Source: Carallia brachiata
Lineage: Eukaryota; Streptophyta; Magnoliopsida; Malpighiales; Rhizophoraceae
DNA length: 64,000 nucleotides
Direction: 5' to 3'
Assembly: GCA_021464245.1 (NCBI GenBank)
Contig: JADCRB010000001.1
Location: 1,063,169-1,127,168, forward strand
Position 1 is the stretch's first letter; every line of letters begins with the position of its first letter. The position numbers and the translations under genes were made by a program. The notes below the pieces were generated by a model that was given only the letters and a program-made list of their open reading frames with translations, had not been told where the DNA came from and made no database searches. This document shows, one piece after another, positions 1 to 64,000 of the stretch.

Positions 1-830
1 CCACATCATCAACTTTAGATGACGTGGCAGCTAATTGGACATAACTTTGTTGATGTGATGCTCCATCAAAATGATGTTGTTTTTTTTTCAAAAATCTAAA
101 AAAGAATTTCAAAATATGTTGATATTTAGTTAAAAATGAACATAATTTAATTTTCTAACAAAAAAATTATTCAAAGTAATAAAAAGTTTAAAATAAAAAT
201 TGTTGCTGCTTGAAGGATTTTAGATTTGAAAGATTTTGATTTTATTAGATAAAATTAACTTTAAAAGAATTTTCGATTTGAAGGGTTTCGATTTTATTAA
301 GTAAAATTGATTTTAAATTGAGTTCATTTTTTGACTTTTTATCAAACTAAATTTTTTTTATCAGAAAATTAAATTGAGTTCATTTTTAATTAAATATTAA
401 TATATTTTAAATTTTTTTTAAAATTTTTAAAAATAAAAAAAGTCACGTCATCACCTTAAGATGACTTGACAGCTACCACGTCATCAACTTAAAATGATGT
501 GACAGCTGATTGGACACAATTTTGGTGACGTGGTGCGCCGTCAGTTGCAATGTCAGTGTAATTAATGAAAAAATTGACTATTGAGTATAATTATAAGACA
601 AAGAAAACGTTTTGTACTGATTTTCACAAAAAAAAAGGTATGGATAGAAATTAACAAACTGTCATAAGTTTTCGGTAAAATTGACTTTTATGTCACGTCA
701 TCATTATTTAATGATGTGACAGCTAGTAGGAGAGAAGTTAGTTGACGTGACACTCCGTTAACTTTCACGTCAGCTAACTTAACGATTAAAGTAACAGTTA
801 AATAAAATTATTATAACTGAAATAATGTAG
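1..830. repeat. Diverged CACGTCATCA-type repeats
   Basis: No gene is visible. A block of about 75 bp, starting with a CATCATCAACTTTAGATGA-like string and ending in GTGATGCTCCATCA, occurs at 1-75 and again at 470-545. Related palindromic strings (ACGTCATC ... GATGTGACAGCT) recur at 440-480 and 690-775. The arrangement resembles terminal parts of non-autonomous foldback or Mutator-like elements, but I cannot define clean ends or target duplications. The rest is AT-rich. Confidence 0.45.
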
Positions 831-972
831 TGGACATTTTTTCTCAAAAAAAAACCTTATAAGTAAAAATCAATAAAGATTTTGGGTAAATTTGACCTTT
901 ATGCTGTTAAAAAAAAAAATGTTTTGAGTAATAAGTAACAAATGCAAAAATATTTTGGATAAAAGAGTAATG

Positions 973-1131
973 ATAAACATTCCGAAAATCGTTTCATAAA
1001 ATATTCTGAAATATATAATTATGGAAAGAATTGTTAATTTATTTTCTTTTTTAATTTGACGGTATTTAATAATTTTTTTTAATAATTATATATTTCAGAA
1101 TATTTCATGACACAATTTCGAAATGTTTAGT
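973..1131. repeat. Small MITE-like inverted repeat
   Basis: A left arm of about 50 bp (973-1022, containing ATATTCTGAAATATATAATT) is matched by an inverted right arm (1082-1131) with only a few mismatches. An AT-rich loop of about 60 bp separates them. The size and long terminal inverted repeats suit a MITE. No coding capacity is present. The family is not identified. Confidence 0.65.
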
Positions 1132-1813
1132 ATTTCTCTGAATAAAATTAATCATTATACCCAAAGATAACGGGGTCGCGTAGAATAATAAAGAATTTAC
1201 AATTAATTTTAAATAATAATAAAATAATTATATTACGCTAATAATTAATTTATTTTTTATATTAAATTATAATTATTTAATAAATTATATTATTTGATTA
1301 TTATTTTATTTGTAATTAATATTTTAATTTACGGTATGACTTTTTTTTTTTTTTGATTTGCTTGTCCCCCACCTAAAATGGATTTTGACAGTAGCGAAAT
1401 GCAAACTCGACACATCAAGAACCGACTACAGAGTGTAGACGGAATCTTCTAAAAATTTTAAAAATTTAAAAAGTGAATTAAAAAAAAAACCAAAATTAAT
1501 TCGTCCACACTGATCTTTCTTAGTAGGATTCCCGCTGTCAATTTTATATTCTTCATTCATCTAAGAAACTTCTCCGCCCGCTCCGCCGCCTCCCTCCCTC
1601 CGCCGATTCTTAAACCCACCCTCCCCAAGATTTTTTTTTTTATTTTTACAATTCAAAAAGTTCAAAGCTTTCTTTCTTTCTTTGTATGTTAAATTTATTT
1701 ATTTTCTTAAAGATATAAGCAGAGAGAGATTTATGTGGAGAAGAAAGAAGTTGAAGCGCTGCTTCTTCTTCTTCTTCTTAGTCTTCTTGCTTTTGTCTTG
1801 GTAGAATGAATTC

Positions 1814-4800
1814 ATGGCCTCCTCTTCTCAGCATCGCTGTGTCTTCGGTACTACTTTCAACTCTCCCTGTCTCTCTCCGATAAAATTTTAATTGTGTAGA
1901 GAAAAAAATCGATGATTTTGCTACTGCCGATGCAATTTGGATAATTTTAATTTGTTGGCTTTTTTTTTTTTTGGATAATTTCATTTTTCTTTGAGTTTTT
2001 TTTTTTTTTTTGGGGTTTTTTTGGGTGGCAATTTAACGGTGTGATTCGTAATCTTTTTGTTTTGTTATTATCAGTTGGTAATATACCGTATGATGCCACG
2101 GAGGAACAGCTCGTTGATATTTGCAGAGAGGTCGGGCCCGTTGTGTCTTTCAGGTCGGTTTCCATCACTTTTTTGTGTGCGTATGTGTGTTTGCTATAGC
2201 TTATATTAATGCAGCCCTTTTCAAATTAGAGAAGCAGAATTTTGGTTGTTTAGCTCACAATTTATTATTTCTGTTTCTGTACTGTGATCGGACAATGGTA
2301 GACTAGTTCAAAAGTCATGATCTTTTACTTGTTGTTTGCACTCTACATTTGCATAACCATAGTAAACCCCTGCTTTTGCACCCACTGGATTTGGGAGTTG
2401 TTTCAATGATTTATTGCAGTCTCACGTGTGTGAACTGGAGGGGTGGGGAGGCTGGCAATTGCCGTAGACTATGGACTCCAATGAGTTTGCAAGTAAAAAA
2501 CAAAAAAACCGAGAGTGCTTGCAAGATGTGTTTTTAAGTGTCGGATTGGTGGCCTCTTTGTCAGCTAAAGAGAAAGACAATGATTGTTTGCCATGACATA
2601 GGAGAAAAACAGGATTGTTATTAGACTACAAAGAAGGAATTTGTTAGTCATAACTAACTAACATGTGAATATGAAATAAGGAATGCTTTTCTGGGATGGA
2701 GACATGATTTGGGATCATCACAATTTTGCAATCATTGGGAGTTCTTGGAATGGTCTGAAAAACTGTTTGAAACCCTAATTTTGATGGGACTTAAAGAATA
2801 AAATATTGTAATCTAATTTGCATGGTAGTTGGTAGTTTTAAGTTGTAGACGTCTTATGCAAATTAGTGTTATTAAATTGGATGAAGGCGAGCATTGGGTT
2901 GGAATGTAATTATGTATACTGTGGTGGAAATTAAAGGTGTTTTATTGTTAGCCCGATTGTGCTGAAGTTGCATGCTTTTAGTTGTTTATAACCATTATTG
3001 GTTGGGGAGCTTGTCTAGAAGTAGTCATTAGAGGCATAGATGGGGCAAGATTGATGAAGATAACGACTCATTGTACCAAATCCTGGACTTTACCTGAAGT
3101 CCTTCCGCCAATAGCTATATGACATTTTACTTCTTCTAATTTCATCTGAAAATTCTTTTAATAAGCTTTGTGGGCTTTTTAGGTCACCTGCTACTTGTTT
3201 CTTGGCAGTTTCATTGAATGGAAATTTTCTTGTTAGGTTTTGAATGGGAACAACACGACGTTATTTTTAAATAAGGAAATTGGTTATGCATTTTCTTCAT
3301 ATTTTAATACTCCAAAGTAATTTGTTTATATAAATTAATTATATTTCCTTTTATTTCAGATTAGTCATTGATAGAGAAACTGGGAAACCCAAAGGTTATG
3401 GATTCTGTGAGTATAAGGATGAAGAGACAGCATTAAGTGCTCGTCGTAATCTTCAGGGTTATGAGATCAATGGGCGACAGCTGCGGGTGGATTTTGCTGA
3501 AAATGACAAAAATACAGATAGAAATCGAGAACAGGTAAAGTGGAATTTATTTGTTGACTTGACTAATAATATAACTTCCTTTTTTTCCCCCCATTTTTCA
3601 AAATCTCATTGTTGAATCATCTTACATAATTTGTCCGGTACTATGGGAATGTCATAGTGCCAAATCAAGAAAGTAAACGTGTTAAGACACATTTCCATTG
3701 GATAAATGGCTTCTGGATGCAACATGTTGGATTGTTAATCATGTTGTAGATTATCTTGCTCAATATGACCGCTTCATTTGACGATCATGTAAAATTCTGT
3801 TAGACATTTGATTGGAATGGAAACATATAAAGATGCCATTTTCCCTAGCTAATATACAGAAACCCCCTAGTTTGGCATTGATGATGAAATTTTTACAAAA
3901 CCAAAAATTTTTTGTTTCACATAAAATCCTTTTCTCCTGCTATCTTGATGGCTGGCTACACTATCTTGGCTCTCTAAATTTGAATTGTTTTGTACAAACT
4001 TTAATTGGTTGGTTTTCATGATTTACCCAGTTTTCTTTTTGTTACCTAAATGTGCTACAATCATCAATCTGTTATTACAGAATAGTTTGGATGCTCTCTG
4101 CTTTGTTGGAAAAGGTAAACCAATGGTTTTTATGACAATAAAAGGGCGTCCCAATGCACAAGGCTCTTACATTTGTGGGATCCAGGAAAGGATCAAATGT
4201 ACTCTGCCTTATTCTTGTTTTTGCAAAGAAGTTGTTTCTGTGAATGGTTATTTTGACAATATTAGAAACAATTTAGATTTGGGATAAGGTATTGTCTTGT
4301 GCCCAGTCTGCATCAGGTCGGGCAGCTTCATCTCAATGTTGGGGGATGCACATAAGCTACCAACAATTTCCATGGTGTTCTACTGTTTTGGTTAAGTTCA
4401 TTGATTTTTTGGAATTGGGTGAAACAAATGAATATAAAGAAGCTTTTCCTTTGGTATTTCGTTGTACTCTGCAATGACATGCATATCATCATGGTCAGAA
4501 GCCAAAAGGCAGAATGTGGAGGTGGTGTTGATAAAATGACATATTTTACCTCATGGTCAGTGTCGTGCTTAGATTTATAGTGTAATCACAAATTCCTTCA
4601 ATGCATGGATTTGTGCTTTATCTGTTATGTCTTTTGTGCTCGTGTTGAGCTGAGTTCTAGTTGTATCAAAAGGAAGTTTCTATTGTAAGCCTGTGGTACT
4701 AAAGATTGGTTTTGCTTATCTTGCAGGGACGTGGGGGACCTGGACTGGCTGCAGGTGTTTGTTAGTCTCTTTGTTCCTCCAACCTCAACAATTTGAGTTT

Positions 4801-7800
4801 CCCTTTCAGACATTAATGTTTTACATCATTTTCTTTTAATCTGTCAGACCTGCAGAAACAAGTAAGGGGCGGTCCAGCAATTTTTGGGGAATCTGGCCAG
4901 CATCAACCAATTGGTCTCCATATAGCAATAACTGCTGCCACGGTCATGGCAGGAGCTTTAGGTGGTTCCCAGGCCAGTGCGCTGTCAAATCCACATAGCC
5001 TACAGAGTCAGTCAGTACTTGCCAGTGATCCATTAACACTTCACCTGGCCAAAATGTCAAGGAGTCAATTGAATGAAATGATTTCTGAGCTGAAGGTATG
5101 CATTTGGGTAATTGTTGCACTATTTATAGATCGGTTTGATCAGTTGTTTGTTTTGTATGTGTCCTATGACAGGCAATGGCTACACAAAACAGAGAAGCAG
5201 CTCGCCAGCTATTGATTGGCAGACCGCAGCTTTCAAAAGCTTTGTTTCAGGTACCCATCTAAAGTTTGGTGTTTTATGAACATTTTGGTCCTGTAATATG
5301 TGTCTCTTGTTCTGATATAAGGAAATCTATATTTCTTGCCAAAAATGCTAATTCTAGATAAAAAAAACAACTTTATATATTAGGGATTTGAGCCATTTAT
5401 TCTTACACATGATAGAAGGGCGGGCCTTAGTTGGTGAGCTGCAACTGGAACGTATTCTGACATCTTTTCCTGCTTTTGCAACTGGAATGTGAAATTTGTT
5501 CTCCTTGTGGTAATGTTTTTGCAGGCTCAGATAATGCTAGGAATGGTAACACCGCAAGTGGTTCGTTTCAGCCCCACAAGGAAATTAACTCAGCTTTCTG
5601 CATTTTTTTAGCAATATTGTCGCCTAAGTAAAGATTTTTGATTTTGCAGTTGCAGATGCCAAATATTCGGCAGCCTCTAGATCAATCTGTACTGCCTTTT
5701 TTGCAAGAGACTCAGCAGGCTCAGCAACCAGCCATCCAGATTCTCCCTGGTTTAGCCCCGCTTATACACAGCGTGCAGTCGGGCTTGGTTCCTAGAATGC
5801 AAGAAGGTCAATTTTCTGCTGTGCCTCAACATTCTTTAGTCCGCAGCCATCTTTCAGCACCAATGCAACATTCCATGCAGCCTCGAATCCAGATTTCACA
5901 GCCCGTCATCAACCATATTCCTCATCAAGCGGCATTGCTAGGACAGTCTGGAGTTCCACCTCTTCATCCCTCTGTTAGACCAAAAATTCATTTGGCGAAT
6001 CACTCATCTTTGAATCAACCAGCTCAAGCATCCTTGTTACAACAGCGAGGTCTGGTTGCAGCCTTTGGGAGTAACTCTCAAACAACGGTACCCCCAAATC
6101 CTGCCATGCAATCATTGCTTTTACCTCGACCTTTTACACCAGATGCTTCCTTTCAGGTACCCATTTATGTTCCATTTTACTGTACACTTCATTTCAGGTT
6201 TACTGCTAACTATAGTTCTGGAATGAGGATGAATGCTTAATCTGGCGCTTAGGTTCTTTTAGTGCTGCTTAGACAGTTGTACTTAGTCCTGCTTGTGTTC
6301 CAACTTTGGATTCAATCCTTAGATTTGAGGAAAGCAGATAAGCAAAGCAAGGTTTGACTATAATGAATGGCTGGCAGTAGTTCATTTGCTCCTTTTTGCT
6401 TAGATATTTCATGTGAGAGGTGGAGCCATGTTCAAGCTGTTGGCTAGTGGTTTTTATCGGATAAAACGTATCTGGAAATCTCAAAGAATTTAGGAAATTG
6501 AAGACATTGTAGCATGGTGATTTCTAGTTGTATTGCCCTGATTGTAACAGACATCCATGTTGTAGTCATTCAAATGCATGTACGTGCACTATAATTCAAT
6601 GGATTGTGATGCACTAAATGAGACATCTGCCCATGTTTTCAAAGATGTGTTGGTACATGGGTATACATGCACGAGCTTGCTCATAGTTGTGGAAATGTGT
6701 TTGCTTTAAACACTGGTCATCATTGTTCCTGTTGATATCTAACTAACTTCATAACAAAAGCCTGGTCCCTCCATGTCATCAGGCATTTCAGGTCCTGTCA
6801 ACAAGGATGCTGCTATATCTGCTCGTATTCCTGATAATCCATCTGTGAACTTGCAAACAAGCACAGTTCGTGATTCTAAGGAAGTTAGCAGTCGTCCTTC
6901 CAAGCTGTTCAAATTGGATGATGATAAAAGCAAATCATTCTCAATGGCTGGTTCAAATGTCTCTACTGCCATTGGAACAGGACCTTCTGAAGCATTTTTA
7001 GTTGGTTCAGTGCCTCCTAATCTTGCTAAGCCAGAAGAGCTGCAGTATTCTGAGAAACAAATTTCTCAGGTATGCATTTTTAGATGGGTGCCAGTGGATC
7101 AGAATTGATTTTACTTGTTGGTTTGATTTACTTTAGTTTGATTAAGCTGTGAAATGCTAATGCTGGGTTGTGCCTAAAACGCCTTATTTCTCATTCCCAA
7201 ATTTTGGATGGAATACTGGTTTGTCTTGTATGTAGGATCTCAAGATATCTGGGATAGAAACTTGTCGGTGTTCTTTCCAGTGGACATGGTGTAGATCTTC
7301 CCATTATAATTATAATTTCCATCATAGCACATAAATTCTAGATGCTTTTTTTTTTTTTAATACCTGGATGTATCTCAAGGATAGAGATTTAACTTCTTAC
7401 TTGGTGGAACAAAATCCAGTTTACCGAATGATGAACTTTAGGTTTCATAATGTGTGTTTAGGAGTAGCCCTTTGCACATTTTCCTCAGAGGATCAAATTT
7501 TGCACATTTTGATGACTACACTTGATACGTCACTTCAGAATGTTCTATTTCAAATATGAGGTCGAAAGATATTTAAGTAAGTGGCCATTGTTTGTTATCA
7601 AAATCCCAATAATAAGTCTGAGGCAGCTAACTGCAAATCTGCAATTACATTGCTTTGTTTGTTCCAAGAATGGTTGAATATTCAAACCAATTTTTTTAAT
7701 TTGTTCCTCGCTGACATTATACAAATCTTCTTTGCTTTTAATGCAATTGCCGTTGATGGCAAATGATGTTGTAAGCTAACATTTTTTCCCCTGCCTCTTC

Positions 7801-7947
7801 CAGTTAACGCCAGACATGGAGTCCGCCTTACTGCAGCAAGTTCTGAACCTAACGCCGGAGCAGTTGAATTCATTGCCCCCAGAACAGCAGCAACAAGTTA
7901 TTCAGCTGCAGCAGGCACTTAGAGGAGGACAGCTGCGGCCCTCATAG
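1814..7947 (+). CDS. CSTF64: Cleavage stimulation factor 64-kDa subunit (CSTF64/CSTF2)
   Basis: RNA-binding subunit of the nuclear cleavage stimulation factor, which recognises the U/GU-rich element downstream of poly(A) sites. I read ten exons: 1814-1847, 2075-2153, 3360-3534, 4727-4754, 4848-5095, 5173-5250, 5525-5560, 5650-6156, 6761-7069 and 7804-7947. All have GT-AG borders and compatible phases, giving 545 residues. Residues 10-90 form an RRM with RNP2 VFVGNI (10-15) and RNP1 KGYGFCEY (49-56). The hinge, which in the animal protein binds CstF77 and symplekin, follows ([20 protein letters not shown] to [10 protein letters not shown]). A Pro/Gln/His-rich linker comes next, and the last 47 residues are the CSTF C-terminal helical domain ([20 protein letters not shown]). 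The ATG follows a CT-rich leader; an ATG 8 bp upstream is out of frame. The gene ends convergent with the ABC1K gene. Identification is secure; only minor splice choices are uncertain. Confidence 0.95.
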
Positions 7948-8310
7948 CAGAGGGAACAGCACGATTTAGCCTATGATGCCTATGTTATTTATTATTTCAG
8001 GCGATCCTTCCCATTTGGAAGGAAAATGCCTGCCATTAATTCCTCTCCGCGATGCTTTGTGAGATGGTTGGCGCAGACGGTCCAGTTCGGGATCTGAATT
8101 GCGCAGGCTCCATGCATCCTGAGATGTTCATTAGCTAGTCATTAGCAAATGGGAAAGATATAATGCGAAGAAAAGCAAAAGAAATTTTGTGTAACCTTAT
8201 TTTTCCTTCATAATAGTTTTTCGTCTTTGTGCCCTGAGACTTCTGTTTCTCATGCATTCCGCCTTTAGTCATCTCGCACCAGTTATCGTATCGTGTTCAA
8301 GATATATTTG

Positions 8311-8316
8311 AATAAA
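8311..8316 (+). terminator. Poly(A) signal AATAAA of the CSTF64 gene
   Basis: A canonical AATAAA lies 364 bp after the CSTF64 stop and is followed by a T-rich stretch. It is the most likely near-upstream element for this transcript's 3' end. Confidence 0.6.
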
Positions 8317-8349
8317 AATTGTACTTTTTGTTTAATCTGTTTGATTTAC

Positions 8350-9497
8350 ATGGGCTTATTGATTTCTGCCCCGTGATGTTTCTTTTTGAGTGAAGGAAAA
8401 AAATCAATTCGCGCATTATTGATCATCATATCCTTGGGTTGAAACTGAAAGTTATTCGTTGACGTTTTCATTTAACTTCATATATAAAAAAAAAATTTAT
8501 TACCGAAATATCACTAAATTTGATACTAGTTTTTTTTAAATTTAATTACGGTATTGACGAGTTTGAATTTAAATACCTTTCATTCACACTAATATGAAAT
8601 TAATGGGGAAAATATGGTTACGGAGATTTGAACTCAAGTCAATGTTAGAAAGAACACGTTAAATTGTTCTTAAACTATTATCTCCAGCGATTCTACGCTG
8701 AATCTTTGTTAATTTGTTTTTTTTAATTGAAGGCCCATTGCAACCCCTTCTCCCATCTCATACCTTATCGATGCCCAGTAGTTTTGAGCCCGTTAGAGAT
8801 CATAAACAACAACAGAGTTTAGGACGCATCCGGTTAAAGACCCAGATGCACTGACTGGATGATGTATCGATTATCCGAAATATCTTGTCCAAAAAATTTA
8901 ACTTCCAGACCCTAAACAGCCAGCCCAAGCGAACGGCACCATTGTTGAAGACGAAGTGAAATGTTTCAACCCCGTTTATATCATTCCTTTTGTTTTGGTA
9001 TTTTTCTTTAAATAAAGTTGTAGTGTGAAGGTTTTTTTTTTTTTTTTTGTTGATAATGTGGAGGGCATTAGTAACTATTAGAAAAATTTTAGATTTGATC
9101 TCATCAAAATTTTAAATTTGGCGACTCTTACGTTGTAACTAGTAGTTAAACCTTTTTTTTTTTTTTTTTCTTTTGATCAATTAAAATTTTCATTTTTTTT
9201 TTGTCCCTTTAAAAGCTCATATAAGTTGCACGATAAGTAACTCTTCTTTTTTTAAAATTAGAACCTAAAATTTCAAAATAAAAATGTAAATTTTAACAAC
9301 CGAAATGTTACTTAAAAACTTCCTAATTTTTTTATTAATCGATACTTTGGAGTTTGAAATGAATAAAGTAGCGGATTAGAGTTGGCGAAAAAAAAAAAAG
9401 AAACAAAAGTCCGTAGATTTGGAATAAGCTCACCTCTTTCCCCTCTATCTGAAATATAACCTCAATTATATCAGAGCTCCTTGAAGCTATATTTTAT
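8350..9497. other. Gene-poor spacer between two convergent genes
   Basis: AT-rich DNA with several T runs and no convincing coding region. Around 8625-8690 a string resembling a reversed tRNA B-box (TTTGAACTCAAGTC) could be an old SINE, but this is weak. The 3' UTR of the - strand ABC1K gene may extend into this stretch. Confidence 0.5.
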
Positions 9498-9705
9498 AAC
9501 TTTTCACTTCAGGGAAAAAAAAAATATTTCCATAGAACTACTATCGGTGCTCCATCATTGGTGACACTTGAATTTCCTAATTGATTAGTGCCTAAGTAAT
9601 AGCTTTTTACTTCACGGGAAAAAAAAGTCTTTCTATAGAACTACCATCGGTTCTCAATCATTGGTGACACTTAAATTTCCTAATTGATTAGTGTCCAAGT
9701 AATAC
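9498..9705. repeat. Tandem duplication of about 104 bp
   Basis: Two adjacent units (about 9498-9600 and 9601-9705) share TTCC/TTCT-ATAGAACTAC, ATCATTGGTGACACTT and TTTCCTAATTGATTAGTG with some mismatches. They lie just downstream of the ABC1K stop codon, probably in or near its 3' UTR. Confidence 0.75.
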
Positions 9706-9908
9706 AGATGCATTTATCTCATTTTTGAGTAATTTGTGTGCACGTATTGAACCCACCAATATTTGCGTGGGTATATTCTTTTTCTTGGATTTTCCCTACT
9801 TTTGCCTGTAACCCTCTTCGGTCGCCAAATCCTGCATTCTCTTCTGTTATTTACTCAAGGCAGAGAAAAAATCAAAAAAAATCTTATGCTGTCCCACATC
9901 AGAGTGAT

Positions 9909-12900
9909 TCAGAGAAAAAACCTCCTGATGGTCCTAGCAATTGCACGGGAAACCAGCCTTCCGGCCAGATCAGCTGGTAAACGAAGCAATTGCTGCTGCT
10001 GTTCTGGTGGGAGCTGAAAGAATTAACAAGGTATATAATCAGCAACAGCCAGACATCCGCTTGTACAAGAAGAAAGATGCATGGAGGACTCTGAATATGC
10101 AATGATTTGGTAGGGGACTTACTCAACCAATGTTTGCCTTACTTTCAAGGAATTGTAGTGCATCAGACTCTTACATTGTGGGGGTTGGGAGAAGGGTGAG
10201 ATAGCCTCACCTCTGTTACAGAGAAACTGATTTTGTGACTTGAACCAGTGACCTTGGAGATTCCAGTAGAGTAATCTTACTGTTACACCAAGGCTCACCC
10301 TCGTTTATGTTACTTATCAAGATAGAACTATGTTTGCAACAAAAGGGAATGAAGTTTTGGGAGAATTAAAGTGCAGAATGGAAGACAACTGTCAGACTTG
10401 GATGTGGACCTAAACAGCAGGTCTTGGGGATTCTGCAGATTTAGCTTCGAACTTGAAATGCATTTTTCATCTATAATACATTATACAGTATCAACTCTAC
10501 TGCAGATGCAGCAAAAACGTATATTCATCTTTACTCATCCAGCTCTCGATGCAAAGTACTAGCCAATCACCACGTTTAGATTTATCTTGATGCCCATAAA
10601 TGTTGCTATCCATGTGTATCTGATGCTATGGCCACAGGTGTATTGATTTAAAAATGTTCATTGGCATAAACTCACCTCAGGAATAACAGAAAGTATGGGT
10701 AAAATGTCCTGAACTGATGGGAGTTCATTAAAAACAAATGATGCTCCGTCCAGATATGTGTTCTGATTCCTGAATGGGACAATCTCTTTAACTTCCTGCG
10801 GTATAGCAATTCATACATTAATTGGAGCATAAGATCAACTTGATCAATAAGATGTCAGTCAATTGTAAGATGAGATCTTGCAAATGCAGTCACAGTGCCT
10901 TCCTAACAATTTAGGTCTGACAATTACTTTCTTCTATACAGTCCCATCCCTCATAGTAGGTAGAAGTAATAAGAGGAAAGAATGGGGGATGTTACAAATG
11001 ACTACAATCATGTCATCAAACTGATATCCTCATTGTATCAATTTTCCAGAAAGGCAGTTGATTCTCAGAGCTAACTTTGCCCATATTGTAATGCTCGGAA
11101 TAAAAAGCACTTGTAAATTTGAAAAAATTAGTGGTGGGCTGCCTATGGACACTAAATGCATAATGGTAACAATAGGGTATGAATAACAATTTTGAATGTT
11201 CTAGCAGAGAAGCTGAAAACATAGGCTTCAATCAAGAATTAAAAAAAGGAAGTAAGGATGTCCATCCCACTGAACTCCTTATCATTCTGCGTAAACATGG
11301 TCTATAGTTTATGGCAAAAGGAAAGTTCAAAACCATATGCATGGCAAGAAATAACAAATAAATAAGAACTTTCTGTGACAGCTTAACAAAAGTAGGGAAA
11401 AAAAAAAAGAATTGTTGGCTAAAGGATGAATAATATTTTTGAATTTTATACAAATTACGATGTTATTGAAGACAACTCTGTATTTGAACATTTCTTTACT
11501 AGTGGGACACATGGGGTTCAAAGAAATAAATGAGCCAGATGGACATGTATTGAAGGCAATGACCTGCGGGTAAATTACACAACTACAATCTATAATGGAA
11601 AATAAAACTAAGCCCTTTTCTGTCTCAATGAGAATATATACAGAAAAATATGAACATATATAAGATGTAACCAATGGCAATAACGAAAGCTCTTACCGCA
11701 CTGGAACTGTTGTTCTTTTGGAGTCCTGACAATAGAAACATAATGCGGCGCAAATTTCTCAAGTTCACAATGTCTTCGTCAGTCATTGGGGAAAGTGAAA
11801 AGGGAAAAGCAAATGGCATACTTGCTGCAGCTACAGAATTCAAGGAGTCTACAGTTGCTAGCCCAAGGGCATCCAAACCCTGCACAAGTTTTCAGAAAAG
11901 TAATGGGAGACATCTGAGACAGCCACGCCCAATTAATTAAAAAATGTGGCTGGAATTATTCAATGTTTCAAGGAGAGTTTCATCTCTGTCAAAGAAGACA
12001 CTATTAAAGTTTTTTAAGCTCACATTGGCAATAGGCTGAGAATATGAACAAAAATTGAATTGAAAATCCTGTAGCTCCACAAGAGCTCAATCTTAGAGCA
12101 GTGGACTATTAGCTGGATGGACTGCATTTGGTTCATTCCAAACCGAAGAATTCAGAATGGACTGAAGACTGCTAATATTGTTACCAGTTTTCTGTGGCTT
12201 TCTATTCCTTGTGACTTCTTTAAGTGTACAAGCAAACAGAGTATGTGTGCTGGCCCTTTTTTTTTTTTTTTATTTATAATTTTTAACTATGGTAGCACAA
12301 GAGGAAAACCCTCAGAAGATAAAATATGTTAATACATTCCAAAAAATTATAGGTAAAACCATAGTAGGTCTGAAGCAAATGGTTTCATGCTCAAGTGAAG
12401 CAGCCACAGGCTTGGTAGGCAAGCCACAAGTGTTTCAGAATTATATCAATTTTCTCAATGAACTACAGAAGTGCTTTCAGCATAGACCAAACATGCGTGC
12501 ACACAAAACATTGATATACTTGGACAGTTTCACAGAAGAGTCTATCAGTTAGGAGTTCCATATGTTATGTCTTCTTTTTTTTTTTTTGGTTGTTCATATG
12601 TTATGTCTTTATTAGGGATAAAAAGAAGTGAATGCTTCATATTCTCGATAAATCATCCCACTTTGCACCTCCAAATGAAATTGTCATCTGGAGGGCTATT
12701 AGTTGGGCATTATAGGTAGCTATCATCAACAGCTGCGAAGATGGAGATGATACTACATTCATTGTGAATGTGGTAAACGTTAGAACATTTCTCTGTCACC
12801 AGGCCCATTGGCCTAGTGTATGTAGTTCTACCATCCTTTAGTGCCACTTTTCATTTTGAAAGAAGAACAAAGCTATGCTGGTGTCAGACAGTCACTAGGA

Positions 12901-15900
12901 ATTTGAGATTTCGTCCAAAATCAAAATTTTGTCATTGAGTACAAAGGACGCATATGAAACACCACAGAAATCAATGAAATACTTTGAGATGCATGCAGAT
13001 GACTACTTGCACTCACAACGAAACCACATGTTTTCCAATTCTTCATCATAGTTGACAACCTATAAAGAAACAAATTATGACCATGGAAAGAGAAACTGTA
13101 CCTTAGCAACTTCTTGAAGGAGTACTTCCCTTACAAAGTCACCCTGCCAATTTTAGAAGTCAAAGATTAGAAAACCAAAGTTAAGCCAGAAAATATAGAA
13201 ACCCTGAAATAAGCAAATCCATACATTCTTTGTTAATGTGAAAGAAAGGATTCGCTTGATGACTACTTTGGATTCAGTCTCTTTAGTCATCCTTTTAACC
13301 AAGGCCTTCTCCGTACGGGCACGCAGAGACTGCCACAAGCAGTGTTTAGAAGTACCAGTGAATTGTGTCAGCAAAAATAAAATGTCACAAGAAAATAAAA
13401 CATGAAATGAGCTAACAGGATGCATACTATAACTGATAGGTGACCAAACATGTAGTTTTAACTTGTTCAAATCAAAGGAAACAGCCACCATAGAAAAGAA
13501 GGCTAATGATACAATAAATCAGATTAGCAACCAGCAGCAATGGTTAAGCTTAACAATGCAAGGTAACATGCATTCTGCGTCAAAGATGCCAAGCTGTAGA
13601 ATCAAGTACTGGGACACGAGAATATAGTAAAAACTACATTAAATGTAATATTTTCATTTTCACAATCAGGAAAGAGAAAGCATTAAATCCAATGTCATAC
13701 TTAGGGTTCTTACCTCAGACATTAGAGACTCTAGACGATCAATTCTGAAAGCACCATCCTGCCAGGAGTAGAATGGACTTAAATTTCTTACAGATGAAAA
13801 ATACAGTAATATGCTTTCTAAATAAAAATCTACGATGACATGAACAACAGCCAGTGATTAGTGAACAATGAAAGCAGCAGTACTCAGTCTACCACAAAAA
13901 TTTGAAGTACAAAACCAGGCTTTGAAGATTCACCTTATAAAGAACAGCTTGCAAAGAAGATCTCAGCTGAGGTGAGCTGTCAGTTAGCACCTTCCGAGCT
14001 ATCCAGGGGGTATGTGCTGCCCAAAACTTTGTAATTTGGGTCAAAATTAATAGCAATTCCCTCCAACACTGCAAGACTAATAGAAAGAGAAATAAAAATG
14101 TAGGCTTCAAGTAAGCAATAGGGTCAAGCAACATTGGCATTTATTATCCAAAGAAGCACACAAGTACCTTCGGATAACAAGAGAAAAATATGAAGGCAAT
14201 TGAAACTTGAACTTGTACCTGCAAATAATCGAAACATGATGTAAGCTACCTGCCCTTGTTTGAATAGGATTTAGTTTACTTCTTCGAATTGCTGCTGCAG
14301 AAAGCATTCACATACGATTTTTAAGCCTCTGATATGCTATATTCTTGTGTTAAACTTTGACATGAATTTTTTAGCAGTTTATTCAGCGAACCCAAGTTCA
14401 AATGAGTGAAACAAGCAAACTATTAAAAATTTCATGTCAGTGCAAGAGGCCAGCCTAAAGTTGGAATAGAATAAAACAGTCTCGAAAGATTATTTGGTTA
14501 CAACAGTCACCCTAAGCTAAATAATACATCTTGTGAAGATAATTAAACTAAATGATGCGTAGTGAAGAGAGCCACATTGCATCACCATTTCCCATACATG
14601 AAAGCACACATATAGTAGCAAAAAGAAAGAGGAAGAAAAAAGGCACCATACATGGTAGTTCCCAGATTTCCCAAAAGGTCCCCAAAACTTATGTTGCGGA
14701 CTCCTTTAGCAACAGCATTCTGGAAGACACCTGCAGATAAAAATATAAATGAAAAAAATAGAAAATAGTTCCTTAATTGTAAGCAAGCAGAAGACATTCC
14801 AATATGACATCTAAATATTTGGAAGTCTAGGCTCATCTAAACTCAAGGAAAAACCTGTTAGAGCTTTTGTAACAGCTCCCCTGTCTGCAGTTGGTGGAAG
14901 AAGCCTGTAAATTAGAGGTAATTTAGCCCTGCAAACAATTAGGTATAGATAAGGAAGACAGAAAAAGTACCCAAGGGTGACAAAGTCTTCAGCCAGTGCA
15001 TCAAAGTCACGGTTCACAAGATGGAGACAAGCTTCAATAAATCCATCGCGGAGTTCTTGCTTAAATTCACCCATCATACCAAAATCTGTTGGCAGAAGTT
15101 ACTAAAAGTTACTTTTAAGTCATATGTAACTTCAATGAATCGTGACACTTGAATCATCAGTTCCCATGAAGCAGCAAAAGATCCTGAACCACAATCCAGG
15201 CAAAGCTATATGCTACAGATGTCCAATGGAATTGAATGAAGGAAGTGTTAAGCAGATTAAATTACCTAACCAAGCAGCAGGACTAAAGTCATTCACATCC
15301 CATCGACGTCCAAGAATGCGAAACAAAATTTTTCTCAAACTATCACAAGGCAACAAAAGCCCATAGTTGAGCATGGGTCTTTACTTGGTTGGACATTCAA
15401 ATCTTGGTCATGACTCAGATTGCTTTAATTGTCGATTCTAGCATTGAGCGAAAGGTTATACCTATGGTTAATCAGCTAAGGATCTTAGTGAAAATTATTT
15501 CATCCAGTAATCATGAGCCCAGTAGCTTGCTGCAACTTTTTTAGCACTTGATTCAAGGTGTTTGAAGGTAAAATCATCCACTAAAGAATATATAGGAATG
15601 GAGACAGTATCTCACCTAAATAAGCCAGTTTTCCATCAAAAGTACGAAGAAGGTTTCCAGGGTGTGGATCAGCGTGATAGAACCCATTTTCCAGAAGTTG
15701 ATTGAATGAGCAGTAAACTCCTACCTAGTAGGCATCAGGAAAAGATACAATTCAACCATAAAAACAAAAGACAACTTTTCAGAGATCACTTGTTCACAAA
15801 TAAAAATTTTCACAAATGACCTCAACCAAGTAAAGATCCTTCACTCCAGATAACTTTTGCCCCTACAATACCACAATAAAAGGAAAAGGTGTAAAAGAAT

Positions 15901-18900
15901 TGTATATGTATGTAGACACCTAAGGCCATGTAAAGAAGTATCTGCAAAAATAATGACGACTACTTGCAACTCAAATGAGAAAAAATGGAATATTTTCCAG
16001 AGCAAAGGTGTTCAGGTGACTCTGATGGCAGTATAGGAAATCAATGGTCAAGGAACAGGTCTTATGCACATAAAATCCAAGAATACAGCTTTACATGTTT
16101 GCATCATCATATACAACCTCTAGAAGTAGCAGTTGCATATCTAATTCATTCTTTTTCTTTTTTTTTTTTCTTTTTTCCTTTTTTTTTTTGGTTTGGGTTG
16201 GGGCAGGAGGCATGGTGGACGGGCTTCACATAAGTTTCTGGAATGCAGGCTCTCAAGGCTTGTCGTATTGTCCTTTTAAGTCTCTTGAAGAAGAAAGGCA
16301 TAGTCAGATATACAGTTCTCAGGCATCCAACAGTTGTTTTTTTACACTAAACTTCAACACAAAAGGTCAGTAAGAGAGAAGCATGTAAGCAGATCAAAGG
16401 ACGCCACAGATAAAAATGGGAATGTGAGATTCATGTTCCCTGTTTCTTCCAATGTACTTAAAGCACATTGGACAGGGTGGAAGTGATTCGGAATGCTATC
16501 CGTCAAAGAAAAAAAACACAACAAAAGGTAAAAGAAGGGGAAAACTTGTTGCAATTTGTGACCATTGTGAAAAAGAAAGTGGTACCTCATTTCTTTGTAG
16601 AAAAAGTAAATAGTTATGAAGTCAGACTTAGTCACAGTGTACCACCATTCGTGATCTCTCAAACAAAGTATTGTACTGTATTAGTCAATGATTTTCTTGG
16701 AACAGCCTTAAATCTTTGAGTATTCATAATGAAGTAGTGATAATGAAACAAATGTACCTCAACCCATTCCATTACAAGGACTCGACGCGTTGTGTGCTCC
16801 ACATACATGTCTGGAACTAAGACATCTTGTATACCACCATACAGCTTTCTGTTTAAAAACATGACACAAGTAATAAAAACTGGGTATCATAGTGCAGGAG
16901 GCTCTCACACAGTGGGGTTTGAAGAAAGGTCAAATAAAGTCAATGAGAAAGCATAAGCAATACATAAGTAAAATATTGATAAGAAAGCATGCTATAGCAT
17001 CTGATCATAAAATTTATCTACGCATGCAAGTGTATGCACTGTAAGCTACATACTTGTTACAAAACTTTTGGAATTGATTTTCTCATATAATGGACTTTTT
17101 CAGTGACAACTGTCGAGAGACAGGTTTCAATCATTTATCTCAAGATGAAATTGAATAGAGTACCAAACTAACAATGGTGAATTATTTTTAAGTACTCACC
17201 ATTTACCTATAAGAACATAAGGTCTGCTGGGCGCCACAATTTCGGTTTCGTAATTCTTTGAACTATTGAGTCTTTAGTTGGAGTCATGATATTTGCACAT
17301 AAGCATCTATTTTTTATCACACTCTTACCTAAACTTGAGTCCATTATTTGCTTCTTGCACATAATCCATCTCCTGCATTCAATTGATTTACCTGTATTCA
17401 ATATGAAGCTCTAAGAATATTCCTCAAAAGAGCTGAAAGTAAGATACAAAATAATGGATTTCTAACCATGGCCTTTGCAAAATGCAACAATTGCAAACCA
17501 TTTCTCTAACTTAACCTATCATCAAAGGAAGCATTTAATTTGCCTTTTTTCCTTAAAAAAAAAAAAACTACTTGAAAACAAAACAGATTTTCCACTTTTA
17601 TGAGAAAAAATTTTTATGTTTAAATTTACAACATGACCTGCCATGAAGAAATGTATAAAGACACGCTGAATGGAATGCTGAATGCGCATATAAAAACATG
17701 CATAAATCAAATAAATATACAATTTTTTGTTGACTCTGATTTCATGATGCTGGACATTTGTAAATGCAGAAGATGTGACCAAAACTCATGTTGTGCACCA
17801 TTTTAAGCAGTCAACTAAAACGAACCATATGGAAACACTGAAAGATCAATGTACCCGAAAAAGACTCGAAGCCCATTCATCAACAAGTGCCTGCATATAA
17901 AGTTTGTATTTGTTAGTCACTAAAACAACTGTCATCAAGAGATACCAAAGTTTCAAACATGTTTTTTCTAAATTAAGGTGAAGCATGTATGACCTGTAGA
18001 TCAGTGTTGAATTTGCCCGCTTTCTTTGTCACTCCTGCCACGAAACGTAAGATTAGTATGTCTAGGGCAATTGCAGCTTGAACTCCAGGCCTCTGAACCT
18101 TCATCGCAACAACGTTCCCATTTCGCCGCAGCCTTGCTTGATAGACCTAATTAAGTGAAAATTGATACATGCACGTATTTGAGGAATCGGACCAGCAGTC
18201 ATTAACGTAATAGAGAAGATATTCCAAAACAATTGGTTAAATGGAAAAAGACAAGAAAAATACCAACTACCTGGAAATAACCAACAACCAAGTCAAAAAC
18301 ATTCGCATAGTACATAACCATGCACCAACCTGCCCAAGAGATGCTGCAGCTACAGGCTCTGGTGATATTTCCGAGAAAAGCTTGTCTATCGGTAATCCGA
18401 GTTCCTGTTCCACAATACTCAGCGCGATGTCTGTGGAAAATGGAATTCGATCTTGCAACAGTGAAAGTTCATCGATGTACGATGGTGGTATCAAGTCCTA
18501 CAAAACAGGACACCCTGATACTGAAAATTTGCCTTTTGTGAGTTGGTGACAGATGTTCCTTTTTTTTCCACCTTATTAAAAGCAGCAACAATATAGTGCA
18601 TAAGATTTGTAACTCATAATATCTAAGCTTTCTAGGGCTTAATGTATATTATGCGGGTAATTGGAAAAGGCTCTCAGTGAAAGAGAACAAAATTTATGTG
18701 CTCTTATTGTCAAACATAAGCTTATATAACTGATAAAATTCCTCTTGGGTTGCTTATCCATAAGCCTAAAAGATGGAAGCAAATAAGAAATATACAGGAT
18801 CGGTTCACAATAATTTGTGTTATTTAGGAGAGCTTTCTTGTCGATGTTATAGAGAGTGTTACCATAAGAGGTCGGGGGCAGTTCAATTTGCAAAGCAATG

Positions 18901-20152
18901 CAAACCGAACTATTTAAAAATAGTAAGATAACTTATGTTGCTTTTCCCAATCGATAAACAATGATGAAATAAAAAAGTATGCATTTGCCACAACTTTTCA
19001 ATTCAATGAAAGAAGAAGTTGCATAAAACACGATATGAATGATTCTAATTTTGTATCATGAGTCCAACAAAGAAGGATATGATTAAGGCAAAAACATTTA
19101 GCTACAAGAAGTAAAAGAGTAATCACATTTTGAAAAATGGCAAGCTTTAATTTGTGGCTTAAAATACATGAAAACTTACCGGTCGAGATGATACAGCCTG
19201 AGCGATTTTGATGTAAGCCTGAAAGCAGAAATCAAATTATTGTGAAATCTAATTCAATGCCACTAGGATCTACAATTCTTAATGACATTAACAAGTTTTA
19301 AGCAATGGGAAGACATAAAAACCATTGCTAGAGGAACTGGAAAAACATACTTACAGGGCCTAGTTCCACTAATATTTTCCTAAGTTCTGCAGCTCTAGTC
19401 TGCAAATCAGCACGAAGAAGCATAACTTGCATGAACCAATCAAGTGCAACCAGAAATCAACAACTATCACAGAGAGAGAGGAAAAAAATTGTTTGATTCA
19501 AGAAAAATTAAAATTTAGGGTTTGCAATAGTGCTTTTTCAATGGCTATCTAAAATAATGTTATTATGTGGATGGAAAACGAATGGAAGAAAAAAGAACAA
19601 GAAAGAGAAAGATTCAAAGAAAGAAAGAAACAGAAAGAGACATCAAGAAAGAGAGAAATAGGGAAAGAATGGAAGAGGAAAAGAAAGAAACGTATAAAGA
19701 AAGCAAGAAACTCAACGGCCACATCCAAACAAGAATTTAAAAAAAAAAAAGAAAAAGAAAGAAAATATGTGTGCGCCGTATCTTTCTAGAACCTGAAACA
19801 TGAGGTCAGACTTCTCCGTGAGACTATCAATGTAGCGAGCCCCAAACCAGCGGCCAAAAGCGGTGGCAGTCTGTAAGAATCTCCGGAGCACAATCAACGG
19901 CTTCCGCCTGTAAATCGCGGCAATCTTTCCGATGTCGTAGTCGATCAGAGAGTTCGCTTCCCGGGAGCTCAGGTCGAACAAGTAACCGGACTTCTCCGTA
20001 AACGCGTCCACGTCCTCCCGGCGGCGGCGGTGGCGGCCGCTGACTGCTCGCGGTAACTGCAGTGGCCGGGATTTGTACGGATTTTTAAGGGAAATACTGG
20101 AATTGGAATTGGCGGGAAACGAACAAAGAGACGACGAAGGAAAAAGTAACAT
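9909..20152 (-). CDS. ABC1K5: Plastid ABC1-type atypical kinase, ABC1K5-like (frame broken as given)
   Basis: ABC1/UbiB-family kinase; plant plastid members act in plastoglobules or envelopes on prenyl-lipid metabolism. I read 21 exons: 20152-19793, 19399-19355, 19218-19180, 18497-18330, 18146-17994, 17890-17855, 17372-17329, 16848-16758, 15862-15821, 15724-15616, 15085-14971, 14904-14855, 14730-14652, 14218-14168, 14076-13934, 13758-13714, 13329-13225, 13143-13102, 11879-11697, 10795-10676 and 10013-9909. The product would be about 707 residues. Exon 1 starts with a Ser-rich, basic transit-peptide-like leader; an in-frame ATG also exists at 20194. Kinase features are KIAQ at 139-142 in place of KxGQ, an Ala-rich AAASLGQ, AMK (Lys220), EMD (268-270), HADPHPGN (Asp345, Asn350) and DFG (363-365). 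Exon 15 has one extra base in a five-G run (14006-14010), which leads to a stop at 13980-13982. Exon phases fit only if that base is removed. In Arabidopsis the adjacent gene to CSTF64 is also ABC1K5. Confidence 0.9.
10155..10303 (-). mobile_element. Au-like tRNA-derived SINE in the last ABC1K5 intron
   Basis: Read on the - strand, this begins GAGGGTGAGCCTTGGTGTAAC, a tRNA-like A-box region. It then has GGTCACTGGTTCAAGTC (B box), followed by a body resembling the plant Au SINE (AGTTTCTCTGTAACAGAGG, GTGAGGCTATC). It lies in the intron between exons 20 and 21, in the same orientation as the host gene. The 3' end and target duplication are not clear. Confidence 0.65.
19566..19765. repeat. Purine-only-like tract (GAAA/GAAG) in ABC1K5 intron 1
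   Basis: About 200 bp of almost pure A/G on the + strand (GAAAGA and AAGAAA motifs, few pyrimidines). This is a polypyrimidine run on the transcribed gene's sense strand, ending close to the exon 1 splice donor. The Lys/Glu-rich frame that runs through it is a composition artefact. Confidence 0.8.
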
Positions 20153-20989
20153 CTTTGTTTGTCTCCTTCTTTCTCCGTTTCTTGAAAAAGGCAATGAGGT
20201 TTGAGAAGTTTTTCTTGAGATTCGATTTTCAATTTGTTTAGTTCTGTTCTTATACTAACTGGGGAAGCAAGATTTGGGGTTTGTTTTTTTGCGTGAAGAG
20301 GGAGAACGGCTGGAAATGGACAGGAAGCACCACACGCGCTCCGAGCCAACGTCTCTTTTTGTGATCCAGTCATAAATTATCCACGCTTTCCTTCTTTTCC
20401 TAGATTTATTCCACCCTTAGCTGTGTCTGCTATACAATAACCGACTTAGGAGGCTGTAACTTACGAAAATTTTTATCTTAATTTTTTTTCAAACGAGTAA
20501 AATTTATTCATAATTTTATATTATATAATAAATAAAATTTATTTAAATAAAAAATTTAAAATAATATTTGAATAATATTAAATTATAAGTTAATTTTATT
20601 CAAAAACAAAGTAAAATTAATAATTACCATAATTTATATATATATATAATTTTTATGAAAAAATAATATATGTTATGAAAATACTTTTTATTCAAATAAA
20701 ATACAAGATATGATCTTTGATTGAGAGGAAAACTCAAAAAAAAAAAATATATATTACGAAAATGAGACGGCTGACATGAAATTTTTTAATATTGAGCCAG
20801 CCACTTTTTTTTTTATTTATATTTTTAATCAAAGAAAAAGCAGTTCATTAAATTAAAACAAGAGAAAATGTTGAATTTTAATATCCAGATTAATATCTTA
20901 ATTGATACTAAAATTGATAATTTTTAAAATATAAAAATAAATTTTATTTTAAAATTTGAGATACGTATTAGTATTCTTAAAAGAAAACT

Positions 20990-21370
20990 TAAATACAGAG
21001 AGGGCCAGTGCACGGCAGAACCCACTATAGTCCAGACATACAGAGGAACAAAACAGGCCAACCCACCCCATCCAGGCCTTGGCACTGGCCCAAGGCAGCA
21101 ACTCCTTACACTTTATAATGAGATTGAAGTGTAGCTGAACTGGCAGCACATCCCTGCTCAATGCGTCTCTTTTTAACCGGGAGTCAACTTCCAATGTCAT
21201 CCTTTTATAGCCACCATCCCATGCCAAACTTCAATCCTCCATAATTCAGCAACATAAGTAGAACAGACTTCAATCCTCTCCTTGAATCTACCAATCCAAC
21301 TAGCCCAATGATCTCTAAGCACCCCATCTACAATCTCTAGTTCCGGATTCCCTTTGAAAGCCTGATCTGT
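20990..21370 (-). mobile_element. LINE-derived RNase H remnant
   Basis: Read on the - strand, broken frames give the plant LINE RNase H pattern: DGVLRDHWASWIGRF, then CSTYVAELW, then MAWDGGYKRMTLEVDS. Several stops and frame changes interrupt it. It is a decayed retrotransposon piece in the spacer upstream of the ABC1K5 gene. The flanking DNA (20400-20990 and 21380-22265) is AT-rich and shows no gene. Confidence 0.65.
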
Positions 21371-22268
21371 ATTACGTTTAACTTAATTCATGAGGAGGCC
21401 TTGTCCATCCAACCAAAACCTTATTTTTCAGTAATAACAAATTATAAATGATCTTTAGCGTATTAGTTGACAGTTTTGTTTGGATATTGCTTAAAGATGT
21501 CCGAGGACTCACAAGCAAATAATCAGTGTTTAGTGCTTTTGGGATGTAATTATTTTTATGATTTTGTGATAGATGTTTTATGAATGTTTTTTGAATTCTA
21601 GAAACCATTCATCTAAAAATTTATTAAGGGTCCTTTTAATTGATTAAAAAAAAATCTATTTTCTGTTTATAGGTTTCATTCTCATTTCCATGTTTCCATT
21701 TTTTATGGAAAGATTACGAAAATTAAAAAGAATTTCCATTCGATTCATAAAAATGTAAAATTCTTTTCTAATTTATTTGAATTTAAAATTAATTGAATTC
21801 TAAGTTAATTGAATTTCAATCATTCTGATTCAAGTTATTTGAATTGTATATTAATTCGGTTTAAGGTGATACCCTATTGACTGTATATCTCATTAATTAA
21901 TTATGCATAGATAAAGCCATGTCGATGGCTTTGTCGGAATACGAAAAGTCTTGTGTGCTGATGCGTTTGAAAATTATCTTTAAACACCTTTTCTTTTCAA
22001 GTAGAAGGCCAGAGAGTTGTATAATATAAGTATTTTTTTTATTTTCATAAATTCATGCTTTTCTTCTTCGTATCTAAAAGATAGGTCTAAACCACTGAAA
22101 TATTTTTGAAAAACTCTTTAAACACATTTTGCTTATCTAAAGGGAATTTTCATATGAAATAATTATGGAACCTATTTTTTGCGGAATATAATTAATCAAT
22201 GACAAGGATTAATAGTGACCTAATATCCTTGGGTAGACACCCAAAGTCAAGGCCCATAAAACACACAT

Positions 22269-23436
22269 AATAATTTTGAGATAATATTTATTTTAGTTCT
22301 AAATATTTATAAATTTTTTTAATTCAGTTTTAAACCTTTTAATTTTTTTAATCGAGTCCTAAACTTTTCAGTTTTTTTACAAACGAATTCTTTCGTTAAC
22401 GGATTTCAGTTAAACCATTAAAACCGACTACTGACCAAATGGAAATGAATAAAAAAAAAATCATATATACGGTTTTAGATAGAGGTGTCAAAATCTGATC
22501 CGACCCGATAGGTTGACCCGAACTCGCCCGAAAAAATACGACCTGAACCCGACCCGAAAGATTGTCTAACCTAAAATGACTCGAACCCTAAATGACCAAA
22601 AAATCTTTGGGTCAAACCCGACCCAATCCTAATCCGACTTGTTTGACCCGAACTTTTTTTTTTTAAGGGAACAAAAAAATAAAATGAAAAAATTTAGCAT
22701 ATTTTATATTATAAAAAGTATAGATTATACTATTTTCAATATAAATCTTAATTATAAATTTTTTTTAGAATATTTTGAAATTTTTTATACAGTTTTAAAT
22801 TTTATTTTAATTTTTTAAAATGTTTTAAAAGAAATTTCTTCAATTATTTTTCAATCATATAATTTTCTTTAATTTTAAGAATTTTTAGTAAAATTTTTGA
22901 AATGTTTAAAATTTTTAATAAAAAATGTCACGTCATTATTTTTTGATGACGTGGCTAACCCATGAGTTGACCCAAACCCGACTCGAACCCGAAGTGACCC
23001 AACCCAAAATGAACCGAAGATAACTTGACCTATAAGTAACCCAACTCGAAGTGACCCGAACCCGAAGTGACCCGAATCCGAAGTGACCTAACCCAAACTC
23101 GACCCGATAACCTGTTTTGACACTTATAGTTTTAGAGGACTCAATTGAAAAATTTTTAAGCGTTTAGGACTTAATTGAAAATATTTAGAATGTTGAGGAC
23201 TTGATTGAAATAAAAAAATATAAAAGAAACCTTATTTAAAATTTTTATTTATTTATCTCCGTTTGGTCAATCGTCATTCTTAATATTTGATTGACTTCCG
23301 TTGATGAAAAGACTAATTTGTAAAAGAACTGAAAAATTTAAGATTTGATTAAAAAAATTGAAAGATTTAAGATTAAATTAAAAAAAATTTATAAATATTT
23401 AGCATTAAAATGAGTGTAATACCAAATAATTTCGAG
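22269..23436. mobile_element. Foldback element with internal ACCCGAA arrays
   Basis: Arms of roughly 180-200 bp are inverted copies of each other: the left arm starts near 22281 and contains CTAAATATTTATAAATTTTT, and the right arm ends near 23424. The core holds degenerate GACCCGAACCCGAAGTGACC-type units (22490-22650 and 22960-23115). An inner inverted pair also occurs (GGTGTCAAAA / TTTTGACAC). Flanks AATAATTTTGAG (22269-22280) and AATAATTTCGAG (23425-23436) match at 11 of 12 positions and look like a target duplication. No transposase is seen, so the element is non-autonomous. Confidence 0.7.
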
Positions 23437-23825
23437 TCTTCTCCAGGTTGCCAATTCTCTCTCCGGATATTTTTTTAACTTAAAGAAAGAAAATCTCTCT
23501 CCGAATCCCGCATAAGTCTACATCACAATTTTATACGATTCTAACGACAAGTTTTACAAATAATTTTGTGTTAAAATATTTCATTTATTTGTACTATAAG
23601 ATTATCGGTTTAAATTTTTTTTAATGCGTTTAATTAAATTAAATATATATTTAATTCTATATAATTTTAAAAGGAACAAATAATTATTGTTATGTATTGT
23701 AAAATTTACTCTTATGTGAATTGGATATCGTGTATGGTAGGCTCGGGATAATCTTTTCAGTGAAAAAATATTTCTTTTTTTCATCTGGACCAAAAACAAT
23801 ATTTCCGACAGAACCAAACTAGCGG

Positions 23826-23955
23826 AGACGCAGGTCAAAGAGTCAAAGTTGGACGCATCTCAATTCAAAGTTCCTACCCGCCCAAGTTCCTACCGAGATT
23901 AGCGTTGCTGTTTTTTTTATTCCGAGTCATTACACTCTCCACATTTAAGTTGAAC

Positions 23956-23986
<31 letters not shown>

Positions 23987-24113
23987 CAGTACCTTTCAAA
24001 CCGAACCTACGAGATCCGAATATAAGAGCCCGTTCAGACAATCAACCAGCATTGCACAGACTCCACACCGCCAGTCCCCTTTTCTGTCCTTCTCAAAAAA
24101 GCCGAAAATTGAC
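23826..24113 (+). promoter_or_regulatory. Conserved upstream block of the oxidoreductase copies
   Basis: A block with GTCAAAGAGTC...CATCTCAATTCAAAGTTCC precedes every copy of the array (also near 28050, 40645, 46590 and 53805). A second block before each ATG contains ACAATCAACCAGCA and CACAGACTCCACA. These probably represent the proximal promoter and 5' UTR. Here a 21-A run separates the two blocks. Confidence 0.55.
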
Positions 24114-25300
24114 ATGGCCGAGACCGCAATCCGATTCGGCATACTTGGGTGCGCTAACATTGCCCGAAAGGTTTCCCGCGCCATCACCCTAGCCCCCAAC
24201 GCCCAGCTCTCCGCTGTCGCCAGCCGCTCCTTTGAGAAAGCTGAGGCCTTCGCAAAGGCCAACAACTTTCCTCCAGACGCCAAGATCTACGGCTCCTACG
24301 AGTCTCTCTTGGACGACCCGACAATCGACGCCGTTTACATACCTCTGCCCACCAGTCTCCACGTGAAATGGGCCTGCTTGGCTGCCGACAAGAAGAAGCA
24401 CATCCTGCTGGAGAAACCTGTCGCGATCAACGTTGGGGAGTTTGATGAGATCGTGGAGGCCTGCGAGGCCAACGGCGTGCAGCTTATGGATGGAACCATG
24501 TGGATGCATCATCTCAGAACTCAAAATATGCGTGACTTCCTGAATGATAAGGATCGCTTCGGTGAGCTCATGACGGTGCGTTTTACCCTCTCTCAGCGTT
24601 TTCGCTATACAAATTTCTTTGTCATAAGGGGAAAAAGAAAATGTAGTTTGAAGCAACTATCGATGTTGTGTTTTCATTCACAGTTTCTGGGCGGCAGAGT
24701 CTAGTCCTAATCTAAGTGAAGGCAAATTTTTTTAATACAGTTAGAAATTTTTTGTAATTATATAAATTTATTATATAATAAAAAATAAAAAAAATTTTAA
24801 TCATACTTGTAAACAATGTGATGGCATAATAAATTCATATAGTTACATTATAAAAAAAAAATTTTGACAAATTCTTCCAAACATATAATAGAGTCTAAAA
24901 GTAAAATAGAGCTTGAAATGGTTAATAGATCTTAGGTTTTATATCCATTTTGGAGATTTCAAGTTATAATATTTAATAGATCTTAGGTTCTAATTTTTTA
25001 AAGAGGGTGTGAGATTTATTTAGTAACTCAAGTCTATTTACCTTCCTAATAAAATAAAAAAAAAAAACTCCAAAGGTTTGACTCCAGTTCTTTCTATCGC
25101 TCATCTTTTTTTTAATATTAGACTATCATCTCTGTATCAAAAAAAAAAAGGAGGGGTCATTATCGTAAAAAATGGATGTGAGTCACAGTGTAGTCCAAAT
25201 TTAGTGACTTTTTAATAGGTCATCTTTCTGTTGCCGCAACCTGAACTCCTTTTGGTGGTAACTTTCCTCGATCAGATAGATGGCGACCTCAGGACGTTTG

Positions 25301-25535
25301 GTATTAGGTAAAGAGGAAGCACGTTGAATAGAAAAATTGGCTTGTTTATTTTTATTAATCATTGTATAAATTTATAGAATACATAGATTAGATTATAACA
25401 ATTTGTTCTGTTCAAATATTCAAGAGAATAGAACGAGATAACATGCTGGGAAAATTTAAAAAAGAAAAAGTTTGAAAATTGGATAATCTAGCCAAAGATG
25501 AGCTATAGTATTATCTTTAGGTATTTGAAATTGGA
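25301..25535. mobile_element. Private insertion in the copy 1 intron
   Basis: Where copies 2-5 read TTGGTATTAGGTCTTTGAAATTGG or close to it, copy 1 has about 230 bp of AT-rich sequence between TATTAGGTA and TTTAGGTATTTGAAATTGG. The repeated TTAGGTA could be a short target duplication. Terminal repeats are not obvious, so its class is unknown. Confidence 0.45.
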
Positions 25536-26125
25536 ATTGGAATGAAAGTTTCCTTGTAGGCTCGTCCAAATCAGGTGAATTGAGAATTTGTCTTCATTAG
25601 TTACGGTACACCCTTAAAACATAATAAAAATTAGTATTTTTTAAAAAGTTAAAATTTAAGTAAAATAATTATCAATATTATTTATAAAATATTATTCTAA
25701 AATATAAAATTATAAAATATAAAAATAAATTTTTAATATGATATATCTATACAAATTATATGTTTAAATTAGACATTTCATTATTTAACAGTAACATTAA
25801 GTATAAAATTAACCAAACACTTTATTAATTTTATTAGCAATCAGTAACAGTAAGTAAGAATCAGCAATTAACAGCAGTAATCAGTAATAACAATCAATAA
25901 CAGTAATATTCAACAGCTAACCCAAACAGACTTTAAATAAGATTAAACAAAAAAGAATTATGAAAAATCAATAACATCAATTAACAATTAGTAATAAGAA
26001 GAACAATCAAATAATAGTTAAAACTAAAGAGGCCCAAAATCTGTAACAAGGGAATCGGTGAAAATCACTTTCCTAGTGGGTTTTTCATTTTCTTTTAACA
26101 ACATTTTTTTTTAGATCGCCCCTAT

Positions 26126-26319
26126 TAATAAATATGAGAAATACTAGTAATAGTCACTTTCACCTTCTCTTTTACAGTTGCTGTTTACGTGACAGGTGTT
26201 GATTGACTGTCAAAAATATTACAGAAATACTATTAAAAAGTGTTGATATGTTGATTTGTAATTGGTGTCTATAAAAGAGAAGGTAAAGTGACTATCCGTA
26301 ACAAACCTCTAATAAATAT
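26126..26319. mobile_element. MITE with 10-bp target duplication in the copy 1 intron
   Basis: A 174-bp insert (26136-26309) has inverted ends sharing TAGTCACTTT-ACCTTCTCTTTTA. It is flanked by identical TAATAAATAT (26126-26135 and 26310-26319). Sister copy 4 has an uninterrupted site (CTTCTGATAAATATT), so this insertion came after or outside the duplication that made that copy. There is no coding capacity. Confidence 0.8.
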
Positions 26320-27464
26320 TCCTAAATTACAGCTATTTTTTATTTTATTTAGTCTCATAAGGCAATACTTGCCAAATTGAGTTGTATTTTGACACTGCTA
26401 TATATTGTGCTTGTATGGAGAATATCAGTTTCGTTGTGATTTGTGAATGTTCCTCTGTTTCATCGTGATGTTTATAAGAATTGATATTGTGTACCCTTGC
26501 TGTTGAAGTGCTCATTTGTTACCTGCTGAGTAGGGATTTCCCTTTGGTTCCAAATTCTTTGTCTTTAAAACTCTAATTTGGGCGTTGCAGATTCATAGCT
26601 GCTTTACATATGCTGGTAATGACGATTTTCTCAAGAACGACATTAGCGTAAAGCCAGACCTTGATGGACTTGGTGCTCTTGGTGATATTGGGTGGTATTG
26701 CATTCGGGCAATTCTGTGGGCTGCGGATTATGAACTGCCAAAGAATGTGATAGCCATGCGAGGGCCCGTACTTAATGACGCTGGGGTTATTTTATCTTGT
26801 GGAGCTTCTCTACACTGGGAAGATGGGAAAGCAGCAACCTTTATTGCTCTTTCTTATCGCATTTGACTATGTACATTACTGCCATTGGAACAAAGGGCAC
26901 TCTGCAGCTCAATGATTTTGCAGTTCCTTGTAAAACCAAGGAGGCCTCTTTCACGGCAGCTTCTAAATCTTTCTATGATCTTGCATCATGGGAACCGCAG
27001 CCAAGCCAGCGCACTGTAATAACAGATCTTCCCCAGGAGGCCTGCATGGTAAGGGAATTTTCCGGTCTGGTTGAAAATATTAAGGCAAGTGGTGCAAAAC
27101 CTGATCAAACGTGGCCAACGCGAAGTAGGAAGACACAACTGATAATAGATGCAGTGAAGGCATCGATTGAGAAGGGTTTCGTGCCTGTTGAGGTTGTGAA
27201 TTGATTGGAAGTTTGGAACCGTGTCTTTTTAAATGTCTGATCATTTCCTTGAATCATCTTACGTATGTATGTTTGTTCGAAATAAGGCTACCTTAGGTTA
27301 AGCCCGACGTCCTCCGGTTCATTTAGGATATGAAAATCTGATCTCAGGCTTTGGATTGTCTACAACTATTCTACACTTTGTGATTCCAAAGACAGTACTT
27401 CTAAAATTTGGCCATGGTTTGTTGTACCGTAAAAGACATTAATAATTTTTATTAAGTTCCATAA

Positions 27465-27890
27465 AATTTATACATTTATAAATTTATTGTAAAGCACCAA
27501 TACATATATAAAATTGTAATATTTTATAAGTGTGCTGAATAGAACAAAACTAATAATTTTTATAATTAAATTTATAATTTTTGAAATAAAAATTAAAAGT
27601 TATTATTTTTTAATTATAAATATTATCAATTTTAATTTAAAAATAAAAATTTTATTTCATGTGAGACACTAAAAACTCTTATTACTTTTATAAATTTATT
27701 GTAAAGTACCGAATTATACATAGAATTCTAGCGAATTTTAGTGTTCAATAAGTATACTAAATAAAATAAAATTGATAATTTTTATAATAAAATTTATAAT
27801 TTTTAAAATAAAAATAAAAATTATTATTTTTTAATTACAAATATTATTAATTATATTATAAAATATAAATTTTATTTCATACGAAACATA
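27465..27890. repeat. Diverged tandem duplication of about 215 bp
   Basis: Two AT-rich units share TTTATAAATTTATTGTAAAG, ATAATTTTTATAAT-AAATTTATAATTTT and a terminal TTTTATTTCAT string. They lie in the short spacer (27205-28199) between copies 1 and 2. The remainder of the spacer shows only the copy 2 upstream block (28050-28199). Confidence 0.7.
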
Positions 27891-28199
27891 TGCTAAAATT
27901 TAATACGCTTATATTTTTCTCGTTATTTCAACGGTCCAACCATAGTACGGTGCACTAGTAGTAATACTTCGGATCTGAGTTACCACCCAGTTAACCAAAA
28001 ATAAAAAATAAAAAATAAAATAAATTCAGACATGACCAAAGGTATGTTAGACGAATGTCAAAGAGTCCAAGTCAAAGACATCTCAATTCAAAGTTCCTAA
28101 CGGCCCAAGCACCCGACGACGTCAGGGTAACGCTTACAGACAACAAACAACAAGTTTATCACGCAGCATTGCCAAACAAAGTTAAAGCCGACAATTGAC

Positions 28200-31100
28200 A
28201 TGGCCGAGACCCCGATCCGATTCGGCATACTTGGGTGCGCGGAGATTGCCCGATTGGTTTTCCGAGCCATCACCCTAGCCCCCAACGCCCAACTCTCCGC
28301 CGTCGCCAGCCGGTCCTTTGAGAAAGCCGAGGCCTTCGCAAAGGCCAACAACATCCCTCCAGACGCCAAGATCTACGGCTCCTACGAGTCTCTTCTGGAA
28401 GACCCAACAATCGACGCCGTTTACATACCTCTGCCAACTAGTCTCCACGTGAAATGGGCCTGCTTGGCTGCCGAGAAGAAGAAGCACATCCTGCTGGAGA
28501 AGCCCGTTGCGATTAACGTTGGGGAACTCGATGAGATCGTGGAGGCCTGCGAGGCCAACGGCGTGCAGCTTATGGATGGAACCATGTGGATGCATCATCT
28601 CAGAACTCAGAAGATGCGCGACTTCCTGAATGATAAGGAGCGCTTCGGTGAGCTCAAGACGGTGCGTTTTACTACCCTCCTCTCTCAGGTTCCAGTTGCG
28701 CTAGTTCTAACCTCAGCCAAGAAAAAATAAAAAATATATATATATAACTTGGGACACCACGAGTTCTCTTAATTTTTAAGGTTTCTGGGTTTAATATTTA
28801 ATAAAATTTAAATTTTAATCCTTAGAAAGATATAAAATTTATAAAAATGTGTAGAAGTATCTCAGGATCTCCTAATAAAGGTTATATTAGTAAAATTTTT
28901 TGGGTCATTATTGTAAAGAAGGGATGTGAGTCAAATTTAGTGACTTTTAAGGCGTCATTTTTGTTGCGGCAATCTGAACTTCTTTTAGAAGTAAGTTTCC
29001 TTCATCAGATAGATGGGTACCTAAGGCGTTCGGTATTAAGTCTTTGAAATTGGGATGAGAATGAAAGTTTCTTTGTTTTTTTTTTTTTTTAATACAAAAA
29101 AATTATTGCAAGTATTTCCGTTATTAAATTTATGGGTTGGAGTTTGAGTATTCTCATTTAAATGTCCCGTTCAACTACTTTCATAGAGGTAGAATTACTA
29201 TCGAAACATTCATGAATTTGAATGTATCTTGACACAATCGATCACAGTGTTAACGAATTTGAAATTAGCAGTATGCTCTCAACATTAAATCCCAAATATT
29301 GGGTTAGCGCTAGGAACGGAATTTGAACTCGAGTCGTGAAGGAAGAAGGCGCACCGAGTAACCACCAAGCTACTGCCTTTGGCGTCGAAAATTTCCTTGT
29401 AGGCTAGTCCAAAACAGGAGAATTGAGAAATTTTCTTGATTAGTTGAGTTTATCTGAATTCCTACAATACACCCTTTAAATATAATAAATAAGATTAAAC
29501 AAAAGAGTATTATGAGAATGGGGTAATTAGTTAAAATCTTCAATGAGGTAATTTGTGAAAATCAACTCTCCTAGTGCGTTTTTTATTTTCTTCGAACAAC
29601 ATTTTTTCGGTCGTCCTTCTGATAAATTTTGCTATATTACAGCTAATGTTTATCCTATTTAGTTTCAGTGGGCAGTGTAAACACCAAAAAAAAAAAATCA
29701 ATGCATGCCCTACATGAAAGCAACAAGTGCATGCATATGAAAATGATGATTTCCATTTGGTTGATGACCATGCAAAATGTCAAAATTCAACCACCAAAGA
29801 GGGTCCTTGCCTTGTAGGATCCTACTCATGATGAATCATATGGAAATTTTAATTTCCATTTGATTGCAAAATGTCAAAATTCAACCACCAAAGAGGGCCC
29901 TTGCCATGTATGATCCAAGTCATACAATTTTGGCATCCATCCTCCCCCAAAACCCTATAAATAGGGATCCCCTCAAAGCCTTTCAATCCATCCCAAGCAA
30001 AGCAAATCATTCATCTTCTAAAGCTTTGCATCTCTTCCTTTCTCTCTCTAAATATTTTGGGTGTATGCTCTCTAGCTGCCACTAAGTTGGATCCGCTAGA
30101 TCAAAAACCCAAGATATTAAATATCCGAGTGGGATCAAGCCTCCTACGGCCCTCACCGGAGTCCAATCAATTCGAGTGGGATCAAGCCTCCTACGGCCCT
30201 CACCGAAGTCCATCCAGTTCGAGTGGGATCAAGCCTCCTACGGCCCTCACCGAAGTCCATCCAATCCGAGTGGGATCAAGCCTCCTACGGCCCTCACCGC
30301 GTCCATCCAGTCCGAGTGGGATCAAGCCTCCTACGGCCCTCACCGAGTCCACAGTCCGAGTGGGATCAAGCCTCCTACGGCCCTCACCGAAGTCCATACA
30401 GTCCGAGTGGGATCAAGCCTCCTACGGCCCTCACCGGAGTTCAACTAATCCACTTGAGATCAAGTCTCGGCCCTCAGTGGGATCCATTTCCTATAGTTCA
30501 AGTTCACGATGTGGAAATTCACCATCTCTCGGTCAAGATTAAGCCTTCACGGCCCTTGACTAAATTACACAGGAGCATTAATCGGAGGATCTACCCAGAG
30601 ATCGACCCCACATAAATTTCTTTTTATTTTACAATTTTTTTATTGTAATTTGTTTATGTATTTTTTGAGTCTAACTGTTACAGGCTCGAAATTTACAGCT
30701 TCACAATTTTTGGCACGCTCGGTGGGACCTCTCCGCCTCCCATCTTTTGCTCCTCTACAAAAAAAAATTAGCACGAATCCAACATCAACGTTGTCACAAT
30801 CACGATGACAAGCGCAACGAACACTGAAGACAGGATTGCAGAATTGGAAAGCAGAATTTTCCAACTGCTCAAAACTGTGGAAGAAAAAGATCAACAGATC
30901 GCTCAAAGGAAAAGCTCCAATCCAAGTTGATCTCCAGACCCACGAGGAGCGACAATATCCACCTGGTTTCACTCCAGAAGCGACACCAGCCGATGTCTTC
31001 AATGCTGAAAAACAACCAGGTAGTTCTACACAGCTGCCACCCTCAAATTCTGTAGCTTCGCTATCTGTTCAACAATTGCAGGAAATGATAGCCAATACGA

Positions 31101-34100
31101 TCCGACTGCAACAAGCTACATCCTTCCAAGGATCACAGATGTACGTCAAACCGTACACCAGACGGATCGAAAGTCTCAACATGCCTCTGGGCTACCAGCC
31201 GCCCAAATTTCAACAATTCGACGGACGAGGCGATCCCAAACAGCACATCGCCCACTTCGTTGAAACCTGCAACAATGCAGGGACTTACGGAGATCTCTTG
31301 GTGAAGCAGTTTGTTCGTTCACTAAGGGAGAACGCTTTCACGTGGTTCATAAACCTTGAACCAGAATCAATCGACAGTTGGGAACAACTACAACGAGAGT
31401 TTCTCAACAGATTTTTCAGCACTCGGAGAACGGTGAGCATGATGGAGCTTACTAGTGCCAAACAAAGGAAAGGAGAGCCCGTTGTCGAATACATCAACAG
31501 ATGGCGTGCTCTCAATCTAGACTGCAAAGATCATCTTACGGAGACTTCTGCTGTGGAAATGTGCATCCAAGGGATGCACTGGGAGCTATTATACATCCTA
31601 CAGGGCATCAAACCTCGAACTTTTGAGGAATTAGCAACTCGAGCGCATGACATGGAAATAAGCATCAAGACCTCTGGAGGCACGATTCCCATCCAACTGG
31701 GCCAACATGGGGGCAAGAAAGTGATGACCATTGATGCTTCACCGATAAAAGTTGGAGCTAAAGCAAAAATGAGTCCTCCAGCGCTGACAAATCAACCAGA
31801 AAAGGGAAGGATGACCTTGCGAGAGTTGGAACAGAAGAAGTATCCATTCCCCGACTCCGACGTTCCAGACATTCTCGATCAACTTTTAGAAGCTAAGTTG
31901 ATCAAACTCCCGGAATGTAAGCAACCCAATCACAAGAATCAGGTCAATAATCCAAAATTCTGCAGGTATCACCGCACAATCAACCATCCAACCGAGAAGT
32001 GCTTCGTCTTAAAGGAGCTGATCTTGAAGCTCATAGACCAAAATAAAATCAATTTGGACCAGGGAGACATAGTCTCAGTCAACCAGACTGCCGTCCCTTC
32101 AAATTCGTCAGAAGAAAGTCAACATGAAATTACGCTTGCATGCTGTCAACGCATCCCGATCTGGTTCGATCAAACGGTAAACTTCTAAAATTGACTGTGT
32201 AAAAAAAAAAAAAAAAAAAGGCAAAAAAAAAAGATAGAAATAAAAAGGAATAAAAAGAAAAAAAAAAAACAAAAAAAAAAGCAAAAAAAAAAAGGGTGCA
32301 AAAAAAAAAAGCACGAAAAAAAAAAGCCAAAAAAAAAAAAAAAAAAGAAAATGTCTGAAACTTATGTGCAAGTTCAGAACCCTTCCACAAAATCCAAATC
32401 TAGATTCGGGGGCAGATCTCAAACCCCGATTCAAAACCCAACAAATCCAAATTCGGGGGCAAAATCCAAGTCCGAACCCAAATTCTAGTTCAAAATCCAA
32501 ATCCAAATTCAAACTCGGGCCTAAAGCCCAAATTCAAATCCAGGCCCAAAAAGCCTAAACTCAAACCCTAGCCCAAAGCCCAAATTCACCAAATCTAAAC
32601 TCGGGCTCAAAACCCAAATCCAAGTTCCAACTCATAGCCTAAATCCAGATTCGGGGGCAAAGCCTAGACCCTGAATCAAAACTCAAGTCAACAGCTCAAC
32701 AGCTCACCAAACAGCTCACCAGCTCAACAGCTCAGCAGCTCACCAACTCAACAGCTCAGCAGCTCACCAACTCAACAGCTCAGCAGCTCACCAAACAACT
32801 CAGCAGCTCAACAGCTCACCAGCTCAGCAGCTCAGCAGCCAAGCAGCTCAACAGCTCAGCAGCTCAACAGCTCACCAGCTCAGCAGCCAAGCAGCTTAAC
32901 AACTCATCAGCTTAACAGCTCACCAGCTCGCCAGCTCAACAGCTCAGCAGTTCAACACAACACTCTGGACTCGCACGAGTATAAAAGGCGACATCACAGT
33001 TCAACACTCCTGCCTCGCACGAGTAAAAAAGGCGACATCACAGTTCAACACTCCTGCCACGCACGAGTATAAAAGGCGAACAGTTCAGCAACACACTCCT
33101 GCCTCGTACGAGTATAAAAGGCGACACTACAGTTCACCAAACTCCTGGCCCGCATGAGTATAAACTGTGAACGGCCAAAAATATAAAAGCGACGGAGGGT
33201 TTGAGTCTGAAACTCAGCATCAGTCTCAACCGATCTTCACCACACCAAGACCTTTGCTCCTCTGCCACAAGAAAGATGGAACCAGTTGCAGAACCTCAAG
33301 ACAAGGAGAAGAAAGGTCACCCGCACAAGGTGGCAACCAACTATGGCGCAACTGCAAATTCTGGAGGAAGTCTTCCACAACAATGGAGGTATTGTTATAC
33401 CTAATGCATCTCAGATTTACCAACTTGTCTCACGATTGCGCCCACTCGGGGCAATCGAAGGAAAAAATGTGTTTTATTGGTTCAGAATCGGAGAGAAGCA
33501 GGAAGAAACCAGCACTGAGAGCTGATTTTTCCAAAGAACAGTCTGCTGTTCCGATGGTAGATCTCACCAGTACAACTTCGCCGTCAAATGAAGCAGGTCC
33601 GAGTTCTTCCACCGTAATAGTCTCTCCACGGTATGTTCATCAAAGCCGTAGCCCATGGGAGCATGCACGCTGGTCCTGGTGGTCTTACGGAGTCAGCCAA
33701 GGGTTCATCCCTCCTAGATACTTAAGTCTAGGAGGAATTTTTCTAGCAGAAAGGAGTATTCCGGCGAAACTTTGCCTCTCTTTCCAGAATATTCCGCAGC
33801 ATCAACCAGCGGAAGCGACGTCGACGTCGACGTCAACATCATCGGCCCACCAGACGAGGTCGAGCTTGACTTGGAGCTGCGCCTCGGGCCCCGCTAGGAC
33901 GGCCGACAAGATAAGGTGCAACGACTTTCAGCAACGACTTCTGCAGCACGCGGCAACGACTTCCGCAGCACACGGCAACGACTTCCGCAGCACACGGCAA
34001 CGACTTCTGCCACACACGGTAACGACTTTCGTGACACGCGTCAGCCGCTGCCTCTTTTGTCTCTTATGCAGGAAAGGGACGTGGATGGCCCTACTCGATT

Positions 34101-34114
34101 TGCGTACCTTCTGA

Positions 34115-34146
<32 letters not shown>

Positions 34147-36702
34147 TCTTTATTATTTGTATATATATCCTGCATGCCCGAGTTGTAATATTCACCCCTC
34201 AGCTCTTCTTTCTCAAAAGAAAATGGCTAGTCTCTGCACTTGTCTCAGGAAGTTCTTCGATCAAGAAGTTGGAGGCGCACGAGCTAAGAAAAGAGGGAGT
34301 AGTCTTCTTCGAGGGATCCTCGAAACTCAGTCTCCAACGCCATCGGTGTCATGGAGTTCCAACTACTCTCCTTAGTTCACATCTACCACAGAGGGATGAG
34401 AAGCTGCAATTATCCTAATCTTTCTTTGGATGCAGCGACGTACAGGGAAGTTCCAACTACTCTCCTTACGTCGAAGCAGACTTGGAAATCATCACTACAG
34501 TCAGTCTCTCTGTGAGCCGGTCTTGAAGTTCCAAGGTCCTGGGCCTTCCTCTTGGGGAGGTTCAAGTTCTTTGCCTACGGATCATCCTCACCAGAGCTCT
34601 GGAACTTTAAGAGATATAAAAAATCCTTTGCGGGCTATGGAAGCTCGAACGCACCTGGAGCCAAGACTTCAATTTTTATATTGGCTGGGCTGCTAACCTT
34701 CTCAAGATCGTATCGGATTCCTATTGCGATCCAACAACAGCAGGCATGGTCAAAGATAGAAGACTCCAACATTCAACGTTCATTAAGACATCTCAAGTTT
34801 CAAACTGGACTTCAAGACTCGGTTCGGATCATTACGGTAAAATTTTCCTTACCGACCCTTGAAGTGGGGGCATTTGTAAACACCAAAAAAAAAAAAAAAA
34901 TCAATGCATGCCCTACATGAAAGCAACAAGTGCATGCATATGAAAATGATGATTTCCATTTGGTTGATGACCATGCAAAATGTCAAAATTCAACCACCAA
35001 AGAGGGTCCTTGCCTTGTAGGATCCTACTCATGATGAATCATATGGAAATTTTAATTTCCATTTGATTGCAAAATGTCAAAATTCAACCACCAAAGAGGG
35101 CCCTTGCCATGTATGATCCAAGTCATACAATTTTGGCATCCATCCTCCCCCAAAACCCTATAAATAGGGATCCCCTCAAAGCCTTTCAATCCATCCCAAG
35201 CAAAGCAAATCATTCATCTTCTAAAGCTTTGCATCTCTTCCTTTCTCTCTCTAAATATTTTGGGTGTATGCTCTCTAGCTGCCACTAAGTTGGATCCGCT
35301 AGATCAAAAACCCAAGATATTAAATATCCGAGTGGGATCAAGCCTCCTACGGCCCTCACCGGAGTCCAATCAATTCGAGTGGGATCAAGCCTCCTACGGC
35401 CCTCACCGAAGTCCATCCAGTTCGAGTGGGATCAAGCCTCCTACGGCCCTCACCGAAGTCCATCCAAATCCGAGTGGGATCAAGCCTCCTACGGCCCTCA
35501 CCGGCGTCCATCCAGTCCGAGTGGGATCAAGCCTCCTACGGCCCTCACCGAAGTCCATACAGTCCGAGTGAAGATCAAGCCTCCTACGGCCCTCACCGGA
35601 GTTCAACTAATCCACTTGAGATCAAGTCTCGGCCCTCAGTGGGATACATTTCCTATAGTTCAAGTTCACGCTGTGGAAATTCACCATCTCTCGGTCAAGA
35701 TTAAGCCTTCATGGCCCTTGACTAAATTACACAGGAGCATTAATCGGAGGATCTACCCAGAGATCGACCCCACATAAATTTCTTTTTATTTTACAATTTT
35801 TTTTATTGTAATTTGTTTCTGTATTTTTTGAGTCTAACTGTTACAGGCTCGAAATTTACAGCTTCACAGGCAGTACTTGCCAAATTGAGTTGTATTTTTA
35901 CTCTGCTATATTCTGTTTATGTGAAGTATACAAATTTCGTTGTGACTTGTGAATGTTCCTTTGTTTCAGCGTGAGGTCTATAAGAATTGATGTTGCAGTT
36001 GAAGTGCTCATTTGTTACCTGCTGAGTAGGGATTTCCCTTTGGTACTAAATGGATGCTTTAAAACTCAAATTTGGCCCTTGCAGATTCATAGCTGCTTTA
36101 CGTTTGCTGGTAACGAGGATTTTCTCAAGAACGACATTCGCGTAAAGCCAGACCTTGATGGGCTTGGTGCTCTTGGCGATGTTGGGTGGTATGGCATTGG
36201 TTCAATTCTCTGGGCTGCGGATTATGAACTGCCAAAGACTGTGGTAGCCATGCGAGGGCCTGTACTTAATGATGCTGGGGTTACTTTATCTTGTGGAGCT
36301 TCTCTACACTGGGATGATGGGAAAGTAGCAACCTTTCATTGTTCTTTCTTATCTTATTTGACTATGTACGTCACCGCCATCGGAACAAAGGGCACTTTGC
36401 ATCTTAATGATTTTATCAGTCCTTTTGAAGAGGAGGCCTCTTTCACTGCAGCTTCCAAATCTTGGTTCAATGATCTTGTAACTGGCTGGGTACCGGTACC
36501 AAGCCGGCACACTGTAACCACAGATCTTCCCCAGGAAGCCTGCATGGTGAGGGAATTTTCCCGTCTGGTTGGAAATATTAAGGCAAATGGTGCAAAACCT
36601 GATCAAACGTGGCCAACACGAAGTAGGAAGACACAACTGATAATAGATGCAGTGAAGGAATCGATTGAGAGAGGTTTCGAGCCTGTTGACGTTGTGAATT
36701 GA
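28200..36702 (+). CDS. Oxidoreductase copy 2 (GFO/IDH/MocA family), intron holds a retrotransposon
   Basis: Putative NAD(P)-dependent oxidoreductase; the substrate is unknown for this plant subfamily. Exon 1 (28200-28661) encodes 154 residues: FGILGCAEIAR Rossmann start, LLEKPVAINV with the EKP lysine, then MDGTMWMHHLRT. Exon 2 (36085-36702) encodes 205 residues, including GDVGWYGIGSILWA and AIGTKGTLHLNDF, and ends EPVDVVN. The total is 359 residues with no break, about the usual length. The intron is 7.4 kb instead of the 1.0-1.2 kb of copies 3-5, because it contains a SINE (29076-29386) and a 6.2-kb LTR element (29676-35868) in the gene's own orientation. The LTR promoter and polyadenylation signals could disturb splicing or expression. 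Whether full transcripts are made cannot be judged from the sequence. Confidence 0.85.
29063..29399 (-). mobile_element. tRNA-derived SINE with target duplication in the copy 2 intron
   Basis: The element (29076-29386, - strand) starts CGACGCCAAAGGCAGTAGC. It has an A-box-like GTAGCTTGGTGG and a B-box-like GAGTTCAAATTCC, and ends in a run of A read on the - strand (T run at 29076-29090). Flanks GAAAGTTTCTTTG (29063-29075) and GAAAATTTCCTTG (29387-29399) match at 11 of 13 bases. Copies 1, 3, 4 and 5 carry the uninterrupted site (GAAAGTTTCCTTGTAGGC, with one base fewer in copy 5). Confidence 0.85.
29956..29964 (+). promoter_or_regulatory. TATA box of the left LTR
   Basis: TATAAATAG inside AACCCTATAAATAGGGATCC is a textbook plant TATA box. 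The same string is at 35159-35167 in the right LTR. Transcripts from the right LTR would run into exon 2 of oxidoreductase copy 2. Confidence 0.7.
30124..30437 (+). repeat. 47-bp LTR minisatellite, seven units
   Basis: Seven head-to-tail units share GGGATCAAGCCTCCTACGGC and CCTCACCG, and are separated by a variable GTCCATCCAGT linker. The unit is 47 bp where unshortened. Because 47 is not a multiple of three, the array reads open in all three frames as cycling short peptides, which should not be taken as a protein. Confidence 0.95.
30706..30730 (+). other. Primer-binding site region
   Basis: Directly after the left LTR, ATTTT precedes TGGCACGCTCGGTGGGACC. The TGG start, complementary to a tRNA CCA end, and the position fit a primer-binding site. 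I cannot assign the tRNA with confidence. Confidence 0.55.
30804..32188 (+). CDS. Retrotransposon gag, frame broken near the N-terminus
   Basis: An ATG at 30804 opens a coiled-coil-like leader (RIAELESRIFQLLKTVEEKD) that stops at about 30930. The main gag body is in another frame and is open from 30836 to 32188. The body contains the plant retrotransposon gag fold (MPLGYQPPKFQQFDGRGDP, then FTWFINLEPESIDSWEQL and FLNRFFSTRRTVSMMEL). It ends in a zinc-knuckle-like CRYHRTINHPTEKC. The frame change means no single full gag product is made as given. No pol follows. Confidence 0.85.
32189..32690 (+). repeat. A-rich tract followed by CCAAATTC-type degenerate repeats
   Basis: About 160 bp of A runs (32201-32350) directly follow the gag stop. 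Then come degenerate repeats of AATCCAAATTCGGGGGCAAA and CCCAAATTCAAATCC strings. These carry no coding signal. The Phe-rich frame on the - strand is a shadow of the A runs. Confidence 0.8.
32690..32955 (+). repeat. AGCTCA(A/C/G)C minisatellite
   Basis: About 25 short units of CAGCTCAACAGCTCACCAGC type, with an 8-11 bp period and AGCTC as the constant core. Seen directly in the sequence. Confidence 0.9.
32958..33190 (+). repeat. Tandem repeats each carrying a TATA-like box
   Basis: Four to five units of about 45-50 bp share ACTCCTGCCTCGCACGAGTA and TATAAAAGGCGACATCACAG. TATAAAAGG is found at 32980, 33068 and 33113; a mutated GTAAAAAAGG lies at 33022; related TATAAA strings follow near 33160 and 33182. 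The array lies immediately upstream of the captured WOX fragment. Confidence 0.85.
33276..33897 (+). pseudogene. Captured WUSCHEL-related homeobox (WOX) gene fragment
   Basis: A piece of a plant homeobox transcription-factor gene inside the retrotransposon. One frame (33286-33483) reads a WOX homeodomain: TRWQPTMAQLQILEEVF, then QIYQLVSRLRPLGAIEGKNV and FYWF. A lost base at about 33483 then breaks the helix-3 WFQN region. A Ser-rich stretch follows in a second frame. Back in the first frame, SGETLPLFPEYS (33760-33795) matches the WUS-box TLxLFP. DEVELDLELRLGPR ends at the TAG 33895-33897, an EAR-like repression motif. A Met start (MEPVAEPQDKEKKG) lies at 33276 in a third frame. No intron is apparent across the homeodomain. 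The combination of three WOX hallmarks in order makes the origin convincing. The exact WOX member is unresolved, and the EAR end could derive from another factor. Confidence 0.8.
33917..34039 (+). repeat. 22-bp minisatellite after the WOX fragment
   Basis: Five to six units of GCAACGACTTCCGCAGCACACG with scattered changes, beginning about 20 bp after the WOX-frame stop codon. Confidence 0.9.
34040..34874 (+). other. 3' non-coding part of the retrotransposon, with polypurine tract
   Basis: A T run then A run (34113-34146) is followed by unremarkable sequence with no recognisable domain. TTGAAGTGGGGGCAT immediately before the right LTR (core 34861-34871) is the polypurine tract expected for plus-strand priming. 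Confidence 0.7.
34875..35868 (+). repeat. Right LTR
   Basis: 994 bp, the same as the left LTR apart from a few substitutions and small indels. The minisatellite (35327-35600) has six units, one fewer than the left LTR. It ends CTTCACA, followed by the GGCAG target duplication. Confidence 0.93.
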
Positions 36703-36960
36703 TTGAAACCGTGTCTTTTAAATGCCTGATCATTCCCTTGAATCAGCTTGTGTATGTTTATTCAAAATAAGACTACCTCAGGTTAAGCCTGAGGTCGTCT
36801 TATTCATTTAGCATATGAAAACCTCTGGACTCAGGGTTTGGATGGTCTACATGTATTCTACACTTGTGATTCCGAAGCCAATACTTCTGGAATTCAGCCA
36901 CCGTTTGCTGTACTATCGCTCTGAGGGATGCAATGCTTATATTACCCATCTCATATGAAG

Positions 36961-37210
36961 ACAATCCTTAATCCGTTCTCGAGACTGCATATGATGCTGT
37001 TCAAGTCCACATTACCCAGGAGCCTAAACAGTCATGAAAAGCTACCAAGGTCGACGCTGCCACTCGGTGCCACTTGTCATCCATTTGCTCTTCCTCCTCC
37101 AATTTCTACCCCACTAATCTGCAGTGCGGAGGTTGTCATCTTCCACTTGCACTTTCACCTCTTCTTTCCTCAGACCTGCCATGTCCAGCGAAAAACCCAT
37201 GTATCATAGA
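36961..37210 (-). pseudogene. HSP20 (small heat-shock protein) remnant A
   Basis: Read on the - strand, frames give FSLDMAGLRKEEVKVQVEDD, then KLEEEEQMDDKWHRV, then FRLLGNVDLNSI followed by SLENGLRI. These are three consecutive signatures of the alpha-crystallin domain of plant small HSPs, resembling the ER type. They are broken by frameshifts and a stop (TAD then stop). The N-terminal part (37210-37330) is barely recognisable. Confidence 0.75.
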
Positions 37211-39059
37211 TAACAAAGACCTCACTAGTTCGCACACAGGTGACACGAAGGCACATAAGCCTATTGCACAACCCAAGCAAGCAGTCTCCTTGTCATTCAT
37301 GTGACAGAACAGGAATTAAGTCTTCAAAGGCAGACTTGTTAATGCAACTCTAAATAAAAAAAAATATACGGGCGGCAAATTAAGCAAGGACTCCGAGACT
37401 AATAAAAAACAAAAAAAATGAAAAAATGAAAACAATAGATGAGAATTGGGAAGGCAGAGATGTAACTAGTAGAATTGCTATATAAATTTAACTTTTTATT
37501 TTTTTATTTTTTTTAGTATTGGGAGTTCTGGACCATAAGCCATACTAATAGGTCACTCGTTATATAAATCCCACGCTCTTTCCACTTAAAAGATGACAAT
37601 GCAATGCCTCTATTCAATTGTTTAGCTAATTATTAAGCAGGCAGATCCGCTCCGAAGTTAAGAGCATCGTCGTTTTAACGCCAATCGACGTCAGCGGCCA
37701 AATGGGTCCCACAAATAGGATGCCAACAAATCAGGGCGCGTTATCCACGGCCGCGCCCAGGCCATGGAACCAGCGATGTCGCTTGATAATTTTAAGGACA
37801 ATTTTCTGTAAGGTTTTGTAGTAATTGATTATGGAGAGAAGGCCCTGTAGCATTGCCAAGTTTCTTCCTGCGTGTCGCCTTGCACCACTGAATGACAAGT
37901 GTGTATCGTGCTGCCACGTGGAATTCCGTTGGCAACTCATCAGTCCTCCCCATCCATAGCTTTGGCACCGCTAGAAAGTGAGAGCGTCAAAAGTCAAAAC
38001 ATTGCTAATTGTGACGTACGTGCATTCAAGTGAGCGAGCACATTCACTTATTTTTTTTTTTTTATTTTTTTTGTTTTTTGAAAAGGAATAAAAGAAAGAA
38101 ATCGGCCGGCTGAAAACTTGCATATATGATTATTCTTGCAAAGGATGTATGCCCTTTTGCTTTCTTCTCTCAATCCATTATCTGAAAATGGTGTAATTTA
38201 TCTTCAAAAGTGGTGAGAGGATTAGATTATTTATTATTAAGAATGTTTCTGCGTTTCGTGTGAGTTATAAATTTTTTTATTTAATTTTTTTAAAAATTTG
38301 TGTATTAAAATTTAATCAAGAAAGTTATAATTCTTATTTTGTCTTTAACTTCAAATAGAGTGGTAAAAAATACGCTAAAATTTTTCTATACACTTAGTTA
38401 TACGTATACGAATGAGTGTAAATGTGTATTTAAAAATAACTTTATTGATTTAGTTAAAGTATCATCGAGTATTTTTTTATTTAACAAATCTAATAAAAAT
38501 AATTACAATAATTATGAATTTTAGTATATTTTTACTTGTATACCACTTAATTCCTCCTAAAAACTGTGAGAAGACAATAATAAATTTCAAATTTTATAAC
38601 GCGATCATGCTTTTAAAACATCTCAATATGTACAATACTACATCTCACCATTTTTATTTTTGGCGTCTGATCGGTTTAACCCTACATCCATAGGTCATTT
38701 TCACAACTGTCGGCAATCCTCATGCTCTGAGATAGAAGCCGCTGACTTTTCCTCCCTAGGTAAGGTTGCAATATGTCCAAACTTCCATACACTTTAGATG
38801 ATTTGTGAGCAATTGGAATTCTATAGTCAGCATTTGGAAGAAATAAATAGATAGAAATAAATTATTTCCATCATTACAATTCAAATGAACAGTAAAACAA
38901 TTACACATAAAATTTGAATGGGAAACAATACACATGCAATTTTACATGAAATTGTGGAAGATTACAATTTGTGTGTAATTTTGTCGCTTAATTCAATTTA
39001 TCCTGTAAGGTCCAAACAGTATCACACTCACTTATATAACAGGTAAATTTTCAAATTCG

Positions 39060-39415
39060 ATTATTATTAATAATTAATGTCAATTTCGATTATTATGAAT
39101 ATTAAATGTTAATATATGTATGAAAGGAGAAAAAATGCCGTTAATACTCACATAATTATCAATTAATTGCCATTAATTTCTTACCTCATTAACTATTATT
39201 AATATAAAAAATTATCGGTTATGATTTTGTTTAATGCTTGCATAATTGTCAGTTATAATAGTTAATGTCAATTTCGGTTATTTTTAATACATGTATACAA
39301 GGAGAAAAACTACTGTTAATGCTCCCATAATCGTCAATTAATTACCATTAATTTCTTGTCTCATTCACCATTTTTAATATTAGTAATTGTCGGTTACAAT
39401 TTTGTTTAATAATCA
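39060..39415. repeat. Diverged tandem duplication of about 180 bp
   Basis: Two units share AATGTCAATTTCG-TTATT, AAGGAGAAAAA, CGTCAATTAATTACCATTAATTTCTT-like strings and a GTTTAAT ending. They start near 39078 and 39260. AT-rich, non-coding. Confidence 0.65.
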
Positions 39416-40819
39416 AATATATAAAAATTATTAGAAAGGGTGAATTGAGAAAATAGTAGAAAATAAAGTAAATTAAAAAAATAACAAAAAATTTTAAAAG
39501 AAAATTTACATAACTTGTCACTTAGTAGTATAGATTAAGGGAAAGTTTTATCTAATTTTTTTTTATACTAATTAAATAGATGTGTGATAAGGAGCGAGGA
39601 GAATTTTCAATTGACAATGGAGATAGAAAGATCCACCAGAGTTTGTTTATCCTGTCTTTATATTTTGTCTCGCCCTGGTTTTAGTTCGGCACTGATCGTT
39701 ACATTTTCTCTGAAAAATATTTTTGATTAGTTTTCGTTTGTTTTATTATATTTGTTGGGATCTATGTTAGAATCATGCAAGATAAATTGTGATATAAAAT
39801 CTTGTTATGTGTGACCAAATCTGTATGCTCTTTGTACAATCTTTTCTCATACCAATGTGGTCAATCTTCGATTTACTTCCTAACAGTATTTCTTGGAAAT
39901 AATTATGTGTAAAAGGATTTTGTTCTTTGGAGTAATGGGTCCGAACTATTGTTAATGTATTAATTTTTACTAAACACCACAAAATTTATTCTTTTCATAA
40001 ATATAACGTAACGGTATATCTTTTTTAGATCATATTTTGGTTTCTCAATCCATAAAATTTACTCTTTCTATAAATTTATTCTACAATCTAACTGAGCTTA
40101 ATCTTTTATTTTTTTTAATCCATCGTAACTGATAAAGGGAGAGTGAAGCACCCGCCACTAATATATGTGGGTGTGATCCTTCTTTTTAGTAACCGAAAAA
40201 ATATTTCTTTTTCAAAAGGGTTAGCTGGCCGGGAGGCTTGCACGGGCCTAACGGCGGAGAAAGGGGTAAAGAGTGGGAATTACTGTAGATCCGATTAATT
40301 TTTTATTTTTGTAAATTGATATTATTTGTCTAATATTTAAATTTAAATAATTAAAATTTATACATAATAGATTTAAATATAAAAATTTATTAAACTCCTG
40401 CACATGTAATTAAGATTGATATGTAATAAATATTATGCATATAATAACTAAAATTGATATATAATAAATTTAAATTTTTATGGAATGTGCATCGTATTAA
40501 AAAAATATAAAAGGAGAAATGCAAAATTACTATATTTGTCCCCGTGTACTCGGTGCCCTTCTGGGTAACAAGATGCTTTCTTTTTTTATCATGGTTAAGT
40601 CATATAAATATTTCTGCCGGAACCAAAGGTGGTGTAAACAAATGTCGAAGAGTCTGAGTCCAACACATCTCGATTGAAAACAAACAAATAGTACCTTTCA
40701 AACCGAACCTACCCGATCCGGAAACAAGAGCTTTGAGCCCCCCACTTCACACAATCAACCAGCACTCCACAGACTCCACACCAGCAGTCATCTTCTATTC
40801 TCTCCTTCTCAACTTTGAC

Positions 40820-43071
40820 ATGGCCGAGACTGCAATCCGATTCGGCATTCTTGGGTGCGCGGAGATTGCCCGAAAGGTTTCCCGGGCCATCACTCTAGCC
40901 CCCAACGCCCAGCTCTCCGCCGTCGCCAGCCGCTCCTTTGAGAAAGCCGAGGCCTTTGCCAAGGCCAACAACTTCCCTCCAGACGCCAAGATCTACGGCT
41001 CCTACGAGTCTCTTCTGGACGACCCGACAATCGACGCCGTTTACATACCTCTGCCGACCAGCCTCCACGTGAAATGGGCCTGCTTGGCTGCCGAGAAGAA
41101 GAAGCACATCCTGCTGGAGAAGCCTGTTGCGATTAACGTTCGGGAATTCGATGAGATCGTGAAGGCCTGCGAGGCCAACGGTGTGCAGCTTATGGATGGA
41201 ACAATGTGGATGCATCATCTTAGAACTCAGAAGATGCGTGACTTCCTGAATGATAAGGAACGCTTCGGTGAGCTCAAGACGGTGCGTTTTCCTACCCTCC
41301 TCTCTCTCAGCTCTTCTGCTTTTAACTTTCTTTATCATAAAGGAAAAAAAAACTGTAATTTGAAGCAATTATTCTATATCAGAAATATTTTTTTTTTGAC
41401 ACGCACCTGGAACGTATATTTATATAGATTGTTGAATAGTAAAAAGTACGTTAAATTTAAAATTAAAAAAAAATAAATTATTAAATGTTATTTGAAATCT
41501 TACATAGCAAGTAGCCTTACTTAATTGAGATCGCATTTTCATACACAGAATCCTGTAGCTCTAGTCCTAATCTGAGCGAAGAAAAATGAAAAAAAGATAA
41601 CCAGTGGTCAAAATTTAGATATTTCTTTGAGATGTCTCTGATCTACCCTTTAATAGATTTTGAGTTTCAATTCTCGGAAGAAAAACGTAACATGAGATTT
41701 ATTGGTATAGGAGAATTAGCACATGCTTAAAAATAAAAAGGAAAAAAAACTCAAATGGTTATGATAGTAAAGTTTTATAGATCATTATTGTAAAAAAAAA
41801 AGGATGTGAGTGAAAATTTAGTCCAAATTTATTCTTTTTAAGATATCATATCTTGTTGCTCCAACTGTACTCCTTTTGGAAGCGAGTTTCCTCTATCGGA
41901 TAGACGGGTGTACCTCTGGGCTTTTGGTATTAGGTCAATGAAATTGGAATTGGAATGAAAGTTTCCTTGTAGGCTTGTCCAAATCAGGAGAATTAAGAAA
42001 TTGCCTTGATTAGTTGCGCTTATCTAAATTCCTACAATACACCCTTAAAATATAATAAATAAGATTAAACAAAAGAGTATTATGAGAATGAGGTAATTAG
42101 TCAAAATCTTCAATGAAGGAATTTGGGAAAATAAACTCTCTAGTGGGTTTTTCATTTTCTTCTAACAATATTCTTTTAGGTTGCCCCGTTTCAGAATATT
42201 CCTAAATTACAGCTAATTTTTATCCTATTTAGTCTCAGTAGGCAGTACTTGCCAAATTTAGTTGTACATATTCTGTTTATATGAAGTATACAAATTTCGT
42301 TGTGACTTGTGAATGTTCCTCTGTTTCAGCGTGATGTCTATAAGCAAAAATATTGCGTACCCTTGCTGTTTAAGTGCTCATTTGTTACTTGCTGAGTAAG
42401 GATTTCCATTTGGTTCTGTGTGCTTTAAAACTCAAATGTGGGCCTTGCAGATTCATAGCTGCTTTACATTTGCTGGTAATGAGGATTTTCTCAAGAACGA
42501 CATTCGCGTAAAGCCAGACCTCGATGGACTTGGTGCTCTTGGTGATGTTGGGTGGTATGGCATTAGGGCTATTCTCTGGGCTGCGGATTATGAACTGCCA
42601 AAGACTGTAACAGCCATGCGAGGACCTGTACTTAATGATGCTGGGGTTATTTTATCTTGTGGTGCTTCTCTACATTGGGATGATGGGAAAGTAGCAAACT
42701 TTCATTGTTCTTTCTTAGTCCATTTAACTATGTACATTACTGCCATTGGAACAAAGGGAACTCTGCATCTCAATGATTTTGTCATTCCTTTCGAAGAGGA
42801 GGAGGTCTCTTTCACGGCAGCTTCTAAATCTGGGTTTAATGATCTTGTAACTGGTTGGGTATCGGTGCCAAGCCGGCACACTGTAACCACAGATCTTCCC
42901 CAGGAAGCCTGCATGGTGAGGGAATTTTCCCGTCTGGTTGGAAACATCAAGGCAAATGGTGCAAAACCTGATCAAACGTGGCCAACACGAAGTAGGAAGA
43001 CGCAGCTGATAATAAATGCAGTGAAGGAATCGATTGAGAGAGGTTTCGAGCCTGTTGAGGTTGTGAATTGA
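40820..43071 (+). CDS. Oxidoreductase copy 3 (GFO/IDH/MocA family), intact
   Basis: Putative NAD(P)-dependent oxidoreductase of unknown substrate. Exon 1 (40820-41281) and exon 2 (42451-43071) join in phase 0 across a 1,169-bp GT-AG intron to give 360 residues. Residues 5-20 hold the nucleotide-binding Rossmann start FGILGCAEIARKVSRAI. LLEKPVAINV carries the EKP lysine. The C-terminal half has DIRVKPDLDGLGALGDVGWY and AIGTKGTLHLNDF, the fold's substrate and dimerisation domain. It has one extra Glu in an EEEE run compared with copy 2. A start 87 nt further upstream is in frame, but the family start at MAETAIRFG fits the sister copies. No signal peptide, so probably cytosolic. Confidence 0.92.
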
Positions 43072-44631
43072 TTGAAACCGTGTCTTTTAAATGCCTGATC
43101 ATTTCCTTGAATCAGTTTGTGTATGTTACTCAAAATAAGACCACTTCAGGTTAAGCCTGACATTGTCTTGTTCATTTAGCACATTAAAACCTATGGTCTC
43201 AGGATTTGAATTTGCTACATGTATTTTACACTTGTGATTCCTAAGGCAATACTTCTGGAATTCAGCCATCGTTTGTTCTATTATCACTCCGAGAGGCGTA
43301 ATGCTTATATTAGCCATCTCATGTGTCTGAACTCTCATATTGTCAATCTCACCACATATAAAAGCTTTTGATCAAAAAATATGATCCATATTATTTAAAA
43401 ATTAGAGCAATGCTAATTACAGTCTCTTTCAGTTGCTGTTGCGACTGTCTAGGGGTTTTTTTTTTTTTTTAAATTTATAAATTTTCCTCTTTTACACTTC
43501 ATACATTCTTTTTTTTTCCTAGGTTGGTGACATTAGAGAGTCCTAATTTTTTATTTTGGCTCGTTGTAGACTTTTCTTGTGTATGCCTTAATATTTGATT
43601 TACGACTTGTATCTTATATCTATAATATGTGATAAATATTTGTTAACAAAGTTGGAGGATTTATTATGCATCAACATAATGGTAAAGTTTGTAATGGTTG
43701 TCTAATAAATTAATAAAAATCAAAATAAGATCTTGTGTGTTGTGCCAGTAAATCGCTTATAACTCAACCCGCAACTAATAAATATGAAAAATCTGCTTAA
43801 CCCAAACTTAACCATAGTTTATTTAACAATAGTATAAAGCATTTTTTTTTATTTTACTCCTTTCATTACGAGTATTTTAAATTTTAGGATATTTTTTTAA
43901 TAATTCTAATGTTTACTACTAAAAAAATTAGCATCAAAACATGCTTAATTAATTTCACACTAAATTATAATTTGAAAAATGCTCCTTAAAAATCATGAAT
44001 ATCTCCATGGTGGTAAATAAAAGAGGCAATGCGTAAGAGTAAATTAGAAGATTTAAATGACCAAACTTATTCATATGGTTACTCTATGATTTTTTTCTTA
44101 TGTCTTTCTAGTGAGAATCTTAAACAATTACAATTTATAAATAATTGACAAAATATAAATTATAAATAATTGACCAAACTTATGTCATTATCACTTCTTA
44201 ACAAGATTAAAACCCTACATTCATAAAAGAAGAAACCATCAGAATTCGTACCTCAATCCGCAATTAACCTCAACCAAGGGAATTTTATTACTCTTTTCAT
44301 ACCCTCTCAAATAGTTCAGTTATAACTTTTAAATATTATAATAATTTTTATATATGATATTTTAATAATGGTCAATTTGCAGAATAAAAAAATGTAACAA
44401 TTATTAAATATATTTGGGACAATAGAAGCATTTAAATATTTGTAAAAAACAACTATACACACAAATCATTTTGTGTGAAATTAATTCAAAAAATTATGAT
44501 ATAAAATTCTAAAAATAATATCAATTCAATTAAATTTATAAAAAAAAAATATATATTTAACTTGTACAACGCGCGGAACACTAGAATATATATATTAAGG
44601 AGAGCCAACCGATAAAGGCAATCCTTATTCT

Positions 44632-44872
44632 TTAATCCGTTCTCGAGACTGCATTTGAGCTGTTCAAGTACACATTAACTAGGAGCCTAAACCACCTCGA
44701 CAAGCTGCCAAGGTCGACGCTGCCATTCGGTGCAACTTTTCATCCATTTGCTCTACCTCCTTCAATTTCTACCCCACTAATCTGCAGTGCGGAGGTCGTC
44801 ATCTTCCACTTGCACTTTCACCTCTTCTTTCCTCAGACCTGCCTTGTCCAGCGAAAAACCTGTGTCATAGAT
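44632..44872 (-). pseudogene. HSP20 remnant B
   Basis: Clear sequence copy of the 36961-37210 remnant: same CTCCGCACTGCAGATTAG stop region and same KEEVKVQVEDD-coding stretch read on the - strand. A small duplication (TTATTCTTTAATCC) lies at its lower end. Shared lesions show the gene was already dead before the unit was duplicated. Confidence 0.72.
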
Positions 44873-46689
44873 AACAAAGGCCTCACTAGTTCGCACACAG
44901 GTGACACTAAGGCACATAAGCCTATTGCACAACCCAAGCAAGCAGTCTCCTTGTCTTTCATGTGACAGAACAAGATTTAAGTCTTCAAAGGCGGACTTGT
45001 TAACACAACTCTAAATAAAAAGATATATGGGTGGCAAATTAAGCAAGGCCTCCAAGACGAATCAAAAACAAAAAATAAAAAAAGGAAAACGATACATGGG
45101 AAATGGGAAGGCTGAGACATAACGAGTAGAATAGCTACAAAAGTTTATATATATTATATATTAGGAGATTTATCTAATACCTCTATTCAAGAGTTTCACT
45201 AATCATTAAGCAGGCAAAGGAGTCCCACAAATCGGAAGCCAACAAATCAGGACGCGTTATCCACGTCCGCGCCCAAGCCATGGAACCAGCGATGTCGACA
45301 TTGTTGCTCCCCCCACCCCACTCTTCAAAATTATTTTCCCATCTGTCTGCAACTTGTCGCCTGTGAAGCTCTCTTAATTTTAAGGACAATTTTCTGTATG
45401 GTATCGGCAATCGAGAGAAGGCCCTGTAGCATTGCCAAGTTTCTTTCTGGGTGTGTCGCCCCGTACCACAGAATGACAAGTGTCTACCGTGCTGCCACGT
45501 GGACATCCCGGTGGCAACTCATCAGTCCTCCCGTGAGAAAAGTGAGAGCGTCAAAACATTGCTAGTTGTGACGTGCGCGCATTCAAGTGGGCGAGCCCAT
45601 TCATTTCTTCTTATTTTTTTTTTTTTTTTCATATTGGAAAGTAAAAGTAATGCAAAGAAAGAAATCGGCCAATTGAAAACTTGCACTTGTGATCATTCTT
45701 GTAACTTTCAGGATGTATGCCCTTTTGTTTTCGTCTCCCAATCCACGCCTGAAAGTGGTCTAATTTGTCTTCAAAATTGGTCGGAGGATAAGATTGTCTA
45801 TTACGTTTGATGTGATGGGATGAGATTTTTTAATTGACGATGGAGATCAAAAAATCCATCAGAGTTTGTCTTCATATTTTGTCTCAGTCCGATACTGACC
45901 GACACTTGGACAGGTTTACTTTTAATTGCTTCTTACGACGACAATACAATAATAAAAATATAAATTTAATTACGTAAATATATTTAATAAAATATATAAT
46001 TAATTTAATAATATTTAACAATTTATTTTTTATTAATTTTTTAAATTAAATATATTTTTTATAATATAACAATTAAATTACTATATACTTACTATATTCT
46101 CACTTATACATCCCTATTTACCTTTTCAATAAAATTTCTATTTACATTTACTGTGACGAATATTTTTATTAATTTTTGTTTTATTGTATTTGTTCGGATC
46201 CCTGTTCCGAAAGATTAATTTTGATATAAAATCTTGTTATGTGCGACCAAATTTGTATGATCTATTCTCGTACGATTTGATTAATCTTTGATTTACTTCT
46301 CAGGAGGCATGAGTTCGAGTTGTTATTAATATATCTCATGAGATTAATTGTATATTTACACAATTATACAAGAATTGTATAGAAGTTTATTATTTGTTAA
46401 TTTTATTAGATACTGTAAAGTTTATTTGTAAATTTCCTAACTAACTCAATGAAATTTTTTAAAATATTTCTTTTTGATAAAAAAATTTGCAAATATTTCT
46501 AATAGAACAAAAAATATATTTCTTCTTTTTAATGTTAAAAAAATTCTTTTTTTTTTTTTTTCAAGACAGAACGAAAGTTAGCGTGGATAAAGGTCGAAGA
46601 GTCCAAGTCCAGCACATCTCAATTGAAAGTTCCCACCGGACCGAGCACCCGACGACGTCAGGTTAGCACAAAACAGACAACGGAAAAGT

Positions 46690-47930
46690 TTTATGTTTTT
46701 TGGGTTTGCATTCGAAAACCACGAAAAAGAAAAAATTACCCAAAAAAAAGCATAATTATTATTTCATTTTTTTTTCATAATTTTTTATACCTTTTTTTCA
46801 ATTCAAACAATTTAATTTTTTATAATTCTGAACAAATTATTATTTATTTTTTTAATTATTTTCTTTCTCACAATTTTATTATGAATCTAAATAATTTACT
46901 TTTCTAACAATTTTTTTCATCAATTACCATTTATTTTATTTTTTATTATTTTTTTTGTCATTTTTCATTAATACTAATAATTTTATTTTTTCATAATTTT
47001 ATTTTTTATATTTTCTTACAAGTCCAAACACTCTAATAGAGCCACACAAAAATGTCGGGATTGTTTGTTGTGATATGTATTAAAAAAATAATTAATTTAT
47101 AACATGTATACTTTGATATATCTTATTATTATTTTTTATTAATAAAATTATAAAAAATTAATAATTAATTACTATTTAAATATATGTTGCAACAAAATAA
47201 TCAAGACGTGCCTCTATGTTTGGTGTGCAAGGAAAAATTAGAGAGAAAGGAAAAACATAATTATTACCATTTAATTTTTTTTTATTTTTATTTTTATTTT
47301 TTCACTTTCTACACCATTTCCAATAATTTTATTTTCTCTAAACTTTTTCTCTCACAAATTACTATTTACCTTTTCTTTTACCATATTTTTTTTCTCTCAC
47401 TTTTTTCTACTACTCCAAATAATTTTATTTTTCTCTATTTTTTCTTTCACAAATAACTATTTACCTTTTCTTTCACCATTTTCTTTCTCTCAACTTTATT
47501 TATCATTTCAAATAACTTTATTTTCTCTACACCTTCCTTCTTTTTCACCTCTTTTTTTCTCCTTTCCTCTCTTTTCTTGGCACTTCAAACACACTCCGTT
47601 CTCAGGTCGAGTAAGTTCGGATTGGAAGGGACTGTTTGTTTGTTGGCAACGGTTCAGAGCCACACAAAATATCCTAGTTATTTTGTTGCGACATACACCT
47701 AAAAGAGAGCTATGATAGCATCAAAGGAACAAGCGTTTGGAAATGTGAATGAATATGATTATGTCTTTAATTTTTTAAATTATATGTTTATTTTTATAAT
47801 TAAAAAAATATTTTTTATTATAAAAATAAAAATATAATTATAAAAATTAAAAACGTAATTATATTTAGGTATAATTTCGGAGGCATCTTTATCTGGTGCT
47901 GTAATTTTTTTTTTTTTTTTAATTTAAAAG
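46690..47930. mobile_element. T-rich insert splitting the copy 4 upstream region
   Basis: About 1.2 kb of T-rich DNA (TTTATTTTT and TTTCTCTC runs) lies between the upstream block and the 5' UTR block that are close together in copies 1-3. Direct repeats inside it include AGAGCCACACAAAA at about 47039 and 47657, each near a TTTGTTGTGA or TTTGTTGCGA string. No coding region is convincing, and the element class is unknown. Confidence 0.5.
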
Positions 47931-48019
47931 CTACCTACTTCACACAATCATCCAGCACTCCACAGACTCCACAGTCCACACGGCCAGTCCTCCTCGATTC
48001 TCTCCTTTTCAACTTTGAC

Positions 48020-50128
48020 ATGGCCGAGACCGCAATCCGATTCGGCATACTTGGATGCGCGGAGATTGCCCGAAAGGTTTCCCGGGCCATCACCCTGGCC
48101 CCCAACGCCCAGCTCTCCGCCGTCGCCAGCCGCTCCTTTGAGAAAGCCGAGGCCTTCGCAAAGGCCAACGACTTCCCTCCAGACGCCAAGATCTACGGCT
48201 CCTACGAGTCTCTTCTGGACGACCCGACAATCGACGCCGTTTACATACCTCTGCCGACGGGTCTCCACTTGAAATGGGCCTGCTTGGCTGCGGAGAAGAA
48301 GAAGCACATCCTGCTGGAGAAGCCCGTTGCGATTAACGTTGGGGAACTCGATCAGATCGTGGAGGCCTGCGAGGCCAACGGCGTGCAGCTTATGGATGGA
48401 ACATGTGGATGCATCATCTCAGAACTCAGAAGATGCGCGACTTCCTGGATGATAAGGAACGCTTCGGTGAGCTCAAGACGGTGCGTTTTACTACCTTCCT
48501 TCTCTCTCGGCGTTTCTGCTTTTCAACTTTCTTTGGAAAAGAAAAAAATAGATAAACATAACACGTGTCTACGTAGTCTTATTCCATCGATATTGTATTT
48601 TCATGCACAGATCTAGTTCTAATCACAGGGAAGAAAAAACAAAAAAAAAACAACTTGGGATACCTAGTGGCCAAATTTAGATCTCTCTTTTAGAGTTATC
48701 GAATCTATTCTTTGATAGATCTCGGGTTCTAATTCGTAAAACGTGAGATTTATTGGTATGGAAGAATTGCTTCATTTTGTAGCACATGCCTCTTAAAAAA
48801 TGAATCAAAATGGTGATGACAGTAAAGTTTTATGGGTCACTATTGTAAAAAATGGATGTGTGGAAATTTAGTCCTTTTAAGAGGTCATGTCTTGTTGCTG
48901 CAACCTGTACTTCTTTGGGGGTGAATTTCCTCTATCAGATAGACGGGTTTACCTCAGGGCGTTTGGTATTAAGTCTTTGAAATTGGAATTGGAATGAAAG
49001 TTTCCTTGTAGGCCTGGCCAAATCAGGAGAATTAAGACATTGCCCTGATTAGTGATCGAAATTCCCACAATACACCCTTAAAATATAATAAATATAAGAT
49101 TAAACGAAAGAGTATTATGAGAATGAGGTAATTAGTTCAAATCTTCAATGAAGGAATTTGTGAAAATCAACTCTCCGTGTGGCCTTTTCATTTTCTTCCA
49201 AAGATATTTTCTTTAGGTCGCCCCTTCTGATAAATATTTTTAAATCACAGCTAATTTTTATCCCATTTAGTCTCAGTAGGCGGTACTTGCCAAATTGAGT
49301 TGTATTTTGACTCAGCTGTATTCTGTTTATATGAAGTATACAGATTTCGTTGTGACTTGTGAATGTTCCTCTGTGTCAGCTTGATGTCTATTAGAATTAA
49401 TATTGCGTACCCTTGATGTTGAAGTGCTCATTTTTTACCTGCTGAGTAGGGATTTCCATTTGGTTCCAAATTCTTGGTGCTTTAAAACTCTAATTTGGGC
49501 CTTTCAGATTCATAGCTGCTTTACATCTGCTGGTGATGAGGATTTTCTCAAGAACGACATTCGTGTCAAGCCAGACCTTGATGGACTTGGTTCTCTCGGT
49601 GATATTGGGTGGTATTGCATTAGGGCTATTCTCTGGGCTGCGGATTATGAACTGCCAAAGACTGTAACAGCCATGCGAGGACCTGTACTTAATGATGCTG
49701 GGGTTATTTTATCTTGTGGTGCTTCTCTTCATTGGGATGATGGGAAAATAGCAACCTTTCATTGTTCTTTCTTGTCGCATTTGACTATGTACGTTACTGC
49801 CATTGGAACAAAGGGCACTCTGCGCCTCGATGATTTTGTCGTTCCTTTTGAAGAGAAGGAGGCCTTTTTCACGACAGCTTCTAAATCTTGGTTCAATGAT
49901 CTTGTAACTGGTTGGGAACCGGTGCCAAGCCAGCACACTGTAAACACAGATCTTCCCCAGGAAGCCCGCATGGTGAGGGAATTTTCCCGTCTGGTTGGAA
50001 ATATTAAGGCAAATGGTGCAAAACCTGATCAAACGTGGCCAACACGAAGTAGGAAGACACAGCTGATAATAGATGCAGTGAAGGAATCTATTAAGAGAGG
50101 TTTCGAGCCTGTTGAGGTTGGGAATTGA
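48020..50128 (+). pseudogene. Oxidoreductase copy 4, exon 1 frameshift
   Basis: Exon 1 (48020-48480) is 461 bp instead of 462. The sister copies read GGAACCATGTGG or GGAACAATGTGG, but here GGAACATGTGG lacks one base after 48402. The frame leaves the family sequence at LMDGT (residue about 127) and runs into non-family residues (CGCIISELRRC). Exon 2 (49508-50128) is open for 206 residues and otherwise normal (GDIGWYCIRAILWA, AIGTKGTLRLDDF, ending EVGN). The intron is 1,027 bp. Either a recent pseudogene or a sequencing error in an otherwise intact copy; only one lesion is seen. Confidence 0.85.
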
Positions 50129-50277
50129 TTGAAACCGTTTCTTTCAAATGTCTGACCATTTCCTTGTATCAGCTTATGTATGTTTACTCAAAATAAGGCC
50201 ATCTCCTCAAAATAAGACAACCTCAGGTTAAGCCTGACGTCATCTTATTTATTTAGCATATGAAAACCTGTGGTCTC

Positions 50278-50523
50278 ATGTGGGGGCTGTGGAATGCTTT
50301 GTGGTTTTCGGCCTGTGGGCCAACTCCTCCTGGGCTTTGGGCCTGGGTTTTTGTTAGGTCCAGTGGTGTCTTGGTCTGGTGCCTCTTCCCCTGCGTGTTG
50401 TTTGGGGTTCCTGTGGGCGAGTTGGGCTACTTTGTATGTAGGGTGGTTTTTTGGGCCTGGTTGTCTGTTCCCTATTTTAATATATTGCACCGTTTGCTGT
50501 TGTTCAAAAAAAAAAGAAAAAAG
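50278..50523 (+). mobile_element. GC-rich retroposon end with A tail in unit 4
   Basis: Copy 3 reads TGGTCTCAGGATTTGAATTT just after the gene. Copy 4 has about 245 bp of unusually G/T-rich DNA inserted there, ending TTGTTCAAAAAAAAAAGAAA. The abrupt composition change and 3' A run suggest a 5'-truncated LINE 3' end. A target duplication is not evident. Confidence 0.55.
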
Positions 50524-52024
50524 GATCTGGATTGTCTACATGTGTTCTACACTTGTGATTCCAAAGGCAATACTTTTGGAATTCAGCCATCCTTTGCTGT
50601 ACTATCACTCTAAGGAATGTGATGCTTATTGCTTCAACGCTTATATTAGTCATCTCATATGTCTGAACTCTCATGTTACCGACCTCACCACATATAAAAG
50701 CTTGTGCTCAAAAACCATCATCCATACTCTTAAAAATTTAAACAATACTAATTACAGTCTCTCGCAGTTGCTGTTGCAACTGCCTAGTTTTTTTTTTCTT
50801 TTCTTTTTTATTTCCCTCTTTTACAAACAATACTGTTTATTTTAGGTTGGTGACATTAGAGAGTTGTAATTTTTGCTTTTGGCACCTCGCAGACTTTTCT
50901 TGTGTATGACTTGTATGTCTTATGTCTTCATTAATAAAGATGGAGGATTTATTATGCATCAACATAATAGTAAATTTGGTAAAATTCATCATCTCGAAAA
51001 AAGAAAAGAAGTTGGTAAAATTCCAATAAACCAATAAAAATCAAAGTGAGATCTTTCGTGTTGCACGAGTAAATGCTTATAACTTAACCTGCAACTAACA
51101 AATATAAAAAATCTGCTTAACTCAAACTTAATCATTATCTGTACAACAATAGTATAAAGCTTCTTTTTATTTCACTCTTTTTATTAATGAGTTTTTTGAA
51201 TTTTAAGATCTTTTAATAATTTAGATGTTTACAACTAAAAAAATTAGCATTAAAATTTCTTTAATTAATTTCCAACAAAGTCATTCAATTAGATTATTAT
51301 ATCTTGCTCCAAATAAATGGTTTCATTCAATTTGATTATTATATGCTTATTAAATAATTGACAAAAGAATAAATTACAATCACAACGACATGAAATTTCA
51401 TAAAACTAGAGGGTATGACTAACAGCTAATAGCTATCATTAAATGTCATTATCAAATCTTAACAACATTAAAACCCTACACTTAAAAAAAAAAGAAAAAA
51501 AGGAAGTCGTCATAGTTTGCACATCAATTTGCAATAGATCTATAATCTTTTATTACTCGTTTACATGGCCTCCTAATAGTTGCATTTTGATTTCAATATT
51601 TGAGAATTAAAGATATCCTAATAATCTATATCTAATATTTTAATAACCACCAATCTGTGAAAAAAAATGTAACAATTATTTAATACATTTAGAGCAGCAG
51701 AAGCGTTTAGATTTTTGTAAGGAAACTATACACACTAATTAAGTTATTTTATGAAGATTAATTCAAAAGACTATATGATCAAATTCTAAAAATAAAATCA
51801 ATTCAATTAAAATTATAAAATAAAAAATATTTAACCTTAGAGTTTTGAACTGAACCGTAATATGTATATAGAGAAAAATTTTAGGAGCACGCAATAGTAG
51901 TAATACGGTATGCTTATAATAATTATAGTAAAGATTGCATTAAATTTTAAATTTTAAAAACTAAATAAAATCAATATAATTATTAAATTAACTAGACAGC
52001 TAAGTTTCGCTCCGGTATAAAAAC

Positions 52025-52262
52025 AATCCTTAATCCGTTCTCGATGCTGCATTTGATGCTGTTCAGGCCCACATTACCTAGGAGCCTAAACCGCCTCGAA
52101 AGCTGCCAGGTCGACGCTGCCACTCGGTGCAACTTGTCATCCATTTGGTCCTCCTCCCCTAATTTCTACCCCACTAGTCTGCAGTACGGAGGTTGTCACC
52201 TTCCGCTTGCACTTTCACCTCTTTTTCCCTCACACCTGCCATGTCCAGCAAAAAACCCATGT
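52025..52262 (-). pseudogene. HSP20 remnant C
   Basis: Third copy of the small heat-shock protein remnant, with the same order of alpha-crystallin signatures in broken frames on the - strand. It is most similar in layout to remnant A. The + strand frame through it is only a shadow. Confidence 0.72.
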
Positions 52263-52603
52263 ATCATAGATAACAATGACCTCACTAGCTCGCACACAAG
52301 CGACACCAAGGCGCATAAGCCTATTGCACAACCTAAGCAAGCAGTCTCCTTGTCTTTCATGTGTAAAATCAAGAATTAAGTCTTCAGAGGCAGACTTGTT
52401 AATACAACTGTAAGTAAAAAGACATATAGGTGGCGAATTAAGCAAGGCCTCCAAGATGAATCAAAAACACACAAAAAAAAAAAAAAAAAAGGAAAACAAT
52501 ACATCGGAATTGGGAAGGCAGAGATTTAATGAGTAGAACAGCAATGTAAGTTCAGTTTTTTTTAAACAAAATTTTATTTATAAGAAATTTACATATAGCT
52601 CTC

Positions 52604-52819
52604 TCTTGAGTTATTTTTATTTTTATTTTTTTGGTTAACAAAGAGGCTAGAGCCGAAAATTAATTAGGTACACTTCTACTAAAGCCAACCAAATAACGTC
52701 ATCTGAGAGGATTGGTTGCAAGCCAGCCGGGGGTTCATGAAGGATAGATAAATCTGGTCTCTGAGAAATAGCAAAATTTGCATGCCAGTCAGCCACACGA
52801 TTTCCTTCTTGAGTTATTT
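52604..52819 (-). mobile_element. 5'-truncated LINE end with 13-bp target duplication
   Basis: Insert 52617-52806 is flanked by TCTTGAGTTATTT on both sides (52604-52616 and 52807-52819). On the - strand it encodes the end of a LINE RNase H domain (EGNRVADWHANFAISQRPD ... VIWLALVEVY then stop), then a short 3' UTR and an A-rich tail. Textbook target-primed insertion. Confidence 0.82.
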
Positions 52820-53914
52820 ATAAGCATCGTTGTTCTACTGCTAATTAACGTCAGCAGCCAAAGGGCTCCCACAAATCGGATGCCAACAAATCAGGAAGCG
52901 TTATCCACGCCCGCGCCCCAAGCCATGGAACCAGCGATGTGGACGTTGTTGCTTCCCCCCCCCCTTCAAAATTCTTTTCCCATTTGTCTGCAACTTGTCG
53001 CCTGTGAAGCTTTTTAATCTGTAAGGTTTTATAGTATTGATTATGGAGATGAGGGCTATTTTAAGTACTTATTAATTTTATTTTTTTAACAAATAAAATT
53101 AATTTATAATTTATTATTATTTAAATATTATTTTTAATTTTTTATTTAATTAAATATTATTTATTACGTGTCATAAAATTATAAATAAATTATATTTATT
53201 TTTTTAAAAATCAAAATATAAAATTTTTTATTTTAATGAATTATTTAATTTAAAATGAACTTAAACATAGTGTATATAATCATTCTTGTAACTTTCAGGA
53301 TGTACGCCCTTTTTTTTTCTTCTCTCAATCCATGGTTTACTTTTAATTACTTCGTATGTTGATAATAAAACATTAAAAATATTTCTATTTACGTTTTCTA
53401 TGACAAATATTTTTGACCAGTTTTTGCTTTATTGTCTTTGTTGGGATCCAAGTTAGAATCATGAAAGATTAATTGTAATATAAAATCTGTTATATGTGAC
53501 CAAATTGGTATAATCTTTTCTCATATGATTTGGTAAATCTTTAATTTACTTCCTAACATTATTTCTTAGAAATAATTTTGTGTTAAGGGATTTGGTTCCT
53601 AAATTCACGAGTTTGAATTGTTATCAATATATCTCATCAGATTAATCATATATTTATACAATTATACAAAAATTGTATAAAAATCTGTTATTTTTATTTT
53701 TATTAAATACTATAAAATTTACTTGTAAATTTTCTGTAGCAGACTAAAGCGTAATGTCTTCAAATATTGCTTTCTTTATAAAAAATTTACAAATATTTCT
53801 GACAGAGGTCAAAGAGTCTAAGTCCAACAAATCTCAATTCAAAGTTCCAACCGGCCGAGCAGCCGACGGCGTTAAGTTAGCACCAAACAAACAAACAGTC
53901 CCTTTCAGAACGAA

Positions 53915-54437
53915 CTACTCATTACTGGAGCTGCTAGTGTGACGTTGATTTGACACACCTTTCCTAATATCAATGGGGATTTAACACTCGAAAAGAAAAA
54001 AAAAAATTAAAATTTTTTATTTATTTTTTTATTTATTTTTTATTCATCTAAATAATTATTTTTTATTTTTTTATTAACAATTATTATTTATTTTATTTTT
54101 CATAACCTTTTAATCATTATTATTTATCAATCATAACATCATCATTATTATATTATTTTTTATTTATTTTTTTATTTACTCTCTATTTAATTTTTTATTA
54201 TCCAATCACACCCTCAATCTCACTAGCCTTTTTCAAGTAAAAAAAAGATTTAAATATAAATATAATATTAATTTTATTAACATTATACCAAATTAAAAAA
54301 AAAAAATTTTAACTATATAATTAAATTTTAAAAAAATTTGATCAGATTTAACAATAATTTAATAATAAATTATTTATTTATATAAGAGAGTATATTGCTT
54401 TAGTTAAAAAAAAAAAAAAAAAAAAACGAAGCTACTC
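53915..54437. mobile_element. AT-rich insert splitting the copy 5 upstream region
   Basis: About 510 bp separates the upstream block of copy 5 from its 5' UTR, bordered by CTACTC on both sides (53915-53920 and 54432-54437) and ending in a 20-odd A run. The interior is T/A-rich with no gene. It sits at nearly the same promoter position as the longer insert of copy 4. Confidence 0.5.
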
Positions 54438-54553
54438 GACCTGAAGATAAGAGCACTTCAGACATTATACCACTTCAGACAATCAACGAGCACTCCAAGA
54501 CTCCACAGTCCACACCACCAGTCATCTTCTATACTCTCCTTATCAACTTTGAC

Positions 54554-56832
54554 ATGGCCGAGACCGCAATCCGATTCGGCATACTTGGATGCGCGGGCAT
54601 TGCTCGAAAGGTTTCCCGGGCCATCATCCTGGCCCCCAACGCGCAGCTTTCCGCCGTCGCCAGCCGCTCCATTGAGAAAGCCGAGGCCTTTGCCAAGGCC
54701 AACAACTTCCCTCCGGACGCCAAGATCTACGGCTCCTACGAGTCTCTTCTGGACGACCCGACAATCGATGCTGTTTACATGCCTCTGCCGACCAGTCTCC
54801 ACGTGAAATGGGCCTGCTTGGCTGCCGACAAGAAGAAGCTCATCCTGCTGGAGAAGCCCGTTGCGATTAACGTTAAGGAGTTCGATGAGATCGTGGAGGC
54901 CTGCGAGGCCAACGGCGTGCAACTTATGGATGGAACAATGTGGATGCATCATCTTAGAACTCAAAAGATGTGTGACTTCCTGAATGATAAGGAACGCTTT
55001 GGTGAGCTCAGGACGGTGCGTTTTACTACCCTCCTCTCTCTCAGCGTTTCAGCTTTTTAACTTTCTTTATCATAAAGGGAAAACAAAAAAAACTGTAATT
55101 TGAAGAATTGTCCATACCAAAAATACTTTTTGGACGCTCAATCGTGCACGTGTAAACGGTTGGATAGTGAAAGATGCGTCGGATTTAAAAAATAAAAAAA
55201 TAAATAAATTATTAAATATTTTTTTAAAATTTATATATCTTATCAACCGTGGCTAGGTAGTCTTATTCTATGGATATTTAATTTTCATGCACGGAATCTA
55301 GGTGCTCTAGTCCTAATCTCAGCGAAGAAAAAAGAAAATAGCACTTGGGATACCGGTGATCAAAATTTAGATATTTTTTTAGAGTTCTTGGATCTAATTT
55401 TTAGTAGATCTCGGATTCTAATTCTCCGAGGATAATGTGAGATTTATTGATATGGAAGATTTGCCTCATTTGGTCGTACATGCCTCCAAAAAAAAAAGAG
55501 ACTCAAAATGGTTCTGATAGTACAGTTTTATGGGTCATTATTGTAAAAAATGGATGTGAGTTAAAATTTAGTCCAAATTTAGTCTTTTTAGGAGGTCGTA
55601 TCCTGTTGCTGCAACCTGTACTCCTTTTGGAAGTAAGTTTCCTCCATCAGATAGACGGGTGTACCTCAGGGCTTTTGGTATTAGGTCTTTGAAATTGGAA
55701 TTGGAATGAAATTTCCTTGTAGGCTTGTCCAAATCAGGAGAATTAAGAAATTGCCTTGATTAGTTGAACTTACCTAAATTCCTACAACACACCCTTAAAA
55801 TATAATAAATAAAAGATTAAACAAAAGAATATTATGAGAATGAGGTAATTAGTTAAAATCTTCAATGATGGAATTTGGGAAAATAAACTTTCCTAGTGTG
55901 TTTTTCATTTTCTTCCAACAATATTCTTTTAGGTTGCCCCTTTTCAGAAATATTCCTAAATTACAGCTAATTTTTATCCTACTTAGTCTCAGTAGGCAGT
56001 ACTTGCCAAATTTAGTTGTATATATTCTGTTTATATGAAGTATATAAATTTCGTTGTGACTTGTGAATGTTCCTCTGTTTCCGCGTGATGTCTACTAGAA
56101 TTAATATTGCGTGCCCTTGCTGTTTAGGTGCTCATTTGTTAACTGCTAAGTAGGGATTTCCCTTTGCTTCCAAATTCTGGGTGCTTTGAGACTCTATTTT
56201 GGGCCTTGCAGATTTATAGCTGCTTTACATCTGCTGGTAATGAGGATTTTCTCAAGAACGACATTCGTGTAAAGCCAGACCTTGATGGACTTGGTTCTCT
56301 TGGTGATCTTGGGTGGTATGGCATTGGGGCCATTCTCTGGGCTGCAAATTATGAACTGCCAAAGACTGTAACAGCCATGCCAGGACCTGTACTTAATGAT
56401 GCTGGGGTTATTTTATCTTGTGGAGCTTCTCTACGCTGGGAAGATGGGAAAGTAGCAAACTTTCATTGTTCTTTCTTGTCGCATTTGACTATGTACATTA
56501 CTGCCATTGGAACAAAGGGCACTCTGCACCTCAATGATTTTGTCATTCCTTTTGAAGAGAAGGAGGCCTCTTTCATGGCAGCTTCTAAATGTTGGTTCAA
56601 TGATCTTGTAACTGGTTATGTATCGGAGCCAAGCCAGCACACTGTAACCACATATCTTCCCCAGGATGCCTGCATGGTGAGGGAATTTTCCCGTCTTGTA
56701 GGAAATATTAAGGCAAATGGTGCAAAACCTGATCAAGCGTGGCCAACACAAAGTAGGAAGACGCAACTGATAATAGATGCAGTGAAGGTATCGATTGAGA
56801 AGGGTTTGGGGCCTGTTGAGGTTGTGAATTGA
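54554..56832 (+). CDS. Oxidoreductase copy 5 (GFO/IDH/MocA family), intact
   Basis: Last copy of the array. Exon 1 (54554-55015) and exon 2 (56212-56832) flank a 1,196-bp intron and encode 360 residues without a break. The Rossmann start is FGILGCAGIARKVSRAI; LLEKPVAINV carries the EKP lysine. Compared with the other copies it has several private replacements: YMPLPTSL, KKLILLEK, AMPGPVLND, SKCWFNDLVTGYVSEPS and QAWPTQSRK. It may be diverging in function or relaxing. Downstream lies no further copy and no HSP20 remnant, so this is the array's edge. Confidence 0.92.
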
Positions 56833-57514
56833 TTGAAACCGTGTCTTTTAAAATGTCTGAACATTTCCTTGAATCAGCCTATGTATGCTTATTTGAAATA
56901 AGACCACCTCTGGTTAAGCCTGAGGTCGTTCTGTTCATTTAGCATCTGAAAATTTGCGGTCTCAGGTTTTGGATTGTCTACATATATTCTACTTTTGTGA
57001 TTCCAAAGATGGTACTTATGGCCGTCTTTTGCTGTATTGTCACTCTGAGGAATGTGATGCTTATATTAGCCATCTCATCTGTCTGAACTCTCATTTACAG
57101 ATTTCATGGACTTGGCAGTCCGGCCGATAAGTGGCATAAATTTTTATAATAACTCCTTTTAATCAGCGATCGACTTGAATTTATACCTCAGGTGTGAATG
57201 CAGTAGAACCAGCTCTAGCGATGGGACTTTCAAAAAATCGTTTGAAGCTCATTTAATTAAATAGTTAGTGAAGGAATATTGATACCAAATTTGCAGGCCG
57301 TAGTTGCCACAAATCAAGTCAACAGCGTCAGGACGAAACAAAGAAAATAAAAATGCAAAGAGAAGCCCATAGATATTTTGGAACTCGTCGTTCTAACTGA
57401 GACCTAGAGGCTCGGAAAAGCCCGTAGCCAAGCACACCCCGTCTGGGCCCACTCAGTCTGGGCATCTGCCTTTATTCGCTTCCCTTACGTGTCGTCTCCT
57501 CCAGACACATTTGC

Positions 57515-57553
<39 letters not shown>

Positions 57554-59590
57554 TTGTTTTCTTATGTCTTTTAGATGGTTTTTGGCTCCTACCAACCTTT
57601 GTTGTTTTTTTTTTTAAAAAAAATTAGCAAGAAACATAAATACGTGTTTGGGTGTGAAATGCCTAGGTAGAATACGATGATTACACTAGAATGAAAACTA
57701 TTCATAATTAGCCTCGTAAGCTTGAGATTATAAAGAATAGCCACGCGAAAATAAGTGTTTCATAGGAAACACGGAAAACTACAACACGGAAAACCTGCAA
57801 CGATGTGGAATATTAATAATTAGACGGATTTAATATGCAACCGATCGAATTATATATATAATTAATTATAAGAAGAAAATTACTTCTTATATTTAATTGT
57901 ACATCAATCGGTTGCACATTGAATATGACTGATTACATTTAGATAATAATTTAGAATTTTTTTTAAAAAATGTAACAGTGCTCTATTTTTTTTTTTTTTT
58001 TTTTGTGCGTATCGGCCAGAGGTATCTTGTCTGCGAGGTCAAATCAGTCTTTGAAATACCAGAGTTATGGCGTCAAGACCTACAGGCTAAGAAACATTCT
58101 CAGATTGACAATTTCGTTAGACAATTGAATTTTTATACTAGATTCTATTAGCCGAAAATGACACTAAATTTTAATTAATTTAATTCAAATTTTTGGCAAA
58201 CTCATTATTAAGGGAGCTCTCCCGATATCCAGTTCGTTAAATAATTGGTTACAATATAATTACCTTAATTAAGATAAAAAAATTATATTTTTTCTTTTTA
58301 AAAGACGTGACTACTTACTTTTTATCGTAAAGTCTTTTTATATATTCCATATCAATATTCGATTTTTACCCCCACCCTTGCAAGCAATTATAAGCTAGAG
58401 CTAGGGGACTGAGCTCACAGCAAGCGTAGAACTTCCAAAGTCCTAACATTTCCTTCACTTCACGCCCTAATACAATGTGTAGTTTATTTTGTCCCCCTAA
58501 AAAACTGAGTCAGTCATGAACTACAGAATAGTCTAGTTCAACTACTTATAGATCTTAAGTGTATAACCTTTTATTGTTTGAGGTCAACATACAAGGAGTT
58601 CAATTTTAACATAATGCGAAATTCTAAAAAAAAAAAAAAAATGCAATACGTTGATCTGTTTGCTGCCACGAGTCAAAGTGATCGAGAAGAATATAATAAA
58701 GGGGAAAAAAGGAAACGTAGTTATCAGGCATTTCACATATATCTGCTGTAAAATATGTTTCATTTCCTTGTCCGTCATTACGTTCGGTTGCAGTTGGATA
58801 AGGATTCAATCATTAATCTATGCATGCATGCGTACGTCAATAGGTTAAATGTACACCTTTCAAAGAGGATTTTCAATATCATTCAACAAATTATATACCA
58901 TCTACACCACTTTTTAAGCTTAATTTATTGGCTGCTCGTACTTAACATGGATAATATGTATGGACTTATGTGTTGGGGAATTAAGCAATCCAAAACTGAG
59001 AGAAAGTTAAGTAGAATTTAAATAAATAATAAATTTACGAGTTTGACATAACATTACAATCCAAAACTTCGTGCGATTGCGTATGAAGCCTTAAATAATT
59101 CAGACTACAACTCCTTCCACTTATATCTACATATTTCTCCATCTACTTTCCGATATGAATTTTTTAACTACACGTTCACACTGGACATTCCAACGCTGTT
59201 GCGATGTACTAAACAAACAAAATGATATAATTGGCTTAATTTAATAAGGTTGAATATTAATTGTTATTCATCATCATGGCATGGGGGAGGTCCGTCTGGA
59301 GAGTTGTATGGATTTCTATAATTTCATATTTTAGGATCTTCAGTCAAAAGAAAGAGAGCGTTTTTTTTTAATAAGTCATGCTCAGATTCTATTGAATGAA
59401 GAGCAAAGCAAAACTATTACTAGTACAAGAGGGCGAGGATGGCTTGCAAAAGAAAAAAATAAAGTCAGACAATCAAATTAGTTTGCCTATTATGTAGTTT
59501 CTTGTTTCCTAACCCATACGCAATAAAGTTACAACTTTTGCTAATAAATTTTGAAACTCCAAGTAGTACAATCCTTTAATGAACCAAAAG
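56833..59590. other. Gene-poor flank to the right of the array
   Basis: After about 250 bp of 3' flank shared with other copies, homology to the unit ends near 57090. A (TTA)n microsatellite lies at 57517-57553. The rest is AT-rich with scattered A or T runs (57605, 57990, 58628). I see no coding region or recognisable element. Confidence 0.55.
57517..57553. repeat. (TTA)n microsatellite
   Basis: About twelve perfect TTA units in a row. Confidence 0.97.
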
Positions 59591-59597
59591 CTCTAGA

Positions 59598-59885
59598 TCA
59601 AGTCTGTTTTGATCTCCATGGTTGTTGCTCCTTCTTACTCAGCCACGTGAGAGCAACTTTGGAATCACCCTTTAATATAAAACACATATCATTGAGGTAT
59701 TCCTTTGAACTTGTTAATTCAATAAAATTGTGGATTGCCAGAAATTCTGCATAATATGAATCGATGACACCCATATGGCAAGAGAACACACAATGCAACG
59801 TCCATTAGAGTCCCTAAGCACGCCTCCAACGCCTCCAGGTTAAAGGGAAAGCGTTTGATGGCTATCTAGAGCATTGGAATTCCTG
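59598..59885 (-). mobile_element. LINE-derived RNase H remnant
   Basis: On the - strand one frame gives PGGVGGVLRDSNGRCIVCSL. After a frame change comes SYYAEFLAIHNFIELTSS, then FILKGDSKVALTWL and QPW. These are the ordered signatures of the RNase H domain found in plant LINEs (AE and DS acidic residues retained). Broken and without flanking reverse transcriptase. Confidence 0.72.
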
Positions 59886-59939
59886 AAAATAGAAAGGAAG
59901 TAGGATTTATCTATTTGTTTCACCAACGAACTATAGCTT

Positions 59940-60005
59940 AATTGGTATTGAAGTCGTTTTAAACTTAAAGGTTTGAGTTTGGCTACCAATCGGAGCCAAT
60001 CATAA
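59940..60005 (+). mobile_element. Possible SINE head (A/B-box pair)
   Basis: ACTATAGCTTAATTGGTA resembles a tRNA-type A box, and AAAGGTTTGAGTTTGGC, 30 bp on, a B box. No clear body, tail or target duplication, so this is only a candidate. Confidence 0.3.
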
Positions 60006-62340
60006 CCCAAAACAATGGAAAAAAGGATTTACCTGTTCTTCCTTAGATGAATTTTGTCTACTTATTATCATACTTCCATTTTACGTACTGTAGCTTAGCT
60101 TAGCCATAATTTTGTTTTTACCACATCATAAAGGATAGATATATTGTGATGAGAATAAACTTAAAATGCTCTTTGATTAATTAGTTTGGTTTAAGTTTTT
60201 AAACAACTACCATTTTTGAGAAGTTGGGCTGTTGGTAGCAGCAGATGATCCATTTTGTTTTTCTTGGAGATGACTTATCTATCTCTGCGCCTCGGTGGTT
60301 TTTCTTGGGGTGTCCGCATTGCTTTATTGGATGTCATGAATAAAATGAGCGCTGTAGCTATTCAAAACACAGAAAAAAATATATTTCAAACAATTAAATC
60401 TCTAAATTATGTATCATTCAAGTACAGGTCGAATACAGGCATCTTTAAATCTTCATAATTTTAAATGTATTTATGGATTTTTATTATTTTATAACTTTTA
60501 AGTTTCTTCTTCAATTGAATTGGACTGGTGGCGCAGCAGTATGTGGTTATCGTTTCAAACAGAAGATTGTGGCGTAGTGTTCATATATACGAATGTAATG
60601 CCATCGTTTTTTGTGTTTCCTACCATCATGTGTTGGCCCGAGGTAAGAATATTGCTTTGATTGCTATGATCTTTCCAAAAATAAATCTATGGAGACATAC
60701 TCAGATTTACTCATTGTCAAATTAATTTTAGCTTTACTGGAAATATTTCCCTGTTGACCATTGCTTGTTGTGCTCTAATTTGCTCTTCATAGATTTAGAG
60801 TAGAAGTCCAATACACCATACAGTGTGACTAAAGTAATGTTTTTTGGGACCGTAATATACAACTTTTATTTTTTATTTTTAAATATTTATATTGGAAAAT
60901 AGCAAACGGCGAGCTGAAAAGGGAAGGCTCACATTTGGCACATAAACTTCTTGGTATCGTTGTAGATATCTAGAAATCTGGGAACGGTAAAACGGCTCTT
61001 TATATATTTGATTGCGCAGTTTTTGATTTTATTGTTAGTTGTAATTATATATTAAATATTTATAAATGTACAATTAAAGATTATAATATTGTCACGTAAT
61101 ATGTTTTTGTAAGTCTGTGTGACAGCGCTCTTCTCGTGCACAATTGGTGGACAAAGGCAACATCTTTAAACTTTTGAGAGGTTACAATGTTGGGCTTACA
61201 TACACATACCCTTTTTGTTATACATATTTTATATAACTAATACAAAAAACATGTAAATTAAAATTTATGGTTAATATGTGATATTATACTATTATATATA
61301 ATGTGATAAATGTCATTATTTATTAATAAAAAAAGAAAAAGATGGGTAGTTAGATGTTCTACTCATTATCAACTCAAAATGGTGTAAGTATAATATCTAC
61401 TTATATCATTTTGAGTCACACATGAATAAAACATTTATATATATATAATACAATTATAGAAGTAAATAGAATATTCACTTAGTTATATGACAATTTATGA
61501 TATTTGAATTTTCAAAAACTCAATTCTGTTTTAAATTTTTTAATTTAATAATTTTTCTAAAATTGTAGTGTTTTTACTATATTATTCTAACAAAATTAAA
61601 TTTTAATTATGTTAGTCTTTCTCAGTATTTTATTAAAACTAAAATTATAATTTCAATGGATTTTAAGATTATTCACACTATAAAAGCATAAACATTTTCT
61701 TTTTAGATTTTTGCTTTTTTACACAATAGTATGTAAGGAAATTGTATGAGTGTTTAAATTTTCCTCCTATCGTCATGATATTATTTATTATCGTTCAAAG
61801 ATAATTTGATCATATCTCATGTTATGGTTTATTATCACTTAAAAATAAGGACATCATGATTTTATTTTTTTATCTTTTATTTGATATATAAATAGAACAT
61901 AGACCATATACTAATCAAATTTTTTTTAAAAAAATTATTAATCTTACACATTGTACGGATTATTTACTAGTAATCTATAAAATCTAAAACAATGTCAACA
62001 TCATTTTAATTATATTCTGAAAACATATGACAGTGCTCTATAAAATATTCCTTTGGTATAAACCTACGAAATGTGCCTTCAGTAATTATTTATTTTTTTA
62101 ATGTTGGATTTGGACGTCGTTTGGATGCCAAAATCTGCTGTACTTACCGAATTTTATATGTTCACCATTTTTTGTCCATTCGATTTGAAACTCTGATCTC
62201 CCTCATTCTCACAGGCACACACGTGCACGCCAACAAAGTCACGGACATGAGCATGCACGCAAGTGGTCAAAAAAAAGGCAATCATGATCGTGATGAACTA
62301 TTGTTTGGTTTAATAAAAAGTGTAAGAAAAAATTTAATAA
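60006..62340. other. AT-rich DNA without visible genes
   Basis: Several short open frames exist but none has a recognisable domain, splice context or codon signal. Nothing further can be supported. Confidence 0.5.
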
Positions 62341-62605
62341 AAAAATAAAAGAAATATTTTATTTTTTATTATTTTTATTTATCTGTTAACTATTTAAATA
62401 ATTTTTTTACAATTTTTTATATTATAATTTTTTTATTATTTTCTTTTTCACCAATTTTCTATTTTTTCAAAATAATTTTTTCTCTCACGAATTTTCATCT
62501 CATAATTTTTTCATTATTTTCTTCTTAATTATTTTTTTCTTATCAATTTTTTATTTTTTTAAACAACTATTTTATTATAATTTTCTTTCTTATATTTTCT
62601 CGTAA
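62340..62605. repeat. T-rich low-complexity stretch
   Basis: Runs of ATTTTTTTAC and TTTTTCTCTCAC type, similar in texture to the insert at 46690-47930, which suggests a shared repeat family. Non-coding. Confidence 0.5.
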
Positions 62606-63250
62606 AAACAAACAAAGCGGAAGTTCTAAGCTTCTACGGCTATACAGGGCTCGGCTGCGGCTACCGATCGTTAGCTTGAGTTTCGTACCGAGTCTCTAAT
62701 TTCTTTCAAAACTGAAAATTTAAAACTCATAAAAAAAAAAAAAAACCTCTCGGTATTTCGAATATAAAAAGGTCTACATTAAGCTCATTCTTAGGGCTAA
62801 TCTTAGGGTTATCTTCGAGGTTTAATATTATAGATATGGATCGATCTGATAAAAGGTACTGGTTGCTCAACTCCCCTTCAAAGGCTTCCCCTTTACCACT
62901 GTGTCTGGCAAAATAATCTTTATTTCCAAATCAGGCAAGCTGGGAGGCCTTTGCTGGGGAATTGCGCAGGCTGTGCCTTGTCTCAGCTAGAGTTACTTCA
63001 ATTCCTCGTCGATGCTTTCAGCTATATAAATCCAGGTGAAACTTTGATGGTTGGGAGTGCGTTAACAGCTTCCGGGTTTTGTCCAAAGGCAATTCTTCTG
63101 TCATCCAGCTAGAATATCCATATAATTAGCATAAAGTTGGTGCCTTCGAGGAAGTAAGTAAAAGTTTTCATGATCTGGGCCTTGTAATCATAAGAAAGGT
63201 CCCTTTTCTCCTATCCTCTTTCTCTCTTCGCTGTTAATATCTTCTGTCTC

Positions 63251-63252
<2 letters not shown>

Positions 63253-63281
<29 letters not shown>

Positions 63282-63301
63282 CTATATGTGTGTGTGTGCT
63301 C
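63253..63301. repeat. (TG)n microsatellite
   Basis: Two TG/GT runs interrupted by TCTATA, seen directly in the sequence. Confidence 0.95.
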
Positions 63302-63479
63302 GTGTATCCCTCACGGAATTCTAGCTTCCACGTAGAAGATAGTTTTGTGCCTTGGTAAGCAAGAATTGAAAGCACGCCTTAGCTAATTGTCAATTACTGC
63401 TCCTCAAGTTAAGCTCGAGTGAGCGAAAACTGCATGTAAATAAATAAATAAATATATGTATTCATGTTGAATACTCTCA

Positions 63480-63600
63480 CAACACTTGTTGAACGCTCTA
63501 ATACCAATTGTTTGTGAGGAGCTTAGGTAATTAGATCTAATATATTTGTTGTTGAATAGGAGAGAGTTAGAGAGATAAGCTCTTAGGTTTTTTGTTTTTT
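63480..63600 (-). mobile_element. Edge of a copia-type LTR element
   Basis: Read on the - strand, CCTCACAAACAATTGGTATTAGAGCG is split here as LTR end (CACAAACA) followed by TTGGTATTAGAGC. The latter is one base off the common plant copia primer-binding site TGGTATCAGAGC, which pairs with initiator Met-tRNA. The LTR would lie to the right (from about 63508) and the interior to the left. The second LTR and coding parts are not seen, so this is probably a remnant. Confidence 0.5.
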
Positions 63601-64000
63601 TTTTATGAATCAGTAATTGCTTTTATTAGAAATTACTTTCATTAGAAAGAGAGGAGTAAATTACCCCACGCAGAAAGTGCACATACACATACAACACCCT
63701 AACGAGAATGAATTTTCGGGAAATTGCTTTTTTTTTTTTTCTCGCTTTATTGATTTTTTTCCCCCTTTTTCTGCTTGATCATGTGGAATTTTCATAGTAT
63801 TTTCTTACAGAAGGATGTTCCTTAAATCCTTAATTCCCAACCAGATATTTTAACTTGACTCTCGAGTAACTTTACATGGTTAGTCAAATTCATATCTACT
63901 TAGAGAAACTTCTTTAGATCATTCTGTTACATCTTTGAACCTAGTTTCTGCCAAAGATTATTTGTTGGGGAGTTGAACTTTGACATTGTGCTAAGGAAAA

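Follow-up and report, generated by a model that had tools for sequence, protein, structure and literature searches.

Some LTR retrotransposons are known to carry domains derived from their hosts. In the cited part of a survey of extra domains spanning 121 genomes, these include an m6A demethylase in Phalaenopsis, as well as PMD, G-patch, YgdH, and B3 domains, and the words homeobox, homeodomain, WUSCHEL, and WOX are absent from the main text of that article (PMC9289625). For the Retand clusters tabulated in the cited part of another survey, the region between pol and the 3′ LTR measures 2,933-6,566 bp, the ORFs found there are mostly antisense, and no sense ORF in this position encodes a known domain (PMC11963269). 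The Retand extra ORF (TRP28), which is antisense, is thought to bind DNA, according to the same source, in which gene transductions are said to occur in one or a few copies (PMC11963269). The words homeobox and WUSCHEL are also absent from the main texts of PMC7264820, PMC6317226, and PMC3726574, and among the open-access titles and first lines of abstracts listed, none reports an LTR element encoding WUSCHEL (WUS) or another homeodomain protein. With regard to the WOX family, the cited part of one article states that the WUS-box occurs in the modern clade only and places the EAR-like motif in the WUS and WOX5 subgroups; it also mentions a second exon-intron border of Arabidopsis WUS, which means that WUS has introns (PMC5977200).

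The window analyzed here is a 64,000-nucleotide stretch of the Carallia brachiata genome. On its plus strand, positions 29676-35868 form a young LTR element with TG..CA ends, within which a WUSCHEL-type gene lies downstream of gag. The features are as follows:

29671..29675, no strand: left copy of the target-site duplication GGCAG, a repeat flanking the LTR element
29676..30705, plus strand: 5′ LTR of 1030 bp with TG..CA ends and TATAAATA at LTR position 281, from LTR comparison
30711..30729, plus strand: primer-binding-site-like stretch TGGCACGCTCGGTGGGACC, after the 5′ LTR
30805..32188, plus strand: gag, from Pfam PF03732 (3.1e-15), tblastn frames, and gag relatives
32201..32957, plus strand: A-rich stretch with short tandem repeats, separating gag from the WUS unit
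32958..33164, plus strand: about 4.6 tandem units of 44 bp, just 5′ of the WUS leader
33182..33188, plus strand: TATAAAA, 94 bp upstream of the ATG with no other ATG intervening, from a motif scan
33276..33897, plus strand: WUSCHEL-type extra ORF, frame-broken in this copy, with its ATG at 33276 and its stop at 33895-33897
33328..33525, plus strand: homeodomain frame, from Pfam homeodomain and PDB matches
33769..33786, plus strand: WUS-box TLPLFP, by motif, invariant among 120 aligned WUS-type relatives
33865..33888, plus strand: EAR-like LDLELRLG near the C-terminus, by motif
34861..34874, plus strand: polypurine-tract-like GAAGTGGGGGCATT, before the 3′ LTR
34875..35868, plus strand: 3′ LTR of 994 bp, from LTR comparison
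35869..35873, no strand: right copy of the target-site duplication GGCAG, a repeat flanking the LTR element

The window element thus has the LTR pair, TG..CA ends, target duplication, primer-binding site, and polypurine tract of an LTR retrotransposon. It interrupts an intron of the second of five tandem At4g09670-like oxidoreductase genes, and the uninterrupted, empty site is present in all four of the other tandem copies. The window element therefore inserted by LTR transposition, and the WUS-clade gene is located inside an LTR element, as the initial annotation had proposed. The two LTRs differ by five substitutions over 986 aligned columns and by six gap runs, one of which is 44 bp long, about one repeat unit. 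At an LTR substitution rate of 1.3e-8 per site and year, this LTR distance corresponds to an insertion age of about 0.2 My. Within the array of 44-bp units, TATAAAAGGCGA is exact in three units and has one mismatch in a fourth. The N-terminal part of gag is in a different frame from the remainder, with the frame change near 30905-30930 according to the tblastn frames. No pol domain was found by Pfam in the seven longer ORF frames of the window element that were scanned.

The five tandem oxidoreductase genes occupy 24114-27201, 28200-36699, 40820-43068, 48020-50125, and 54554-56829. The top four protein matches of the oxidoreductase gene come from Jatropha, Mercurialis, Ricinus, and Hevea, at 76-82%. 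Frame changes occur in the first copy (near 26833-26842) and in the fourth (near 48403), and these reflect either gene decay or assembly indels. The homeodomain and gag of the window are without relatives in IMG/VR, and no RNA family reached its gathering score in the scan; RNA folding of the WUS insert gave a z of -2.8. A partial gag protein of the window type is filed under Salmonella enterica (P0131), and this record is likely plant contamination.

The initial annotation had read a WOX homeodomain, TLPLFP, and LDLELRLG, in that order, from the window, and both the order and the places of these motifs were confirmed by motif positions, Pfam, PDB, and shuffles. The homeodomain frame (33211-33525) matches the Pfam homeodomain at 1.3e-6 and 28.5 bits (cut-off 22.9), and in PDB it matches WUSCHEL at 5.2e-16 and STENOFOLIA at 2e-13, so that the proposed translated alignment to WOX proteins is significant. 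IEGKNVFYWF begins at 33454, and directly after YWF the homeodomain frame departs from the WUS-like frame. Among 5000 first-order shuffles of 33484-34000, TLxLFP arose in two, and TLxLFP followed by a later LxLxL in the same plus-strand frame arose in none. Among 533 candidates, a read-through protein, with X at the junctions, matched 401. All of the best 120 of these 401 contain the Pfam homeodomain, and those among the 120 that bear informative names are WUSCHEL-type, bar one with an unrelated annotation. The copy has the frame breaks noted earlier: only 42 amino acids are readable from the ATG, and the motifs sit in different frames. All parts of the gene fall within 622 bp with no intron between them, as had also been noted. 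Because the gene parts are intronless, whereas WUS has introns, the gene likely came from a spliced RNA, unless its introns were lost during passage through RNA.

Overprinting in frame 2 was considered as a separate candidate and rejected. In the window copy, this frame is open for 316 codons (33161-34114), a length reached in 0 of 2000 first-order shuffles. The odds of its openness were about 0.09 and 0.5 in two codon-permuted segments and 0.19 in shuffles of a third, and nothing was made of it; the openness is probably a side effect of codon make-up.

An open copy from elsewhere in the family matches WUSCHEL in PDB without gaps at 3.2e-18 and STENOFOLIA with one gap at 5e-16. Like WUSCHEL and other modern-clade WOX proteins, the element protein has a homeodomain with IEGKNVFYWFQN and of WUS length, the TLPLFP form of the WUS-box TLxLFP, and an EAR-like end, which together are the features of the WUS (modern) clade. 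Unlike them, it equals the WUS majority residue in only 32 of 63 homeodomain columns, and after WFQ it has NRRSRKK in place of the NHKARERQ of WUS, with the core VFYWFQN kept. Nine exons in the host genome carry the pattern FYWFQNHKA[R], a pattern that would miss a donor with another motif or one since lost. All nine are of ordinary WOX types, by reading two WUS, two WOX1-like, two WOX4-like, one WOX5-like, one WOX2-like, and one WOX3-like. Compared with these nine modern-clade exon pieces, the element protein scores best against the WUS pair (77.8 and 76.6 bits), followed by the WOX3-like gene (67.8 bits). In the search for a parent gene that the initial annotation had proposed, the best-scoring candidates are the two WUS genes of the host, which are 50 and 46% identical to the element protein, which is about equally far from the WUS of other plants. 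In equal homeodomain residues, the host WUS pair (31/58) and the WOX3-like gene (31/57) are level. A homeodomain tree built with reference sequences placed the element beside WOX3 and WOX5 with a support of 33, and a second tree placed it on its own long branch. At the DNA level, the ORF of one copy shares no exact stretch longer than 12 nt with the nine host WOX exon pieces, which disfavors recent copying of any of the exons compared. We infer that an ancestor of the element captured a WUS-clade transcript long ago, and capture from a host transcript appears plausible.

The window element belongs to a large family. In the 337.5 Mb host genome, 40 of 1238 first-look candidates for the window WUS insert were scored, and all 40 cover the whole query, the window at 100% and the other 39 at 96-97% identity. 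The genome copies of the insert, which the initial annotation had proposed to count, were estimated with a degenerate EGKNVFYWFQN pattern, which occurs at 521 places (248 + 273) and at none when reversed as a control. Among the 100 matches listed, 99 are of the element type (96 with the same 33-mer and three with one letter changed) and the remaining one is a host WOX gene; eight of the 521 places are expected to be host WOX exons. Of the 40 copies that were read, one is that of the window, 20 extend over about 7 kb, and 19 mostly over about 1 kb of sequence; all were found through similarity to the WUS insert, so the sample consists of family members with the insert. Their median identity is 0.990.

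The description of the element as gag-only holds for the window copy but not for its long relatives. In 16 of the 20 seven-kb copies, reverse transcriptase, RNase H, and integrase are located upstream of the WUS gene; of the others, one has integrase only and three have no pol match. The 16 pol-bearing copies share the window stretch from about 33140 to 34874-34900, and 14 of them also share the last 200 bp or so of the LTR, while the 44-bp array is shared, at its far end, in one. The long relatives match the window leader only from about 33140 on. Window-type gag was not found in the 16 pol-bearing copies within the fetched stretch of about 7 kb. In one long relative (L010), reverse transcriptase (RVT_1, 7.7e-35), RNase H (RT_RNaseH), a second RNase H-like domain (RVT_3), and integrase (rve) lie upstream of a WUS ORF whose homeodomain scores 2.8e-12, with pol split over several frames when read by ORFs. 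The piece upstream contains gag and a 5′ LTR that is 94.9% identical to the 3′ LTR, and the coordinates give this element a length of about 10.4 kb. In a second long copy, the LTRs are 98.4% identical, so that the LTR pair is seen in two long copies, and TTTTTGGCACGCTCGGTGGGAC also occurs 3′ of the 5′ LTR in two long relatives of the window element. In one copy, the last pol-type ORF ends at 3509 and the LTR starts at 5526, leaving a region of about 2.0 kb between pol and the 3′ LTR.

Another copy (L023) matches integrase and, in part, gag, and both of its LTRs lie in range. Three further copies (L009, L018, and L022) are short elements with an LTR at each end that keep the WUS unit and have no gag or pol match, and in one of them the whole WUS ORF is open. 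The 5-bp duplications read from the flanks of four copies differ (CAGAT, GTAAA, CACAT, and ACAAC). For six LTR pairs besides that of the window, the distances range from 0.0023 to 0.0287, or about 0.1-1.1 My at the same rate. Since reverse transcriptase, RNase H, and integrase lie upstream in 16 of 20 copies and the core motif occurs at hundreds of places, the WUS-type gene is, as judged from these copies, a resident extra ORF that lies in sense orientation between pol and the 3′ LTR, and the window copy is a derived form. The proposal of a one-off transduction by a gag-only element is thereby overturned.

The initial annotation had further argued from the frame breaks that the copy may act, if at all, as RNA rather than as protein. 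This is true of the window copy only and fails for the family. The frame from the ATG to WFQN is open in 31 of 40 copies, and in 15 of 40 the whole ORF of 206-209 codons is open from the ATG through the homeodomain and WUS-box to the EAR-like end, terminating in LDLELRL or LDLELHL. The other 25, the window copy included, are not open end to end. TLSLFP replaces TLPLFP in two of the 15 open copies (L031 and L047), and at the arginine of LELRL 21 of 38 compared copies differ from the coordinate copy. By alignment, 36 frame-shifting indels (34 deletions and two insertions) are present in 24 of 40 copies, 27 of them in one copy only. Because two are each common to seven copies, lineages with a broken ORF may have spread, while the deletion bias suggests that part of the indels are sequence errors. 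A frame change is also present in two of the five host oxidoreductase copies, which bears on the same question.

The divergence of the gene from WUS follows the constraints of WUS. In the homeodomain, 25 of 35 columns that are invariant among 120 WUS-type proteins are kept, compared with seven of the remaining 28 (3.5e-4 by Fisher). A binomial test against the neutral expectation gives 5.6e-5, or 3.9e-4 when any residue seen in WUS is counted, and the window frame alone gives 7.1e-4 by Fisher and 0.046 when any residue seen is counted. In neutral simulations, which count stops only and leave out indels, the ORF stays open in 0.95% of runs at 0.2 substitutions per site (62% homeodomain identity) and in about 0.3% at 0.3 substitutions per site (47% homeodomain identity). 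Because the divergence follows WUS constraints and a neutral ORF is rarely open, the gene was likely kept as a protein through most of its divergence to about 50%, whether within the element itself or in a donor gene of the host; a host paralogue could have been under the old constraint before it was captured. Among the 40 young copies, the nonsynonymous share does not depart significantly from expectation (0.649 compared with 0.710, p = 0.19; with indel surroundings masked, 0.646 compared with 0.705, p = 0.22). Summed over pairs, pN/pS is 0.41 for all copies, and for the homeodomain of the open copies it is 0.82.

In all 40 copies, TATAAAA is positioned 92-98 bp before the ATG with no intervening ATG and with the same AAAGATGGAA start context. 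The reading that we consider probable is that the element in the window is a shortened member, with broken frames, of a high-copy Ty3/gypsy family in which the long elements carry a sense WUS-type gene, and that the family likely uses, or recently used, this gene to make a DNA-binding repressor from its own promoter. Under this proposal, the TATA motif would work as a promoter of the WUS-type ORF, and with transcription starting in the LTR or in the leader that bears this motif, the resulting mRNA would have the start codon of the WUS-type protein as its first ATG. This protein would recognize DNA sites like those of WUS by means of VFYWFQN, the retained core of the recognition helix. The WUS-box and EAR motif of WUS serve in co-repressor recruitment, and those of the element protein would recruit TOPLESS-type co-repressors. 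Targets may be host stem-cell genes or the LTR of the element itself, and action on them might help transmission through meristem cells. TTAATSS, a WUS-type site, is not enriched in the LTRs. A bolder version is that the element expresses its own WUSCHEL to create or hold a stem-cell-like, transmissible state for transposition, as a plant counterpart of a retrovirus with a cellular oncogene, but one kept and spread to hundreds of copies; we put this forward tentatively and consider it doubtful.

The WUS-type gene might instead be the remnant of an old WUS-clade capture that rides in a successful element and is useless to it, its frames being open through youth. The near identity of the copies (about 99% at the median), the short LTR ages of the seven pairs measured, the lack of significant selection among copies, and the frame-shifting indels common to up to seven of them all fit such a history. 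It leaves unexplained why replacements avoid WUS-invariant columns and why a gene-like leader is present in 40 of 40 copies, and a neutral ORF would rarely have stayed open at this divergence (about 0.3% at 47% homeodomain identity, counting stops only). This account is possible, if on the unlikely side. Alternatively, the element may recently have captured a WUS paralogue already divergent within the host, where selection would have acted, which would account for the constraint pattern together with the near-identical copies. However, none of the nine host exons found by the pattern is close, the best being 50% identical with 12 nt as the longest shared DNA, and we regard such a capture as improbable. 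A separate retrogene with its poly-A that landed inside the element could be read from the T14-A18 run about 220 bp after the stop, but no flanking duplication exceeds chance (the longest is 6 nt, and 167 of 300 shuffles do as well). As this event would at most describe the first capture of a gene that now spreads with the elements, it is given very little credence.

The initial annotation had favored action of the copies as RNA or small RNAs silencing a parent WOX gene. According to the cited part of PMC3726574, overlap between small RNAs and genes captured by LTR elements does occur in rice and sorghum. For the parts compared here, namely the ORF of one copy and the nine host WOX exon pieces, this proposal has lost its basis, as the longest shared stretch of 12 nt is shorter than a small RNA of 21-24 nt, and silencing of a parent gene is scarcely credible. 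An ordinary host WOX locus beside repeats, or a chance occurrence of the motifs, is refuted by the LTRs with GGCAG on both sides, the empty sites, the motif order, the shuffles, and the copy number.

A resident WUS-type gene expressed as a repressor thus remains the preferred reading. Because many copies retain a complete reading frame, it is likely that these elements produce their own gene regulator of the stem-cell type or did so until recently. WUSCHEL marks and maintains the cells that give rise to shoots and eventually to the germ line. With a WUS-type gene kept to about 50% divergence, present in hundreds of copies, and open in many of them, transposon action on stem-cell identity becomes testable. 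In addition, many homeobox reading frames lie hidden in a plant genome, where WOX gene-family surveys could miss or miscount them. The family also supplies a sense extra ORF of a known domain where the Retand survey, in its cited part, found none (PMC11963269).

Compared with described systems, the Ty3/gypsy order of reverse transcriptase, RNase H, and integrase is read in one long relative (L010) and is not seen in the window copy. The second RNase H (RVT_3) after RT_RNaseH and before rve in this one copy is a feature of the Tat lineage. It is shared with Retand/Tat elements as these are described in the cited parts of PMC11963269 and PMC6317226, as are the placement of a gene after pol and before the 3′ LTR and the tandem repeats, here in the window copy. 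Unlike in the Retand clusters, the extra ORF is sense and WUS-type, and at about 2.0 kb in the copy measured, the stretch from pol to the 3′ LTR falls outside the Retand range. The nearest analogy for a DNA-binding role of the element WUS is the role suggested for the Retand extra ORF in the cited part of PMC11963269. With two LTRs around a gag that has one frame change, and with no pol domain found, the window copy resembles a TR-GAG as defined in the cited part of PMC9784723. It differs in carrying a second gene, and three of its relatives keep the WUS unit with no gag match. As with the captured genes of rice, sorghum, and maize LTR elements in the cited part of PMC3726574, a host gene lies between LTRs, but unlike the gene transductions described in PMC11963269, the element WUS is present in hundreds of copies. 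In this respect it is closer to the LTR elements with extra domains in the cited part of PMC9289625, in which a host-type domain is kept in many Ty3/gypsy copies. Within the open-access literature, as far as the cited portions extend, extra ORFs and captured genes are already known from LTR elements, and what is new here is an element that encodes a homeodomain.
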